A stretch of 64,000 bases of DNA. Source: Pseudophaeobacter flagellatus (GTDB taxonomy: Bacteria; Pseudomonadota; Alphaproteobacteria; Rhodobacterales; Rhodobacteraceae). The DNA lies in the NCBI RefSeq assembly GCF_021228235.1, contig NZ_JAJQRG010000002.1, positions 310,001-374,000 on the forward strand. The letters run 5' to 3'. Made by a program: the position numbers and the translations under genes. Shown here piece by piece: positions 1 through 64,000 of the stretch (its first letter is position 1; each line of letters starts with the position of its first letter). Under the pieces are notes generated by a model. The model made no database searches and was not told the origin of the DNA. It saw nothing but the letters and a program-made list of their open reading frames with translations.

Positions 1-166
1 AAAGGATTTCCGCCAAGCCAGTGGAGAACTTGGATATTTTCAACATAGCTTTGATGTCTATGGTCGCGAAGCAGCCCCCTGTCGTAGGGTGGGATGTGGG
101 GGGGAAATCGAGAGAATCACCCAATCCGGGCGATCCACCTTCTATTGTGGCAAGTGCCAAAGATAG
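1..166 (+). CDS. mutM: Formamidopyrimidine-DNA glycosylase, C-terminal end (partial)
   Basis: Only the last 54 codons are in the window, read from base 2 to the TAG at 164-166. They encode the C-terminal part of the Fpg/MutM DNA repair enzyme, which removes 8-oxoguanine and other oxidised purines. The sequence shows the segment [13 protein letters not shown] followed by the zinc finger: Cys in EAAPC, Cys in VGCGG, then [13 protein letters not shown]. That is the four-cysteine finger with the Gln-Ser-Gly-Arg-Ser-Thr DNA-contact stretch typical of MutM. The N-terminal proline and catalytic glutamates lie outside the window. The stop is 63 bases before the next gene, which lies on the same strand. 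Confidence 0.93.
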
Positions 167-229
167 CTTGAACGCGATATCTCTCGTGGTAATGACTCGA
201 TTCTGAACGGAACAATGAAAGCATCAATT

Positions 230-1006
230 ATGGCCTATGAGACGATCAACGTCGATGTGCAGGACCACGTTTGCCTTATCAAACTGCATCGCCCCGAGGC
301 GTTGAACGCGCTCAATGCTGCGCTTGTGAGTGAGCTTTGCACTGCGCTGGAAGAAGCAGATGACAGCGACAAGGTGCGCTGCATCGTCCTGACCGGTTCG
401 GAAAAGGCCTTTGCGGCCGGCGCGGACATCAAAGAGATGGCGGAGCTGAACTTTGCTGAGGTGTATTCCAGCAATCTCTTTGCCCAGGTGAATGATCGTA
501 TTGGCGCCATTCGCAAGCCGATCATCGCTGCTGTGGCAGGGTATGCCCTAGGTGGCGGCTGTGAGCTGGCGATGCTGTGTGATTTCATCATCGCGGCGGA
601 AACTGCCAAGTTTGGCCAGCCTGAAATCAACCTGGGCGTTGTGGCCGGTATTGGCGGCACTCAGCGTCTGACCCGGTTTGTTGGCAAATCGAAATCCATG
701 GATATGAACCTGACGGGCCGTTTCATGGGGGCCGAAGAAGCCGAGCGCGCCGGTCTGGTGTCGCGGGTGGTGCCGCCGAAAAAGCTGATCGAAGAGGCCA
801 TGGGCGCGGCGCAGAAGATAGCTGAAAAATCCCAGATGACCGCCAAGGCCGTCAAGGAAACCGTGAACCGCAGCTACGAGCTTTCTCTGAGCGAAGGCAT
901 GCTGTTTGAACGCCGGGTGTTTCATTCGATGTTTGCAACCGAAGACCAGAAAGAGGGCATGGCCGCCTTCCTGGAAAAGCGCGAAGCCCAGTTCCGCGAC
1001 AAGTAA
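230..1006 (+). CDS. Enoyl-CoA hydratase
   Basis: A crotonase-superfamily enzyme of 258 residues that hydrates trans-2-enoyl-CoA to 3-hydroxyacyl-CoA in fatty acid (or phenylacetate-type) beta-oxidation. The sequence shows the N-terminal strand ending in LNRP-like [10 protein letters not shown], the first oxyanion-hole segment [11 protein letters not shown], the second [11 protein letters not shown], and the catalytic region [19 protein letters not shown], which keeps the glutamates expected of an active hydratase. I chose the start at MAYETI because family members begin there. An in-frame ATG at 215 would add five residues and has a GGA-type site upstream, so it cannot be excluded. The gene follows mutM, an arrangement I associate with Roseobacter genomes, and ends in an intrinsic terminator. 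The CoA chain-length preference cannot be told from sequence. Confidence 0.93.
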
Positions 1007-1046
1007 CTTTTGCAATAGATCATCACCTAGGGGGGCACCCCTGGAG

Positions 1047-1083
1047 CAGGGGGGCAGCCATCGGGTTGGCCCCCTGTGTTTTT
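1047..1083 (+). terminator. Intrinsic terminator after the enoyl-CoA hydratase
   Basis: The arms CAGGGGGGC (1047-1055) and GCCCCCTG (1069-1076) pair with one bulged G. They are followed by TGTTTTT. The hairpin lies 41 bases after the hydratase stop. Confidence 0.6.
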
Positions 1084-1303
1084 GGCGCCTAGACCGCGCG
1101 TCATCACTGGTTTGTCTGCGGGCGTGGCCCTGTGAAGGGCGGGGTTTGGCAATTCACTTGCATCTTGCACTACATGTCTTTAAGGACCGCTCCCATACAT
1201 GCGCGTGCAGCCCGCTAGGCTAGAATCACTCCGATGATCCGATCCGGGTTTGGCTGGCTTGCGCCGATATTGAAATACGAACCCAAAGAGAAGGTCATCA
1301 GAC

Positions 1304-1567
1304 ATGGCAAATACACCTCAGGCTAAAAAGCGCGCGCGTCAGAACGAAAAGCGTTTTGCAGTCAACAAAGCCCGCCGTTCGCGCATCCGTACTTTCCTGC
1401 GTAAAGTTGAAGAAGCCATCGAAGCTGGCAACAAGGACGAAGCCGCTGCTGCTCTGCGTCTTGCCGCTCCTGAACTGATGCGCGGCGTCACCAAAGGCGT
1501 CTACCACAAGAATACCGCATCGCGCAAAGTGTCGCGTCTGACCGCACGGGTCAAAGCGCTGGCGTGA
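1304..1567 (+). CDS. rpsT: 30S ribosomal protein S20
   Basis: A basic 87-residue protein beginning [17 protein letters not shown] and ending LTARVKALA, the full S20 pattern: lysine- and arginine-rich N-terminus, the block [19 protein letters not shown], and the C-terminal [14 protein letters not shown]20 binds 16S rRNA and is needed for early 30S assembly. AGAGAAGG at 1288-1295 provides the ribosome-binding site, about 8 bases before the ATG. It is monocistronic as far as can be seen: a terminator stands on each side (1047-1083 and 1612-1642). The order rpsT then dnaA is common in Rhodobacteraceae. Confidence 0.98.
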
Positions 1568-1579
1568 TTCCCTGCCGGG

Positions 1580-1601
1580 AATTTCTTGCAAGCAAGAAAT
1601 T
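1580..1601. repeat. Perfect 10-bp inverted repeat after rpsT
   Basis: The arms AATTTCTTGC and GCAAGAAATT are perfect reverse complements separated by AA. An A-run (GAAAAAAAT) follows on the plus strand, so on the minus strand the hairpin is preceded rather than followed by T. It lies 12 bases after the rpsT stop and just before the likely true terminator. It may be an mRNA 3'-end stabilising hairpin. Confidence 0.55.
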
Positions 1602-1611
1602 GAAAAAAATG

Positions 1612-1642
1612 AAGGCGTCGCATTTTTGCGGCGTCTTTTTTA
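1612..1642 (+). terminator. Intrinsic terminator of rpsT
   Basis: AAGGCGTCGC pairs with GCGGCGTCTT across an ATTTTT loop, with two G-T pairs. It is followed by TTTTTTATTTG. Confidence 0.75.
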
Positions 1643-2130
1643 TTTGTCCTTATCTGTCTAAGCACTGCTGCAACCGCGAGAGATTCTTTCTGGGCAAAGC
1701 GTGAGTCAACTGCAGAGTTTCGTTGCCGCTGCCCCCCGCAAATTGCTACCACATGTATAGCGATTCACTCGCTGGGGGACAGGCTGCTCGCGGTGACCTT
1801 GACGGGCATCAGGGTTACAAACGGCATGGGGTTCACTGATGACCAATAGGGTTTTCGGGGGATTACGATGCCGCTGTATTTGAGTTTTAGTCAGCTGCCT
1901 TGTCCCATTTGTGTGCAGAACGGTTTTCCCTTCTGAAGCGCGCCGAAGTTCGGCGATCTTTGTTGGATAATCGATTGCCCCGTAAGGGAATGTGGTCAGG
2001 ATGCCTGTCCGCAAACGCAAATTTTGTGTGTGTATATGTGGGTGAAGCGTTGCTCCGGTTCGGAGCGTGACAAAATATTAGGCAAAGATGAAGCGGACGG
2101 CTGCTTGTTCGGGGATGCATGAGGCGCACG
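1643..2130. other. Long untranslated region upstream of dnaA
   Basis: About 490 bases without a supportable gene on either strand. The region presumably carries the dnaA promoter. I found one near-consensus DnaA box on the reverse strand (TGTGTATAT, 2029-2037, against TGTGNATAA), but no cluster of boxes, no CtrA-type TTAA-N7-TTAA site and no AT-rich unwinding element. It does not look like a clear replication origin by eye. Confidence 0.4.
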
Positions 2131-3582
2131 ATGACGGAAGAAAAATGGGGACAGCTCAGGACACGTCTACTAAAGACGGTTGGGCAGAACAACTTTACCA
2201 CTTGGATTGAACCGCTGGAGTTCAATTCGGTCGATGATGGCGTTGCGGTGTTTCACGTACCGACCAATTTCATGGGCAACTATGTTAGCCAGAATTTTTC
2301 AGACCTGATCTTGCATGAGTTCAGCCTTTCGGGTGTGTCGGTCCAGCGCCTGGCCTTTAGGGTTGCCGCCAATTCGCCTGCGCGTCCGGTGCGCCAGGTT
2401 GAACAGCCCAGCGAACCCTTTGCTGAAATGCAGGCTGGCACTGGCCAGAAGCAGCAGAACCTGGACGAAGCCTCGGCTCGATCTGTCGCTTCTGGCGCGT
2501 CGCTATCGAGCAAGGCCACAGCAGCGGCCCCGATGGAGACCCTGCAGGCCGCGCCATTGGATCCACGCTTTACCTTTGACAACTTTGTTGTCGGCAAGCC
2601 AAACGAGCTGGCCCATGCCGCCGCGCGCCGCGTGGCCGAGGGCGGTCCTGTGACCTTTAATCCACTGGTGCTTTATGGTGGCGTCGGCCTGGGTAAAACC
2701 CACCTGATGCATGCCATCGCCTGGGAAATCTCGGCTCAGAACCCCGGCTTGAATGTGCTGTATCTGTCGGCGGAACAGTTCATGTATCGTTTTGTGCAGG
2801 CCCTGCGCGAGCGCAAGATGATGGATTTCAAACATCTGTTCCGCTCGGTTGATGTTTTGATGGTGGATGATGTTCAATTCATCGCCGGCAAGGATTCCAC
2901 CCAGGAAGAGTTTTTCCACACCTTCAACGCTTTGGTGGACCAGAATAAGCAGATCATCATCTCTGCCGACCGCGCGCCGGGGGAAATCAAGGATCTGGAA
3001 GATCGGGTGAAATCGCGCCTGCAATGTGGCCTGGTGGTGGATCTGCATCCCACCGATTATGAACTGCGTCTGGGCATTCTGCAGACCAAGGTTCAACTGC
3101 AGCAAAAGACCTATCCCGACCTGCAGATCGCCGATGGCGTGCTGGAGTTCCTGGCGCATCGGATTTCTACCAATGTGCGGGTGCTCGAAGGGGCGCTGAC
3201 CCGGCTGTTTGCCTTTGCTTCCCTGGTCGGACGCGAGATCGACATGGATCTGACCCAGGACTGTCTCGCTGATGTGCTGCGCGCCTCAGAGCGCAAGATC
3301 ACGGTTGAGGAAATCCAGCGCAAGGTTTCGGAATATTACAACATTCGGATGTCCGATATCATTGGTCCCAAGCGCCTGCGCTCCTATGCGCGGCCGCGTC
3401 AGGTGGCGATGTATCTGTGCAAGAAACTGACCAGCCGCAGCCTGCCGGAAATTGGTCGCCGCTTTGGTGGTCGTGATCACACCACGGTGATGCACGGGGT
3501 GCGCCGCATCGAAGAGTTGAAGTCCACCGATGGGCAGATCGCGGAAGACGTGGAAATGCTGCGCCGGTCGCTCGAATCCTAA
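2131..3582 (+). CDS. dnaA: Chromosomal replication initiator protein DnaA
   Basis: DnaA binds DnaA boxes at the origin, oligomerises as an AAA+ ATPase and melts the duplex. The protein has the N-terminal domain I (WGQLRTRLLKTVGQNNFTTW), a low-complexity Gln/Ser/Ala-rich linker, the ATPase core with Walker A GGVGLGKTHL, Walker B VLMVDDVQF and sensor segments, and the C-terminal DNA-binding domain IV with the signature GGRDHTTVMHGVRRIE. I chose MTEEKW as the start (483 residues) because family members begin at that point. An in-frame ATG at 2119 has GGGGA just upstream and would add four residues. A terminator follows at 3612-3640, so dnaN is separately transcribed or reached by read-through. 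Confidence 0.97.
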   Translation: MTEEKWGQLRTRLLKTVGQNNFTTWIEPLEFNSVDDGVAVFHVPTNFMGNYVSQNFSDLILHEFSLSGVSVQRLAFRVAANSPARPVRQVEQPSEPFAEMQAGTGQKQQNLDEASARSVASGASLSSKATAAAPMETLQAAPLDPRFTFDNFVVGKPNELAHAAARRVAEGGPVTFNPLVLYGGVGLGKTHLMHAIAWEISAQNPGLNVLYLSAEQFMYRFVQALRERKMMDFKHLFRSVDVLMVDDVQFIAGKDSTQEEFFHTFNALVDQNKQIIISADRAPGEIKDLEDRVKSRLQCGLVVDLHPTDYELRLGILQTKVQLQQKTYPDLQIADGVLEFLAHRISTNVRVLEGALTRLFAFASLVGREIDMDLTQDCLADVLRASERKITVEEIQRKVSEYYNIRMSDIIGPKRLRSYARPRQVAMYLCKKLTSRSLPEIGRRFGGRDHTTVMHGVRRIEELKSTDGQIAEDVEMLRRSLES

Positions 3583-3611
3583 AGCCTGTGGGTGCAAACC
3601 TGCAAAAATAC

Positions 3612-3640
3612 ACGGCTCCGGTTTTCCGGGGCCGTTTTTA
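3612..3640 (+). terminator. Intrinsic terminator of dnaA
   Basis: ACGGCTCCGG, loop TTTT, CCGGGGCCGT, then TTTTTATT. The 10-bp stem has one T-G pair. It lies 29 bases after the dnaA stop. Confidence 0.88.
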
Positions 3641-3815
3641 TTGCAGCACTTGGGGCAGCACTTGGGGTTGCCCCCTTGACGCTGTTGATTTTCCCTTGGA
3701 AAACTTCATAAAAAGCCTTGTGCATGAGGGGTAAACCGCTACTTTGCCTATCCCGGACATTGCCCTGACATGGCCTGGGCGACAGCGCAGCGGCGCGACG
3801 AAAAGGAAAAGCGAC

Positions 3816-4937
3816 ATGAAGATCAGCATTGAACGTGGCACACTCCTGAAGGCCGTTGCGCAGGCACAGTCGGTGGTTGAGCGGCGCAATACCATTCCAA
3901 TCCTGGCCAATGTTCTGATCGAAGCCGAGGGCGATATGGCGCAGTTCCGCGCCACCGACCTTGATATCGAGGTGGTCGACAAGGCGCCGGCGCAGGTTGA
4001 ACGGGCAGGTGCCACCACCGTGGCCGCCACCACCCTGCATGAAATTGTGCGCAAGCTACCCGATGGTGCCCTGGTGACGCTGACGGCGGATGCCGCAACC
4101 GGCCGACTGACGGTCGAAGCCGGGCGTTCCAACTTCTCGCTGGCGACCCTGCCGCGCGAAGACTTCCCTGTGATGGCCAGCTCGGAATATCATTCGAACT
4201 TTACCGCCAATGCGGCCATGCTGCGCCGTCTCTTTGATAAATCAAAATTTGCTATCTCGACTGAGGAAACCCGCTATTATCTCAACGGGGTCTATATGCA
4301 TATTTCGGATGCCACGGAGGGTGGCAAGGTCTTGCGCTGTGTCGCCACTGATGGTCACCGTCTGGCGCGGATTGATGCCGCCCTGCCGATGGGTGCCGAG
4401 GACATGCCTGGCGTGATCGTGCCGCGCAAAACCGTGGGAGAGCTGCGCAAGCTGTTGGATGACGATGAGATGGATATCGCCGTCTCGGTCTCTGAAACCA
4501 AGGTGCGCTTTGCCACGCCCAACCTGACCCTGACCTCCAAGGTCATTGATGGCACCTTCCCCGATTACACCCGCGTGATCCCGGTCGGCAATACCCGCCG
4601 CCTGGAGGTGGACGCGGCTGAATTTGCCCGCGCTGTGGACCGGGTTGCCACCGTGTCCTCTGAACGGTCGCGTGCGGTGAAACTGCAGCTGGACGAAGAC
4701 CGCCTTGTGCTCTCCGTCAATGCGCCCGATAGCGGTGCCGCCGAGGAAGAGCTGGCGGTGGCCTATAGTGATGAACGTCTGGAAATTGGCTTTAACGCCA
4801 AATACCTGCTGGAAATCGCCAATCAGGTTGATCGCGAAAATGCGGTCTTCATGTTCAACTCTTCCGGGGACCCGACCCTGATGCGCGAAGGCAGCGACGA
4901 AAGCGCGGTCTATGTTGTTATGCCGATGCGCGTATAA
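3816..4937 (+). CDS. dnaN: DNA polymerase III subunit beta (sliding clamp)
   Basis: A 373-residue sliding clamp that encircles DNA and tethers DNA polymerase III and other replication and repair factors. The N-terminus MKISIERGTLLKAVAQAQ, followed by VVERRNTIPILANVLIEA, is typical of alphaproteobacterial DnaN. The third domain ends with DPTLMREG and the C-terminal VYVVMPMRV, the end that shapes the clamp-binding pocket. I placed the start at 3816 because AAGGA precedes it at 3803-3807 and because the protein family begins with MKI or MKF. The longer frame from 3744 would add 24 unlikely residues. recF follows after 45 bases on the same strand. Confidence 0.97.
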   Translation: MKISIERGTLLKAVAQAQSVVERRNTIPILANVLIEAEGDMAQFRATDLDIEVVDKAPAQVERAGATTVAATTLHEIVRKLPDGALVTLTADAATGRLTVEAGRSNFSLATLPREDFPVMASSEYHSNFTANAAMLRRLFDKSKFAISTEETRYYLNGVYMHISDATEGGKVLRCVATDGHRLARIDAALPMGAEDMPGVIVPRKTVGELRKLLDDDEMDIAVSVSETKVRFATPNLTLTSKVIDGTFPDYTRVIPVGNTRRLEVDAAEFARAVDRVATVSSERSRAVKLQLDEDRLVLSVNAPDSGAAEEELAVAYSDERLEIGFNAKYLLEIANQVDRENAVFMFNSSGDPTLMREGSDESAVYVVMPMRV

Positions 4938-4982
4938 TTGGTGGTTTGCAGCGGCGCCGTGTAGCAAAAGGCGCGCCCATTC

Positions 4983-6080
4983 ATGTTGGCCTTAACTGAA
5001 TTGACCCTGTCTCATTTTCGCTCGCATCTGCGGGCGGACTTGCATTTGGACGGCCGCCCCGTGGCCATCCATGGCCACAATGGTGCGGGCAAGACCAATA
5101 TCCTAGAGGCGGTTTCGCTGTTTTCCCCGGGGCGCGGATTGCGCCGGGCGAGTGCAGCCGAGATGGTGCGTCGCCCCGATGCCCCCGGCTGGAAGCTCAA
5201 GGCGGTGCTGCAGGCCCCCGAACAGGCCTATGAGGTTGAAACCTGGTCAGAGGCGGGCGCGGCGCGGCAGGTGCGGATCGACAACAAGGCCTCTAATCAG
5301 ATTGCGCTGGGGCAGATTTGCCGGGTGGTCTGGCTGGTGCCGGTGATGGATCGCCTCTGGGTTGAGGCCGCCGAGGGCCGCCGCCGTTTCCTGGACCGGA
5401 TTGCGCTGAGCTTTGATCCCGACCACGCCGAGGCAACACTTGCCTATGAAAAAGCCATGCGCGAACGCAATAAATTGCTGAAGGAACAGATCCGCGATGC
5501 TGCTTGGTACCGGGTACTTGAGGCGCAGATGGCCGGTGCCGGGCATCGCATTCATCAGGCGCGCTGTCAGGCCCTGACGCGACTTGCTGCGGCGCAGACC
5601 GATACCGAGACGCAGTTTCCCACCGCCGAGCTGCAACTGATCCAGTCCGAGGGTGAGATGCCCGAGAGCGAGGCTGATCTGGCGACTGCCCTGGCCGAAG
5701 GGCGGTCGCGCGACATGGCCGTGGGGCGCACGCTGGTTGGCCCGCATCGCAGCGATCTGATCGGCACCTATGCCCGCAAGGGGATCGCCGCCAAAGACTG
5801 TTCGACGGGCGAACAAAAGGCGCTTTTGGTTTCGCTGATCCTGGCCAATGCACGGGCGCTGGCAGCTGCCGAGGGCGCGCCGCCCATCCTGTTGCTGGAT
5901 GAGGTTGCCGCCCATCTGGATGCGGCGCGTCGTGCGGCCCTGTATGATGAGATATGCGCCCTGGGCACCCAGGCCTGGATGACCGGCACCGGGCCCGAGC
6001 TCTTCGCCGAGTTGGGCGGGCGCGCCCAGCGGATTGAGGTGACAGAGGCCGAGGGCGGTTCGGAGCTGCTGCAGTCGTGA
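4983..6080 (+). CDS. recF: DNA replication and repair protein RecF
   Basis: A 365-residue SMC-like ATPase that helps load RecA on gapped single-stranded DNA together with RecO and RecR. Visible motifs are the N-terminal LTLSHFRSH, Walker A GHNGAGKTNILEAVSLFSPGRGLR (the P-loop is GHNGAGKTN), the ABC signature region STGEQKALLVSLILANA and Walker B PPILLLDEVAAHLD. The length is normal for the family. The gene sits in the classic dnaA-dnaN-recF-gyrB cluster. Its TGA overlaps the GTG start of the following exporter gene (GTGA), so the two are probably translationally coupled. Confidence 0.97.
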   Translation: MLALTELTLSHFRSHLRADLHLDGRPVAIHGHNGAGKTNILEAVSLFSPGRGLRRASAAEMVRRPDAPGWKLKAVLQAPEQAYEVETWSEAGAARQVRIDNKASNQIALGQICRVVWLVPVMDRLWVEAAEGRRRFLDRIALSFDPDHAEATLAYEKAMRERNKLLKEQIRDAAWYRVLEAQMAGAGHRIHQARCQALTRLAAAQTDTETQFPTAELQLIQSEGEMPESEADLATALAEGRSRDMAVGRTLVGPHRSDLIGTYARKGIAAKDCSTGEQKALLVSLILANARALAAAEGAPPILLLDEVAAHLDAARRAALYDEICALGTQAWMTGTGPELFAELGGRAQRIEVTEAEGGSELLQS

Positions 6081-6697
6081 GCTTGTCGATCTGGGATCTG
6101 TTGCTTTATGCTGGGGCGCTGTTTGTGTTGTTTCTGACGCCGGGGCCAGTCTGGCTGGCGGTGATGGCCCGGTCGGTGTCTGGCGGGTTTCACGCCGCCT
6201 GGCCGCTGGCGCTTGGGGTGGCCTGCGGCGATGTCTTCTGGTCGTTAGTGGCGATCGGCGGCATGTCCTGGCTGGCGACAAGCCTGGCTGAGGTGATGCT
6301 GGTACTGCGCTGGGGTGCCTGTGTGATGTTCGTCGTGATGGGCGTGTTGGTGTTGCGCCACGCGAACCGCAAGCTAAGCGAGAACCGCGCCCTGACTGCC
6401 CCGGGTCTCTGGGCTGGCTTTGTTGCTGGGCTGGCGGTGATCCTGGGCAATCCGAAGGCAGTATTATTCTACATGGGGCTATTGCCGGGGTTCTTTGACC
6501 TTGGTGCGACCACCCTGGTGGATGTCGCCGTTATCGCCTGTCTGTCCTTTGTGGTGCCCTTGCTGGGGAATCTGAGCATGGCGGCGATGGTGCATCATCT
6601 GCGGGTGGTGCTTGCCTCTGATCAGGCGCTACGGCGGATGAACAGGGTGTCGGGTGGTCTGCTGATCGCTGTGGGGCTGCTGTTGCCCTTCACCTGA
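6077..6697 (+). CDS. LysE family translocator
   Basis: A 206-residue integral membrane protein of the LysE/RhtB amino acid exporter family. It starts with GTG, overlapping the recF stop by four bases. The sequence shows about six hydrophobic segments, the N-terminal family motif FLTPGPVWLAVMARS (the conserved Pro-Gly-Pro), a conserved GFVAGLAVILGNPKAVLFY stretch (the NPK motif is family-typical), and a hydrophobic C-terminus. The substrate is unknown; relatives export lysine, threonine or homoserine. It interrupts the usual recF-gyrB adjacency, an arrangement I believe occurs in related Roseobacter genomes. Confidence 0.88.
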   Translation: MSLSIWDLLLYAGALFVLFLTPGPVWLAVMARSVSGGFHAAWPLALGVACGDVFWSLVAIGGMSWLATSLAEVMLVLRWGACVMFVVMGVLVLRHANRKLSENRALTAPGLWAGFVAGLAVILGNPKAVLFYMGLLPGFFDLGATTLVDVAVIACLSFVVPLLGNLSMAAMVHHLRVVLASDQALRRMNRVSGGLLIAVGLLLPFT

Positions 6698-6827
6698 TCA
6701 CAGCCCAGCCCGGACGCGGCCGACAGGCGTGGCTGGCTGTTCTTCTACGCCCCTGTCCATGATCAATAAAAACCGGGCTCTGTGGGTGACAATAGGGGCG
6801 CGGTTGGATATAAAATCACAAAGATAA

Positions 6828-9260
<2,433 letters not shown>

Positions 9261-9303
9261 TCGCTGTAGGATGGCCCAAAGCACTTCGCACACCTCGTAA
9301 TTC

Positions 9304-9332
9304 TTCGCGAAACGCCCAAAGTGTTTCGCGAA
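9304..9332. repeat. Perfect 10-bp inverted repeat after gyrB
   Basis: TTCGCGAAAC (9304-9313) and GTTTCGCGAA (9323-9332) are perfect reverse complements around a 9-base loop, 43 bases after the gyrB stop. There is no T-run, so it is not a standard terminator. It could stabilise or end the gyrB mRNA, and it lies at the junction between core genome and island. Confidence 0.5.
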
Positions 9333-9356
9333 TTGTTCTACAGCTGCTTTTGAGTA

Positions 9357-9452
9357 CTAATCAGTAACACCGAATTTCTCTTTCACGCGCTCAACCGTAG
9401 AGCGCCATTTCGGGGTCTTGGGCTTACAGACGGAGTTCTGGTTTTCAGACAT
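9357..9452 (-). CDS. Putative 31-residue small protein
   Basis: A short minus-strand frame, ATG at 9452 and TAG at 9357-9359. It encodes a basic peptide that begins MSENQNSVCKPKTPKWRS and ends EKFGVTD. AAGAG stands 8 bases before the ATG, and the frame begins 32 bases after the stop of the nuclease-like gene on the same strand, so it could be the last member of that operon. No function can be assigned. Evidence is limited to the ribosome-binding site and position. Confidence 0.35.
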   Translation of the reverse strand: MSENQNSVCKPKTPKWRSTVERVKEKFGVTD

Positions 9453-9484
9453 TTCGAACTCTTGAAAGTCTACCAACGGGAACA

Positions 9485-10843
9485 TCAATTACGGTCGTTC
9501 CAGTGGAGACCTTCGACTGCTTCATGATCGTCCGCGATTAGCAGGTGCCCTGGCAATGGCTCCTTAGTCCTGTGCGACCCAATGCGATAAGGGGCCATCG
9601 ATTCTTCCATCGCGCAGGATTCATCCTGACGTGTTGTAACCTCTACTTGGAAGTAGTTTCCATAAATCCAACGTAATCTGGATGACGACACGGTGAAGTC
9701 ACGGGCGATCAGGTGGTTCTGAAGGTGTCGCATTTGATCAACCATTTGATGGCCCAGGCTTTCCATGCCAACGTGCACTACTCCTGGACAATCATCGGGC
9801 AGCTGGCCTTCTGCACTGGCGATCTTTCGTTTGAAATGGTCGGCTTTGGCGCGACGGGATTTTGGTGAATGACTTGCCCAATTCACCAAAGAAGCGTGGT
9901 GGATCACATCAGCATAGGACGGTTTTGACGGGGCGCGGCTGCATTTTACATTCAGTGAGTGTGAAGCTCCGTGCTCATGTTCGCCGCTGATGATCTCCAT
10001 CATTCTGGTAGAGCCAACATAAACAAAATCAGAATCCATAATTGCTCTAACCAAATCCCATTGAACCGGTCTAAGACGTATATCTGCTCGCCCATCCGAG
10101 TCTTCCACGGTGTCCTCAAATGGCAGAAGTTTTTCAATTCGGTCTCTAAGATAGGATTCTGGGAAGTTCACTAACTCTTCGTGAAAACGAACATCCAAGA
10201 CGAAAGATTGATCGCTGGCTTCACTCAATTCATGCACCTTGGATGCGAGAGCCTTGCCCATTTTCTCTTCTCTAACGGCATATCCAGAACGCATGATGCG
10301 CTTGCATTCGACTGCCCACCGTGCCCCCGGTTTGGCTACATGTAGATCCGGTGTGCGTCCAAGGCCCGGTGTTTCGTCGACAAACGAAACTGTTGACCAA
10401 CCGTGCCGTTTATAGGTGCCAGCCACCAATAACTCGTAGATACCTCCTTCAGGTTGACTGCGCTCCGAGGTCATCAATCGCTTTGCGCGTTTCTCTACGC
10501 CATCCACCTTTTCGAGATGCTTTAGATCCTTCCCTATTTTCTGGATGTAGGGGACAATTCTGGCAGATTCGTCTGGCACCCAGAATTCACGCCCGACCGC
10601 ATATGTCTCCGCCTGAAAGATGAACCATGCCATCTCATCTCGTTTGTCAAAAATTTCGATTTCTTGAGCATCTTCCCATCGTTCTCTGTTTTTCAGGTAA
10701 GTCTGTCGGCACCGTTGAAGGCGCTCGGTCATCTCAGTTTCCGGGACAAACGATTTCAACCATTCGACCGCGCGTTTAGTGTCGTCGCAGATCCAATCCT
10801 GCCCGGTTCGTGGTGCAACCCAAAGAGGGTTTCGATCGTTCAT
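9485..10843 (-). CDS. PD-(D/E)XK nuclease-like protein of unknown function
   Basis: A 452-residue protein I do not recognise as a named family. Its middle part looks like a PD-(D/E)XK nuclease core: Glu137 in the helix GIYELLVAGTYKRHGW, Asp166 in GRTPDLHVA, and Glu179-Cys-Lys181 in WAVECKRIMRSG. The spacing and the order E...PD...ExK are those of restriction-type and Mrr-like nucleases. The first 120 residues are charged and helical. The C-terminal 250 residues show nothing known to me. It is the fifth gene of the hsdR-hsdM-hsdS-orf116 series, with only 13 bases separating it from the gene before. That suggests a restriction-related or accessory defence role. Function is inferred from the motif and neighbours only. 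Confidence 0.72.
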   Translation of the reverse strand: MNDRNPLWVAPRTGQDWICDDTKRAVEWLKSFVPETEMTERLQRCRQTYLKNRERWEDAQEIEIFDKRDEMAWFIFQAETYAVGREFWVPDESARIVPYIQKIGKDLKHLEKVDGVEKRAKRLMTSERSQPEGGIYELLVAGTYKRHGWSTVSFVDETPGLGRTPDLHVAKPGARWAVECKRIMRSGYAVREEKMGKALASKVHELSEASDQSFVLDVRFHEELVNFPESYLRDRIEKLLPFEDTVEDSDGRADIRLRPVQWDLVRAIMDSDFVYVGSTRMMEIISGEHEHGASHSLNVKCSRAPSKPSYADVIHHASLVNWASHSPKSRRAKADHFKRKIASAEGQLPDDCPGVVHVGMESLGHQMVDQMRHLQNHLIARDFTVSSSRLRWIYGNYFQVEVTTRQDESCAMEESMAPYRIGSHRTKEPLPGHLLIADDHEAVEGLHWNDRN

Positions 10844-10856
10844 ATTGATTATTTTC

Positions 10857-11207
10857 TTATTTATACCAAGCGATTAAACGGTTCAGAGCGTCGCGCGACG
10901 AGACCTCAACATAAATTCCAGAACCATTAGCAAGCGCCCGAAGCTCAGAACGCTCAAGATCAGCACACTTCTTGCTGTCTAAAATCGAAACTCCTGGAAT
11001 GCTCGGTGGCGTCGGTGGTTCGATCCATATGCGAACAGTCTCAAGATTTGATGGGTAAACGTCGAGCGCCAACACCTTGTCTTTCGATTTGAAGGCCATC
11101 ACCTTTTGGTTTTCCAATCCCTTCCTGGCCCCAGAAGGGACTTTGTTTACTGCCTCACCGAAAGTCAGGACAAGGACGGGCAGTGCGTCGAGAACTCGAA
11201 GGGTCAT
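10857..11207 (-). CDS. Hypothetical protein in the type I RM operon
   Basis: A 116-residue protein with no family I recognise. Its ATG overlaps the hsdS stop (ATGA), and 13 bases separate its stop from the next gene, so it is clearly in the same transcript. The sequence has a hydrophobic N-terminal strand (LDALPVLVLTFGEAV), a basic loop, and a C-terminal segment LRALANGSGIYVEVSSRDALNRLIAWY that looks like a small alpha/beta fold. It has no signal peptide or membrane segment. It could be a modifier or partner of the restriction system or of the nuclease-like protein downstream. That is inference from position. Confidence 0.7.
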   Translation of the reverse strand: MTLRVLDALPVLVLTFGEAVNKVPSGARKGLENQKVMAFKSKDKVLALDVYPSNLETVRIWIEPPTPPSIPGVSILDSKKCADLERSELRALANGSGIYVEVSSRDALNRLIAWYK

Positions 11208-12925
11208 TCAGCGGCTTCCTTGATGTCTGATTTCGGTTCCAGCGCCTCGTGGACGAGGGCTTCGAGGAGACGGGTGCGGGTGGTGTGGGTCGTGGCCATG
11301 GCGGCCTCCAGTCGGTCGCAGAGGGCCATGAGGGCGTCGACCCTGGCCACGATACGGTGTTGTTCGGCGAGGGGCGGGATTGGCAGTGCCAGCGGATAAA
11401 TGTCTTTATTGTTGATCTGCGGCACGGATGTTCCTGAGTTTAGCGCCCAAAGATCAAACGAGTTGAACCATAGACCCACAAACGGAAGCATTTCGGCGAT
11501 GTATGGCTGCATTGCCATGAGGTTACTATCACCGACCACATCAGCTAACGCGATCATTTTGCGGTTGGTTGCAATTGCGCCGCCTCGCTTCGGAAAGATT
11601 ATGCTGCCCTTTGCAAAAACGTCGGACATTCGGTCATCCGCTACATATCTTCCCGAGGTGCAGACCCCATGGCTATTTTCGGGCAACGATAGTTCTGCGA
11701 CCTTGATGTATGGAAGCTCTCCTGCGGTTTTCTCCTCGTCAGAGCGAAGAGCGACGCCACTTCTCAAGTGCGCCACGTCTGCGACTTGAGAAATTACCCA
11801 GCCTACTGGTGCCTTCCACTCCTCCGTTTCGAACACCATTTTCCGAGGCATTTTGGGATCGCGTATTTGCTTGCCCAGTATTTTCTCATTTTTGATTTCT
11901 GCGGCAGCCTTAAGCAATTCCGATGCCGGTTCATCCGCCGGGTCCTGTTCCACCAGTTTGCCGCGGACTGCAAGGCTTAGGATGGTTTGGCGGAGGGTTT
12001 TGATCTGGTCGGCGCGGGTGGTGAGGGAGGTCAGGGCTTCGAGGGCGAAGCGGGCGTGGGCGGGGAAGTCCGAGACTTCGGTTGTCGCATCGACGGACGG
12101 CAAACCGGTTTCCGTTGGCAGGCTCACGCCTGACGATGCTTGCGTGGTGTCGAGGGCGGTCAGGCGGGCGAGGCTGGCGGCCGTGAGCTTGTCGCGCGTC
12201 TCCTCACGGATTTTGCGGGCCTCCTCCAGCCGATCGCAGAGCACCATGAGCTCATCGACCCTCTGTTGCGCTTTCGATGAAATCAGTGGCACAGGAACTT
12301 CAGCGATCCGGCTAATCGTAAGCGTTACGTTGGCTGTGCCGGTCATGCGCGAAACCAACAGTTCCTCCTTGAAAGAGGTTAAATACTCGAACATGAACCG
12401 GGCGGATATCACAGAGGTATCATGTGGGAAAACGGCAGCCAAGATAGAACCCAGAGCGAATTGACCTTCCTGGAAATGAAGGCGGTTGATGCTGGCATTG
12501 CCGTGTCCGGTTGAGGAAACCAGTGGGATAATCGTGGCTGCTCCATCGAAGTCAAAATGATCGCAAGACCCGCGATTGGCGGCAGTCACCACCAACGGAT
12601 ACGGACCTGGAGTGGCCTGCTTTATCGGCGTCTTCCCTTTCTCGATACGTGCAACTTCTCCGAGTGGCGCGAACCGGGAGGTGTCGCTGAAGACTTCTGG
12701 TAAGTGCTCTGGCAAGAGCAACATGGCCTTTTTTGCCTTGGGGATTTTTCCCTCTCTCCGCAGGCTGACTTTAACTGCTTCAATATGGGCTAAGATCTCC
12801 TCAGGGCTTTCCGACTCGTCTTCGTCGAAGCGACCCCCAATCGCAAAAGCAACTGCGAGTTTTCGAAGGCCAATAATGTGGTCCGGCGCATCGCCGATTG
12901 CCTCAGACAGGAGATTGGCTTTCAT
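11204..12925 (-). CDS. hsdS: Type I restriction-modification specificity subunit HsdS
   Basis: The 573-residue DNA-recognition subunit of a type I restriction-modification complex. It has two target recognition domains, about residues 85-230 and 365-530, each followed by a helical spacer. The spacers repeat the same phrase: RVDELMVLCDRLEEA after the first domain and RVDALMALCDRLEAA after the second. Each recognition domain would read one half of a bipartite DNA site. An N-terminal extension of about 80 residues precedes the first recognition domain. The gene overlaps hsdM by four bases upstream and orf116 by four bases downstream. The recognition site cannot be deduced from sequence alone. 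Confidence 0.93.
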   Translation of the reverse strand: MKANLLSEAIGDAPDHIIGLRKLAVAFAIGGRFDEDESESPEEILAHIEAVKVSLRREGKIPKAKKAMLLLPEHLPEVFSDTSRFAPLGEVARIEKGKTPIKQATPGPYPLVVTAANRGSCDHFDFDGAATIIPLVSSTGHGNASINRLHFQEGQFALGSILAAVFPHDTSVISARFMFEYLTSFKEELLVSRMTGTANVTLTISRIAEVPVPLISSKAQQRVDELMVLCDRLEEARKIREETRDKLTAASLARLTALDTTQASSGVSLPTETGLPSVDATTEVSDFPAHARFALEALTSLTTRADQIKTLRQTILSLAVRGKLVEQDPADEPASELLKAAAEIKNEKILGKQIRDPKMPRKMVFETEEWKAPVGWVISQVADVAHLRSGVALRSDEEKTAGELPYIKVAELSLPENSHGVCTSGRYVADDRMSDVFAKGSIIFPKRGGAIATNRKMIALADVVGDSNLMAMQPYIAEMLPFVGLWFNSFDLWALNSGTSVPQINNKDIYPLALPIPPLAEQHRIVARVDALMALCDRLEAAMATTHTTRTRLLEALVHEALEPKSDIKEAAE

Positions 12926-14367
12926 CGGGCCAGCGCCTCGGTCAGGATCGCTTTCAGCTCGGCGCGCAGGCTTTCGACTGAGGCCTCGGTCTTCACCAAA
13001 TCATTCAACAGAGTCTCAGGGTCACCCAGATCGTTTTCAACCACATGGGGGTTCTTGATGTCGAGGTTGAAGCCTCGTTCGCGGATCGTGTCGATCGAGA
13101 CTTTCCAGGCCTGTTCGTTTTCCTCGCGCCCCTCGCGGGTTGCACCGCCCCACCATGCGGCGCAGTCGTCCAGATGCTCCAGCTTGATAGGCCGGGTCAT
13201 GGAATAGGCCTTTTGCCCCTCTGGCACGCGGTGTTCCCAATACCAGATGTCTTGCGTCGGCGTGCCCTTTTCAAAGAACAGCAGGTTGGTGCCGATGGAG
13301 GCGTAGGGTTTGAAGACCGAGTTGGGCAGGCGCACGATGGTGTGCAGGTTGCATTCGGTCAGCAGGTGTTCTTTGAGCCGGGTCTTGATACCCTCGCCAA
13401 AGAGGGAGCCATCGGGCAGGACCACGGCGGCGCGACCGTTCTTTTTCAGAAGGCGGATGATGAGCGCGAGGAACAGGTCAGCTGTTTCTCGTGTCTTGAA
13501 GGCGGGGAAGTTGTTTTCGATTCCGTCCTCTTCCTTGCCGCCAAAGGGCGGGTTGGTTAGGACGATGTCCACCCGTTCGTCCTTGGTCCAACTGATCAGT
13601 GGGCGAGCGAGTGTGTTGTCATGCTTGACCCAGGATGGCTCCTCGACGTTGTGCAACAGCATGTTGGTCGTACAGAGCATGTGCGGCAGCGGCTTCTTTT
13701 CCACAGCGCGAAGTGAGGCCTGCATCAGTGCCTCATCCTCAGGACGCTTGATGTAAGTGTCACGCATGTGACGCATGGCACAGGTCAGAAACCCACCAGT
13801 GCCGCAAGCGGGGTCCATAATGATCTCGCCAGGCTTTGGGTCCATTTGCTGCACCATGAAAGCCGTGACCGCACGAGGTGTGTAGTATTCGCCAGCATTG
13901 CCGGCGTTTTGCAGATCGTTCAGGAGCTGTTCGTAGAGGTCACCGAAGTGCTGGCGTTCGGTCAGAGAGTTGAAATCCACCTCCGCGATTTTGTTTATCA
14001 CTTGCCGCATCAGGGTACCGGATTTCATATAGTTGTAGGCGTCTTCGAAAACCGAGCGGACAACTTTGGCACGCGGAGTGGTCGCGGGCAGCTGTTTCAG
14101 CTTTGGAAAGAGATTGTCGTTGACGAAATCCAATAGGTTGTCGCCGGTGATGCCTTCTGGATCGGCGGCCCAAGTGCGCCATTGCAAATGTGCTGGGATC
14201 GGGGAGGTGTAGTCATCGCTGTTGAACTCCAATGCTTCGTCCTGATCGTCGATAATCTTAAGGAAGAACATCCAGACAAGCTGGGACAAACGCTGAGCAT
14301 CACCGTCGACGCCGACATCTTTACGCATTACGTCTTGGATAGATTTGACAAGGTTTCTCATGGACAT
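12922..14367 (-). CDS. hsdM: Type I restriction-modification methyltransferase HsdM
   Basis: An N6-adenine DNA methyltransferase of 481 residues that protects host DNA and forms the core of the type I complex. The N-terminal helical HsdM domain is followed by the AdoMet-binding motif DPACGTGGF (185-193) and the catalytic motif NPPF (272-275). The sequence TPRAVTAFMVQQMDPKPGE just before motif I is typical of HsdM. It lies five bases after hsdR and overlaps hsdS by four bases (ATGA), so the three subunits should be made in a fixed order. All catalytic motifs are intact, so the enzyme is probably active. Confidence 0.96.
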   Translation of the reverse strand: MSMRNLVKSIQDVMRKDVGVDGDAQRLSQLVWMFFLKIIDDQDEALEFNSDDYTSPIPAHLQWRTWAADPEGITGDNLLDFVNDNLFPKLKQLPATTPRAKVVRSVFEDAYNYMKSGTLMRQVINKIAEVDFNSLTERQHFGDLYEQLLNDLQNAGNAGEYYTPRAVTAFMVQQMDPKPGEIIMDPACGTGGFLTCAMRHMRDTYIKRPEDEALMQASLRAVEKKPLPHMLCTTNMLLHNVEEPSWVKHDNTLARPLISWTKDERVDIVLTNPPFGGKEEDGIENNFPAFKTRETADLFLALIIRLLKKNGRAAVVLPDGSLFGEGIKTRLKEHLLTECNLHTIVRLPNSVFKPYASIGTNLLFFEKGTPTQDIWYWEHRVPEGQKAYSMTRPIKLEHLDDCAAWWGGATREGREENEQAWKVSIDTIRERGFNLDIKNPHVVENDLGDPETLLNDLVKTEASVESLRAELKAILTEALAR

Positions 14368-14372
14368 GGGGG

Positions 14373-16826
14373 TCAGGCACTTTCTTCATAGAGAGCATTC
14401 TGAAGGTCGTGAACGGCCCGCAGGTAGTCAGGTTTCTTGCCGAATGCGCGCATTAACTCAATCGGCGTTCCCATGTGTGAGAACGGATTGATTTGCAAGA
14501 TCTTGGTGTCTTCGAGGTCGAATACGCCTTCGTCAGCATACTTTTCAAGCAGAGCTTCAAGAACTGCGCGGGCTTTGTCGCCATAGCGATTGAATACGTC
14601 CCGCTTCTTAACGCTATCCGCCCGTTCCTTGCGAGTCAGCGGCTTTGCGTCAAACGCGATGTGGCAAACGAGGTCAAACGGATCAAGGTCCTTGTTTAGC
14701 TCTGCACCAATCAGGTTCAGATCAAGACCTTCGTCTGCGAGTTCGTCAATGATGGCTTGTTTGCGATCTTCCGCATTCCAACGCCGCAGAAAATCGTCCA
14801 TAGACGCAAACCGTTTGGTTAGGTGTTTCCGGGTGAAGTCTTTGAGGCTTTCTGTGATGAGGTTTCCGTCAGCATCAAGGTATTCGACCCGTTCCTTCAG
14901 GATCATGGCACCGACACCATCGACGTAGACCTTCCGAATTGGTCCGCTATCACCACCGGTGCCGATCGTTCCTGGGTTTGTTGGGTCAATCAGGATTTCA
15001 ATGCCATCGATTTCGTCGGCCCCGCCACCTTCTCCAACTGTTCCGAGAGCGCCATCCTCCTCCGGAGGCACCATCGGATCATCGCCAGTGGGCTGATAAA
15101 TTTGAACCGGATCGCCGTCGAAATCGGGATCTGCAAAATGACTCGTGGCACCGCGAAAATCCATCAGGGTGAAATAGTATTTGCCCGTGTCCTTGTGCAC
15201 ACGAGTGCCTCTGCCGACGATCTGTTTGAATTCGGTCATGGACCCAATCTGGCGATCAAGGACAATCAGGCGGCATGTCTGGGCGTCCACTCCTGTGCTT
15301 AGAAGACGGGATGTCGTGACGATCACTGGATAGGGCGCTTCAGGATCAATGAAATTCGCAAGCTGGTTGATCCCCTCTTTGTCACTGCCAGTGATCCGCA
15401 TGACATACCGGTTATCTTTCTTAACAAGATCATCGTTTTCATTGATGAGGGCCTGCCGCATGCGCGCAGCATGTTCTTCATCAACGCAGAACACGATGGT
15501 CTTCTGCATCCGGTCACCGCTTTCCCTCAGGAACTGGGTAATCCGTTGCGCAACTAATTTGGTGCGGTCATCAATGACAATGACGCGGTCAAAGTCTTTC
15601 GTGTTGTAGATGCGGTCATCAACCTCGACACCGTCGCGATCAAGCTGACCGGACTCCGGTCGGTAACCAGCCACGTCGCGGTCAATGTGGCATTTGATAA
15701 CTTTGTAGGGTGCCAGGAAGCCGTCGTCGATCCCCTCACGCAACGTGTAGGAATAGACTGGCTCGCCGAAGTAATCGATATTTGAAGCGTATTCAGTTTC
15801 TTTCGGTGTGGCGGTCAGGCCAATATGTGTCGCGCTCGAAAAATGCTCCAGGATTTCACGCCATGCAGAATCATCCGCCGCGCTACCGCGGTGGCACTCA
15901 TCAATGATGATCAGGTCAAAAAAGTCAGGTGAAAGCTCCTTGAAGATTTTCTGGCTCTCCTGAGGACCGGTCAGTGCCTGATAGAGGCCGAGATAGATTT
16001 GATATGCAGTGTTGATGCGGCGCTTCTTGTCGACGGCCAGGGTGAGATGCTCGCTGGTGCCGTCAGGTCTTTCAATAGTCTTCGAGTGCGAAGATAACTT
16101 GGCCATATCTCCGATAAAGGGCCGGAAATCGTTGACCATGGTCTGGTCGATGAGAATGTTGCGATCTGCAAGGAAGAGCACTCGTTTCTTGGCACCAGAC
16201 TTCCAGAGACGCCAAATGATTTGGAAGGCGGTGAGGGTCTTGCCGGTGCCCGTCGCCATAACAAGAAGCAAACGTTGCTGACCTTTGGAGATTGTTTCAA
16301 GCGACGCGTTTACTGCATTCATCTGATAGTATCGTGGCGTCTTTCCATCATCGAAATACGGGTAAAATGCAGTATCAGCTTGGGGATCGGAGATCCCCTT
16401 CCATGCCTTGTATTTTGCAAACAGAGTCTCCGGCGACGGGAAGTCATCCAGACCGATTTGCGCCTCCAATGAAGTGGACTGCCCTGTCGCATCATGGAAA
16501 ACGAAGCCATCACCGTTCGATGAGAAAGCAAAGGGAACCCGCAGCATTTTGGCGTAGGTCAAGGCCTGCTGCATGCCGTCGCTTACACTATGGCGGTTGT
16601 CCTTCGCTTCAATCACAGCGATCGGAATGTTGGGCTTCAGATAGAGCACATAATCTGCTCGTTTTTGGCGACCACGGGCAACCATCTTGCCGCGAACGAT
16701 GATGCGCCCGTCAGTAAGGGTCTTTTCTTCTGAAATCTGCGTTTTGAGATCCCACCCGCATTTGATAAGTGCAGGCATTATGAATTTGCTACATACATCT
16801 CGCTCTGAAAAGCGCTGACCACTCAT
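14373..16826 (-). CDS. hsdR: Type I restriction endonuclease subunit HsdR
   Basis: The motor and cleavage subunit, 817 residues. The N-terminal nuclease domain shows Asp58 (RADYVLYLK) and Glu73-Ala-Lys75 (IAVIEAKDNRHS), the PD-(D/E)XK core. The superfamily 2 helicase part has Walker A ATGTGKT (191-197), the DEAD-box variant DECH (309-312) and the LTATPK motif III. The C-terminal segment after residue 650 would dock on HsdM. The length is somewhat short of EcoKI HsdR but usual for the DEAD-containing EcoEI-like type. It is the first gene of the operon. A TATATT hexamer about 15 bases before the ATG is a possible -10 element, with no convincing -35. Confidence 0.95.
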   Translation of the reverse strand: MSGQRFSERDVCSKFIMPALIKCGWDLKTQISEEKTLTDGRIIVRGKMVARGRQKRADYVLYLKPNIPIAVIEAKDNRHSVSDGMQQALTYAKMLRVPFAFSSNGDGFVFHDATGQSTSLEAQIGLDDFPSPETLFAKYKAWKGISDPQADTAFYPYFDDGKTPRYYQMNAVNASLETISKGQQRLLLVMATGTGKTLTAFQIIWRLWKSGAKKRVLFLADRNILIDQTMVNDFRPFIGDMAKLSSHSKTIERPDGTSEHLTLAVDKKRRINTAYQIYLGLYQALTGPQESQKIFKELSPDFFDLIIIDECHRGSAADDSAWREILEHFSSATHIGLTATPKETEYASNIDYFGEPVYSYTLREGIDDGFLAPYKVIKCHIDRDVAGYRPESGQLDRDGVEVDDRIYNTKDFDRVIVIDDRTKLVAQRITQFLRESGDRMQKTIVFCVDEEHAARMRQALINENDDLVKKDNRYVMRITGSDKEGINQLANFIDPEAPYPVIVTTSRLLSTGVDAQTCRLIVLDRQIGSMTEFKQIVGRGTRVHKDTGKYYFTLMDFRGATSHFADPDFDGDPVQIYQPTGDDPMVPPEEDGALGTVGEGGGADEIDGIEILIDPTNPGTIGTGGDSGPIRKVYVDGVGAMILKERVEYLDADGNLITESLKDFTRKHLTKRFASMDDFLRRWNAEDRKQAIIDELADEGLDLNLIGAELNKDLDPFDLVCHIAFDAKPLTRKERADSVKKRDVFNRYGDKARAVLEALLEKYADEGVFDLEDTKILQINPFSHMGTPIELMRAFGKKPDYLRAVHDLQNALYEESA

Positions 16827-16930
16827 AATTCAAATCCATTTTAATATAGGACCAAACTACTGCATAAGGTCATATAGACAACTGGAGTTATTATGTTTTC
16901 TCAACTTTCGAGCGAGCAGGTTCCACCAAT

Positions 16931-17800
16931 TCAATTTTTGTCAGCGAATGATTGGCGGGAATCACTCCACGAAACCTGAGGGCGAGACGAATCTGGATCA
17001 AAAATACCCACGCTTAGCCCTTTCAAGCTCACATCGGACCGGCATTTCTCGATCTGTTGGAGGTAGCGTGTCCAAGATGGATCGCAGATGATCCAGTTCT
17101 TTGCGACGGGTTTGAGTCGCAGTCCGCAAACGCCCAGAAGCTCGTAAATCTCACGAACCTGAACGCCACGCTTGCCAGGTCTGGTTTCGATTGCGACGTG
17201 CGGCAGGCCATTCCGCATAATGGTCAGATCAGCATGAGGTGTCACAACCTTGCCTCCAAACAGTGCGAAATCACCAGGGCCCATGTAGTCCGCCAGATTT
17301 TCCTCCAGATGCAATCTCAGCGCGGAACGGAACGACGAAGCCTTCTGGGCGGGATTGATGTAACCACCGGCCTCCACCGCGGCCGCCTTCTCATAAGCCG
17401 AAATCGCTTTTTTGAACGATTCATTATTGTGAATACTCTCAAGTATCTCAGCGGTCATCTTTTCGACTTGATCGACGTTCTTAGTGAAGATCGTCCGCAT
17501 CTTCAGTGCGTCCGTCAGTGTGAGCTCCTGTTCCCCGTTCAGGAAAACGTCAGGAAAATGCAGTCTAATGAATTCAGTAGCGACCAAAACTTTTCTCATG
17601 CTCATCTCCTGCCTTTTCCGGAGATGTGACACCTTTGTCAGGACCGCTTGCCCACTCGGCAAACCGTAGCGGTCATGGCTATTCATTGCGTGAATCAATG
17701 CGCAACCGAACTCGAGCCAAGTGTCCATGGCTGAGATCTCTTCAAGTGATCTGAACTGTTCATCTGTTTGCCGACCGGTCAATGCAATCCATCCTTGCAT
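16931..17800 (-). CDS. Hypothetical protein between hsdR and the Tn7-like module
   Basis: A protein of up to 334 residues if started at 17935. The upstream portion is antisense to the well-supported tnsA, so I place the start at the internal ATG at 17800 (289 residues). An ATG at 17728 with AAGAG upstream is also possible. The middle is rich in charged helices (KVLVATEFIRLHFPDVFL, EILESIHNNESFKKAI). The C-terminal third has an alpha/beta pattern with HADLTIMRNGLPHVAIETR, which could be a degenerate PD-(D/E)XK core, but the lysine is replaced. I do not recognise the family. It is transcribed toward hsdR and divergent from tnsA, and may be cargo of the Tn7-like element. Confidence 0.6.
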   Translation of the reverse strand: MQGWIALTGRQTDEQFRSLEEISAMDTWLEFGCALIHAMNSHDRYGLPSGQAVLTKVSHLRKRQEMSMRKVLVATEFIRLHFPDVFLNGEQELTLTDALKMRTIFTKNVDQVEKMTAEILESIHNNESFKKAISAYEKAAAVEAGGYINPAQKASSFRSALRLHLEENLADYMGPGDFALFGGKVVTPHADLTIMRNGLPHVAIETRPGKRGVQVREIYELLGVCGLRLKPVAKNWIICDPSWTRYLQQIEKCRSDVSLKGLSVGIFDPDSSRPQVSWSDSRQSFADKN

Positions 17801-17819
17801 TCCTAATAGGAATCGAAGT

Positions 17820-18542
17820 ATGCCAGATTGGGTTATGAAAGTCGATAAGTTTGCATCACCCACCGCTCGCCGTATCCACCAAAGAGGATTGATCAAGAAG
17901 GCCAGCTTCTTGTCAGGCCCGAAGCTGGACGGCATGATTCAAGTTGAAAGTGATCTCGAAGCAACGCTATGCATGCTACTGATGTTGGACCCCCGTGTGG
18001 TGGCCGTTTCTCCTCAACCCGCGACGTTTGATATGATCAGCGGAAAGCGATATTCGGACAAGGAGACCTTAAAGGCCGCTCAGCAGCCGGGCGGCTATAA
18101 GCCCAAGATCTATACACCAGATTTTGAAGCCACCATGGTGTGTAGACGCTCAGTTTTCCTTGAAGCTAAACATACATCATGGCTCGAAGATAAACCCGAA
18201 TATCTCGGATATCCCGGAACGATGGCATCGTGGGGTCTCAAACTACTCATTGCAACCGAAGCAATTCTACAGGCGGCGGCGGCCCAGAATATTCGCATGC
18301 TGAAGTCGGTAATGGATGATGCGCCAGGTCCGGAAAATGCGGAAAGGGCGGCATTACTCGACGATGATGGTCTGCGCTTTGCTCAGATCGCCTCTCTCCC
18401 TGGCTTTTCCGATACTGAGGTGTTGCGGTTGATCGTTGCTGGGGATCTCAGCTTCGACGTTGCCGGCGTCCCTTTGACCAAGAATACAGTTTTGAAGCCC
18501 TCTCGCGGTTCCAAAGCGCATTTGCAGGTCTTTGACCTATGA
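17820..18542 (+). CDS. tnsA: TnsA-like transposon endonuclease
   Basis: A 240-residue protein of the Tn7 TnsA family. TnsA cuts the 5' ends of the transposon while TnsB cuts the 3' ends, giving cut-and-paste movement. The restriction-like catalytic set is visible: Glu43 in IQVESDLEATL, Asp101 in YTPDFEA and Glu115-Ala-Lys117 in VFLEAKHTSW. Between them stands the usual dipeptide-rich SPQP strand. The ATG at 17820 has AGGA eight bases upstream, so I prefer it to the longer frame from 17721. Its stop overlaps the tnsB ATG by four bases. The C-terminal part (after about residue 160) is where TnsA contacts TnsC in Tn7. The call rests on motifs and on the adjacent tnsB. Confidence 0.82.
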   Translation: MPDWVMKVDKFASPTARRIHQRGLIKKASFLSGPKLDGMIQVESDLEATLCMLLMLDPRVVAVSPQPATFDMISGKRYSDKETLKAAQQPGGYKPKIYTPDFEATMVCRRSVFLEAKHTSWLEDKPEYLGYPGTMASWGLKLLIATEAILQAAAAQNIRMLKSVMDDAPGPENAERAALLDDDGLRFAQIASLPGFSDTEVLRLIVAGDLSFDVAGVPLTKNTVLKPSRGSKAHLQVFDL

Positions 18543-20488
18543 ATAGATACATCCTCGAGTATGACGGCCGAAAACTGGCGCTGAATGGTGAAGTTCATGA
18601 GGTTCTTGGCAAGGTTAATGGCAGCGCGGCTTACAGGCTCAGATCGCCCAAAGGCATTGAGCACGAGATCCCAGAAGCTGATTTCCGCACATTTGTTGCC
18701 CAGGGTTTCGTCTCCGACACGTCTGCCGGGCAGCAAGAACAAGTTCTACTGATCTCAGGTGAGCATCAGCGCGAACTTCGATTTAGATCCGGAATTTCGC
18801 GCGAAGTCATCAGAATGCGGGATCAAGGGGTCGCATGGAGCGAAATACATAAAATTTTACGTCATCGTTACGCCGACCGAGAAGAATACGACTGGCGGAA
18901 AAAGGGGTTCCCAACCGTGCGAACCCTACAGATATGGTTGAAGCTCTGGCTTCAAGGCGGTGAACCAAATCTCTTGGAAAAATCAGGTAATTCAGGGAAT
19001 TATTTACCACGTCATGACCATGTTTTCGATGATATCGTCCATGACCTGTTGGAAAAGAGCTACATCGCTTCTGACCGATACACGATTAAATCTCTGACGG
19101 CGGAAGCGGGCAGTATTTACACTGCGAGATGTGAAGAGAACGGCATGAAGCCGAGCCCTCATGGAGAAAAGGTCGTTCGTACAATTGTGAAGCGGCTTCC
19201 ACATGCGGACATCATCAAGGCCAGGATCGGTGGTCCGGAGGGACGTCGTGCTGTGCTTCAAGCTGCGGAGTTCCAAACAGTGACCGCACCTTTGGAGCGC
19301 GTTGAGTTGGACTGTACCGTCGCCGATATCTTCGTCGTAGACGAGGAGTGGGTAGTCCTTGGTCGGCCCACGATATGTGCTGCGATCGATTGTGCGACGG
19401 GGGTTATTGTTGGCATTACAGTTTCCCTCGAAGATCCCAATTCGATCATGGTGGCCAAAACGCTCAAAGAGACGATGACGGTCAAGGATGCTGCTTTCTT
19501 TGAAAAACACGATATCGAGTATCCGATGCAAACGTGTGGACGCTTGCGGGTGGTCGTTACTGACCAAGGCAGTGAGAACTCTGGCGAACTAATCGAGGCC
19601 TGCCTGAAGAATGCCAGCTTCGAACTTCGCAAGAATATCCCGGGACAACCGGATCGAAAGCCGTTCATTGAACGCTTTTTTCTGGAGCTGAACCGCTTCC
19701 TGAGAACTCTTCCCGGAGCGACGCAAACTGATTTGATTGGAGCCAAAGAACGGACCAAGAAGGCACAGCGGGAGGCACAGCTCACTTGTCAGGATCTGGA
19801 GTCAGCCATCCAGAAGTGGCGCTACGATGTCTACGCGCGCAAGTCCAGAAAACGCATTCAAAGCGCCTTAAGAACTCGTGAAGCACCCTATGATTGCTGG
19901 CAACGGCTGGCCGAAGAACATCTGATTATCGAGCCGCCCAGCCGCCATCAGCTCAGGCAGATGTTTTATCTTCGTAAGGGCACCAGAAAGGTGCAGCGGT
20001 ACGGTATCGAATATGAGAAAATCCAGTATTCCTCACCGGAGTTGCGCGAGTATGTAAAATCGGTCGGTCCGGGGCAGTTGGTCGATATCAGCATAGATCC
20101 CACCGATATTAGGGAGATCGCGGTCAGTGACCCGACGACGGGCCACACTTTTTTCGTTTCTGCGAAAGATCCGGATATGCCTGCCATCACATTTGAAGAA
20201 CTCAAAAGAATACGAACGAAACTTGGGCATGACGCAGCGCAGGATCTGAGCGCCAGTGAGATCCTGGCGGCGATTTCGAACGGGCACGCCATTAAGGTTC
20301 GCAAGCCAGGAACAAAGCTCAAGGAGGCGAAACGGAGCGCAGTTCAGAAAGGCCGAACATCAGAGATCGTGAGGAATTCGCGCCGGTCAACTTCAAAGTC
20401 TGAGAGTGTCATTGAAGTTCAACTGCCTACAAGACCGTTGGAACGACCCGCTATCCTGCCGACAGTCAGACAACGGACAAAGTCATGA
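18539..20488 (+). CDS. tnsB: TnsB/TniA-like DDE transposase
   Basis: A 649-residue Mu/TnsB-type integrase-transposase that binds the element ends and joins 3' ends to target DNA. The N-terminal region holds helix-turn-helix DNA-binding segments (around 88-140 and 160-225). The RNase H-like catalytic core has Asp258 (ERVELDCTVAD), Asp342 (VVVTDQGSENSGE) and Glu378 (KPFIERFFLELNRF), with the supporting phrases GRPTICAAIDCATGVIVG and RTLPGAT that mark this family. The C-terminal 150 residues are the beta-barrel and the basic tail expected to reach TnsC. It overlaps tnsA upstream and tnsC downstream by ATGA. The protein appears intact, so end recognition could still work if a partner is supplied. 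Confidence 0.88.
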   Translation: MNRYILEYDGRKLALNGEVHEVLGKVNGSAAYRLRSPKGIEHEIPEADFRTFVAQGFVSDTSAGQQEQVLLISGEHQRELRFRSGISREVIRMRDQGVAWSEIHKILRHRYADREEYDWRKKGFPTVRTLQIWLKLWLQGGEPNLLEKSGNSGNYLPRHDHVFDDIVHDLLEKSYIASDRYTIKSLTAEAGSIYTARCEENGMKPSPHGEKVVRTIVKRLPHADIIKARIGGPEGRRAVLQAAEFQTVTAPLERVELDCTVADIFVVDEEWVVLGRPTICAAIDCATGVIVGITVSLEDPNSIMVAKTLKETMTVKDAAFFEKHDIEYPMQTCGRLRVVVTDQGSENSGELIEACLKNASFELRKNIPGQPDRKPFIERFFLELNRFLRTLPGATQTDLIGAKERTKKAQREAQLTCQDLESAIQKWRYDVYARKSRKRIQSALRTREAPYDCWQRLAEEHLIIEPPSRHQLRQMFYLRKGTRKVQRYGIEYEKIQYSSPELREYVKSVGPGQLVDISIDPTDIREIAVSDPTTGHTFFVSAKDPDMPAITFEELKRIRTKLGHDAAQDLSASEILAAISNGHAIKVRKPGTKLKEAKRSAVQKGRTSEIVRNSRRSTSKSESVIEVQLPTRPLERPAILPTVRQRTKS

Positions 20489-20673
20489 CTATCGTTGATT
20501 TTTCCAAGGCCTTGGATGTCCATGTCGCGCATGAGCGATATGATCAAGTCAGCGCAAATGTACGGGAGTTGATCGAACTCGCTGAGGACCGCGGCGGCTC
20601 GATCATTCCATTTCTTGGTCCGACAAGATGCGGCAAATCGGAGCTGTTGAAGGATAGACAACCTTCTTCTTGA
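20485..20673 (+). pseudogene. tnsC: Truncated TnsC-like ATPase
   Basis: The first 62 codons of a TnsC/TniB-type AAA+ ATPase, the regulator that links the transposase to the target site. The frame begins MTIVDFSKALDVHVAHERYD and reaches the Walker A motif FLGPTRCGKSELL, then ends in a short foreign tail and a stop. Walker B, the sensors and the C-terminal part are missing, so no ATPase can be made. The ATG overlaps the tnsB stop. Right after the break come a short inverted repeat (AGACGGGC at 20675-20682, GCCCGTCT at 20717-20724) and an IS110-type fragment, so the loss is probably due to an insertion or deletion at this point. Confidence 0.75.
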
Positions 20674-20743
20674 AAGACGGGCCTGACGTATTTTCACGAA
20701 GGAGATTTCAGGGAGAGCCCGTCTCGCAATAATCTGTGACATG

Positions 20744-20895
20744 AGGGAGGCGTCGACGCAATCGCTTCACTCACATTCAAAGCCGCTGTCGACGACCCGA
20801 CGCGTTTCAAACGATCACGGACTGTTGGCGCGCATTTTGGCCTGACGCCGAGACGATACCAGTCAGGTGAACATGACAACCCCGGTCGGATATCC
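20744..20895 (+). pseudogene. IS110-family transposase fragment (internal piece)
   Basis: About 50 codons matching the C-terminal (transposase_20) domain of IS110-family transposases: ASLTFKAAVDDPTRFKRSR, then GAHFGLTPRRYQSGEHDNPGRIS. The same stretch occurs in the minus-strand copy at 30184-30591, with several substitutions. Both ends of the domain are lost: upstream sequence no longer encodes the PGVGP segment, and after GRIS the reading diverges. It is a dead remnant. Confidence 0.8.
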
Positions 20896-20977
20896 GCCCT
20901 TACTGCCGAATCCAGCTTCCGGCCCATTCCTGCCGCTCGTATTGTGCATAATGAATGACCGCTTTCGGCTCAACTCA

Positions 20978-23900
20978 TCAATAGATTTCGCTCTCTAAAG
21001 AGCGATTCACACCGTACAGCATCGTAGCTGCCCAGTCACCGAGGACCGCATCGTTGCTCCAAGAAGCGAGCGGTTCTGTGAAGCTCATTAGATGTGGTTT
21101 CAGCGAGCCGCTCCAAGAGCTGGGATAGATGCGCCGGCGCAGCGCACAACGGAACCGCTTTCTACCGCCATAAAGTTTGGCGAGTTTCTGGAGCGCGGGG
21201 TGCCAGATCCACTCGCCGCCTTTTTGTTCCAGGATTGGGAAGAAGGTAACGAGGAACGCGATGCGGCCATCCGGATCGGCCGCAACCCATTCCAGCATGA
21301 GATTGATCGGGGTATCGAATAAGGCTCCGGCGCGGTCGTGCGCGGCGTCATATGCAAAGGGTTTGGTATCGGAGGTGATGGCGTTCAGCCGGTCACGTTC
21401 AATCCGTGTCGCGATTTCGTAGAAGCCTGCGAGGACGGGCCAGACTGCAACCGGTGCTCGCAGAATTATGATTTTGAGGGCACCGCGTAGCGTCTCCGAC
21501 GGACCGCGGCGTCTCGATCCGGTCGTTCGACAGGCATGCACGAGTTGATCGGCAAAGCTACGAGCAAATGTGTCGTCGATCCCGTTAGAGGCGTCGATCA
21601 GGCGGAGCATCCGATCGTAGGCGTGGTCGGCCATAGTAGCACTGCCACCTGCTCCTTCGGCGATCGATGGTGAAAGAATCGCGGACTTTGCCAGATCGAC
21701 TATCTCGGGCGCGAGCGTTTTCTGGCCGTGTGTAAACATGGACAAGATCTCAAGCGCAGCCCATGCTCCTCCGTCATCGTCACGATCAACGAGCGCGTTG
21801 ATGAACTTGGAAAGTGCGGCGTGACCGATTACCTCGAGTCGACGTCCATAGGAAATCGAGACACTTTGAGCCGGTTTAACCCTGCCCTCGCGGACGTCGT
21901 TGGCGAAGTTGTTGAGGCGTTCATCCGTGACGCGGAGCGAGGTCAGAATATACATCGGATTGACCGCGAGCACCTCGGATGTCTCGGCGATGGCTTCAAG
22001 CTTACCGACGCAGTCGGGCCGATCCTGAAGGTGGCGATCGAGAGCAGACAAGAGAGAGGCTACAAAAGTCGCGCCGGCGCGTGTGCCGCTCTCATCTAAC
22101 GCGACGACGGCTTGCTTGAACGTATCCAACGGGTCGAGCAATTCCGGGGCCAAGGCATGCGCAAAGGCCTGTGGCGCATTCATCTCTTCTGTCGCCATGG
22201 CGTGGATAGCGCGGGAAAGCAGGTTCGAATTTCTCGCGATCACGGGCGCAAGTTCTTGCACGCGACGCGCCGAATATTCGTAGTCGGGGTCCTCCTGATC
22301 CTGGGCGTAGCGTTTCGCGGGATCGTGCAGGTCCGCCATCCAGAAGCGGCTATGGAGGCGGACCAGATCAACCGGGTCGGTCGGTAGGGTCGCGTCGAAC
22401 AGCGTTCGCACAGCGAGCGAGAAGTCATTCGGCTCTTCGTGCCGATCGAAATAGAGCCAGTCACCGATCCCGTGAGTGGCGTCGAACCAATGACCAGAGT
22501 AGGCAACCACTTCTTTGACAAATATCTCGAGGGTGGGAAAAAGTTCGGGCGAGAGGAGATTGCGGATGTCGCCCGCGACATGCTCTTCGATTACCCGGCG
22601 CAGTTCGATGTCCTTGCGCCAAAGTCCGAGCAGGCGCTCGAGAGCCCAGTTAAAATAGGCGTTGATAGTGCCGTGATCGTCAGGCACCCATTCCGGGTGA
22701 TAGGCTTCGGCGCCGATCTGCTCGAACTGTTCTGACCGAGAGATATGGGTCTGGATCATCGCTCCGAGCGCTTCGACACCAACGCGGCGGATACGCGGAT
22801 CGTCTTCGTCGAGGGCCTGTTCCAGTGCAACACGACGAAGGCGATCATCGGCCTGCGAGCCTGCGAGCGCAACCTGGAAGAGCTGGCGTAACAGCTGCAA
22901 GATCGGCTGTGAGCCCTCGAGAGGGGCGACGGCCGCGAGCCGCAGAACCATCTGCGCGGCGGGGCCGAAGCTTTTCTGGCGCGAGGCGAGGAGACGCAGC
23001 GCGTCAACGAGCTCTTCAGTGACGGAAATGGCTTCTACATCGGAAAGCGGTACTTGCGCAATCGCCCGGTATAGGGCTGTTCCTGTGCGATCGGGTTCGA
23101 CATGAACGAATGCAGTGAGATAGGGTGCGACGTCGGGTCGGACGATGTTCGCGTCAGCGAAAGAGGTGCGTAATAGCGTATGGATGGCCTCGCTCAGCGT
23201 GCGGGACCGCGCGAGGAAGCGCCAACGGGCGAGCATGGCGTCTCGGTGGTGACACGGCGCACTGCCCAGAAACGCAACCAGTGTGGAGGGGCGCAGATAA
23301 TCGAGGCGACGCAGCGCGAGGAAATTAGCGATCGGACGGGGCTGTACGGCCATTGCGCCATGATTGCGTTCGACCAGATGCTGCCGGCTGGCGATGACGA
23401 GATTCTCGTACAACAGTTCACCCTTCATATGAACGAGCATCTCGGCGAGGTTATCGAAGGCGGCTGGATTCTCATCGGGCGAAAGGCTGTCGAACAATGA
23501 GAGGCATTCGAGCGCCCGCACAGTTTCGCGGTCAGCGCCGACCGCATCCATAATCTGCTGCGCAACATCGTCGACCGACTTTAGGATCGCTCTCTTCTCG
23601 TAGCTCTCGGTAGCGAACACAGCGATGCGGGGAAATCCGTCGCAAAGGTCGGCGATATAGTCGAGTTCATCGGCCTTGGCCTTGGTGAGCTTGGTCTTAA
23701 GGATGCCCCTTATCGTCGAGCGATCGGCCTTGGTGGGCCGAACCATGACGCAATGATCATCATGTTCGAGCCCCTCGGCGCCGATGGTGATGATGCGAAG
23801 CTGGCTACGTTCAGTAAGGGCGAGCGCGTTTAGCTCGCGAGCTTTATCGAGCGGGCATCCGTCTACGACAAGAACTGCGGCCGAGCCCTCCTTCACGATG

Positions 23901-24790
23901 TGGTTCGCGACGTCCCAGAGGCGATCTCCAACCTGGCTGAACTCGCAGAAAATGAAGTTGGCGGCAGCGAGTCCCCTGAGTAGCCCAGTGCCGGTGCTAA
24001 GCGCATGATACAGTGCGCGGGTCTTGCCGATTCCTGAGGCACCCCAGATGCGAACGGAAGTTCCAGGCTCTTCCAATTCGACGAAGAGGCGCTCGGCGAG
24101 TCGAGAAAACTCGATCGCATCGGCCTCATGGGTGCCGAGCGAGAATTTACGGTCAGGGCTATCGACGAACGGTGGCGCGGCGATGTCCGCGCGTTTGCCC
24201 CAATGATCGAGCGTGGAGAAGCCGGCAAGGTCGATCGCAGCGTGCCGCTGCTTGATCCATACAGCGACGCCGGGGTGCGCGCTGGCCCACGCGGCGAGCT
24301 TATTTCCCTCGTATACATCGACCGTGGCGAGATTGGTGGGGTCACCACCGGCGGTCGTGATGCCTTTCTTGATCGCTCTGACGCGATCTGCCGGTTTATT
24401 ACCGACGAGCGCCGTCGCAGTAATGCCGATATAGCTGCCGCCGCGAGCGAGGACGTCGCGCACAGCGTCATTCAGCATCTTGACCGCGACTTTCTTCTTT
24501 TGGGTGGGTTTGGTCCAAACCTCTTTTTCCCACTGAGCGTCGCCCGCGTCCTTCGCCTTGCATTGAAAGATGATGTCGCAGCTTGGGAAAAAATCTGTTG
24601 ATGCTTCGCCACCGGTCCAGACTATCCTTGCGTCCTGACCGCCATCGGCGACTGTGATTTGGAGCGGAACATCGACCCCTCGCAGCGGAACGCCAGCATT
24701 ACGGGCTTCGGCGTAAAGAAGACGGCGCAACAACTCGACGAGGTCGTCTCCAGTGAAATCTTTGATCTCGTTGGGATGGACTGTAAACAT
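20978..24790 (-). CDS. Nuclease-STAND NTPase protein, Avs-like (putative antiphage sensor-effector)
   Basis: A 1270-residue single-gene system. Residues 1-180 look like a restriction-type (Mrr/Cap4-like) nuclease: Asp53 in VADGGQDARIVW and Gln76-Cys-Lys78 in DIIFQCKAKD give the D...QxK pattern. A P-loop NTPase follows, with Walker A GASGIGKT (250-257) and Walker B AAVLVVDGC (304-312), followed by a winged-helix-like region. About 800 residues of alpha-helical repeat character follow to the C-terminus. The order effector - STAND NTPase - long helical sensor is that of Avs proteins, which recognise conserved phage proteins and then activate the nuclease. The C-terminal part resembles nothing I can name, so the trigger is unknown. 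The gene is visibly GC-richer than its neighbours and stands alone on the minus strand, suggesting separate acquisition. Confidence 0.75.
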   Translation of the reverse strand: MFTVHPNEIKDFTGDDLVELLRRLLYAEARNAGVPLRGVDVPLQITVADGGQDARIVWTGGEASTDFFPSCDIIFQCKAKDAGDAQWEKEVWTKPTQKKKVAVKMLNDAVRDVLARGGSYIGITATALVGNKPADRVRAIKKGITTAGGDPTNLATVDVYEGNKLAAWASAHPGVAVWIKQRHAAIDLAGFSTLDHWGKRADIAAPPFVDSPDRKFSLGTHEADAIEFSRLAERLFVELEEPGTSVRIWGASGIGKTRALYHALSTGTGLLRGLAAANFIFCEFSQVGDRLWDVANHIVKEGSAAVLVVDGCPLDKARELNALALTERSQLRIITIGAEGLEHDDHCVMVRPTKADRSTIRGILKTKLTKAKADELDYIADLCDGFPRIAVFATESYEKRAILKSVDDVAQQIMDAVGADRETVRALECLSLFDSLSPDENPAAFDNLAEMLVHMKGELLYENLVIASRQHLVERNHGAMAVQPRPIANFLALRRLDYLRPSTLVAFLGSAPCHHRDAMLARWRFLARSRTLSEAIHTLLRTSFADANIVRPDVAPYLTAFVHVEPDRTGTALYRAIAQVPLSDVEAISVTEELVDALRLLASRQKSFGPAAQMVLRLAAVAPLEGSQPILQLLRQLFQVALAGSQADDRLRRVALEQALDEDDPRIRRVGVEALGAMIQTHISRSEQFEQIGAEAYHPEWVPDDHGTINAYFNWALERLLGLWRKDIELRRVIEEHVAGDIRNLLSPELFPTLEIFVKEVVAYSGHWFDATHGIGDWLYFDRHEEPNDFSLAVRTLFDATLPTDPVDLVRLHSRFWMADLHDPAKRYAQDQEDPDYEYSARRVQELAPVIARNSNLLSRAIHAMATEEMNAPQAFAHALAPELLDPLDTFKQAVVALDESGTRAGATFVASLLSALDRHLQDRPDCVGKLEAIAETSEVLAVNPMYILTSLRVTDERLNNFANDVREGRVKPAQSVSISYGRRLEVIGHAALSKFINALVDRDDDGGAWAALEILSMFTHGQKTLAPEIVDLAKSAILSPSIAEGAGGSATMADHAYDRMLRLIDASNGIDDTFARSFADQLVHACRTTGSRRRGPSETLRGALKIIILRAPVAVWPVLAGFYEIATRIERDRLNAITSDTKPFAYDAAHDRAGALFDTPINLMLEWVAADPDGRIAFLVTFFPILEQKGGEWIWHPALQKLAKLYGGRKRFRCALRRRIYPSSWSGSLKPHLMSFTEPLASWSNDAVLGDWAATMLYGVNRSLESEIY

Positions 24791-25359
24791 ATCGTCTTTC
24801 TAACTCGGCCGCATCGTCGGCGAAACGATAAGATAACCCAAGGCCAAAGGTTTAGATACAGATTAACATTGCCGGGGTGGTTGATATTATGCTCAAGGCG
24901 TTAGCCTCTCAGCATAATTGTTTGTCAGCAGCCCAATTGAAACAGAAAAATGGAACTCGCGTGATGGAGAAAGATCTGTCTTCAGAGAGTGGTCTCGATC
25001 TCCGAGAGTGTTAGCTTTGTTCGTGTTGCCGACCTTGGTGGAAAACGCAGCGAAAGTCGGCTCTCCGCCTTCCCTGTCGGCGTTTCCTAACAACACGAAT
25101 GGTCCATGAGAAACATTCTCTCGGAAATTTGGTGCCGAAATGCAGCCTTGGATCATCGCCCAGACCGAGCAAACATGCGAAGCTCAATCCCAAAATGGAA
25201 CCGACACCCATCAGTTGGACAGGTGCCGGGCCAAGTCTCACCTTTTCACGACTTCAGAGCGTGAACAGCCCGAGGCCTTGGGATAAGCGCCCCATGGGGC
25301 CGCCTGTTTGCCGGCATACCCTACAACAAATAGTTTGTAGGGTATGAGGCCTATCGGAG
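24791..25359. other. Gap without a supportable gene
   Basis: About 570 bases between the Avs-like gene and the next minus-strand gene. Short frames exist on both strands but have no ribosome-binding sites or recognisable protein character. The only structure I see is the inverted repeat at 25315-25346. The promoter of the Avs-like gene should lie near 24795-24900, in an AT-rich stretch. Confidence 0.4.
25315..25346. repeat. Perfect 12-bp inverted repeat
   Basis: CATACCCTACAA (25315-25326) and TTGTAGGGTATG (25335-25346) are perfect reverse complements around an 8-base AT-rich loop. It lies 13 bases beyond the stop of the 135-residue gene. There is no T-run in either direction. It may be a transcript end, an operator or a scar of a mobile element. 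Confidence 0.6.
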
Positions 25360-25767
25360 CTATGTGAAGCCGCTTCCTGCAATCTGTGCTGCGTAACGCC
25401 TGACAGCGTCATCATCGCCATCTTGGATCACAGAGAGTAGATTGCGGCCGTCGAAGACAGCATCTGGCGCGAGCAGTATGTCGATTACGACAAAGGAATC
25501 GTAGCCTTTATGCGCGGCCAGTACAGTCTCAATCCCACGCAAGACTGCCCGATCTTGAAATTGGAATGCCGGGTACCGCCAGTTTGAATCAACTTGGACG
25601 GCGATGAGTTTGCCGGTCTTGCGGCGCTCCACAAGTTCCGCCTGTTCGATGCGCAGGAGGTCACAGACCTGAGCGCTTGTCAGAAAATCACCTGCCATCT
25701 TAGTAAGTTTTTCGCTGTGCTCGACCGAACGCTCAATAGCGCCTGCGAGGGGTGTATGTGACGCCAT
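25360..25767 (-). CDS. Small regulator or antitoxin-like protein, paralogue of the upstream gene
   Basis: A 135-residue protein started at MASHTPLAG because GGAG lies 6-7 bases upstream; the frame could start two codons earlier. Residues 40-60 form a helix-turn-helix-like segment, FLTSAQVCDLLRIEQAELVERR. Next come the strand-rich WRYPAFQFQD and a C-terminal part with LLAPDAVFDGRNLLSVIQDGD. This layout recalls the C-terminal domain of MbcA/ParS/Xre antitoxins (DUF2384), where Leu-x-Pro...Leu-x-Gly...Pro-x-x-x-Leu is conserved. The same layout occurs in the preceding gene, which ends 73 bases upstream. No RES-type toxin gene is adjacent. The antitoxin reading is an inference from fold-level pattern. 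Confidence 0.65.
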   Translation of the reverse strand: MASHTPLAGAIERSVEHSEKLTKMAGDFLTSAQVCDLLRIEQAELVERRKTGKLIAVQVDSNWRYPAFQFQDRAVLRGIETVLAAHKGYDSFVVIDILLAPDAVFDGRNLLSVIQDGDDDAVRRYAAQIAGSGFT

Positions 25768-25801
25768 GGTCATCTCCGTTCTGAAGCACCTTCTTTCATA
25801 G

Positions 25802-25820
25802 TATGGCAAAAGCTTGTGGC
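25802..25820 (-). promoter_or_regulatory. 19-bp motif upstream of the 135-residue gene (copy 1)
   Basis: TATGGCAAAAGCTTGTGGC on the plus strand, 35 bases before the ATG at 25767 and in the gap after the preceding gene. The same 19-mer, with one change, occurs at 26799-26817 upstream of the paralogous gene. It contains the palindrome AAGCTT. It is a candidate operator for one of the two paralogues. Confidence 0.5.
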
Positions 25821-25840
25821 AAAGCAGACATCTGCAGTCA

Positions 25841-26605
25841 TCAGTTGAGCGGCTCCGCGATCTCGGCGGTGAAGGACTTCAGTACCCCATCTGCATCCTC
25901 GGCCAGCATAGCGCACGGCTTCGCACCACCGAGACTGCGGTTGGGACGCGTCAGCCAATGCAATAAAGCCATCTTGCCTCCCCAGTCATCGCTCCGCAAT
26001 TTCATGATCGTGAGGAGCATCGGATGAATGCGGCGCTCGGCCACGTCAAACTGAAACAGCGGATAAGCCGCTTTTCCCCTCAAGTCGAACCGCAGAATCC
26101 TGTCCTTACTCTCGTATCGTTTTAGCGTGGCGGACGGGTTCGTATCCGACAATCCCAGCAGCAAGCAGGCTTGGGACTGATCAACCATGGGGACCGACGA
26201 AAGAACCTCCGTCTGCAATTTCGCCCGAGTCAGGGCTCGTGAAATCGCCTCGTCCTGACCAGAAGCCATCCGTCGCTCCAGCATATCCCGGTACGCAGCA
26301 ACGATCCTGTCGAGCTCCCTGGCAAACCCCTTTTGGAGGGTCGTCTCCAACGCCTGCTGCAGGCTTGCCCGCACTGTCTCGGCATCGAGAGCAGGCCCAC
26401 CTTGCTGATCGATTATGGATTGGAGTTTTCGAAGCGTGTCACTGAGATCGATGTCGTTGGCATCGAGTTTGACATCCACGCTCACATCAACAGAGCCAGA
26501 TGAAGACACAGCGCTCTTGCGCGACCTGAAAACAGGATGGCTATCATCTTGCCGCAGATCTGCGACCGTCGGCCAGCCCGCCAGACCTTCTGATGCACGC
26601 GTCAT
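25841..26605 (-). CDS. Regulator or antitoxin-like protein with DUF2384-like C-terminus
   Basis: A 254-residue protein with AGGAG about 9 bases before the ATG. The first 130 residues include a Val/Asp-rich strand pair (SVDVSVDVKLDANDIDL) and an amphipathic helical part that may oligomerise. The C-terminal 115 residues match the downstream 135-residue protein in layout: an HTH-like VDQSQACLLLGLSD, the strand YPLFQFD, and then HWLTRPNRSLGGAKPCAML. The last segment fits the toxin-binding domain of MbcA/ParS/Xre proteins. The two genes are tandem paralogues, probably cotranscribed, although the second has its own copy of the upstream motif. A DNA-binding or partition-like role is the alternative. 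Confidence 0.65.
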   Translation of the reverse strand: MTRASEGLAGWPTVADLRQDDSHPVFRSRKSAVSSSGSVDVSVDVKLDANDIDLSDTLRKLQSIIDQQGGPALDAETVRASLQQALETTLQKGFARELDRIVAAYRDMLERRMASGQDEAISRALTRAKLQTEVLSSVPMVDQSQACLLLGLSDTNPSATLKRYESKDRILRFDLRGKAAYPLFQFDVAERRIHPMLLTIMKLRSDDWGGKMALLHWLTRPNRSLGGAKPCAMLAEDADGVLKSFTAEIAEPLN

Positions 26606-26790
26606 ATCCCAACTCCTACATTGGTTAGCACAAATTACTGGATAGCACTTATAGCATAAATCTTCAAAATCAGATCAACACCGGCGTAACGGCGACCACG
26701 AGCAGTGTCGTTCTGCTGGCGCTCAGGCCGGCGTCTCCGCCGTCCACACGCAGAAATTCCGACCCCCAATAATTTCCTCAAGGTGCGGCA

Positions 26791-26817
26791 CCACAAGCTA
26801 TGGCAGAAGCTTGTGGC
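26791..26817 (-). promoter_or_regulatory. 19-bp motif (copy 2) inside a 9-bp inverted repeat
   Basis: TATGGCAGAAGCTTGTGGC (26799-26817) matches copy 1 at 18 of 19 positions. Here it is also half of an inverted repeat: CCACAAGCT (26791-26799) pairs with AGCTTGTGG (26808-26816). It stands about 190 bases upstream of the 254-residue gene, in a 303-base stretch that otherwise holds no gene. It is a likely protein-binding site. Confidence 0.5.
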
Positions 26818-26908
26818 TTTGCGAGACTAAAGCCCAGATCATGTCGTGACCTTCGCCCGATCGGTTAGAGCGCTTGATTTTGGATCAGTCCTGCCTGAAA
26901 GCAAAATG

Positions 26909-27109
26909 CTAATCCATTTCAGCAACCATAGTCTGAATGCGCTTTGAGGGGCCTTTATAGCGCACTCCGCGCAGATGACCGCAGTTGACGCGTGCCATCA
27001 CGGCAGGCGAAACCTGACCGGACTGAAGTCTTTCTTCATCGTTCGCGCGCGCGACAGCCTTCTCAGCTGCGCGTTTTTTGAATGAGAAATTTGAAACTTT
27101 CGGTTTCAC
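26909..27109 (-). CDS. Small basic hypothetical protein
   Basis: A 66-residue protein with a GTG start at 27109 and a good ribosome-binding site, AGGAGA, about 7 bases upstream. It is strongly basic (MKPKVSNFSFKKRAAEKAVAR...) with a C-terminal segment GHLRGVRYKGPSKRIQ. I do not recognise a family. The basic character is compatible with nucleic-acid binding. It is on the same strand as the paralogous pair, which lies about 300 bases further downstream. Confidence 0.5.
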   Translation of the reverse strand: MKPKVSNFSFKKRAAEKAVARANDEERLQSGQVSPAVMARVNCGHLRGVRYKGPSKRIQTMVAEMD

Positions 27110-27205
27110 GACGATCTCCTGACTTCTTTTTATGTCACGAAGCAGTATACGAATCCAGAACGCCGTTAAGGCACAGCAGGTTCCTTGATGTTGTAAAGTT
27201 AGGAC

Positions 27206-27356
27206 TCACACCTCAGCTGTCGGCATCCCAGCTTCTTGTTCTTTGATCATTCCGATAATTTGGGCTTCAGTAAAACGGCTCTGTCGCATTTGTTTGCTCC
27301 TTCAAAGGTTGAGCAAACTCTACATTAAACTGAGGGAAGTTTCGGGGGGCAGGTCA
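27206..27356 (-). mobile_element. IS3-family remnant: left end and start of orfA
   Basis: Read on the minus strand, the element end begins TGACCTGCCCCCCGAAAC at 27356, the usual terminal sequence of the IS407-like branch of IS3. A leader with AAGGAG follows, then orfA from ATG 27289: MRQSRFTEAQIIGMIKEQEA and seven more residues to a stop at 27206. The intact OrfA would continue for about 60 more residues and be followed by OrfB. Everything after the first 27 codons is missing, so only the tip of the insertion sequence remains. Confidence 0.85.
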
Positions 27357-27562
27357 GGAGTTTGCAGTTCCAACGACTCGCTGGAATCACACTCACCCGA
27401 ATGTCGGCTTTCGCATGGCCACAAGCTGAATTTCGCACGCACAGCGAAAGTCTGGAATCCGCCTTTAATGAGGGATCTCTCGTCCAACTCAAAGCCGCCG
27501 TCTGAGCCCTCTAATGCGAAGGTCTGCTGCAGACTTTCTTCAAACCTTCAAAACGCTTCTTA

Positions 27563-28936
27563 TTATCTGCCCTCGTATTCTGTTTCCCGCACCTTGGACT
27601 GATACTGTTCCCGCAGATGATCTGCCGTCTGACCGATGCTCGGATATACAGTTGCATCGTTGACGTTGATCCGATCAAGTTCAGCGAGGATTTTTATCTT
27701 CTCTTCCGCTTTAACCGTGATGCGACTGATCCTGATCCCTTTCTGCCCAACATCCGGCAATTTCGCCTCGTGCCCGAACAATAGGAATGCGCCTGATTGC
27801 GATTTGATACGCGAATTGGTGCGCTTAGCCTTCACGCAGACGATTGAGCTAAGATCTTTCGGGATAATTCGTCCTTCGAAAAATCCCTTCTCTGACTTAA
27901 TATGGTGAAGCAGTTTTCCGACGACTTCAGATTTATTGAATTTGCCCTGTTCGAGGCTGACGTCAATTGTGTTCTTTTGTTCGTACGTCAAGTTAGAAAG
28001 GTTGGAAAGACAACTGACGGTATCCGAATCGTAGTATTTCACAGCATCAGAGGTAACCTGAAATATTATGACTTCACCGTCGTCTTGAGGCTGGCTCGAG
28101 CAAGCAAAAAACAGCGCCATCAGCGGATTTCCAGTGATATCAAGCATCCGCGTTGGCAGTCCAAAGTGCTGCATGCGCACAAGGCGATCGAAACAATACT
28201 GGTCACTCTGGAACTCATCATAATGCGCGATCAGCAACTCTTTGCAAAGGCGGTCCTCATTCGGCAAGAATTTCCAATCGCCATTCTCCCATTTTCTCAG
28301 CAGGAACGGTGAAAGTTCATACTTAGCTGTGCCATGCCCTCGAAAAAAAGTCTCGGGATCTTCTTCGATAGGGGCTTCGTAGAGTAATTTTAAGAAAGAT
28401 GCGACATCGGTAGCGGTGCCAAGTATTTTTTTCTCCCGAGGCGGTGGCTCGATCTCTGCATCGACTTCAGGTTGTTCTATGAGCCTATCGATCCCTTCAG
28501 AAAACTTCGGGAAGAAATCGCTCAAACGGCGCAACACTTCTACAGAGTCTCCTTCACGTACCGCCCAGTGTCCGCGGTAGAGCTGGATTCTGTCCACACT
28601 GAATATTTTATGGGCATCTTCAACGTTATCGAAATTCACTTCACCAAAGTCCATCAGCGTGTCGAAGGTAATGGAAACCGTCAAATCAGAATGCTTTAGG
28701 TCGGCGATTCTCCCATATTTTATGACCATGGAGTTGCCGTCTGCATGCGAGTCTATCTCGCTGCACACGAAGGTAGGCAGGCTCTTGAGAAAGGTAACGG
28801 ATTTATCACTGAGGCCTTCAAGCCGTTTCTCGATGGCAACCGGAGTGGACTCAAATAAGCGGCCCCTGAGTATGGTCATATTATCGTTAATACGGTCTTT
28901 ATCGGTAATAGAGATATAATTGAAGTTTTCGCTCAT
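27563..28936 (-). CDS. FRG domain-containing protein
   Basis: A 457-residue protein with an FRG domain around residues 175-330. The naming residues are visible in ETFFRGHGTAKYELSPFLLR (197-200 Phe-Phe-Arg-Gly), and the second conserved block is MQHFGLPTRMLDITGNPLMALFFAC, here split at QHFGLPTRMLDIT (256-268). FRG proteins are found in defence islands and prophages; the domain is related to ADP-ribosyltransferase-like folds, but the exact activity is poorly known. The N-terminal 170 residues (with FDTLMDFGEVNFDNVED) resemble nothing I can name and may be a sensor. The gene stands alone on the minus strand, in AT-richer sequence than the core genes. An antiphage role is inferred from domain and location. 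Confidence 0.8.
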   Translation of the reverse strand: MSENFNYISITDKDRINDNMTILRGRLFESTPVAIEKRLEGLSDKSVTFLKSLPTFVCSEIDSHADGNSMVIKYGRIADLKHSDLTVSITFDTLMDFGEVNFDNVEDAHKIFSVDRIQLYRGHWAVREGDSVEVLRRLSDFFPKFSEGIDRLIEQPEVDAEIEPPPREKKILGTATDVASFLKLLYEAPIEEDPETFFRGHGTAKYELSPFLLRKWENGDWKFLPNEDRLCKELLIAHYDEFQSDQYCFDRLVRMQHFGLPTRMLDITGNPLMALFFACSSQPQDDGEVIIFQVTSDAVKYYDSDTVSCLSNLSNLTYEQKNTIDVSLEQGKFNKSEVVGKLLHHIKSEKGFFEGRIIPKDLSSIVCVKAKRTNSRIKSQSGAFLLFGHEAKLPDVGQKGIRISRITVKAEEKIKILAELDRINVNDATVYPSIGQTADHLREQYQSKVRETEYEGR

Positions 28937-29346
28937 TTCTTATGCCTTTATCAAATTAACGCTCGGCTTAAGCCCATGCGAGATTTTTCTCGCTATCTCT
29001 TGTCGAAAAATTATTAACGGCCGCCATATGCATTTGCCTGCACAACAGATTCCTCTGTGCAGACGAATATGAAAGACGTAGCTCTTAATGACAAAGGATA
29101 TATTAAACACCCGTGAAAGGCTGTTTTGCTGCACAGCTGACGTTCGTCGCCTGCGCAGCGAATGCCTGCAATCCGCCCGCTGCGTCGACCAGTTGAGCCC
29201 ACCGCCCTTTGCCGGTTGTGAGATTTACTGCCGATCCTGCGAGCACATTCGGCGGCTGCCCTCCCAATTTACAGCCAGCCATGCCCGGCCAAATCACCTT
29301 GCATATGCGCGTTGCCGTTGCTCTATGATTAGCCTACCTTCTATTC
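28937..29346. other. Gap without a supportable gene
   Basis: About 410 bases between the divergent FRG and HEPN-like genes. It must contain both promoters. Short frames exist on the minus strand, but they have no ribosome-binding site and a composition typical of non-coding sequence. Confidence 0.4.
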
Positions 29347-29886
29347 ATGCAGAAATCGCCTCAGTTTCACGGTCTCTCTACAGGTGTAAAGCTTGAAAAA
29401 CAGGCGCGATCCATCCTTAAGCAGACCCATGCAATGGCGAAAGCCAATGCGCGTGAATTTGGTATGCTTCATGAGGAACATACCGGCGTCGAACCAATGC
29501 TTTTGGCGCTGTCGATGGAATTTGCGCTGAAGGCTTGGTTCGTTTGGGATCACAACACGCTCAAAACCAAGAGAATCCATGATCTTTTGAAGCTTTTCGA
29601 GCTACTTGGCGACACCAGTAAGGAACGTCTTGATCTCGAATTTAGGAAAAATGTGGCACCGCACCACCCAGATTGCTTGAGATCGGACTATGGGATCAGA
29701 GACGTGCTATACCAGCATGCCAACGCTTTCGTTGAATGGCGATACATTCATGAAAAGCGAGAGCACGGGATATCATTCAACTTAACCACCTTCGTCGCAA
29801 CGTTGGAAATGGTACTGGATGAATTCGCAACGCTGTACCGGTCAGAGTTGATCAGCCCGCAGCTCGAAGTCCCGCCTCGGCCTTAA
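29347..29886 (+). CDS. HEPN-like domain protein
   Basis: A 179-residue all-helical protein. Three features fit HEPN proteins, many of which are RNases in toxin-antitoxin or abortive-infection systems. They are the helix MLLALSMEFALKAWFVWDH (51-69), the His-containing RIHDLLKLFELLGD (76-89) and AFVEWRYIHEK (127-137). A candidate catalytic motif R-x5-H lies at Arg100-His106 (FRKNVAPH). A second, RYIHEK, is too short. No nucleotidyltransferase (MNT) partner gene lies next to it, so it would be a solitary HEPN. The ribosome-binding site before the ATG at 29347 is weak; a start at Met30 or Met40 is possible. Confidence 0.6.
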   Translation: MQKSPQFHGLSTGVKLEKQARSILKQTHAMAKANAREFGMLHEEHTGVEPMLLALSMEFALKAWFVWDHNTLKTKRIHDLLKLFELLGDTSKERLDLEFRKNVAPHHPDCLRSDYGIRDVLYQHANAFVEWRYIHEKREHGISFNLTTFVATLEMVLDEFATLYRSELISPQLEVPPRP

Positions 29887-30127
29887 CATCCCATGCTTGC
29901 AATCGTCGTGCAGATGCAGCGAACGACCGCTTATCTAATTGGGTGTCTGGGTCAAGCTCGTTTTCCTTCTTTTGAATGATCAAGGATCGTTTGTCCGGGT
30001 CACGCTTCTCTTCGCAGTCTGGTTTGGCGCTCGAAATGGCACCGCTGCATGCATGTGTCGGATCGGAAGTGGAGAGCCCCGCTTTCCGGCGCGCTTCAAG
30101 TTGCGCAGCAGACATTTTCGGCTTCAT
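29852..30127 (-). CDS. Hypothetical small protein
   Basis: A 91-residue charged protein, convergent with the HEPN-like gene and overlapping its last 35 bases. GAGG stands about 9 bases before the ATG. The sequence (MKPKMSAAQLEARRKAG at the start, many Lys/Asp/Glu) suggests a soluble disordered protein. I recognise no family. It lies just beyond the 3' end of the IS110 remnant and could also be a chance frame. Confidence 0.35.
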   Translation of the reverse strand: MKPKMSAAQLEARRKAGLSTSDPTHACSGAISSAKPDCEEKRDPDKRSLIIQKKENELDPDTQLDKRSFAASARRLQAWDVKAEAGLRAAG

Positions 30128-30183
30128 CCACGAACCTCGTCCGGATTGGACGATCCCGTCAGGTTAGTTGGTAGGCTACTTTT

Positions 30184-30591
30184 TCATGCCGTACCTCCAA
30201 CTGATTCCTGACGGAATTCACTGCCGTCGATCCACATACGGTGGAGCAGAACGGCGAGCTTGCGGGCGACGGCAACTACAGCGCGTCGGCGACCTTTGGT
30301 GCGCATCAATCGCATGCCCCATGATTTGATTTGTAACCCTGCCATCGTTCGCATGAGCAATGCGTTGGCAGCGGCGTAAAGAGTTGCGCGAACATCTCTA
30401 TCCCCAGCCTTTGATATTCTCCCGGGATTGTCATGCTCTCCAGACTGAAAGCGCCTTGGAGTCAGGCCAAAGTGTGCTCCATCTGTACGCGAACGTTTGA
30501 ACCGGCTCGGATCGTCGACAGCCGCCTTGAATGTGAGGGCTGCAATAGGGCCAACGCCGGGGATGGTCATCAACCGCATCGCAACGAACAT
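30184..30591 (-). pseudogene. IS110-family transposase, C-terminal fragment
   Basis: The C-terminal 135 codons of an IS110-family (DEDD/Ser) transposase. Visible are the helix-hairpin-helix MTIPGVGPIAALTFKAAVDD, the block AHFGLTPRRFQSGEHDNPG containing the conserved region before the catalytic serine, and the family ending RKLAVLLHRMWIDG. Intact proteins are about 340 residues, with an N-terminal DEDD RuvC-like domain that is missing here. The frame can be extended to 30681, but the added residues have no IS110 character. It is oppositely oriented to the fragment at 20744. Confidence 0.82.
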
Positions 30592-30599
30592 CGATAAGC

Positions 30600-30787
30600 T
30601 TCTTGTCTGCTTAGCTGCCGTCGGTCGCGACCTCTTTGATTGTGTGGTTACAGACGGCACCGCGCACTGGGTTGCAATCATGCTTGCCGCTTGCCAGTCT
30701 GATCAACTTCTGGACGAAAAATTAGTCCATAATCCTGCGGAAGTTTTCGACTCTAAACTTCTTTCGCTCGGGGGTGAGGATGATTGA
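30600..30787 (+). pseudogene. Possible C-terminal fragment of a truncated gene
   Basis: An open plus-strand stretch next to the IS110 remnant. It reads DKLLVCLAAVGRDLFDCVV, then AHWVAIMLAACQSDQLLDEK, and ends SLGGEDD at a TGA. Its stop overlaps an ATG (ATGATTGA), as in the tnsA-tnsB-tnsC series, and the next frame runs only 31 codons (MIEYRFFLPDNQQ...). The reading has protein-like character but no start. It could be the lost C-terminal part of tnsC, displaced by about 10 kb, with a truncated following gene. That is speculative. Confidence 0.25.
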
Positions 30788-31655
30788 ATACCGATTTTTT
30801 CTTCCAGATAACCAACAGCTGTGCTATCCAGTGATCAAGAATATTGGTTCGTTCTCTGATGGGAGAAACGATTAAATCCAGTGGTCTGTGGCGAAGAAGT
30901 ATGAGGCAGTTGCGAAATACTATGCGCAATCGCTGCGAAACTCTTTGGGCGGCAAGTGGATAATTTCTTCTTTAAGTTCAGTAGCGGAAATGAAGTGCTT
31001 CGCGCTGCCCTACAATCGCTTTTAGGGAAGCGGATACAATTGCGCGGCGTACATAACTTTGTGCGTCGCGGATAATACATAAAAATATGAAACCCTATTT
31101 ATTCGATATCTTGCGTGATTTTTCCCAAGAAGCCGAGCTTAGGAGTTCGCGCCAAGTTTGCCGCTTCCCTTTCAAACTCGAGTGAATCTTCAAGCCACTT
31201 TAGGTCAGTCTATAGCCATTGCCCATGAATACGCACACGAGCGTTCTAGGCCCCTCCGCTGCAATTAGGCTATTGGATTCATTATTACATTCTTACAAAT
31301 GCACGCACCAATGGTGATTTCTAAGGGGCATTTTCGCCTCCAGTCCGATGGTATCAGGTTCCACTTGAAGCTACGCTCAAGCGCGGGAGGCGGGGAGCCG
31401 GACAAGGTAAGCTCCATTTGTCCGACCCCAACATGGGCATCGAAGCTATGACGCGAATACAGAAACTAAAAGCAGCCTAGATTCTACTGATAGATCCCAT
31501 GAAAAATGGAGGGATTGCCAGCCGAAGTCAGATCATTCGTGACCAAATTGGCGTAGCCGATCTTATGGTGCTCTCGAGCTGATTTGAGGGGGGAGGCTGG
31601 CGATATGAGGTCTAATCCGTCCTACCGAAACTCAACGAAAAAAATCTGATCAACT
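30788..31655. other. Gap between the island and tRNA-Leu
   Basis: About 870 bases with no supportable gene. The sequence is AT-richer than the core and has stop codons in all frames. I looked for a copy of the tRNA-Leu 3' end here and near 9261-9484 as attachment sites and found none. Confidence 0.45.
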
Positions 31656-31742
31656 GGTGCCCAGGAGAGGACTCGAACCTCCACATCGTTGCCAATACTA
31701 GCACCTGAAGCTAGCGCGTCTACCAATTCCGCCACCTGGGCA
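31656..31742 (-). tRNA. tRNA-Leu (anticodon CAG)
   Basis: Read on the minus strand, the gene folds as a class II tRNA: acceptor arms GCCCAGG and CCTGGGC, D-arm GGAATTGGTAGACGC, anticodon stem CTAGC/GCTAG around TTCAGGT with anticodon CAG (31706-31708), a long variable arm, T-loop TTCGAGT, and an encoded CCA end at 31656-31658. The long variable arm and A-type discriminator fit leucine. It lies at the right edge of the accessory island and points into it. Confidence 0.97.
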
Positions 31743-31758
31743 GGTGTCGTGAGGGGGC

Positions 31759-31787
31759 GTATAGGCCCCAGCGCGGGGGGCGTCAAA
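31759..31787 (-). promoter_or_regulatory. Promoter of tRNA-Leu
   Basis: On the minus strand, TTGACG (31782-31787) and TATACG (31759-31764) are separated by exactly 17 bases, a good -35/-10 pair. The -10 ends 16 bases before the tRNA 5' end. Confidence 0.75.
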
Positions 31788-31859
31788 TAGATTTTTCAGT
31801 TTTTTGTAAAAACTATTTTTGCCGGGTTAGGTGGCGCGGTCTTTGCGTTGTTATGGGGG

Positions 31860-32270
31860 TTAGGCCTCGGCTGAATAGTTCATCCTTTTGGCCACAAAAC
31901 GCAGGAAATTGTCCCAGGCCTGATGGCTCTCTGTGTTCCAATCCGGGCCAAGTGTTCTGGAAAGCGCAGTGATGAAGCTCTGGATGAAACTTTCGAAATG
32001 GGCATCAGAGATCTGCATGCCGCGATGCTCGTCGCCCAGCTTGCGAAGGATCGCATCTAGCCGCGTGTTGCTGTCCAGTGCCTCGGCCAGATGGGTCAGG
32101 GTGGCCATCATCTTTGCCTCTAGCCGCCCTGTATCAGTTGGGAAAAGTGGCCGGACCTGCGGCGACAGGTCAAAGAAGATGCGGTAGAATTCCGTGATGA
32201 AGCTCTCCAGGTCCATTCGGTCGCTTTCAAGACTGGTAAGCACTTGGGATCTTCCAGGAATTGCTGCCAT
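31860..32270 (-). CDS. Globin family protein
   Basis: A 136-residue single-domain haem globin of the flavohaemoglobin/VHb type. The helical pattern is complete, with the CD-region phenylalanine in VRPLFPTD, the proximal histidine in LRKLGDEHRGMQISDAHF and the C-terminal WDNFLRFVAKRM. There is no attached reductase domain. Such globins bind oxygen or nitric oxide; the role here is unknown. AAAGAGAT lies 8 bases before the ATG. The gene is monocistronic and divergent from the NDUFA9-like gene. Confidence 0.85.
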   Translation of the reverse strand: MAAIPGRSQVLTSLESDRMDLESFITEFYRIFFDLSPQVRPLFPTDTGRLEAKMMATLTHLAEALDSNTRLDAILRKLGDEHRGMQISDAHFESFIQSFITALSRTLGPDWNTESHQAWDNFLRFVAKRMNYSAEA

Positions 32271-32529
32271 TTTTTGTATCTCTTTGCTATGCGCGTGTCG
32301 GCCTTGTTAAAGATGACTTTTAATTGCGTCTTTATAATGCATTAGGTGACGATCCTTGGGTAATCTTGGTAGTCCTGAATAGAGCGTGAGGCAACTGAAA
32401 GCTTCGCAGCCTGCGTGACGGGCAAATGCAGAAACTGCTGCCATTGTGCCGCTGTCGATATGTTTTGCGCCTTGTTTGAAAGGCGAAGGAGCGGTAGATC
32501 GGTGGCATAGCTATTTCAGGAGCCAAGAG

Positions 32530-33519
32530 ATGTCCAAACTGGTCACGATTTATGGCGGGTCTGGTTTTGTCGGCCGTTACATCGCACGGCGCATGGCAAA
32601 AGAGGGCTGGCGGGTGCGGGTTGCGGTTCGCAGACCCAATGAGGCCATGCATGTAAAGCCCTACGGCGTGCCAGGTCAGGTCGAGCCGGTTCTGTGCAAT
32701 ATCCGCGATGCGGGCTCGGTTGCGGCTGTGATGCAGGGCGCGGATGCGGTGGTGAACTGCGTTGGCGTGCTGAACGCGTATGGCAAGAACACGTTCTCTG
32801 CGGTCCAGGCAGAAGGCGCGGCGCGGGTGGCGCAGATCGCTCAAAGCCAGGGAATTGGACAGTTGGTGCATATTTCAGCGCTGGGTGCCGATCCCCAAGG
32901 TGTCAGCGAATATGCCCGCACCAAGGCACAGGGCGAAGCGGCCGTTCTTGCAGCCTTCCCGGATGCGGTGATTTTGCGTCCTTCGGTTATTTTTGGCGCT
33001 GAAGATCAGTTCTTTAATCGGTTCGCCGGCATGGCCAGCCTGTCGCCGGTGTTGCCGATTGCCAAGGGCAAGACGTTGTTCCAGCCAGTCTATGTCGATG
33101 ATGTGGCCCGCGCTGCGGTCATGGGGGTGCTGGGCGAAGCCAAGCCCGGCATTTATGAATTGGGTGGCCCCGAGGTAAAGAGCTTTGCGGCGCTGATGAA
33201 GCAGATGTGCGATGTCATCCTACGCCGTCGCTTGGTGCTGTCGTTGCCGGGCTTTTCGGCTTGGCCCATCGCCTTTGGCTTTGACATGTTACAGACTATC
33301 AGTCTGCAACTGATCGAAAACAAGGTGCTGACCCGCGACCAGCTGAAAAACCTGGGCCGGGACAATGTGGTTTCTGACGGCGCGCTTGGCTTTGTGGATC
33401 TTGGCATTACCCCGGAAATGCTCGGCCCGATCCTGCCAAGCTATCTGTGGAAATTCCGCCCCTCTGGTCAGTATGACGAGATGACCGCCTCGGCGCGGAA
33501 TCTTAAGGGCGACACCTGA
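32530..33519 (+). CDS. Complex I NDUFA9 subunit family protein (NAD(P)-binding)
   Basis: A 329-residue atypical short-chain dehydrogenase/reductase. The N-terminal Rossmann fold carries TIYGGSGFVGRYIARRM, which binds NAD(P), and the segments VVNCVGVLN and HISALGADPQGVSEYARTK replace the usual YxxxK (here YARTK). Its closest known relatives are NDUFA9, an accessory subunit of mitochondrial and alphaproteobacterial complex I, and related quinone-biosynthesis proteins. I chose the ATG at 32530 with AAGAG upstream. The track could be extended to 32446, but the added residues have no family character. A terminator follows at 33550. Confidence 0.88.
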   Translation: MSKLVTIYGGSGFVGRYIARRMAKEGWRVRVAVRRPNEAMHVKPYGVPGQVEPVLCNIRDAGSVAAVMQGADAVVNCVGVLNAYGKNTFSAVQAEGAARVAQIAQSQGIGQLVHISALGADPQGVSEYARTKAQGEAAVLAAFPDAVILRPSVIFGAEDQFFNRFAGMASLSPVLPIAKGKTLFQPVYVDDVARAAVMGVLGEAKPGIYELGGPEVKSFAALMKQMCDVILRRRLVLSLPGFSAWPIAFGFDMLQTISLQLIENKVLTRDQLKNLGRDNVVSDGALGFVDLGITPEMLGPILPSYLWKFRPSGQYDEMTASARNLKGDT

Positions 33520-33549
33520 GGTCTGGCCTTTGCGGCGATAGATCAAGAC

Positions 33550-33582
33550 GGGGCGCGGAGAGATCCGGCGCCCCTTTCTTTT
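33550..33582 (+). terminator. Intrinsic terminator after the NDUFA9-like gene
   Basis: GGGGCGC (33550-33556) pairs with GCGCCCC (33568-33574), followed by TTTCTTTTTG. The convergent uppP gene ends 23 bases further on. Confidence 0.75.
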
Positions 33583-33604
33583 TGTGCGGTGGGGTGTGTG
33601 GTGG

Positions 33605-34411
33605 TCAGGTCCCGTAGGCATAGCCCAGCAAGGCAAGGCCCAGAAGCACCCGATAGATCACATAGGGCGTAAAGCTGACCGAGCGCAGCAACCGCATCAT
33701 CAGGCTCAGCGCTGCGAGGGCAGAGAGCAGGGCCAGAAGGGCGGCAAGGGCTGCGTCGCGGATCAGATCCATATTGGCCTCTAGCGCGACCTCGGTTCCC
33801 AGCAAAAGGCCCGAAGCGATGATGGTCGGGATCGACATCAGCATGGCAATCCGGGCGCCATCTTCGCGGTCATACCCCAATTGCCGAGCCCCGGTGATGG
33901 TGATGCCAGACCGAGAGGTGCCCGGGATCAGGGCAATTATCTGCCACAGCCCCATGATCAGCGCATCGCGTAGCCCCCAGTCTTTGGCCTGTTTTTGGGT
34001 GTCGCCCTTTTGGTCCGCCACATAGAGCACGATGCCAAAGATCAGCATGGTCCAGCCAATCACTGCCGGGGTGCGCAGCGCATCACTGAGATGGGTGAAA
34101 TGCAGAAAGGCCCCAAACAGCACCGTGGGGATGGTGGCGACGATCAGCCCGAGCGCCAGCCGCGCGCCAGGGGTATCTGCCCGGCCCCGCGCCAGTCGGT
34201 CAAGTCCGATCAACCCGATACGCACATCCTGCCAGAAGTAGATCACGACTGCCGCAAGGGTGCCAACATGGACTGCCACGTCGATCACCTGTCCCTGATC
34301 GGCGTACCCGGTCAGACCGGGCAAGAGAATCAGATGCCCGGAGGAGGAAACCGGTAGAAATTCAGTTATCCCCTGGATCAGCGCGACAAGAATAAGTTGC
34401 AGTAGTGGCAT
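33605..34411 (-). CDS. uppP: Undecaprenyl-diphosphatase
   Basis: A 268-residue integral membrane phosphatase (BacA family) that recycles the lipid carrier for peptidoglycan synthesis by converting undecaprenyl diphosphate to the monophosphate. Both signature motifs are present: the N-terminal ITEFLPVSSSGHLIL with its glutamate and serines, and PGTSRSGITI in the middle. About seven or eight hydrophobic segments fit the known topology. Overproduction of this family confers bacitracin resistance. It is monocistronic and convergent with the gene before it. Confidence 0.96.
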   Translation of the reverse strand: MPLLQLILVALIQGITEFLPVSSSGHLILLPGLTGYADQGQVIDVAVHVGTLAAVVIYFWQDVRIGLIGLDRLARGRADTPGARLALGLIVATIPTVLFGAFLHFTHLSDALRTPAVIGWTMLIFGIVLYVADQKGDTQKQAKDWGLRDALIMGLWQIIALIPGTSRSGITITGARQLGYDREDGARIAMLMSIPTIIASGLLLGTEVALEANMDLIRDAALAALLALLSALAALSLMMRLLRSVSFTPYVIYRVLLGLALLGYAYGT

Positions 34412-34703
34412 AATAGGGGGTCCTGAAAAGAGATGTCACGGAACTTTGGCGCGGTATTTCCCCTGGTGCTTGGCCCAGGGTTTGGCGGGATGTCAGGGGT
34501 GAAAGCAATGCCTTCTTGTATAAATCCTGCAGCGAGATAGGGAAGGGTGGTTTTGGGTCCGATGTGGTCCTAAAATTCCTGTACATTTCTGAAGAAACCA
34601 GTATCACGGGCTGAAGCTGCTCAATATGGGTCAGCAATGTTTACCTAATCTCGCAGCGCTCCAGCCGGACCTGTCGCAGCCAGCCAAACTAGGGAGTTCG
34701 CCC

Positions 34704-36149
34704 ATGGCCAAGCAACCGATGCTCAAATTCGTGAAGATCGAACGCGATATGCCGCAAAAGCGCGCCGCTGATACTCGGCGGGAAGATTTTGACGAAATCT
34801 ATGCGGAATACGCTGCCGCCAAGGCCGAAGAGCAAGCCAGCCGCTGCAGCCAATGTGGGGTGCCCTATTGTCAGTCCCATTGCCCGCTGCACAATAACAT
34901 CCCCGACTGGCTGCATCTGACGGCGACTGGTCGCCTGCAAGAGGCCTATGAAACCTCCCAGGCCACCAATACCTTCCCCGAAATCTGTGGCCGCATCTGC
35001 CCGCAGGACCGTCTGTGCGAAGGCAACTGCGTGATTGAACAGTCGGGCCATGGCACCGTCACCATCGGTGCGGTTGAAAAATACATTACCGATACCGCCT
35101 GGGATAAGGGCTGGGTCAAACCGATTGTCCCGATACAGGAACGCGGCGAAAGCGTTGGTATCATCGGCGCGGGCCCTGGCGGGTTGGCGGCAGCGGATAT
35201 GCTGCGCCGTGCGGGCATCCAGGTCACGGTTTATGATCGCTATGACCGGGCGGGCGGCTTGCTGACCTATGGTATTCCGGGTTTCAAGCTGGAAAAAGAC
35301 GTGGTGATGCGCCGTAACGCGTTGCTGGCCGAGGGCGGCGTCACCTTTGTGATGAATTGCAATATTGGCGAAGACATCAGTTTTGAAGAGATCCGCGCCA
35401 AGCATGACGCGGTGATCATTGCTACCGGCGTCTATAAATCGCGTGATCTGGAAATGCCCGGCTCTGGTGCCTCTGGTATCGTCAAGGCGATTGATTTCCT
35501 CACAGCTGCCAACCGCGCGTCGAACTTTGGCGACACGGTGGAAGAGTTTGAAAACGGCACCCTGAATGCAGAGGGCAAGAAGGTTGTGGTGATCGGCGGT
35601 GGCGACACCGCGATGGATTGCCTGCGCACCTCGATCCGTCAGGGGGCTACTTCGGTCAAATGTCTGTACCGCCGCGACCGCGCCAATATGCCCGGTTCGC
35701 AGCGTGAAACTCAGAATGCCGAAGAAGAAGGTGTGCAGTTTGAATGGCTGACCGCGCCCAAAGGCTTTGCGGATGTAGGCGGCAAGGTTTCGGGCGTTAT
35801 GGTGCAAAACATGCGCCTAGGCCAGCCCGATGCCACCGGACGTCAGGCTCCCGAGGTGATCGAGGGTGCCGATTATGTGGAAGAGGCCGATCTGGTGATC
35901 AAGGCGCTGGGCTTTGAGCCGGAAGCGCTGCCAACCCTGTGGGACCAGCCCGATCTGCCCGTGACCCGCTGGGGCACCATCAAGGCGGCGTTCCGTACCG
36001 GCGCGACCGATCTGGATGGTGTCTATGCCATTGGCGACATCGTGCGCGGTGCCTCGCTGGTGGTCTGGGCGATCAAGGATGGCCGCGACTGCGCCGATGC
36101 GCTGGTTGAGCGTTTTAACAGTGCTGCTGCCTTGGTCGCAGCTGAGTAG
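34704..36149 (+). CDS. gltD: Glutamate synthase (NADPH) small subunit
   Basis: The 481-residue beta subunit of NADPH-dependent glutamate synthase. It passes electrons from NADPH through FAD and iron-sulfur clusters to the large subunit for glutamate formation from glutamine and 2-oxoglutarate. The N-terminal cysteines SRCSQCGVPYCQSHCPLHN bind the 4Fe-4S clusters. The FAD site is GIIGAGPGGLAAADML and the NADPH site VVVIGGGDTAMDC. I started at MAKQPMLKF with GGGAG upstream; the longer frame from 34626 lacks family support. It is the first gene of a gltD-GFA-gltB operon; 32 bases separate it from the next gene. Confidence 0.97.
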   Translation: MAKQPMLKFVKIERDMPQKRAADTRREDFDEIYAEYAAAKAEEQASRCSQCGVPYCQSHCPLHNNIPDWLHLTATGRLQEAYETSQATNTFPEICGRICPQDRLCEGNCVIEQSGHGTVTIGAVEKYITDTAWDKGWVKPIVPIQERGESVGIIGAGPGGLAAADMLRRAGIQVTVYDRYDRAGGLLTYGIPGFKLEKDVVMRRNALLAEGGVTFVMNCNIGEDISFEEIRAKHDAVIIATGVYKSRDLEMPGSGASGIVKAIDFLTAANRASNFGDTVEEFENGTLNAEGKKVVVIGGGDTAMDCLRTSIRQGATSVKCLYRRDRANMPGSQRETQNAEEEGVQFEWLTAPKGFADVGGKVSGVMVQNMRLGQPDATGRQAPEVIEGADYVEEADLVIKALGFEPEALPTLWDQPDLPVTRWGTIKAAFRTGATDLDGVYAIGDIVRGASLVVWAIKDGRDCADALVERFNSAAALVAAE

Positions 36150-36181
36150 TCACAAAAGCCACCGCAAGGGAGCCAGGGTAG

Positions 36182-36619
36182 ATGAGCGAGTTGCAAGGCC
36201 AATGCATGTGCGGCGCGGTTACCGTGTCAATGACGCCAGCGCAAAATACTTTGCGGGCCTGTCACTGTGATATGTGCCGCCGCTGGACCAGCTCGGCGTT
36301 GATGACCATCCCGGCTGCCTCGGGCTATGCAGCACTGGGGTCGGTAACGACCTATAGGTCGTCCGACTGGGCAGAACGCGCCTTTTGCAGCACCTGCGGC
36401 TCGGCGCTTTGGTATCGCATTACCGCGCCCGGTGACATGCACGGCCAGGTCCAAATGGCTGCTGGCCTCTTTGAAAATAACGGCGGGAACACTCTCGACC
36501 TGGAATTCTATATCGACAAGAAACCCGAAGGCTACGCCTTTACTGGAACGCAACGGCAGATGACCGAAGCGGATGTAATGACAGCGTTTCGCCGCGCGGC
36601 AGAAGGAGACGACCAATGA
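36182..36619 (+). CDS. GFA family protein (formaldehyde-activating-like) inside the glt operon
   Basis: A 145-residue zinc protein of the glutathione-dependent formaldehyde-activating (GFA) fold. The zinc-binding cysteines are in GQCMCGAVTV, ACHCDMCRRW and FCSTCGSALWY. Few members of this family have a proven activity; many are of unknown role. What stands out is its location: it sits between gltD and gltB, and its last codons overlap the gltB start (ATGA). The gltB ribosome-binding site AAGGAG lies within its coding sequence. The two are therefore translationally coupled. Confidence 0.88.
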   Translation: MSELQGQCMCGAVTVSMTPAQNTLRACHCDMCRRWTSSALMTIPAASGYAALGSVTTYRSSDWAERAFCSTCGSALWYRITAPGDMHGQVQMAAGLFENNGGNTLDLEFYIDKKPEGYAFTGTQRQMTEADVMTAFRRAAEGDDQ

Positions 36620-39600
36620 CCAATCGTGATGCAGTCAACTATGACGCGGACTGGGTGCGCGCCGAAGAAGCCAAGCGTAAGTGGATGGCGGAAAACGGTC
36701 TTTATACCGAAGCAGAAGAGCATTCCTCTTGCGGGGTTGGGCTTGTGGTGGCGGTGGATGGCAAGGCCAGCCGCAGCGTCGTTGAGGCCGGTATTAATGC
36801 GCTCAAGGCGATTTGGCACCGTGGTGCGGTTGATGCCGATGGCAAGACCGGGGACGGGGCTGGCATTCATGTGCAGATCCCGGTGCCATTCTTTTATGAT
36901 CAGATCAAGCGCACCGGCCATGTGCCACGCGAAGATCAGTTGATGGCCGTGGGCCAGGTCTTTCTGCCGCGCACCGATTTCGGCGCCCAGGAAACCTGCC
37001 GGACCATCGTTGAAACCGAAGTCCTGCGTATGGGCTATTACATCTATGGCTGGCGCCATGTCCCGGTGGATGTGACCTGCCTTGGCGGCAAGGCCAATGC
37101 AACCCGCCCCGAAATCGAACAGATCCTGATCTCCAACTCCAAGGGCGTGGATGAGGAAACCTTTGAGCGCGAGCTTTATGTGATCCGCCGTCGCATTGAG
37201 AAGGCCGCTGCCGCTGCCGGGATCGGCGAGCTGTATCTTGCCTCGCTGTCCTGCCGCTCGATCATCTACAAAGGCATGATGCTGGCGGAACAGGTTGCTG
37301 TCTTCTACCCCGATCTGATGGATGAACGGTTTGAGAGCGCCTTTGCGATCTATCACCAGCGCTATTCCACCAATACTTTCCCGCAGTGGTGGCTGGCCCA
37401 GCCCTTCCGCATGTTGGCACATAACGGCGAAATCAACACCCTGCGCGGCAATATGAACTGGCTGAAAAGCCACGAAATCCGCATGGCCAGCACCACCTTT
37501 GGCGACCACGCCGAAGATATCAAGCCGATCATCGCCGGCGGAGCCTCTGATTCTGCGGCGCTGGATGGTGTGTTCGAAGTGCTGGTGCGGGCTGGCCGGT
37601 CGGCACCGATGGCCAAGACCATGCTGGTGCCCGAAAGCTGGTCGAAACAGGCGGTTGAGCTGCCCGAAGCCTGGCGTGACATGTATTCCTACTGCAACTC
37701 GGTGATGGAGCCCTGGGATGGTCCGGCGGCGTTGGCGATGACCGATGGCCGCTGGGTCTGCGCTGGTCTGGACCGCAACGGCCTGCGCCCAATGCGCTAT
37801 GTGGTCACTGGCGATGGGCTGGTGATTGCCGGTTCCGAGGCAGGGATGGTGCCAATCGACGAGGCCACCGTGGTGGAAAAAGGCGCGCTTGGCCCTGGCC
37901 AGATGCTGGCTGTGGATATGAAAAAGGGCAAGTTGTACCACGATACCGCGATCAAGAATAAACTCTCTGCAGCGCTGCCCTTTGGCGACTGGGTGAGCAA
38001 GATCAACGATGTGGATGCCACCCTAGCCACCGTCACCGAAGCGCCGCTCTTTACCGGAGAAGAGCTGCGTCGCCGTCAGGTGGCTGCGGGCTATACCATC
38101 GAAGAGCTGGAGCAGATCCTGTCGCCAATGGCCGAAGATGGCAAGGAAACCCTGGCATCCATGGGCGATGACACGCCCTCGGCCGTGCTGTCGAAACAGT
38201 ACCGCCCACTGTCGCATTTCTTCCGCCAGAACTTTAGCCAGGTGACCAACCCGCCGATCGATTCACTGCGTGAATTCCGGGTGATGTCGCTGAAGACCCG
38301 CTTCAGCAACCTCAAAAACGTGCTGGATGAAGACAGCAGTCAGACCGAAATCGTCGTGCTGGAAAGCCCCTTTGTCGGCAATGCCCAATGGGACAAGCTG
38401 GTCAGTGAATTCACTGCCCCACTGGCGGAAATCGACTGTTCCTTTGATCCGGCCGAGGGTTCGCTTAGCCAGGCGCTGGACCGTATCCGCGCCGAAGCCG
38501 AAGATGCGGTGCGTTCAGGTGCCGGGCATCTGGTGCTGAGCGATCAATATTCTGATGTCAGCCGTGTTGCCATGCCGATGATTCTGGCGACATCGGCAGT
38601 GCATTCGCATCTGACGCGCAAGGGCCTGCGGACCTTCTGCTCGATCAATGTGCGTGCCGCCGAATGTGTGGACCCGCATTATTTTGCTGTGCTGATCGGC
38701 TGTGGTGCCACCGTGGTCAATGCCTATCTGGCCGAAGATTCGCTGGCCGACCGCATTGAACGCGGCTTGCTGGATGGCACCCTGACCGAAAATGTGGCGC
38801 GCTACCGCAATGCCATCGACCAGGGCCTTCTCAAGATCATGGCGAAAATGGGGATCTCGGTGATCTCTTCCTATCGTGGTGGGCTCAACTTCGAAGCCGT
38901 GGGCCTGAGCCGCGCCATGTGCGCCGAATTCTTCCCCGGCATGACAAGCCGTATTTCCGGCATCGGCGTCAGCGGGATCCAGGTCAAGGCGGAAGAAATC
39001 CACGCCAGAGGGTGGAAGAGCGCTGAAAATATCCTGCCAATTGGGGGCTTTTACAAAGCGCGCAAATCCGGCGAGACCCATGCCTGGGAAGCCACCTCGA
39101 TGCATATGTTGCAGATGGCTTGTAACCGCGCCTCATTCGAGATGTGGAAGCAGTATTCTGCCAAGATGCAAAGCAACCCGCCGATCCATCTGCGTGATCT
39201 GCTGGACATCAAGCCGCTTGGCAAATCGGTGCCGATTGAGGAAGTGGAAAGCATCACCTCGATCCGCAAACGCTTTGTCACTCCGGGCATGAGCCTGGGT
39301 GCCCTGTCGCCTGAGGCGCATAAAACGCTGAACGTGGCGATGAACCGGATCGGGGCCAAATCTGACTCTGGCGAGGGCGGCGAAGACCCGGCGCATTTTG
39401 TGCCGGAACCCAATGGCGACAACCCATCTGCCAAGATCAAACAGGTGGCCTCGGGTCGGTTTGGCGTCACTGCCGAATATCTGAACCAATGCGAAGAGCT
39501 GGAAATCAAGGTGGCCCAGGGAGCCAAGCCCGGTGAGGGCGGCCAGCTGCCGGGGATGAAGGTCACTGACCTGATTGCCCGCCTGCGCCACTCGACCAAG

Positions 39601-41163
39601 GGCGTGACCCTGATTTCTCCGCCACCGCACCACGATATCTATTCGATCGAGGATCTGGCGCAGCTGATCTACGATCTGAAACAGATCAACCCGCGCTGCA
39701 AAGTGACAGTGAAACTGGTGGCCTCCTCCGGGGTTGGCACCATCGCTGCTGGCGTGGCCAAGGCCAAGGCCGATATCATCCTGATCTCCGGCCACAATGG
39801 TGGTACCGGGGCGTCGCCTGCGACCTCGATCAAATACGCTGGTCTGCCCTGGGAAATGGGTCTCACAGAGGCGCATCAAGTGCTGGCGATGAACAACCTG
39901 CGCGAACGCGTCACCCTGCGGACCGATGGGGGGCTGCGCACCGGGCGCGATATCGTCATGGCGGCGATGCTCGGGGCCGAGGAATACGGCATCGGCACCG
40001 CGGCGCTGATCGCCATGGGCTGCATCATGGTGCGCCAGTGCCAGTCCAACACCTGCCCGGTTGGCGTCTGTACCCAAGACGAAGCCCTGCGGGACAAGTT
40101 CACCGGCTCGGCGGATAAAGTGGTCAATCTGATCACCTTCTATGCGCAGGAAGTGCGGGAAATCCTGGCCGCTATCGGTGCGCGCAGCCTGGACGAGGTG
40201 ATCGGCCGTGCCGATCTGTTGGCGCAGGTGTCGCGTGGCTCGGCACATCTGGATGATCTGGATCTGAACCCGCTGCTGATCACCGTCGATGGCTCTGCCA
40301 ATATCGTTTACAACCGCGACAAGGAGCGCAACCCGGTGCCAGATACCCTGGACAGCGAAATTGTCCGCGACGCGGCGCGTTTCCTGCAGGATGGCGAAAA
40401 GATGCAGCTGTCTTATGCGGTGCAAAACACCCACCGGTCTGTGGGAACCCGCACTTCGAGCCATATTGTGCGCAACTTTGGCATGCGCAATGCCTTCCAG
40501 CCGGATCACCTGACGGTGAAATTGCAGGGCTCTGCCGGGCAATCTCTGGGGGCCTTTGCGGCGCCAGGGCTGAAGCTGGAAGTGTCGGGCGATGCCAATG
40601 ACTATGTTGGCAAGGGTCTGTCAGGTGGCACCATTGTGGTGCGTCCGCCGATGGCTTCGCCTCTGGTTGCCAGCGAAAACACCATTGTCGGCAATACCGT
40701 GCTCTATGGTGCCACCGATGGCTACCTGTTTGCGGCGGGTCGCGCAGGTGAACGCTTTGGTGTGCGCAACTCGGGTGCCAAGGTGGTGATCGAAGGTTGT
40801 GGGGCCTGTGGCTGCGAATACATGACGGGCGGCGTTGCGGTCATTCTTGGCAGTATTGGGGCCAACTTTGGCGCAGGCATGACCGGCGGTATGGCCTATC
40901 TCTATGATCCTGATGGCCAGGCGGAAACCATGATGAACATGGAAGGCCTGGTGGTCTGTCCGGTGACGGTGGCCCATTGGGAAGCAGAGATGAAGGGCCT
41001 GATCGAACGCCACCTGGCGGAAACCGGCAGTCGCAAGGCGGCAGAGATTCTGCAGAACTGGGATCTGGAGAAGGGGAATTTCCTGCAGGTTTGCCCAACC
41101 GAAATGCTGGACAAACTGCCGCATCCCTTGAGCACTGAGCAGGCGGCGGTTCCCGCCGAATAG
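36616..41163 (+). CDS. gltB: Glutamate synthase (NADPH) large subunit
   Basis: The 1515-residue alpha subunit of glutamate synthase. The N-terminal glutaminase domain is expected to be cleaved so that Cys39 (EEHSSCGVG) becomes the N-terminal nucleophile. The central and FMN-binding domains contain GGTGASPATSIKYAG-like GHNGGTGASPATS. The 3Fe-4S cysteines are in CIMVRQCQSNTCPVGVC. The C-terminal GXGXG beta-helix follows. Ammonia from glutamine is channelled to 2-oxoglutarate. The length is normal. It ends in a strong terminator. Regulation is not visible in the sequence; the operon promoter should lie in the 292-base gap before gltD. Confidence 0.97.
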   Translation: MTNRDAVNYDADWVRAEEAKRKWMAENGLYTEAEEHSSCGVGLVVAVDGKASRSVVEAGINALKAIWHRGAVDADGKTGDGAGIHVQIPVPFFYDQIKRTGHVPREDQLMAVGQVFLPRTDFGAQETCRTIVETEVLRMGYYIYGWRHVPVDVTCLGGKANATRPEIEQILISNSKGVDEETFERELYVIRRRIEKAAAAAGIGELYLASLSCRSIIYKGMMLAEQVAVFYPDLMDERFESAFAIYHQRYSTNTFPQWWLAQPFRMLAHNGEINTLRGNMNWLKSHEIRMASTTFGDHAEDIKPIIAGGASDSAALDGVFEVLVRAGRSAPMAKTMLVPESWSKQAVELPEAWRDMYSYCNSVMEPWDGPAALAMTDGRWVCAGLDRNGLRPMRYVVTGDGLVIAGSEAGMVPIDEATVVEKGALGPGQMLAVDMKKGKLYHDTAIKNKLSAALPFGDWVSKINDVDATLATVTEAPLFTGEELRRRQVAAGYTIEELEQILSPMAEDGKETLASMGDDTPSAVLSKQYRPLSHFFRQNFSQVTNPPIDSLREFRVMSLKTRFSNLKNVLDEDSSQTEIVVLESPFVGNAQWDKLVSEFTAPLAEIDCSFDPAEGSLSQALDRIRAEAEDAVRSGAGHLVLSDQYSDVSRVAMPMILATSAVHSHLTRKGLRTFCSINVRAAECVDPHYFAVLIGCGATVVNAYLAEDSLADRIERGLLDGTLTENVARYRNAIDQGLLKIMAKMGISVISSYRGGLNFEAVGLSRAMCAEFFPGMTSRISGIGVSGIQVKAEEIHARGWKSAENILPIGGFYKARKSGETHAWEATSMHMLQMACNRASFEMWKQYSAKMQSNPPIHLRDLLDIKPLGKSVPIEEVESITSIRKRFVTPGMSLGALSPEAHKTLNVAMNRIGAKSDSGEGGEDPAHFVPEPNGDNPSAKIKQVASGRFGVTAEYLNQCEELEIKVAQGAKPGEGGQLPGMKVTDLIARLRHSTKGVTLISPPPHHDIYSIEDLAQLIYDLKQINPRCKVTVKLVASSGVGTIAAGVAKAKADIILISGHNGGTGASPATSIKYAGLPWEMGLTEAHQVLAMNNLRERVTLRTDGGLRTGRDIVMAAMLGAEEYGIGTAALIAMGCIMVRQCQSNTCPVGVCTQDEALRDKFTGSADKVVNLITFYAQEVREILAAIGARSLDEVIGRADLLAQVSRGSAHLDDLDLNPLLITVDGSANIVYNRDKERNPVPDTLDSEIVRDAARFLQDGEKMQLSYAVQNTHRSVGTRTSSHIVRNFGMRNAFQPDHLTVKLQGSAGQSLGAFAAPGLKLEVSGDANDYVGKGLSGGTIVVRPPMASPLVASENTIVGNTVLYGATDGYLFAAGRAGERFGVRNSGAKVVIEGCGACGCEYMTGGVAVILGSIGANFGAGMTGGMAYLYDPDGQAETMMNMEGLVVCPVTVAHWEAEMKGLIERHLAETGSRKAAEILQNWDLEKGNFLQVCPTEMLDKLPHPLSTEQAAVPAE

Positions 41164-41187
41164 ACCCACGCCGATAGCACCAATTGA

Positions 41188-41224
41188 AATGCCCCGTAGG
41201 TTCACCGCCTGCGGGGCATTTTTT
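41188..41224 (+). terminator. Intrinsic terminator of the glt operon
   Basis: AATGCCCCG at 41188 pairs with CGGGGCATT at 41212-41220, with a second inner pairing of AGG with CCT. It is followed by TTTTCC. It lies 25 bases after the gltB stop. Confidence 0.88.
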
Positions 41225-41304
41225 CCTGGAGAATCCGGCGGATCCTCGCACAGCAGGCGGCTTTTGCAGTTGGTTCTGCCGACGCTGCTATTCTATAGAG
41301 AGGC

Positions 41305-42048
41305 ATGGCAAAGGCAGCAAAAAAAACCAAAAAGCAGGCAAAACCCGCAGGCAGCTGGATTCGGACGCGGCTGGCGATGCCGCTGCGCTGGCTTCGGCGG
41401 TGGGTTTTACGCGCCGTGCTGGGCTTTACCGCCGTGGCCACGCTTTTGGTGCTGTTGTTTTCGGTGGTGAACCCGCCCACCACCCACACGATCTGGAGCG
41501 AAAAGCGCCGCCTGGGACAGATAGATCAGGAATGGGTGCCGCTAGATCACATGGCGCCAGTGCTGGTGCGCTCTGTCGTGGCGGCCGAGGATGCGCGGTT
41601 TTGCCAGCACTGGGGGATCGACGTGCAGGCCATTCGCGCCGCCCTGGCCGAGGGTGGCCAGCGGGGTGGCTCTACCCTGTCGCAGCAGGTGGTAAAAAAC
41701 GTCTTTCTGTGGCAGGGTCGCAGCTGGCCGCGCAAGGCGCTGGAAACCCTGCTCACCCCTCTGGTCGAAGTGTTTTGGAGCAAAAAGCGTATTCTTGAAG
41801 TCTATCTCAACGTGGCCGAGATGGACAAAGGCATCTTTGGTGCCGAGGCCGCCGCACGGCATTATTTTGGCGTCGGCCCGGATCAACTGAGTGCCCGCCA
41901 GGCGTCGCTGATTGCTGCGGTTTTGCCCAATCCAAAGCAACGGTCTGCCGCACGGCCAAGCAAGTTTATGGTGCGCCGGGCGGCCAGTATCCGCGACGGG
42001 GCAGCCACCATCCGCGCAGATGGGCGGGCCGGCTGTTTCGAGGATTGA
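41305..42048 (+). CDS. mtgA: Monofunctional peptidoglycan glycosyltransferase
   Basis: A 247-residue glycosyltransferase-51 enzyme that polymerises lipid II into glycan strands at the membrane. A basic N-terminal stretch (KAAKKTKKQ) precedes one transmembrane helix (about residues 30-55). The catalytic motifs are VVAAEDARFCQHWG (first catalytic Glu), GGSTLSQQVVKN and KKRILEVYLNVAEMDKGIFG. No transpeptidase domain follows, which makes it monofunctional. GAGAGG precedes the ATG. The next gene starts 69 bases further downstream on the same strand. Confidence 0.95.
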   Translation: MAKAAKKTKKQAKPAGSWIRTRLAMPLRWLRRWVLRAVLGFTAVATLLVLLFSVVNPPTTHTIWSEKRRLGQIDQEWVPLDHMAPVLVRSVVAAEDARFCQHWGIDVQAIRAALAEGGQRGGSTLSQQVVKNVFLWQGRSWPRKALETLLTPLVEVFWSKKRILEVYLNVAEMDKGIFGAEAAARHYFGVGPDQLSARQASLIAAVLPNPKQRSAARPSKFMVRRAASIRDGAATIRADGRAGCFED

Positions 42049-42117
42049 AGTTTTGTGACACACAGGGCATTGCTGGAAATCATTCCTGCAGCTCGACCCG
42101 GAGTTTCAAAAGTTCCC

Positions 42118-42783
42118 ATGGCCCGTCTCTATCATGTCCCGCTTTCACCTTTTTGTCGGAAAATTCGCCTGTCGCTGGCGGAAAAAAAGATTGAAGTCGA
42201 GCTGGTAGAAGAACGCTATTGGGAGGCGGATCCGGATTTTCTGCGCCGCAATCCGGCGGGCAAGGTTCCGGTCATCCGGTTGGATGGCAAGATGATGGCT
42301 GAGAGCGCTGCGATCTGCGAGTATCTGGAAGAGACCCGGCCGACGCCGCCCCTGATGCCCGCTGATCCCGATGGCCGCTATGAGGTGCGCCGTATTGTCA
42401 GCTGGTTTGACGACAAGTTCCACAGCGAGGTAACGTCAAAGCTGCTCTATGAGCGGGTCAACAAGAAGGTCACCGGCGAAGGTTATCCCGACAGTCGCAA
42501 TGTCAAGGCGGGGGCTAAGGCGATCAAGTATCATCTTGATTACATGACCTGGCTGCTGGACCATCGGCGCTGGCTGGCTGGTGATCAGATGAGCCTGGCT
42601 GATTTTGCCGCCGCCGCGCATCTGTCTTCGCTTGATTATATTTCAGATGTCGATTGGAACCGCTCGGCTGTGGTGAAAGACTGGTATGCCAAGATCAAAT
42701 CGCGCCCAGCGTTTCGTTCAATCCTTGCGGATCAGATTGCCGGTTTTCGCCCGCCCGCCCATTATGCCGATCTCGACTTCTGA
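42118..42783 (+). CDS. Glutathione S-transferase family protein
   Basis: A 221-residue protein with an N-terminal thioredoxin-like GST domain (MARLYHVPLSPFCRKIRLSL; the CxxC-type position holds PFCRK). It also carries the cis-proline region NPAGKVPVIRLDG, then ES in MMAESAAICEYLEE that binds glutathione. The C-terminal helical domain contains the N-capping box SLADFAAAAHLS. The substrate is unknown. I chose the start at 42118 because the family begins there; the longer frame from 42055 adds 21 unlikely residues. It shares its strand with queG after a terminator-like hairpin. Confidence 0.9.
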   Translation: MARLYHVPLSPFCRKIRLSLAEKKIEVELVEERYWEADPDFLRRNPAGKVPVIRLDGKMMAESAAICEYLEETRPTPPLMPADPDGRYEVRRIVSWFDDKFHSEVTSKLLYERVNKKVTGEGYPDSRNVKAGAKAIKYHLDYMTWLLDHRRWLAGDQMSLADFAAAAHLSSLDYISDVDWNRSAVVKDWYAKIKSRPAFRSILADQIAGFRPPAHYADLDF

Positions 42784-42799
42784 GCGGTTCGTGCAGTGC

Positions 42800-42835
42800 G
42801 GGGGCTGTCCGCCCCCTCTTGCCTTTTGCAAAGGC
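42800..42835 (+). terminator. Terminator-like hairpin after the GST gene
   Basis: GGGGGC (42800-42805) pairs with GCCCCC (42811-42816) around TGTCC, followed by TCTTGCCTTTTG. The weak T-run leaves its efficiency uncertain. Confidence 0.45.
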
Positions 42836-42864
42836 AATTCACCCCTGAGGATATTGTTGGCCAA

Positions 42865-43947
42865 ATGAAGAATGGGTCCGAACTGAAGGAACGGTTGGTT
42901 GCACAGGCCCTTTCTGAGGGGTTCGTAGCCTGCAAGATCTGTCGGCCCGGTGATGTGCCGCAGGTGCCCGCCCGGCTGCAGCAGTTTATTGACAAGGGCT
43001 ATCACGGGCAGATGGGCTGGATGGCGGAGCGATGCCATTGGCGGGGTGATCCCGCTGCGCTGTGGCCGGAGGCGCGATCGGTGATCATGCTGGCCGAGAG
43101 CTACACCCCGGAGGAAGACCCGATGGCGGTGGTGGGCTGCGCTGATCGTGGTGCGGTTTCGGTCTATGCCCGCAACAAGGATTATCACGATCTGGTCAAG
43201 AAGCGCCTGAAGCGTCTGGCGCGCTGGTTGATCGACGCGGCAAAGCAGCAGGGTGAGGCGGCGCAGGTGAAGGTTTTTGTTGACACCGCACCGGTGCCGG
43301 AGAAGCCGCTGGGGCAGGCGGCAGGGCTGGGTTGGCAGGGGAAACATACTAATCTGGTGAGCCGAGATTGGGGAAATTGGGCCTTCCTAGGCTCTGTTTT
43401 TACTACGCTTGAGCTGCCGGTGGATGCGCCTGAACCGGATCGCTGTGGCTCTTGCTCGGCTTGTTTGACCGCTTGCCCGACAGAGGCGTTTACTGCGCCT
43501 TACCAGATGGACGCGCGGCGCTGCATTTCCTATCTGACGATTGAGCACAAAGGTCCGATTGAGCCAGAGCTGCGCCGCAAGCTGGGCAATCGGATTTACG
43601 GCTGCGATGACTGTCTGTCGGCCTGTCCTTGGAATAAGTTTGCCGTCGCAGCCAGCGATCTGCGCTATGCAGCCCGCGCCGAATTACAGGCGCCAAGACT
43701 GGCAGAGCTGGCGGTGCTGGATGATGCCGCGTTTCGCGCGTATTTTTCGGGCTCGCCAATCAAGCGGGTGGGGCGGGATCGGTTTGTGCGGAATGTGCTC
43801 TATGCAATTGGCAATTCCAACCAGCCCGATCTGCGTGCCGTAGCGGCTGGCCTGGTTGATGATCCAGACCCCACGGTGGCAGATGCGGCACGATGGGCTG
43901 TTCAACGTCTGGACATGACGCAAACAGGATGGACCCGGCGCAAATAG
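42865..43947 (+). CDS. queG: Epoxyqueuosine reductase
   Basis: A 360-residue cobalamin- and iron-sulfur-dependent enzyme that catalyses the last step of queuosine synthesis in tRNA, reducing epoxyqueuosine to queuosine. The two 4Fe-4S clusters are built from [16 protein letters not shown] and [13 protein letters not shown]. The N-terminal catalytic domain shows [12 protein letters not shown] and the [21 protein letters not shown] region, where the Asp acts as proton donor. A HEAT-like tail ends the protein. The start at 42865 ([11 protein letters not shown]) is the only in-frame ATG that gives a family-like N-terminus. Confidence 0.95.
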
Positions 43948-43986
43948 GCGTTACACCCGACATGCGAACGGAATGGAGAGGGTGGC

Positions 43987-46029
43987 ATGGCGCTATTGCT
44001 TGGGGTCGATACCGGCGGGACCTATACGGATGCGGTTTTGATCCGCGATGAGGTGGAGGTGATCGCCAGCGCCAAGGCCCTGACGACGCGCGGGGATCTG
44101 GCCATTGGCATAGGCTCTGCTGTAGGGGAGGTATTGCTGCAATCGGGATGTGACGCAGCCGAGATCAGTATGGCGGCCCTGTCGACCACCCTGGCCACCA
44201 ATGCGCTGGTCGAAGGGCAGGGCGGTCAGATTGCGCTTATTTACATTGGATTTGAAGCGACCGATCTGGATCGTCATGGGTTGAAAGAGGCGTTGAAAGG
44301 AGATCCGGCATTGGTTGTGGCGGGGGGGCACAATCATGCGGGGGGGGAGGTGACCGCGTTGGATTTTCTGTCTCTAAAGAGCTTTTTAGAGACAGAGGCG
44401 GCAGAGGTTTCTGGCTTTGCCGTGGCTTCGCTCTTTGCCACGCGTAATCCGGCGCATGAGCTGGCGGCTGCCAGTCTTATTGCTGAGGTAACCGGAAAGC
44501 CCGTGACCTGTTCGCATCAGCTTTCAGCCCGGTTGAATGGACCCAAGCGGGCCCTGACGGCGGTGCTGAATGCGCGGCTTATTGGGATGATTGACCGGTT
44601 GATTGGCCGGGCGCAAGACAGGCTGGGCGAGCTGGGTATTACTGGGCCGATGATGGTGGTGCGCGGTGATGGTGCGCTGATGTCGGCGCAACAGGCCCGG
44701 GCACGTCCGATTGAAACCATCCTGAGCGGTCCGGCGGCTTCGCTTGTGGGGGCGCGCTGGTTGACGGGGGTGGATCATGCCTTGGTCAGCGATATTGGCG
44801 GCACCACCACCGATGTGGCGCTGATCCGCGATGGGAAACCGGCGATTGATCCTGCAGGCGCACGGGTGGGCGATTTCCGCACCATGGTCGAGGCGGTGGC
44901 GATGCGCACCACTGGGCTGGGGGGTGACAGCCAGGTGCATGTGCGCGCCAGCGGCCTGCAGGGCGGGGTGGTTTTGGGTCCGCGCCGGGTGGTGCCCATC
45001 TCCTTGATGGCGGTTGAGGCCGCAGAGGTGGTGCATGGTGCCTTGGACAGGCAGCTAAACGCGCCGGTTGTGGGGGAATATGATGGTCGGTTTCTGCGCG
45101 CGGTTCCTGGCCTGCCCGCTGCCGGGATTGGCCCGCGAGAGCGCGCCCTGTTGGAGCGCATCGGCACAGAGGTGCACCCCCTGGGCACGATCCTTCGGAA
45201 CCGGATGGATCAGGGGGCGTTGAACCGCCTGCTGGATCGGGGGTTGGTGCAGGTTGCCGGTATCACGCCCTCGGATGCGAGCCATCTGCTGGGCCGGGTG
45301 CAGGTCTGGGATCGATTGGCGGCCGAAAAGGCGCTGACGCTGTTTGCCCGTCGCCGGATTGGTAGCGGAGAGCCCCTGGCCCCGGATGCCCAGACCCTGG
45401 CGCAGATGATTGTAGATCAGCTGACTGAACAGACCTCATTGGCCTTGTTAGAGACTGCATTCTTTGAGGATGGCGCTGATTTTGGCCTGCCACCCGAGGG
45501 GGCGGCCAAGGATCAGGGTGCAGATCGGGCCCGTGATCTGGCACGCCATGTCCTGACTCAGCGTGGGCTGGCGGCGCACCGGGGCATTCTGGCGCTGAAT
45601 GCTGCGATCAATGTCGATGTTGTCGGGCTTGGGGCCTCGGCACCCAGTTATTACCCGGCGGTCGGGGAGCGGTTGAAGTGCCGCATGCTGCTGCCGCAAC
45701 ACGCCGGGGTCGCCAATGCGATTGGTGCGGTTGTCGGGCGTGTCACCATGCGGCGCAGCGGCAGTGTTACCTGCCCGGCCGAGGGGAAATTTCGGGTCCA
45801 TTTGGAGAGTGGACTGCAGGACTTTTCCAGCTCTGATGCGGCGCTGCAGGTGCTGGAACAGGCCTTGCAGGGGCAGGCGCGCGGCGACGCCGAACTGGCC
45901 GGTGCGCAGGATATCCACATTGATATCAGCCGCGACATTCGCACCGCCACAGTCGAGGCGCGCGATGTGTTTGTCGAAGCAATGGTGACGGTCGAGGCCA
46001 GTGGGCGTCCCCGGGTCGCCAAGGGCTGA
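43987..46029 (+). CDS. Hydantoinase/oxoprolinase family protein
   Basis: A 680-residue protein of the HyuA/5-oxoprolinase/acetone carboxylase family, with an actin-like ATPase fold. The N-terminal LLGVDTGGTYTDAVL is the phosphate-binding loop, and the second, SDIGGTTTDVALI, confirms the family. Relatives hydrolyse hydantoins or 5-oxoproline using ATP. No HyuB-type subunit gene is adjacent, which is unusual because the A and B subunits normally work together. GGAGAGGG precedes the ATG. The substrate cannot be predicted. It follows queG by 39 bases on the same strand. Confidence 0.9.
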   Translation: MALLLGVDTGGTYTDAVLIRDEVEVIASAKALTTRGDLAIGIGSAVGEVLLQSGCDAAEISMAALSTTLATNALVEGQGGQIALIYIGFEATDLDRHGLKEALKGDPALVVAGGHNHAGGEVTALDFLSLKSFLETEAAEVSGFAVASLFATRNPAHELAAASLIAEVTGKPVTCSHQLSARLNGPKRALTAVLNARLIGMIDRLIGRAQDRLGELGITGPMMVVRGDGALMSAQQARARPIETILSGPAASLVGARWLTGVDHALVSDIGGTTTDVALIRDGKPAIDPAGARVGDFRTMVEAVAMRTTGLGGDSQVHVRASGLQGGVVLGPRRVVPISLMAVEAAEVVHGALDRQLNAPVVGEYDGRFLRAVPGLPAAGIGPRERALLERIGTEVHPLGTILRNRMDQGALNRLLDRGLVQVAGITPSDASHLLGRVQVWDRLAAEKALTLFARRRIGSGEPLAPDAQTLAQMIVDQLTEQTSLALLETAFFEDGADFGLPPEGAAKDQGADRARDLARHVLTQRGLAAHRGILALNAAINVDVVGLGASAPSYYPAVGERLKCRMLLPQHAGVANAIGAVVGRVTMRRSGSVTCPAEGKFRVHLESGLQDFSSSDAALQVLEQALQGQARGDAELAGAQDIHIDISRDIRTATVEARDVFVEAMVTVEASGRPRVAKG

Positions 46030-46059
46030 GGGGCTGAACAACAGCCAGAGACGAAATGG

Positions 46060-46080
46060 CCCGCGCCGAAATGGCGCGGG
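46060..46080. repeat. GC-rich hairpin between convergent genes
   Basis: CCCGCGCC (46060-46067) pairs perfectly with GGCGCGGG (46073-46080). It lies between the convergent hydantoinase and msrA genes. No T-run follows, so a bidirectional attenuating role is only a guess. Confidence 0.5.
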
Positions 46081-46110
46081 ACTCGGGTCTTAGTGCGGCT
46101 CTAACCTTGG

Positions 46111-46620
46111 TTATTCAGCTGCGTCTTTGCGTTTTGGCAACACCCAGTCGGGGCGGGCAAAGTGGCAGGTATAGCCATCTGGCCGACGCTTCAGATAGTC
46201 TTGATGCTCTGGCTCCGCCTCCCAGAAATCGCCGACAGGCTCGACTTCGGTGACCACTTTGCCAGGCCAGAGGCCGCAGGCTTCGACATCTGCGATGGTG
46301 TCGAGCGCGGTGGCCTTCTGGGTGTCATCGACATAGTAGATCGCCGAGCGGTAGCTCATCCCCAGATCATTGCCCTGGCGGTTTTCGGTTGTGGGATCGT
46401 GGATCTGAAAGAAGAACTCCAGTAGATCCCGATAGGATGTCTGGCTGGGGTCAAAGATTACTTCGATACCTTCCGCATGGGTGCCGTGGTTCTGATAGGT
46501 GGCATGGGCCACATCGCCACCAGTATAGCCGACGCGGGTTTGCAGCACGCCTTTGCGCTTGCGGATCAGATCCTGCATGCCCCAAAAACATCCCCCTGCC
46601 AGAACAGCGCGTTCGCTCAT
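46111..46620 (-). CDS. msrA: Peptide-methionine (S)-S-oxide reductase
   Basis: A 169-residue enzyme that repairs the S form of methionine sulfoxide in proteins. The catalytic site [11 protein letters not shown] is at the N-terminus, followed by [24 protein letters not shown] and [12 protein letters not shown], all strong family motifs. I started at [10 protein letters not shown] because the ATG overlaps the msrB stop codon (ATGA). The longer frame runs into msrB. It is the second gene of the msrB-msrA pair; thioredoxin is the usual electron donor. Confidence 0.96.
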
Positions 46621-47066
46621 GATCTTTCCTCCACCTGGTTGATGTAGTCTGCATAGCCTTCGTCTGCCATGTCGGCCAGCGGGATAAAGCGCAGCGAGGC
46701 AGAGTTGATGCAATAGCGCAGCCCGCCATGTTCTGCTGGCCCGTCGGGAAAGACATGGCCCAGGTGGCTGTCGCCATGGGTTGATCGTACTTCGGTGCGG
46801 ATCATGCCAAGGCCACGATCTTCCAGTTCGCTGACATGGGTGGGTTCGATTGGTTTGGTAAAGCTGGGCCAGCCGCAGCCGGAATCGTATTTGTCGCCAG
46901 ATGCAAACAGTGGCTCGCCCGAGACGATGTCGACATAGATGCCGACCTCTTTGTTGGTAAGCAGCTTGCCGGTGCCGGGGCGTTCGGTGCCGGCGCGTTG
47001 TGTGACGTAGAATTCTTCCTCAGAGAGGGCGGCAATGGCCGCGGGGTCTTTGCTGTATTTGGTCAT
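46617..47066 (-). CDS. msrB: Peptide-methionine (R)-S-oxide reductase
   Basis: A 149-residue enzyme that repairs the R form of methionine sulfoxide. The central phrase [12 protein letters not shown] and the catalytic [11 protein letters not shown] are diagnostic. The two CxxC zinc-binding pairs found in many MsrB proteins are absent, so this is the zinc-free type. GGAGG stands 6 bases before the ATG. It is the first gene of the pair, with msrA overlapping by four bases, so both sulfoxide isomers are handled from one transcript. Confidence 0.96.
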
Positions 47067-47374
47067 GAAATCCTCCGTCCTGTGCGGTATTCCAGAATGG
47101 TTTTAACCTCTGGCGGCGCGGGTGGCCACGGGGTGAAAGATGGGGTGCGGTTGGAAAATTGCAATTTCTGTTCACAGGCGCGTGTCTACCGATAGCTCGT
47201 TTTGGTCGGCACGTGATCAATTGATCCAAACGCTGGAAAAGCGGACCTATCGCCCAGGTGCGCTAAAGGTCCGGTTGGCGTCAAATTTGACCGTGATCCT
47301 ACGCGCGGATACAAGGGCTCAATGAAATTGCATTCGACTGGCGGCAGGGTGCTTGCATGTCGAGAGGAGTGTGA
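47067..47374. other. Divergent promoter region, msrB and GFA gene
   Basis: About 308 bases between divergent genes with no supportable frame. It should hold promoters in both directions. I see no clear operator or terminator. Confidence 0.35.
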
Positions 47375-47785
47375 ATGAACGACAATCTGGCCACCGGACA
47401 GTGCCTATGTGGCACTGTGAAGTTCAGTATATCGGGAGAGTTCGAGAGCTTTTTCCTGTGCCACTGCGGCCGCTGCCGCAAGGACAGCGGTTCGGTCCAT
47501 TCGGCAAACCTGTTTTCGTCCACGGCAAAGATAATCTGGGTGTCAGGCGAGGCAAATATCAAGACATTCCAGCTTCCTGGGTCACGACACGTGAAGAGCT
47601 TTTGTATGGATTGCGGCTCCGCGCTGCCGGTTTCTCAAGCAGACGTCGGCTTTCTTGTCGTGCCAGCAGGGTCCCTTGATAGTCCGATCGACATACGACC
47701 CAACGCGCATATCTGCTTTTCCAGTCGCGCGAACTGGGACAACGACCTGGCCTCCATCGAAAGAATCAACGGGCTTCCCGGATGA
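47375..47785 (+). CDS. GFA family protein (second copy)
   Basis: A 136-residue zinc protein of the formaldehyde-activating fold. Cysteines occur in GQCLCGTVKF, LCHCGRCRKDSG and FCMDCGSALPV, matching the pattern in the glt-operon paralogue, although the two proteins are otherwise different. GAGGAG precedes the ATG. It is monocistronic. The activity is unknown. The next 215 bases up to the EamA gene show no supportable gene. Confidence 0.88.
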   Translation: MNDNLATGQCLCGTVKFSISGEFESFFLCHCGRCRKDSGSVHSANLFSSTAKIIWVSGEANIKTFQLPGSRHVKSFCMDCGSALPVSQADVGFLVVPAGSLDSPIDIRPNAHICFSSRANWDNDLASIERINGLPG

Positions 47786-48000
47786 GCTGTCGATCCGGCG
47801 ACGCATCTCGAACAACAGCCAGACGACAGTGAAGCGGCAGTTGGCTTCGTCCCGCTTTCTGGTCGTTGCGGGCTGGCTGGCGAAGGTTTGGTCTGGGGGG
47901 CATGTGCTTGATATTTTGGGCGTTATTTCAGGCGCAGGCGTGATTCTCTTTCAGAAAACCAGGCGGTATAAAGCCAAAGTGGCGCGCATTTCATACTGCG

Positions 48001-48912
48001 TCATCTGGGCTGTGGGCGGGCGGTCTCTGGTGCGGCTGCGGCGCTGACGCTGGGTTGGCGCGAGAGTTGCACTGCCAGAATGCCTAGGGTTACCACCCCG
48101 ACCCCCAGCACATCCAGCAGGCCAAGGCGTTCTCCCAGAAGCAGGCTGGCGATGGCGACGCCAAAGACCGGGTTGAGAAAATGAAAGGTGGCGGCGCGAA
48201 TGGCACCGATACGGTTCAACAGCAGCACCCAGATAAAGGTTGCCATCAAGCCGGGCACCAGGGTGGTATAGGCGAAGGCCAGTCCCAGCCGCAGGGTGGG
48301 GGTAACAAAGATCTCTTCGCTGAGTGGCGCCGCAACAAACAGGATGGCCGATCCAATTAGCATCTGCAGCCCCACCACCATCATGAAGTTGCCACCCGAT
48401 GTGGCGCCGCGCAGCGCCAGGGTTGCCACCGTCAGGGCCGCGACTCCGCCAAAGCAGAGCATAAGGCCAAAGAGATCTACCCCGGCATTGATCCGAGTGC
48501 CCATGATCAGCGCCACACCGGCCACACCTGCCATCAGGCCCAGCAGGCCCAGCGGCTTGATCCTGTCGCCAAAGATCGCCCAGGAGGCCAGCGCCACACA
48601 GAGCGGCATGGTTGAGGCGATGATGGCAGCCAGCGAGGCTTCGATCCATTGCATGGCGACAAAGTTGAGCCCCAGATACAGCGCATTCTGGCATAGGCCA
48701 AAGATCACCGTGGCGCGCCACTGGCCGCGGCTCAGCCGCCAAGTTTGACCCAGGGCGAGGGCAATGGCGACGCCGATCAGGCCAGAAATCAGAAAACGCA
48801 CCGCAAGCGAAAACAGCGGCGAGGCATCCATCACGATGATCCGCGCCGAGGTAAAGGCAGAGGACCACATCAGGGCAAAGGTCAGCCCCATTGCTATTGT
48901 GCGAATATCCAT
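48001..48912 (-). CDS. EamA/DMT family transporter
   Basis: A 303-residue membrane protein with about ten hydrophobic helices in two repeats, the drug/metabolite transporter pattern. Each half carries an EamA-type repeat; the first includes LMWSSAFTSARI and the second LVPGLMATFIWVLLLNRIGA. Relatives export amino acids or metabolites. The substrate is unknown. The gene is monocistronic, convergent with the GFA gene. Confidence 0.85.
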   Translation of the reverse strand: MDIRTIAMGLTFALMWSSAFTSARIIVMDASPLFSLAVRFLISGLIGVAIALALGQTWRLSRGQWRATVIFGLCQNALYLGLNFVAMQWIEASLAAIIASTMPLCVALASWAIFGDRIKPLGLLGLMAGVAGVALIMGTRINAGVDLFGLMLCFGGVAALTVATLALRGATSGGNFMMVVGLQMLIGSAILFVAAPLSEEIFVTPTLRLGLAFAYTTLVPGLMATFIWVLLLNRIGAIRAATFHFLNPVFGVAIASLLLGERLGLLDVLGVGVVTLGILAVQLSRQPSVSAAAAPETARPQPR

Positions 48913-49062
48913 GACCCTGGCCTTTCCTATCGGGCAGATCGCCTGCCAGCCCTGTTACGGATCTTTAGCAAGGCGGGCCGGGGCAGGAAATGGAATTCTC
49001 TGGGTTGTTCCGCTTTTGCACGCAACCCATCGCGGTGCCCCCACAGCAAAGGGCGCGGCCAC

Positions 49063-49091
49063 AAAAAAATAGGGCCGCCAAAGGCGACCCT
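49063..49091 (-). terminator. Intrinsic terminator of the HU gene
   Basis: On the minus strand, AGGGTCGCC, loop TTT, GGCGGCCCT, then ATTTTTTT. It starts 35 bases after the HU stop. Confidence 0.85.
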
Positions 49092-49125
49092 GATTATCTT
49101 GGCTAGATTCCCAAAAAGGTTGGGA

Positions 49126-49419
49126 TCAGGCTTCGCCGTTCACGCTGTCTTTCAGAGCCTTGGCAATGGTCATTTTCACAACCTTGTCCGCCTCTTTCAT
49201 GAATTTTTCGCCGGTGGCGGGATTGCGCACTTCGCGCTCGGGGCGCTCGCGGCAATAAATTTTGCCGACACCAGGCAGGGTCACGGCACCGCCGTTGGAA
49301 ACTTCGCGTGTGATCAAGGCACAGACGGCTTCAAGAGCAGCGCCTGCGGTCTTTTTATCTTCGCCCATTTCCTCAGCCAGAGTGGCAACAAGCTGGGTTT
49401 TTGTCATCGGTTTGGACAC
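49126..49419 (-). CDS. HU family DNA-binding protein
   Basis: A 97-residue histone-like protein that bends and compacts DNA. The helical N-terminus MTKTQLVATLAEEMGEDKK is followed by the saddle strands GAVTLPGVGKIYC and the DNA-binding arm PEREVRNPATGEKF, in which the proline of RNPATG intercalates. I used the GTG at 49419 because AAGGAG stands 8 bases before it; the alternative ATG at 49407 would be 20 bases from that site. The arm is slightly altered from E. coli HU (RPEREV rather than RAARTG), which is common in Alphaproteobacteria. A terminator follows. Confidence 0.92.
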   Translation of the reverse strand: MSKPMTKTQLVATLAEEMGEDKKTAGAALEAVCALITREVSNGGAVTLPGVGKIYCRERPEREVRNPATGEKFMKEADKVVKMTIAKALKDSVNGEA

Positions 49420-49561
49420 TCTCAGATCTCCTTAAAACTGCCCGAACTGTGGGGCCTCATCGGGCAACATTATCGTTATGTTGTGTCGGAACACAACGCG
49501 TAGTGTGACAAAAGACCATAGAAACCAGAGGTTTTTTGCCGAAAACTGTAAAAACGGCCGA

Positions 49562-51046
49562 TTAGAGGAAGGCGGTTTCGTCAAAAGAGCGCAATTTTCG
49601 GCTGTGAAGCCGTTCCAACGCCATCGATCTCAGTTTTTCCATGGCTTTTATGCCGATCAGCAAATGGCGTGCAACCTGTGTCTGATAAAAGTCAGTGGCC
49701 ATGCCCGGCAGCTTCAGTTCGCCATGCAGCGGTTTGTCCGACACGCAGAGCAGCGTGCCATAGGGGACACGAAAGCGATAGCCATTGGCGGCGATGGTGG
49801 CGCTTTCCATATCCAGGGCAATGGCACGCGACTGGCTGAGCCGCTGCACCGGGCCGGACTGGTCGCGGAGTTCCCAGTTGCGGTTGTCGATGGTGGCGAC
49901 GGTGCCGGTGCGCATGATGCGCTTGAGATCGTAGCCTTCAAATTCGGTGACCTCTGCCACGGCCTGTTCCAGGGCGATCTGGATTTCCGCCAGAGCCGGG
50001 ATTGGCGTCCAGACGGGCAGGTCATCGTCCAGCACGTGGTCTTCGCGCAGATAGGCATGGGCCAGGACAAAATCCCCCAGCGCCTGCGTATTACGCAACC
50101 CGGCGCAGTGCCCCACCATCATCCAGGCATGCGGGCGCAGCACTGCGATGTGATCGGTGGCAGTTTTGGCATTGGAGGGGCCGACGCCGATATTGACCAG
50201 GGTGATGCCTTTGCCGTCGGCGCGCTTCAGATGGTAGGTTGGCATCTGCGGCAGTTTGGCGACGGCGGGCAGCTCGGCATCCGGGCTGGTGATCTCATGA
50301 TTGCCGGTGCTGACAAAGCTGGTGTAACCCGAGTCGGGATCGGCCAACTGGGCGCGGGCATAGGCTTCAAACTCGGCGACGTAGAACTGATAGTTGGTGA
50401 ACAATACGTGGTTTTGAAAATGCTCGGCTGCGGTGGCGGTATAATGAGCCAGCCGGGCCAGCGAATAATCCACCCGCTGGGCGGTAAACAGCGACAGCGG
50501 CCCAATGCCGTTTTCGGGCTGATAGGTGCCATTGACGATATCGTCATTGGTGGTGGCCAGATCCGGCACATCAAAGACATCGCGCAGGGTGAACCCGGCG
50601 GCGCCCTCTTGCGGTACGGTCAGATCCGGGCGAGAGCCCACGGCAAAATGCACCGGGATCGGCGTATCTGATGCGGCAATGGTCACAGGTTGCCCATGAT
50701 GCTTGATCAACAAGGCAATCTGCTGCGTCAGATAGTGGCGAAACAGATCCGGTCGGGTCACCGTGGTGGCATAGGTGCCGGGGGCAGAGACATGGCCAAA
50801 GCTGAGTCGGCTGTCCACCTGGGCAAAGCTGGAGGTGGTAAAGCGGATTTCGGGATAGAAGGCGCGGATGCGTCTTTTCCCGTCTTTTGCCTCGGCCATG
50901 CTGGCGATGAAGGCATCACACAGAAATGTGGTGGCTTGGGTATAAAGCTCTTCCAGCCGGGCCACAGCGGCGGCGGCATCGGTAAAGTTCTCGGGGGCGG
51001 GGGGCTTGGGCTGCGTGATTTCCGCAAGGTGGCTGGTTTGGGTCAT
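49562..51046 (-). CDS. amn: AMP nucleosidase
   Basis: A 494-residue enzyme that splits AMP into adenine and ribose 5-phosphate. The N-terminal AMP-nucleosidase domain (AFYPEIRFTTSSFAQVDSR) is followed by the phosphorylase-like catalytic core (LVNIGVGPSNAKTATDH, MMVGHCAGLRNTQALGDFVL, IALDMESATIAANGYRFRV with the MES substrate motif). The C-terminal region (HLLIGIKAMEKLR) is also typical. Its start overlaps the ade stop (ATGA), so adenine made here can feed the adenine deaminase encoded just upstream. The length matches the family. Confidence 0.95.
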   Translation of the reverse strand: MTQTSHLAEITQPKPPAPENFTDAAAAVARLEELYTQATTFLCDAFIASMAEAKDGKRRIRAFYPEIRFTTSSFAQVDSRLSFGHVSAPGTYATTVTRPDLFRHYLTQQIALLIKHHGQPVTIAASDTPIPVHFAVGSRPDLTVPQEGAAGFTLRDVFDVPDLATTNDDIVNGTYQPENGIGPLSLFTAQRVDYSLARLAHYTATAAEHFQNHVLFTNYQFYVAEFEAYARAQLADPDSGYTSFVSTGNHEITSPDAELPAVAKLPQMPTYHLKRADGKGITLVNIGVGPSNAKTATDHIAVLRPHAWMMVGHCAGLRNTQALGDFVLAHAYLREDHVLDDDLPVWTPIPALAEIQIALEQAVAEVTEFEGYDLKRIMRTGTVATIDNRNWELRDQSGPVQRLSQSRAIALDMESATIAANGYRFRVPYGTLLCVSDKPLHGELKLPGMATDFYQTQVARHLLIGIKAMEKLRSMALERLHSRKLRSFDETAFL

Positions 51047-52857
51047 GTCAGGGGCTCGATCACCGGAATCATTTCGAATGTGCGCACGTCAACAAGACCA
51101 AGGTCTGAAATCCGCAACTCGGGGATCACCACCAGGGCCAAAAGAGAATGCTGCATATAGGCGTTGTTCAGCGCGCAGCCGCAGGCCTCCATCGCGGCGC
51201 CCAGTTTCTGCGCCTTGGCGGCAACTTCGGTTGCGGGGCTGTCGGACATCAGGCCCGCGATGGGCAGTTCAACCAGCGCCAGTTCTTTGCCATCGCGGAA
51301 GATGGTTACACCACCGCCGACCTCGGCCAGGCGATTGGCGGCCAGAGCCATCTGGTTCCGATCGGTGCCCACCACGATCATATGGTGGCTGTCATGCGCC
51401 ACGGTCGACGCCATGGCCATCTTACCCTCATAGCCAAAGCCCGAGACAAAGGCATTGGTGACACCGCCGGTTGCCTGATGGCGTTCCACCAGGGCGATTT
51501 GGCAGGTCCCGGCCTCGGCGGCCAGACTGGCTTCGACCAAGCCGTCATGCACCGGCAGTTCTGCCTTCAGTGCCTTGGTTGGGGCCTGGTTTTCCACCAT
51601 GCCGATGACATTGGCGGTGACCGCATTGGCACCTTCTGGGGCGGCAATTTCAAAATCAGCCGCCGTCAGGTCATGGCCCAGATGCACGGTGCCACGGGCG
51701 CTGTCGGGCCAGTCAAGATGTGGGCAATCCACCTTAATAGAGCCGCTTTCCGCAACGATCTGACCACGGGCCACAACCAGCTCGATCGGTAGTTGCGTCA
51801 GGTCCGAGGTCAGGATCACATCGGCGCGCCGTCCCGGCGTGATAGAGCCGATATCGCGTTCCAGGCCAAAATGCGTGGCGGTGTTGATCGTTGCCATCTG
51901 CAGGGCAATCAGCGGATCACAGCCGCAGGCAATGGCATGGCGCACCACCCGGTTCATATGGCCGTCGTTGACCAGGGTGCCAGAGTGGCAGTCATCGGTG
52001 CATAGGATGAAATTGCGCGGGTCCAGGCCTTTTTCAGTGATCGCGGTGATCTGCGCTTCGACGTCATACCAGGCTGATCCTAGCCGCACCATGGCGCGCA
52101 TCCCCTGACGCATCCGGGCGATGGCATCGGCTTCGCAGGTGCCTTCATGGTCATCTGCCGGGCCGCCTGCAACATAGGCGGCAAAATCGCGCCCCAGATC
52201 GGGAGAGGCATAGTGGCCGCCAACGGTTTTCCCGGCGCGCTGGGTGGCGGCGATCTCGGCCAGCATCTTGGGGTCGGCATTGGCAACACCGGGAAAGTTC
52301 ATCATCTCGCCCAAGCCGACGATACCAGGCCAGGACATCGCCTCGGCCACGTCTTCGGGGGTGATTTCATATCCGGTGGTTTCCAGCCCCGGCGCCGAGG
52401 GCGCGCAGGATGGCATCTGGGTGAAGATATTGACCGGCTGCAACAGGGCCTCGTCATGCATCAGCCGTACGCCTTCCAGGCCCAGCACATTGGCGATTTC
52501 ATGCGGATCGGTAAACATGGAGGTGGTGCCATGCGGGATCACGGCGCGGGCAAATTCCGCGGGGGTGAGCATGCCGGATTCAATATGCATATGCGCGTCG
52601 CACAGGCCGGGGATCATATAGCGCCCGGCTGCCTCTATCACCTGAGTGTCAGCGCCGATGCAGTAACTGGCATCCGGTCCCACATAGGCGATGCGCCCGG
52701 ATACGATGGCGATGTCATGCCCGTCGAGCACCTCTCGGGTATGGACATTGACCCATTTACCCTGCCGGATCACCGTATCCGCAGGGCTGCGGCCTGCGGC
52801 AACATTGATCAATTGCGGGGCGATGTCGGGCCAGCTGGGGAATGCATTCTCTGTCAT
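51043..52857 (-). CDS. ade: Adenine deaminase
   Basis: A 604-residue amidohydrolase that deaminates adenine to hypoxanthine. The metal-binding motifs are GLCDAHMHIESGML and FTDPHEIANVLG, followed by the catalytic HSGTLVNDGHMN (shown as DDCHSGTLVNDGHMN) and the C-terminal HDSHHMIVVGTD. I started at MTENAFPSW (52857); the longer frame to 53043 has an unlikely Cys-rich N-terminus. The stop overlaps the amn start by four bases, so ade and amn form one translationally coupled operon for adenine salvage. Confidence 0.95.
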   Translation of the reverse strand: MTENAFPSWPDIAPQLINVAAGRSPADTVIRQGKWVNVHTREVLDGHDIAIVSGRIAYVGPDASYCIGADTQVIEAAGRYMIPGLCDAHMHIESGMLTPAEFARAVIPHGTTSMFTDPHEIANVLGLEGVRLMHDEALLQPVNIFTQMPSCAPSAPGLETTGYEITPEDVAEAMSWPGIVGLGEMMNFPGVANADPKMLAEIAATQRAGKTVGGHYASPDLGRDFAAYVAGGPADDHEGTCEADAIARMRQGMRAMVRLGSAWYDVEAQITAITEKGLDPRNFILCTDDCHSGTLVNDGHMNRVVRHAIACGCDPLIALQMATINTATHFGLERDIGSITPGRRADVILTSDLTQLPIELVVARGQIVAESGSIKVDCPHLDWPDSARGTVHLGHDLTAADFEIAAPEGANAVTANVIGMVENQAPTKALKAELPVHDGLVEASLAAEAGTCQIALVERHQATGGVTNAFVSGFGYEGKMAMASTVAHDSHHMIVVGTDRNQMALAANRLAEVGGGVTIFRDGKELALVELPIAGLMSDSPATEVAAKAQKLGAAMEACGCALNNAYMQHSLLALVVIPELRISDLGLVDVRTFEMIPVIEPLT

Positions 52858-53134
52858 GTGCCAATTGTTCCGATTGTTCCGGCAAGTGCAAGCCCTGCAA
52901 TCCCTGCCTGTGTTGAAACAGCTATAGCCAAGCCAAGAGGATAGCCCCAGTGCCCAGCCAAGGTGGCACAAAATAACCGACCGCTGTTGCGCCTGTTTGC
53001 GAAGCGGAAGGACTGCAGGGGCAGCCCAGAGATGGCGCAGCAACCGGTGGGTAATTTGGATCTGGTCAAATCGACTGTGGTAGATCAGGTTTTGGCCAAT
53101 GTGATTTACCCCTGCTCATCCAAGGAGACCCGAG

Positions 53135-53890
53135 ATGCACACCCCCGAGCCGCGCCCCAATATGGACCACTGGCAAGAGCGCATAGATCTGGCGGCCAGT
53201 TTTCGCTGGGTTGAGCGGTTGAATATGCATGAAGGCGTCGCCAATCATTTCAGCCTGGCGGTGAATGACGAAGGCACGCAGTTCCTGATGAATGCCAATC
53301 AGATGCATTTTGCCCGTATCACGGCCTCTAATCTATTGTTTCTGGATGCCAATGATCCGGAAACCATGACCAAACCCGGCGCGCCGGATCCAACGGCCTG
53401 GGGGCTGCATGGCTCTATCCACCGGCTGTGCCCGCAGGCGCGCTGCGTGATGCATGTGCATTCGATCCATGCCACGGTTCTGGCCTCTCTGGCCGATAGC
53501 AGCCTGCCGCCGATCGATCAGAACACCGCGACCTTTTTTAATCGCTATGTGATCGACGATGGCTATGGCGGGTTGGCGTTTGAAGACGAAGGCGCGCGCT
53601 GTGCGGCGATGCTGACGGACCCCAAGCAAAAAGTGATGATCATGGGTAACCACGGGGTGCTGGTGATCGGCTCTGATCCGGCAGATACCCTGAATAGGCT
53701 GTATTATTTTGAACGCGCCGCCGAAACCTATATCCGCGCCCTGCAAACTGGCCAGAAGCTGCGCGTCTTGTCGGATGAGATCGCCGAGAAAACCGCGCAG
53801 GAACTGGAAGACTACCCAAGCCAGGCAGAGGCGCATCTGCGCGAGATCAAGCTGGTTCTTGACGCAGAAGGTTCTACCTACGCCAGCTAA
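53135..53890 (+). CDS. Class II aldolase/adducin family protein
   Basis: A 251-residue protein of the class II aldolase/adducin fold. The N-terminal RWVERLNMHEGVANHFSLAV, the PTAWGLHGSIHR segment and the zinc-binding VMHVHSIHATVL, followed by GNHGVLVIG with a further His, give the metal site. Relatives cleave or epimerise sugar phosphates such as fuculose 1-phosphate or ribulose 5-phosphate. The exact substrate is unknown. AAGGAG lies 8 bases before the ATG. It is convergent with the GlxA-type regulator, with only four bases between the stops. Confidence 0.88.
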   Translation: MHTPEPRPNMDHWQERIDLAASFRWVERLNMHEGVANHFSLAVNDEGTQFLMNANQMHFARITASNLLFLDANDPETMTKPGAPDPTAWGLHGSIHRLCPQARCVMHVHSIHATVLASLADSSLPPIDQNTATFFNRYVIDDGYGGLAFEDEGARCAAMLTDPKQKVMIMGNHGVLVIGSDPADTLNRLYYFERAAETYIRALQTGQKLRVLSDEIAEKTAQELEDYPSQAEAHLREIKLVLDAEGSTYAS

Positions 53891-53894
53891 CCTG

Positions 53895-54851
53895 TTACCC
53901 TGTGCCGTTGCGCATCTGGCGCGGGGTGGCACCAAATTCGGTACGATAGGCGCGGGTCATGGCGCTGGGGTTCTCATATCCACTGCGCAGGGCGACCTCG
54001 GCGACGGATAAATCAGTCTCTAATATGAGCTTTCGAGCCTGTATTAGCCGCAGGTGCCGGTAGATCGCCTGCGGGGTGGCACCCAGCTGCGCCTTCATGC
54101 GGTGTTCGAGATCTTTGCGGTTGCGTCCAATCCGGCGGGCGATCTCGGCAATCGACAGCGGCGCCTCGATATGGGCCTGCATCAGGGCCAGGGCGCGTGC
54201 CACAGATCGGCTGCGGGCAGAGCCTATGGAAAGGGGCCTGGTCTCTGCTTCGGTGACTTCGGGGCTCATGAACAGGGCCGCAACCTCCAGTCTTAGGGCC
54301 TGACCGTGGCGCTGGCCGATCAGCTCCATCATCAGATCAAAGGCCGCCAGCGCCCCGGTACAGGTTATGCGATTGCCGTCTTGTACATGGCGAAGGCGCT
54401 GCACCGCGATCTGCGGGAAATCCTCGGCGAAACTGGCCAGTTCCTCCCAGTGGATGGTGGCGCGCCGTCCATCTAGCAGGCCGGCCGCTGCCAAGAGCCA
54501 GGCACCGGCGTCAAACCCGGCCATCACCCGATACCGCAGCGCCGCCGCCCGCAGCGCCGCCTTGGCCTGCTCGGTGGCCAGCGGGCGATAGCGATAGGAT
54601 GGCATGGCAATCAGCATATCGCCCTGACAGCGGGGTAGGCGATCATGTGGGTTGACCTCCATCCCCGCTGAAGAGCTGGCCGGTGCCCCATCAAGGGTGA
54701 GAAAGCGCCAGGCATAGATCTGTCGCCCCGCCAGCGTATTGGCGGCGCGCAGCGGTTCAATCGTATTGGCCAGGCAATGACCGGAAAAATCATCAAACAG
54801 CAGCAAATCTACTTGCTGCATCGCAGCATCATCTTTGACCCATCTCTGCAT
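53895..54851 (-). CDS. GlxA family transcriptional regulator
   Basis: A 318-residue regulator. The N-terminal DJ-1/PfpI-like domain (VDLLLFDDFSGHCLANTIEP, MAGFDAGAWLLAAAGLLDG) would sense a small ligand. The nucleophile elbow normally has Cys but here reads FDAGAW, as in other GlxA proteins. The C-terminal AraC-type pair of helix-turn-helix motifs is complete (PLSIAEIARRIGRNRKDLEH and SVAEVALRSGYENPSAMTRAYR). GlxA relatives include GbdR and CdhR, regulators of betaine and carnitine catabolism. It is divergent from the acyl-CoA dehydrogenase operon, 78 bases away, so it probably controls it. Confidence 0.9.
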   Translation of the reverse strand: MQRWVKDDAAMQQVDLLLFDDFSGHCLANTIEPLRAANTLAGRQIYAWRFLTLDGAPASSSAGMEVNPHDRLPRCQGDMLIAMPSYRYRPLATEQAKAALRAAALRYRVMAGFDAGAWLLAAAGLLDGRRATIHWEELASFAEDFPQIAVQRLRHVQDGNRITCTGALAAFDLMMELIGQRHGQALRLEVAALFMSPEVTEAETRPLSIGSARSRSVARALALMQAHIEAPLSIAEIARRIGRNRKDLEHRMKAQLGATPQAIYRHLRLIQARKLILETDLSVAEVALRSGYENPSAMTRAYRTEFGATPRQMRNGTG

Positions 54852-54929
54852 GGTATCCGCCGTTTTTGCACGAAGTGACTCTAGTCCGGCGCTACACTGC
54901 TCGGCAAGTCAAAGAAGAGGATATGCGCG

Positions 54930-56093
54930 ATGCATTTTGGCATGACAGAAGAACAGGCGATGATCGTCGAAACCACCCGTGCCTTTGTAGAGAAAGAGCT
55001 CTACCCCCACGAGCTGGAGGTCGAGCGCAGTGGTCACCTCGATATGGAGGTGATCAAAGATATCCAGAAAAAGGCAATTGAGGCAGGGCTTTACGCTGCA
55101 AACATGCCCGAAGAAGTCGGCGGGGCCGGTCTCGATACCTTGTCGTGGCTGATGTATGAAAAAGAACTGGGCAGGGCCAACTACGCGCTGCACTGGACCG
55201 GTGTTGCCCGCCCATCGAACATCCTGCTGGCCGGCACCGAAGAACAGAAGGAAAAGTATCTGTTCCCCTGCATGAAGGGTGAAAAATGGGATTGTCTGGC
55301 GATGACCGAGCCAGACGCGGGGTCCGACCTGCGCGGCATGAAGGCGACAGCGCGCCAGGATGGTGATGACTGGATCCTGAACGGTACCAAGCATTTCATC
55401 AGCCATGCGGATATCGCCGATTTTGCCATCTGCTTTATGGCCACCGGGGTTGAGGACACGCCGCGCGGCCCCAAGAAGAAGATCACCGCCTTCTTTGTCG
55501 ACAAGGGCACGCCCGGTTTTGAGGTGCGCGACGGCTACGGCAATGTCAGCCATCGTGGCTATACCAATGCGGTGCTGGAATTTGATGATTGTCGCCTGCC
55601 GTCTTCGGCGATTCTGGGCGAGGTCGACAAGGGTTTTGATGTGGCCAACACCTGGCTGGGGGCCACCCGTTTGCAAGTTGCCGCAACCTGCCTGGGCCGG
55701 GCGGATCGCGCCCTGCAGCATGCGGTGGAATATGCTGCCGAACGCAAGCAATTTGGCCAGCAGATCGGCAAATTCCAGGGGGTTTCCTTCAAACTGGCCG
55801 ATATGGCGCTAGAGCTGAAGGCGGCAAATTTGCTGACCTGGGAGGCCGGCTGGAAGTTCGACCAGGGCAGCGTCACCGAATCCGACATGTCGATGGCCAA
55901 GCTGAAGGCGACCGAAATGCTGGCCATGGTTGCGGATGAGGCAATCCAGATCCACGGCGGCATGGGCCTGATGGATGAGCTGCCCTTGGAACGTATCTGG
56001 CGTGACGCCCGCGTTGAACGCATTTGGGAGGGGACGAGCGAGATCCAGCGTCATATCATCAGCCGCGAAATGCTACGCGCTCTTGGAGGCTAA
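54930..56093 (+). CDS. Acyl-CoA dehydrogenase
   Basis: A 387-residue FAD-dependent acyl-CoA dehydrogenase, the first gene of a four-gene operon. The N-terminal helices (MTEEQAMIVETTRAFVEKE) are followed by the FAD-contact segment WDCLAMTEPDAGSDLRGM and the C-terminal AIQIHGGMGLMDELPLERI, with the catalytic base region RIWEGTSEIQRHIISREML, in which the Glu of WEGTS is present. It introduces a trans-2 double bond into an acyl-CoA; CaiA (crotonobetainyl-CoA reductase) is a related alternative. The stop is one base before the next ATG. Confidence 0.92.
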   Translation: MHFGMTEEQAMIVETTRAFVEKELYPHELEVERSGHLDMEVIKDIQKKAIEAGLYAANMPEEVGGAGLDTLSWLMYEKELGRANYALHWTGVARPSNILLAGTEEQKEKYLFPCMKGEKWDCLAMTEPDAGSDLRGMKATARQDGDDWILNGTKHFISHADIADFAICFMATGVEDTPRGPKKKITAFFVDKGTPGFEVRDGYGNVSHRGYTNAVLEFDDCRLPSSAILGEVDKGFDVANTWLGATRLQVAATCLGRADRALQHAVEYAAERKQFGQQIGKFQGVSFKLADMALELKAANLLTWEAGWKFDQGSVTESDMSMAKLKATEMLAMVADEAIQIHGGMGLMDELPLERIWRDARVERIWEGTSEIQRHIISREMLRALGG

Positions 56094-56094
56094 G

Positions 56095-56403
56095 ATGACG
56101 GCGACCCTTTCCCACAAACCCAAAGTCACGATCACCTATTGCATCGGCTGCAACTGGATGCTGCGCGCGGCCTGGATGGCGCAGGAATTGCTTGCGACTT
56201 TTCAGGATCAGCTGGGCGCGGTCACTTTGGTCCCGGGAGAGATCGGCGGGATCTTTGAGATCTCGGTCAATGATACGCTGATCTGGGAGCGCAAGCGCGA
56301 TGGGGGCTTTCCGGATGTGAAAGAACTGAAGTCCCGCCTGCGTGATCAGATCAACCCGCAACAAGACCTGGGCCATATCGACCGGGTCACAAGGGATGAA
56401 TAG
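56095..56403 (+). CDS. SelT/SelW/SelH family protein (CxxC form)
   Basis: A 102-residue thioredoxin-like protein of the Rdx family. The motif YCIGCNWMLRAAWMAQEL holds Cys-x-x-Cys where selenoprotein W has Cys-x-x-Sec. GEIGGIFEISVN is the second conserved strand. Family members may act as redox partners. I started at MTATLSHKP, one base after the upstream stop; the longer frame from 55975 is antisense-like noise within acd. The link to the acyl-CoA genes on each side is consistent but unexplained. Confidence 0.88.
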   Translation: MTATLSHKPKVTITYCIGCNWMLRAAWMAQELLATFQDQLGAVTLVPGEIGGIFEISVNDTLIWERKRDGGFPDVKELKSRLRDQINPQQDLGHIDRVTRDE

Positions 56404-56409
56404 ATAGAA

Positions 56410-58446
56410 ATGAAGTCTCTAAACAGGCTGTTTAGGCCCAAGACCATCGCCGTCGTCGGCGGGGGGGCTTGGTGCCGACTGGTGATCGAACAGTGTCAGA
56501 AGATGGGGTTCGATGGGGTGATCTGGCCAGTCCACCCCAAGGCAGAAGAGCTGGCAGGCCTGCCGGTTTACCGTGATATCGCCAGCCTGCCCGGCGCGCC
56601 CGATGCCACATTTGTCGGCGTTAACCGCTTTGCCACCATCGAGGTGGTGCGGGATCTGGCAGCCCGCGAGGCGGGCGGAGCGGTCTGCTTTGCCTCGGGC
56701 TTTCTGGAAGCCCAGGCCGAGGATGCCGAGGGCGCAGAACTTCAGGTGCAGCTGCTGGAGGCAGCGGGCGAGATGCCGATCCTGGGGCCCAATTGCTATG
56801 GCTTTATCAACTATCTGGATGGGGCGCTGTTGTGGCCCGACCAGCATGGCGGAAAACGGGTCGAAACGGGCGTCGCCCTGATCACCCAAAGCTCAAACAT
56901 TGCCATCAACCTGACCATGCAGACGCGCGGCCTGCCCATCGCCTATGTGGTGGCAGCCGGCAATCAGGCGCAGTCTGGCATTGCCGAGATTGGCGAAGCC
57001 CTGCTGGAGGATGACCGCGTCACCGCTCTGGGCCTGCATATCGAAGGCTTTGGCGATCTGCGCGCATTCGAGGCCCTGGCCGCCAAGGCCCGCGCCCTGG
57101 GCAAGCCGATCATCGCGCTGAAGGTCGGAAAATCCGCCGAGGCCCAGGCGGCAACGGTGTCTCATACTGCTTCGCTTGCAGGTGGGGATGCGGGGGCTTC
57201 GGCATTGCTTGCCCGGCTTGGCATCCCGCGTCTGGAGGATTTGCCCGCCTTTTTGGAAACGCTGAAACTGCTGCATGTGACCGGGCCGCTGGCCAGCAAC
57301 CGGCTGGGCTCTATCAGCTGTTCTGGCGGCGAAGCCAGCCTTGCGGCCGATACCGCGCATGCGCTGCCCGTGGTGTTTCCGCCGCTGAACGACAGCCAGA
57401 GTACCAATCTGCGTGCCGCGCTTGGGCCCATGGTGGCACTGGCTAATCCGCTAGATTATCACACCTATATCTGGCGTGACACCGAGGCGATGATCCGGGC
57501 CTTTTCGGCGATGATGGATCCGTCGCTGGCGATGACCCTGCTGGTGGTTGATTTCCCGCGCGGTGATCGGTGCTCGGCCAGTGATTGGGACTGTGCCATT
57601 GATGCGGCCATTGGCACACATCAGGCCACGGGGGGCAATGTCGCCATGGTGGCAACCTTGCCGGAACTGCTGCCGGAAGCCGTTGCTGAAAAGCTGATGG
57701 CTGCCGGGGTGGTGCCGTTTTGCGGTCTGCGCGAGGCACTGACGGCCTGCGCTGCGGCTAGCCAACCCTTGCCGAATGATGCCGCGCCGCTGTTGCTGCC
57801 AACTCCAACCGTTGAACCAAGCCTGATCCCCGAAGCCGAAGCCAAGCTGCGCCTGTCGGATTATGGATTGCGGGTGCCACAGTCGATTCAGGCAAAATCC
57901 CCCGGTGCGGCCCGGGCTGCCGCAGCTGATATCGGCTTTCCGGTGGTGTTGAAGGGCGAGGGTATCGCCCACAAAAGCGAGGTCGGCGCGGTGGTGCTGG
58001 GGCTGACAACGGGCAGCGATGTTAGTACGGCGGCCAGCCAGATGCCCGCTCAGCATTTTCTGGTGGAAGAAATGGTACCCGGCGCGGTGGCCGAACTGCT
58101 GATTGGGGTGGTAAAGGATCCGGCGCATGGCTTTGTCCTGACCCTGGCGGCGGGCGGTACCCTGACCGAGATCCTGCAGGATAGTGCCTCATTGCTATTG
58201 CCAGCCAGCGAGGCTTCGATTGAGGCTGCGTTGGAGGGGCTGAAAATTGCGCCGATCTTGGCGGGGTTCCGGGGGCGTCCTGGTGCGAATCGCGCCGCTA
58301 TTCTGGCGGCGATCAAGGCGGTGCAGGCCTATGTTCTGGCCGAGGCAGAGGGCCTGGAAGAAATTGAAATCAACCCGTTGCTTTGCACGCCTGATGATGC
58401 GGTGGCGGCGGATGCGCTGATGCGGAGAAAGGACTTTATGAGATGA
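56410..58446 (+). CDS. NDP-forming acyl-CoA synthetase (acetate-CoA ligase family)
   Basis: A 678-residue fused CoA ligase. The N-terminal CoA-binding domain (RPKTIAVVGGGAWCRLVIEQ) is followed by the succinyl-CoA-synthetase-like flavodoxin domains (ILGPNCYGFINYLDGALLW, VSHTASLAGGD with the His that carries phosphate, and a GSISCSGGEASLAADTA stretch). An ATP-grasp domain follows (VVLKGEGIAHKSEVGAVVLGL, VEEMVPGAVAELLIGV). It would activate a carboxylic acid to its CoA ester with NTP. Carnitine-type or short-chain substrates are suggested by the neighbours. Its stop overlaps the next start (ATGA). Confidence 0.9.
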   Translation: MKSLNRLFRPKTIAVVGGGAWCRLVIEQCQKMGFDGVIWPVHPKAEELAGLPVYRDIASLPGAPDATFVGVNRFATIEVVRDLAAREAGGAVCFASGFLEAQAEDAEGAELQVQLLEAAGEMPILGPNCYGFINYLDGALLWPDQHGGKRVETGVALITQSSNIAINLTMQTRGLPIAYVVAAGNQAQSGIAEIGEALLEDDRVTALGLHIEGFGDLRAFEALAAKARALGKPIIALKVGKSAEAQAATVSHTASLAGGDAGASALLARLGIPRLEDLPAFLETLKLLHVTGPLASNRLGSISCSGGEASLAADTAHALPVVFPPLNDSQSTNLRAALGPMVALANPLDYHTYIWRDTEAMIRAFSAMMDPSLAMTLLVVDFPRGDRCSASDWDCAIDAAIGTHQATGGNVAMVATLPELLPEAVAEKLMAAGVVPFCGLREALTACAAASQPLPNDAAPLLLPTPTVEPSLIPEAEAKLRLSDYGLRVPQSIQAKSPGAARAAAADIGFPVVLKGEGIAHKSEVGAVVLGLTTGSDVSTAASQMPAQHFLVEEMVPGAVAELLIGVVKDPAHGFVLTLAAGGTLTEILQDSASLLLPASEASIEAALEGLKIAPILAGFRGRPGANRAAILAAIKAVQAYVLAEAEGLEEIEINPLLCTPDDAVAADALMRRKDFMR

Positions 58447-59243
58447 GTGACAAGATACAGGACCACGGACCGGTTAAAACCCGACGCGAGGGCGCCATTC
58501 TGGAGGTGACACTGGATAGGCCCAAGGCCAATGCGATTGATCTGGCCACCAGCAAGATCATGGGCGAGGTGTTTCGCGATTTCCGTGACGACCCCGACCT
58601 GCGTGTGGCGATCTTGACTGGCGGTGGCGAAAAGTTCTTTTGCCCCGGCTGGGATCTGAAGGCTGCCGCTGATGGCGATGCGGTGGATGGCGATTACGGG
58701 GTTGGCGGTTTTGGCGGCCTGCAAGAGATGCGAGAGATGAACAAGCCGGTGATTGCAGCTGTGAATGGTATCGCCTGTGGTGGCGGGCTGGAGCTGGCGA
58801 TCTCTGCCGATATGATCCTGGCGGCGGACCACGCGACATTTGCGCTGCCCGAGATCCGGTCTGGCACCGTGGCGGATGCGGCCTCGATCAAATTGCCCAA
58901 GCGCATCCCCTATCATATCGCCATGGAACTGCTGCTGACCGGACGCTGGTTTGATGCCGCAGAGGCTGAACGCTGGGGGCTGGTGAATGAGATTGTTCCA
59001 GGCGATCAGCTGATGACCCGCGCCTGGGATCTGGCGCGGCTGCTGGCATCGGGGCCGCCGCTGGTCTATGCGGCGATCAAGGAAGTGGTCCGCGATGCGG
59101 AAGATTGCAAATTCCAGGATGCGATGAACCATATCACTCAGCGGCAGCTGCGCGCGGTGGATGTGCTCTATTCCAGCGAGGACCAGCTGGAAGGTGCCCG
59201 CGCCTTTGCTGAAAAACGCGACCCTGTCTGGAAAGGTCGCTAA
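58443..59243 (+). CDS. Enoyl-CoA hydratase/isomerase, CaiD-like (carnitinyl-CoA dehydratase)
   Basis: A 266-residue crotonase-family protein, the last gene of the acyl-CoA operon. The oxyanion segments are KFFCPGWDLKAAADG and CGGGLELAISADMIL. The catalytic part reads ALPEIRSGTVADAASIKLPKRI, with one Glu kept and the second position changed, which is the pattern of CaiD (carnitinyl-CoA dehydratase) rather than of a classic hydratase. With the acyl-CoA dehydrogenase and CoA ligase it could degrade a carnitine- or betaine-like compound. That pathway reading is an inference; a plain enoyl-CoA hydratase is possible. Confidence 0.82.
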   Translation: MSDKIQDHGPVKTRREGAILEVTLDRPKANAIDLATSKIMGEVFRDFRDDPDLRVAILTGGGEKFFCPGWDLKAAADGDAVDGDYGVGGFGGLQEMREMNKPVIAAVNGIACGGGLELAISADMILAADHATFALPEIRSGTVADAASIKLPKRIPYHIAMELLLTGRWFDAAEAERWGLVNEIVPGDQLMTRAWDLARLLASGPPLVYAAIKEVVRDAEDCKFQDAMNHITQRQLRAVDVLYSSEDQLEGARAFAEKRDPVWKGR

Positions 59244-59447
59244 GCTCAGTCAGAAAAACGGGGGGCTCCCGCCCCTGCCGTAGCAATCACAGATTGCCAC
59301 TTTAGGGTTGGGCCGGGCACCTCGCTGACGCGTGGTGCCCGTCGCTCCTGTGGGAACTGCATGGATATTAGGCGCGGCGGCAAAACGGCCTGCCGGGGGA
59401 GAGGAACAGGTCTTGCACCTTGTCCGTCTTCTGCCCATTTAGGACAG

Positions 59448-60320
59448 ATGCAAAACACGCTTCTTTGTCTTGGATGTGGATATACTGCGCGCGCTCTGGC
59501 GCCGGCTCTGTTGGCGCGGGGCTGGCGGGTGATCGGCACGGCGCGGGAAGCTGCGGATGTGCCTGGCGTAGAGATGATCATCTGGCCGGGGCAAGATATC
59601 CCCCTAACGGGTGTCACCCATATCCTCAGCTCGATCGGGCCCAATGCCAAGGGCGACCCGGTGCTGGCGCACTTGCGGGATGAGATCGCCGCTGTGGCAC
59701 CTGATCTTGCCTGGGTGGGCTATCTGTCGACCACCGCCGTTTATGGCGATCGGGGCGGCGATTGGGTGGATGAAACCACGCCAGTTGCCCCCACCAGCGA
59801 ACGCGGCACCTGGCGCGCCGAGGCCGAAGCGCAGTGGCAGCAGATCCAGGATCTGCCGCTGCATATCTTTCGTCTGGCGGGGATTTACGGTCCCGGACGC
59901 GGCCCCTTTGCCAAGCTGATGGCCGGCAAGGCGCGGCGCATTGTCAAACCGGGGCAGGTGTTCTCGCGCATTCATGTAGAGGATATCGCACAGGCGCTGC
60001 TGGCCTCGATCGACCGGCCCAACCCGGGTGCGATCTACAACCTCTGCGATGACGACCCGGCACCGCCGCAGGATGTTCTGGGCTACGCCGCAGAGCTGCT
60101 GGGGCTGCCAGTCCCCGCCGAAGTGCCCTTTGATGAGGCAGGCATGACCCCAATGGCGCGCAGTTTTTATGGTGAAAATAAGCGGGTGCGCAATGATCGC
60201 ATCAAGGATGCCTTGGGTGTGCAGCTGCTCTACCCGAGCTACCGCGAAGGGTTGCAGGCTGTGCTTGCAGCAGAAGATATGGAGCGCTTTGTGCCGCCTT
60301 CAGAACCGCCGGCGCTGTGA
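59448..60320 (+). CDS. SDR/NAD-dependent epimerase-like protein
   Basis: A 290-residue Rossmann-fold protein of the extended SDR group. The N-terminal dinucleotide loop is unusual, LCLGCGYTARALAPALLARG (Gly-x-Gly-Tyr-x-Ala). Later segments HILSSIGP, YLSTTAVYGDRGGDWVDE and RLAGIYGPGRGPFAKLMAG match the YeeZ-type NAD-dependent epimerases. AGGA stands 4 bases before the ATG at 59448. The stop TGA forms the palindrome TGATCA with the stop of the convergent mrr gene. The substrate is unknown. Confidence 0.82.
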   Translation: MQNTLLCLGCGYTARALAPALLARGWRVIGTAREAADVPGVEMIIWPGQDIPLTGVTHILSSIGPNAKGDPVLAHLRDEIAAVAPDLAWVGYLSTTAVYGDRGGDWVDETTPVAPTSERGTWRAEAEAQWQQIQDLPLHIFRLAGIYGPGRGPFAKLMAGKARRIVKPGQVFSRIHVEDIAQALLASIDRPNPGAIYNLCDDDPAPPQDVLGYAAELLGLPVPAEVPFDEAGMTPMARSFYGENKRVRNDRIKDALGVQLLYPSYREGLQAVLAAEDMERFVPPSEPPAL

Positions 60321-61238
60321 TCAGGTTTCGGAAAAATAGTCTTCATCAACCGATCTGAGAACGAGTGTTTTTCGCGCCCTTACCCCAACCTCATGCTTGA
60401 TCATCAGCCGGGCAAGACGGTCCCCGTTGATCAGGACAATACGGTGCTGAACCCGATCTACATACTCCATGGCATCTTTAGAGAAGTCAGAAGTTGTCAC
60501 AAACACGCCTTTGCTGGCTCCCTCACCGGTCAGTGATCCAACGAAGGCATTTAAAGCAGGTCGCCCTACCTTGTTTTCAGAAGCATACCGTTTGGCCTGA
60601 ATATAGACCGCATCTAAGCCGAGTTCATCTTCATTGATGATCCCGTCTATTCCGCCATCGTTGGACACGTTCGTTTGCAGGCCTCTTTCAAGCGCGCCGC
60701 CACCATACCCCATAGATAGCAGTAGATCTACGACAAGCTTCTCGAAACGCGCTGGCGAGAGTGAAAGAACAGCAGCCAGAACGTCATTGGCTAGGGCCTC
60801 GTCGATGACCTTAAACGCAGTCTCCAATTGCTCTCTTGGCGTGGCTCCCAGGTCTTTGTCTCCACCTGTTTCGACATCTTCTTTAGAAGCGGTACCTTCT
60901 GACTTCCAGCGTTTGTATAAGGGGAATTCCTTTAGAGCGGAAAGGCTTAAGGACCGAGCAGACCCGTTTGATATTGCTTTCATACCCAGTTGGGAAACGA
61001 CGTAGTAACCGCGTTTGGGCCGCTCAATAAGCCCAGCTTTCATCATGTGAAAAATTGCCCAGTCTGCACGATCAAATACTCGGGTTCTCATTCCACTGGG
61101 AATGCGTTCGTCCATCTCGGCGTCAGATAGGGAAAAATGGGACTTTAGTCCTGGTTGGCACTCTTTGGCATTCGTGGCGCCTTCAGACAGCAGCACTAAG
61201 CAAGGAAACATCACGTCGTTCATGTTTGGAAGAGACAT
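60321..61238 (-). CDS. mrr: Mrr-type restriction endonuclease
   Basis: A 305-residue enzyme that cuts modified (methylated) DNA. An N-terminal winged-helix Mrr_N domain (FDRADWAIFHMMKAGLIERPKRGYYVV) is followed by the catalytic domain. The PD-(D/E)XK core reads RFEKLVVDLLLSMGYGG, NDGGIDGIINEDELGLD and VYIQAKRYASEN, giving the D...QAK site of Mrr. I started at MSLPNMNDVMFP with AGAGGA 9 bases upstream. It is just downstream of dxs on the same strand, with 22 bases between, and meets the SDR gene tail to tail. No methyltransferase is adjacent, as expected for a type IV enzyme. Confidence 0.92.
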   Translation of the reverse strand: MSLPNMNDVMFPCLVLLSEGATNAKECQPGLKSHFSLSDAEMDERIPSGMRTRVFDRADWAIFHMMKAGLIERPKRGYYVVSQLGMKAISNGSARSLSLSALKEFPLYKRWKSEGTASKEDVETGGDKDLGATPREQLETAFKVIDEALANDVLAAVLSLSPARFEKLVVDLLLSMGYGGGALERGLQTNVSNDGGIDGIINEDELGLDAVYIQAKRYASENKVGRPALNAFVGSLTGEGASKGVFVTTSDFSKDAMEYVDRVQHRIVLINGDRLARLMIKHEVGVRARKTLVLRSVDEDYFSET

Positions 61239-61260
61239 TCCGAAATCCTCTGTAAGAGCC

Positions 61261-63189
61261 CTAAGCCCGCTTTTCCCCAATCTGCGCCACCCCCAGCACC
61301 TCTAGCACCTTGGCTTCGATCTGGGGGGCGTTCATGGCGGCGGTTTCGTACATATCGGCGGGGCTGGCCTGGTCGATGAAGGTGTCGGGCAGCACCATGG
61401 AACGGTATTTCAGGCCTGCGTCAAACACGCCCTCATCCGCCAAGAGCTGCGCGACATGAGAGCCAAAGCCGCCCACGGCGCCTTCCTCGATGGTGATCAG
61501 CGCCTCGTGGTTCTCTGCCAGGTCTAGGATCATCTCGCGGTCCAGCGGTTTGGCAAAGCGGGCATCCGCGATGGTCGGCGTGATGCCCTTGGCTGCCAGC
61601 GCCTCGGCGGCCTTGCGGACTTCGCCCAGACGGGTGCCAAAGGAGAGCAGCGCCACGCGCTTGCCTTCCTGGATCATGCGTCCCTTGCCGATGTCCAGCA
61701 CCTGTGGCACTTCGGGCAGATCGACGCCTACGCCTTCGCCACGGGGATAGCGGAAGGCGATGGGCCCCTCGTCATGGGCGGCGGCGGTATGGACCATATG
61801 CACCAGCTCGGCCTCATCGGCGGCGGCCATCACCACCATACCGGGCAGGTTGGACATAAATCCGATGTCGAAAGATCCCGCATGGGTGGCACCATCCGCC
61901 CCCACCAGCCCGGCGCGGTCGATGGCAAAACGGACCGGCAGGCGCTGGATGGCGACGTCATGCACCACCTGATCATAGCCGCGCTGCAGAAATGTCGAAT
62001 ACATGGCACAGAAGGGTTTCATCCCGCCAGCGGCCAGCGCGGCGGCAAAGGTGACGCCGTGTTGTTCGGCAATGCCCACATCAAAACAACGCGAGGGATA
62101 GCGTTCCGCCATCAGGGCCAGCCCGGTGCCATCGGGCATGGCGGCAGTGACGGCGCAGATCTTGTCGTCCTTGGCTGCCAGCTTGACCAGCTCATCGCCA
62201 AAGACCCCGGTGTAGGACGGCGCGTTGGAGGGCGCTTTTTTCTGCTCTCCGGTGACCATATTAAATTTGGCAGTGGCATGGCCCTTGTCGCGGGCGACCT
62301 CGGCGGGGCCATAGCCCTTGCCCTTTTTTGTCAGCACATGGATCAGGATCGGCCCGCGCGCGCGGGCCTTGACGGTGCGCAGGACCGGCAACAACTGGTC
62401 CATGTCATGGCCATCAATCGGGCCGATGTAGGAAAAACCCAAGGATTCGAACATGGTGCCGCCAACGGCCATGCCCTTGAGCATGTCTTTGGCCCGTTTG
62501 GCCCCCTCGCGGAAGGGTTCGGGTAGCAGCGAGGCAGCGCCCTTGGCCACGGCTTTCAGCTCTTGAAACGGTTCTTCGGCATAGAGCCGCGACAGATAGG
62601 ACGACAGCGCGCCCACCGGGGGGGCGATGCTCATCTCGTTGTCGTTGAGAATGACAAACAGGCGTTTGTTTAGGTGGCCGGCGTTGTTCATCGCCTCAAA
62701 GGCCATGCCGGCCGACATGGCCCCATCGCCGATCACCGCAACAGCATCGCCCAGACCTTCGGGCACCACACCGCCCAGATCGCGGGCAACTGAAAAGCCA
62801 AGCGCGGCGCTGATCGAGGTTGAACTATGGGCGGCGCCAAAAGGGTCGTAGGGGCTCTCGCTGCGTTTGGTAAAGCCCGACAGCCCGCCCTTGGTGCGCA
62901 GGGTGCGAATACGGTCGCGACGCTCGGTCAGGATCTTATGCGGGTAGGACTGGTGGCTGACATCCCAGATCAACTTATCGCGCGGGGTGTCAAAAATGGC
63001 ATGCAGCGCCACGGTCAGTTCCACCACGCCCAGACCGGCGCCCAGATGCCCGCCAGTGGTCGAAACCGCCGAGATGGTCTCTTGCCGCAGCTCATGCGCC
63101 AACTGCACCAGTTGGGCATCACTCAGCCCTTTCATATCCGCAGGGCGCGAAATCTGGTCCAGAAGCGGGGTAGAGGGCCGGTCAGACAT
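61261..63189 (-). CDS. dxs: 1-deoxy-D-xylulose-5-phosphate synthase
   Basis: A 642-residue thiamine diphosphate enzyme that condenses pyruvate and glyceraldehyde 3-phosphate, the first step of the MEP isoprenoid pathway. Thiamine binding is shown by [20 protein letters not shown]. Other family blocks are [35 protein letters not shown] and the YPRGEG segment. AAGGAAA precedes the ATG. It follows ispA on the same strand, 42 bases after its stop, which groups two isoprenoid genes together. The length is normal. Confidence 0.97.
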
Positions 63190-63231
63190 GATGTTTCCTT
63201 GTGGCGGTCAGGGGCGGGGCGGGCCCCGGTG

Positions 63232-64000
63232 TCAGCTGTCTCGCGCAATAACGAAACGAGCGGCTTGCTTCAAGGTTTCTCCGGTTGCGCCATAGGGCGC
63301 TAGCGCCGCGCAGGCCTCATCAGCCAGGTCCCGTGCGCGCTGTTTTGCGGGCTCCAGCCCCAGCAGCGACACAAATGTCGCCTTGCCTGCCTTGGCATCC
63401 TTGCGCACGGCTTTGCCGACCTTCGCGGCGTCGCCTTCTACATCCAAGATGTCATCTGCGATCTGAAAGGCAAGCCCAAGTGCGGTTGCGTAGTGTCGCA
63501 GGGGGGTGCAGTCTGCCCCGGCCAGCACCGCCCCGGCGGTGGCGGCCCATTGGATCAGACAGCCGGTTTTGCGCGCTTGCAACCGGGTGATTTCGTCCAG
63601 CGTCAGCGGTTTCGTGGCGGTTTCGGCGGCGATATCCAGCATCTGCCCCGAGACCATGCCACCCTTGCCGGCGGATTGTGCCAGCCCCCGGATCAGCGCC
63701 AGCGCATGGGGCCCCAGATCGGGCGTGGCCAACAGTTCAAAGGCCAGGCTTTGCAGACTGTCGCCAGCCAGTACCGCCATGGCCTCGTCCCATTTGCGGT
63801 GCAGGGTGGGCTGGCCGCGCCGCAGATCGTCGTCATCCATGCAGGGCAGATCGTCATGCACCAGCGAATAGGCATGCAGGCATTCGATCGCCAGAGCCGC
63901 ATCCAGCGCGGCCTTTGGGTCTACACCGTGCAGCCGGGCGCTTTCCAGTACCAGAAACCCGCGCAACATCTTGCCGCCGCGCACTGCGTAGCGCATGGCC
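63232..64000 (-). CDS. ispA: Polyprenyl synthetase (farnesyl diphosphate synthase), 5' end missing
   Basis: The C-terminal 256 codons of a trans-prenyltransferase; the start lies beyond the right edge. The first aspartate-rich motif is HDDLPCMDDDDLRRGQPTLH, the second is FQIADDILDVEGD, and the KMLRGFLVLE segment precedes them. It condenses isopentenyl diphosphate with an allylic diphosphate to give farnesyl (or geranyl) diphosphate. The segment with two residues between Asp pairs matches short-chain bacterial IspA enzymes. Its stop is 42 bases before dxs, so the two form an operon in the MEP pathway. xseB is expected upstream, outside the window. Confidence 0.95.
   Translation of the reverse strand, partial: AMRYAVRGGKMLRGFLVLESARLHGVDPKAALDAALAIECLHAYSLVHDDLPCMDDDDLRRGQPTLHRKWDEAMAVLAGDSLQSLAFELLATPDLGPHALALIRGLAQSAGKGGMVSGQMLDIAAETATKPLTLDEITRLQARKTGCLIQWAATAGAVLAGADCTPLRHYATALGLAFQIADDILDVEGDAAKVGKAVRKDAKAGKATFVSLLGLEPAKQRARDLADEACAALAPYGATGETLKQAARFVIARDS

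Follow-up and report, generated by a model that had tools for sequence, protein, structure and literature searches.

A predicted nuclease-STAND-helical repeat protein of Pseudophaeobacter flagellatus, distantly related to PD-Lambda-4_A, as a probable antiphage receptor

A stretch of 64,000 nucleotides from the marine bacterium Pseudophaeobacter flagellatus (the window) carries a large gene whose product appears to combine a nuclease, a P-loop NTPase and a long helical repeat. Since Avs antiphage receptors are built in this order, the question arises whether the gene is a new member of that group with a sensor of its own kind, as a preliminary description proposed, or whether it belongs elsewhere. 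With this in mind, we analyzed the gene, its relatives and its surroundings. The gene and the parts of its product are:

20978..24790, minus strand: PD-Lambda-4_A-like nuclease-STAND-helical repeat protein gene, intact, ATG start, 1270 residues, PADLOC PDLC03991 match
24236..24790, minus strand: predicted PD-(D/E)xK-type nuclease domain, residues 1-185 (E28, D49-G-G-x-D53, Q76-x-K78), from conserved motifs and model
23726..24118, minus strand: P-loop NTPase core, residues 225-355, from model, Foldseek and conserved motifs
24020-24043, minus strand: Walker A, GASGIGKT, residues 250-257, from the alignment
23855-23881, minus strand: Walker B, residues 304-312, with strand LVVD at 307-310
23291..23725, minus strand: helical lid and winged-helix-like STAND part, residues 356-500, from secondary structure and Foldseek; the domain naming is a reading of the model
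20981..23290, minus strand: helical superhelix, predicted sensor, residues 501-1270, from model, Foldseek and allele recombination

Against three close relatives, the overall dN/dS of the gene is 0.22-0.26, which shows that it is no chance open reading frame; across five pairs the overall value is 0.22-0.29. A scan of positions 20400-25400 for promoters and terminators gave matches at chance level, none of them promoter-like on the strand of the gene, and a tRNA was the sole Rfam match.

The protein has a clear family. Its residues 1-1232 align with positions 3-1229 of the 1283 in PADLOC profile PDLC03991 (PD-Lambda-4_A; E 5.6e-48), with no match to the two remaining A profiles (PDLC03989, PDLC03990), and PD-Lambda-4_A is likewise matched by 11 of 11 members of our alignment A4, the window protein included. 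According to the available part of a review, PD-λ-4 is a defence system that came out of the selection which Vassallo et al. carried out with E. coli, and it is listed there only under P-loop NTPase (PMC10952713); the available text of a second paper likewise ties the name to a system from an E. coli antiphage selection (PMC9519451). Component A of E. coli (loci L061 and L062) is homologous nearly end to end and shows the same domain order and the same nuclease and Walker motifs. However, the window protein scores only 161 bits against PD-Lambda-4_A, compared to 2531.7 for L061, the second component, B, is missing from its genome, and a tree built from 29 proteins of the family puts it in a 14-row clade separated with 100/100 support from the 15-row clade of E. 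coli PD-λ-4. As judged by sequence, it is thus a distant cousin of a known system and not entirely new. The near full-length PADLOC match also rules out an orphan sensor, and the earlier view that the C-terminal part resembles nothing known is not upheld.

PD-(D/E)xK nucleases are recognized by a conserved aspartate and an (E/Q)xK motif on neighboring strands. This pattern is found at the N-terminus, where the model places D53 and Q76/K78 on strands 52-58 and 73-78, respectively (pLDDT of 49-81 in 10-residue blocks there; among the five models made of residues 1-530, pLDDT runs from 71.2 down to 49.1). Asp53, Gln76 and Lys78, which the preliminary description had singled out, lie in a DGG-x-D…Q-x-K motif retained in 29 of 29 domain-bearing rows, i.e., the 33 aligned family rows minus three that bear a hydrolase and one that is truncated, and shared by E. 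coli L061 and L062; Glu28 is conserved in 27 of these 29. Pfam, NCBIfam and a 27-row profile run against PDB sequences returned no nuclease match for the N-terminus. The preliminary description, which had named a profile search without a nuclease fold as its own refutation, therefore does not come through that check cleanly; it is the invariant motifs and the model topology that predict a nuclease-type domain. A Pfam AIRS hit on residues 96-148 (E 0.011, below the cutoff; found in 5 of 11 members, best 1.5e-4) was judged to be due to chance. In three plasmid relatives an α/β-hydrolase replaces the nuclease while the STAND part and the sensor are retained, an exchange resembling that of modular NLR and Avs receptors. 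The plasmid records retrieved, 15 of 42, were chosen non-randomly, so that the effector types do not give rates.

The central region folds, in the model, as a P-loop NTPase followed by a helical lid and a winged helix, resembling NLRs, whereas the support from sequence profiles is marginal. Both Walker motifs were found where they had been described, and G....GK[ST] and the Walker B aspartate are conserved in 33 of 33 aligned rows. For the model of residues 1-530, Foldseek ranked NRC2, NRC3, Avs3-terminase (8dgc), NRC4 and CED-4 at the top, with STAND protein 6mfv at rank 14 and AAA+ proteins such as ORC and p97 later in the list; the TM-scores, at 0.20-0.34 by query, are low, and the matches come without residue ranges, such that they are not assignable to the nuclease domain. 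Searching PDB sequences with a profile of the NTPase region gave the STAND sensor PH0952 (6mfv) as the best, though marginal, match (E 0.012), with NLRs, also marginal, from E 0.059 on, interspersed with septin, TnsC and RFC. With PH0952, whose sensor is tetratricopeptide according to the structure title, the protein thus shares the STAND core, the profile match being limited to the NTPase part. With plant NLRs (NRC2, NRC3, NRC4) and CED-4 it shares a STAND/NB-ARC-like core by Foldseek, but the N-terminal effector and the repeats differ and the sequence kinship is not clear. A housekeeping NTPase, which would have spoken against the preliminary description, is unsupported by Pfam, NCBIfam and PDB sequence searches, and neither Pfam nor NCBIfam places the domain in a housekeeping family.

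The C-terminal model (residues 500-1270, mean pLDDT 79.1) is nearly all helix. Its best 50 Foldseek matches include karyopherins, CAND1 and condensin, and with TM-scores of 0.15-0.34 and an rmsd of at least 16 Å they indicate a helical superhelix and nothing more. Models, Foldseek and alignment hence agree with the order described at the outset, from nuclease motifs via a STAND NTPase to a long helical repeat. Alleles have recombined in this region, with a break near residue 830 (about position 22303 of the window). When PDB was searched with a profile of the whole family, a GAF-domain protein and DevS (both E 0.005) preceded Protein C (0.06), NRC3 (0.11) and TnsC (1.5); the GAF-domain and DevS matches lie in the helical sensor and were judged to be chance.

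Is the protein then a true Avs (AVAST) receptor for large terminase or portal? The available part of PMC12931631 describes Avs1-4 as nuclease-effector STAND proteins recognizing terminase, portal or Ksap1, and gives the Avs layout as N-terminal effector, central STAND NTPase and C-terminal repeat sensor, which is also the layout of the window protein. The domain order is identical to that of Avs3 and other Avs proteins, Avs3-terminase 8dgc comes fourth and sixth among the matches of the N-terminal model, and different effectors are found on one switch-plus-sensor within the family. On the other hand, PD-Lambda-4_A is the sole PADLOC family for the protein, and no Avs entry occurs among the 50 matches listed for the C-terminal model. 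The PADLOC library includes Avs models, yet no Avs family appeared among the matches of the window protein at E up to 1, or among those of the 11 A4 members at E up to 0.1; the former result means that, by sequence, the protein is not a new Avs member. We consider a true Avs receptor improbable: of the Avs-type plan first suggested, the domain order stands and the Avs profile match does not, leaving a protein that is Avs-like in its predicted working but not Avs by its sequence.

An incomplete protein that requires a partner gene, either PD-Lambda-4_B or an unrecognized neighbor, is about equally improbable. B adjoins A in E. coli M19 (L061), a B fragment lies beside A in L048 at the edge of the stretch, and the B profile PDLC03992 finds nothing anywhere in the genome to which the window belongs while matching the E. 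coli control genome. However, of 18 genomes or records that match A, 17 lack B (among the 18, G010 and G445 seem to be a single genome, and G093 matches A weakly and over a short length), and a B-like reading frame occurs in the flanks of just 2 of 37 A loci, these flanks being uneven and some ended by contig ends. Moreover, neither of the two neighbors scanned beside A in E. coli STEC434 (L062) is B, a shared unit of ~4.15 kb contains no further large gene, and dN/dS shows that A is still under selection. The window clade thus seems to work without B. Given that the PADLOC PD-Lambda-4 system has a B component that is missing here, A acting alone stays a prediction.

The surroundings of the gene comprise:

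20920..25072, minus strand: sharp-edged ~4.15 kb unit, comprising the gene, about 280 bp upstream and about 60 bp downstream, common to L001, L002 and L004
17721..18542, plus strand: TnsA-like gene, weak (Pfam Tn7_TnsA-like_N E 0.067, NCBIfam TnsA_like E 0.019, both below cutoff)
18539..20488, plus strand: TnsB-like transposase gene (Pfam Mu-transpos_C 4.5e-10, PADLOC TnsB 8.7e-23)
11204..16826, minus strand: type I restriction-modification genes hsdS, hsdM and hsdR, hsdR by PADLOC
27563..28936, minus strand: FRG-domain protein gene, PADLOC candidate PDC-S15 (Pfam, PADLOC)

The weak TnsA-like assignment is backed by the TnsB-like gene that comes next, whose product is 25% identical to TnsB of L001; TnsC and TniQ counterparts were not found in the window, where TnsC and TniQ of L001 give chance hits only. 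The ~4.15 kb unit sits in three other surroundings (L001, L002 and L004), and it is these sharp edges, not base composition, that show the separate arrival of the gene. The GC-richness from which such an arrival had been deduced holds only against the AT-richer island (59.1% versus 52.0% in the rest of it); it does not hold against the chromosome, as the window outside the island has 58.1% and 59.9%, and GC alone hence does not show a separate arrival. A known dispersed repeat at the edges is not supported: the left-edge pattern has three genome matches with one mismatch, own copy included, and the right-edge pattern, which is not exact for the window's own copy, has none. Weak left-edge-like stretches also occur at 29111-29181 of the window and at 4660-4717 of L004. 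In 99 genomes, with at most six candidates scored per genome, no alignment spans the join of the L002 flanks as an empty site would; G010, apparently L002's own genome, matched these flanks in separate pieces.

Relatives occur on 42 of 72,556 plasmid records, and no relative was found in GenBank phage records. Scans of viral contigs with L024, L013 and L015 yielded 0, 0 and 1 relatives, and one relative lies on a viral contig bearing a repressor-like S24/HTH_3 gene. With L058 as query, 173 of 5,426 E. coli genomes matched, none over more than 80% of the query; two were inspected. The plasmid relatives and the TnsB-like genes adjoining in the window and L001 would suit a non-defence STAND regulator or an addiction-like gene stabilizing mobile elements, but this is the least probable reading, given that the protein is homologous to one component of a system recovered by antiphage selection and that other defence genes keep it company in the window island (hsdRMS, PDC-S15) and in L058.

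We thus propose, with a probability of roughly three in four, that the protein is a PD-Lambda-4_A family member acting as an NLR-like receptor against phages, made of a single chain and working through its sensor, STAND and nuclease parts in turn. The C-terminal superhelix (about residues 501-1270) would bind a phage product, upon which the STAND NTPase (about 225-500) would leave a closed state and oligomerize with ATP bound. The PD-(D/E)xK-type N-terminal domains would thereby be brought together, and the assembled nuclease domains may then cut DNA, such that infection is stopped and the cell is probably sacrificed. Phage sensing, oligomerization, nuclease activity and the abortive outcome are what we infer from the domains and their homologs.

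In a broader and tentative view, which we hold to be possible but not the likelier case, PD-λ-4_A and its sister clade might together make up one large, hitherto unrecognized class of bacterial NLR-like receptors that stands beside Avs. The effector of such receptors would be interchangeable, either a nuclease or an esterase-like hydrolase, and their HEAT-like sensor, reshuffled by recombination, would respond to a phage product that none of Avs1-4 senses; the window clade would be the single-gene branch of this class, spreading as a compact ~4.15 kb cassette. If the A protein of PD-λ-4 is read as a receptor of nuclease, STAND and repeat parts whose effector can be exchanged, this gives a mechanism that can be tested and directs attention to an NLR-like class and its phage ligand. 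The search for that ligand would be simple to begin in the window clade, which seems to be independent of B.

The receptor gene is real, intact and conserved, its open reading frame comprising 1270 codons plus stop (window 20978..24790, minus strand). It very probably encodes a nuclease-STAND immune receptor consisting of a single chain, a divergent relative of PD-Lambda-4_A (A), one of the two components of PADLOC's PD-λ-4 system, without the other component, PD-Lambda-4_B (B). Single-protein searches of Pfam, NCBIfam and PDB sequences gave no credible match for the window protein, and PD-Lambda-4_A is the one family that PADLOC reports, for residues 1-1232 (profile positions 3-1229 of 1283, E 5.6e-48); this profile is matched by 11/11 members of the family alignment A4, the window protein among them. 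Bit scores against it are 2531.7 for E. coli M19 (locus L061), 2106.7 for STEC434 (L062) and 161 for the window protein, which, judged by its sequence, is a distant relative of the E. coli PD-λ-4_A proteins. The preliminary description had proposed a new Avs gene; the plan is indeed Avs-like, and the protein is predicted to work in an Avs-like manner, but by sequence it does not qualify as an Avs member. A table in PMC10952713 places PD-λ-4 under P-loop NTPase, citing Vassallo et al. 2022, and PD-λ-4 is not named in the portion of that paper's main text covered here (PMC9519451), figures aside. Among the papers listed, no title or abstract opening presenting PD-λ-4_A as a nuclease-STAND receptor was found (supplements, preprints and most subscription papers lay outside the search).

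The wider alignment takes in 33 of 42 ORF rows; left out were fragmentary rows, split pieces and a weak paralogue. The N-terminal domain is present in 29 of these 33, and all 29 share Asp49, Gly50, Gly51, Asp53, Gln76 and Lys78 (Glu28 in 27/29), while all 33 retain Walker A and the Walker B aspartate. The preliminary description had rightly seen nuclease-type motif, P-loop and helical repeat in one gene. The model puts Asp53 and Gln76/Lys78 on adjacent strands that follow a Glu28-bearing helix, and such a layout of motif residues is that of a PD-(D/E)xK nuclease. Model confidence is limited here, with pLDDT 49-81 around the motif and averages of 71.2 down to 49.1 for five models. The suggested profile check of the N-terminus yielded no confirmation of a nuclease from Pfam, NCBIfam or a 27-row profile against PDB sequences. 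Modelled from 7 sequences (mean pLDDT 71.2), residues 1-530 find matches in NRC2, NRC3, Avs3, NRC4, CED-4 and 6mfv, and AAA+ proteins, among them ORC and p97, follow lower in the list; at 0.20-0.34 by query the TM-scores are low, which may reflect differing domain placement. Residues 500-1270 (6 sequences, mean pLDDT 79.1) are modelled as a superhelix, nearly all helix; HEAT-type karyopherins head its match list, with low TM-scores.

In a maximum-likelihood tree of the STAND and sensor parts (29 of the 33 rows, four partial rows omitted; midpoint root, some long branches), the window protein falls into a 14-row clade opposite the other 15 rows, which include the E. coli proteins (split 100/100). 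Among its nearest kin, identity to the window protein is 90% in Ruegeria meonggei, 87% in a Thioclava MAG, 86% in Phaeobacter sp. CECT 5382, 71% on a Sphingomonas plasmid and 66% in Mesorhizobium. Directly upstream of a Rhizobium relative, a 1372-aa gene (L023 3819-7934) with weak, scattered family-profile similarity (25.9 bits) is perhaps a second, diverged STAND receptor. The Haloarcula marina gene (L068 3989-7766) is split into two overlapping ORFs, with the break after the NTPase core, and a member at L047 538-5256 carries an N-terminal extension of ~320 residues starting with an HTH_3 domain.

PD-Lambda-4_A is matched in 4/100 relatives, the window protein in 9/385 genomes of the class and the A4 profile in 8/398 genomes of the phylum, own genome counted each time. 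By tblastn, 42 of 72,556 plasmid records match, in 16 of which one place covers at least 80% of the query. The same search of GenBank phage records found no relative; among viral contigs the A4 alignment matched one, L044, with an HTH_3/S24 repressor-like protein encoded nearby.

The receptor gene sits in an AT-richer stretch bounded by a gyrB-like gene and a tRNA-Leu gene.

Features of this stretch (window coordinates)
ends 9260: gyrB-like gene (our reading)
17721-20488: TnsA-like/TnsB-like pair, its end some 490 bp away from the receptor gene
20749-20895 and 30187-30681: IS110-type transposase remains, flanking the receptor region on both sides
25360-26605: two small genes lying upstream of the receptor; below-cutoff matches to HTH_17 and Xre/MbcA/ParS C-terminal (antitoxin-like)
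31655-31741: tRNA-Leu gene
same stretch: hsdR, hsdM, hsdS
same stretch: FRG-domain protein (PDC-S15 in the PADLOC listing)

No TnsC or TniQ counterpart to the TnsA-like/TnsB-like pair was found within the window, and the pair may be what is left of a Tn7-like element. Adjoining the gyrB-like gene, a 452-aa protein (9485-10843) has no credible family match and, by our reading, a possible nuclease-like motif, TPDLHV…WAVECKR. A 334-aa protein (16931-17935), whose gene overlaps the TnsA-like gene on the opposite strand, shows no more than a weak type I restriction-enzyme match (E 0.016), and a 179-aa protein (29347-29886) matches HEPN weakly (E 0.016, below cutoff).

DNA similarity to three other loci is limited to window 20920-25072 (L001), 20920-25069 (L002) and 20931-25076 (L004), outside of which the alignments break down, and this sharp-edged unit occurs in four differing contexts.

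Copies of the unit
window 20920-25072: IS110-transposase-like stretch (20749-20895) immediately outside the edge
L001 9719-13871: Tn7-like set near the gene (TnsB by PADLOC; TnsA, TnsC, TniQ by our reading)
L002 9723-13871: acyl-CoA-synthetase-like gene adjoining the receptor gene (our reading)
L004 451-4596: integrase-like gene near the receptor gene (our reading)

The unit has no second large ORF and no transposase of its own; an 87-aa ORF (24893-25156) without PADLOC match spans its edge. A search for an empty site found none. Weak stretches resembling the left edge lie at window 29111-29181 and L004 4660-4717.

Within the gene, 426 informative sites among the window, L001 and L002 copies fall into two blocks, with the break at nucleotide 2488 (residue 830): left of it, 184 sites join window and L001 and 39 join L001 and L002; right of it, the counts are 40 and 163 (maximum chi-square 168.1, reached by 0/1000 shuffles, the largest giving 17.3). 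The synonymous distance between window and L001 is 0.049-0.129 in residues 1-770 and climbs to 0.345-0.448 in residues 771-1270, which points to recombination rather than constraint. Since similarity between these two is likewise only 78-80% in the non-coding edges of the unit, the N-terminal part may be the shared tract, instead of the C-terminal part being the newcomer. dN/dS is 0.11-0.40 by region and 0.22-0.29 overall, and no positive selection is seen at that regional resolution.

In E. coli M19, B adjoins A (L061 10898-11807; 544 bits, only positions 1-245 of 303); the C-terminal part of B is matched by a further ORF that overlaps the first, and this copy may be broken. B was not found in the window's own genome, nor in 17 of the 18 genomes or records where A is matched (the count includes G010 and G445, apparently a single genome, and G093, whose A match is short and weak); in the sole exception, G104, it lies on a different contig from A. 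By BLAST and phmmer, 2/37 A loci have a B-like ORF in their flanks: L061, and L048, where it is a fragment at the edge; the flanks are uneven, ranging from contig ends to about 10 kb. Given these absences from genome, records and flanks, the form found in the window clade appears to consist of one gene, which does not prove B dispensable.

Finally, the effector may be exchangeable. In three plasmid relatives, homology starts at profile position 176, preceded by ~265 residues matching α/β-hydrolases.

Relatives with an α/β-hydrolase instead of the predicted nuclease domain
L059 4026-8147: Enterobacter roggenkampii plasmid (DUF676 E 8.7e-6)
L060 4026-8153: Lelliottia plasmid (DUF676 E 4.3e-6; Abhydrolase_6 9.5e-7)
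L069 3203-7330: Vibrio halioticoli plasmid (DUF676 E 2.7e-6)

These three come from 15 of the 42 plasmid records, partly chosen for late-starting matches, and are not a rate. They form one clade within the PD-λ-4 side (100/99), consistent with a single effector replacement. Avs effectors, according to PMC12931631, are a nuclease in Avs1-4 and Sir2 in Avs5; the PD-Lambda-4_A family fits this pattern in that it, too, pairs differing effectors with a common switch-plus-sensor.
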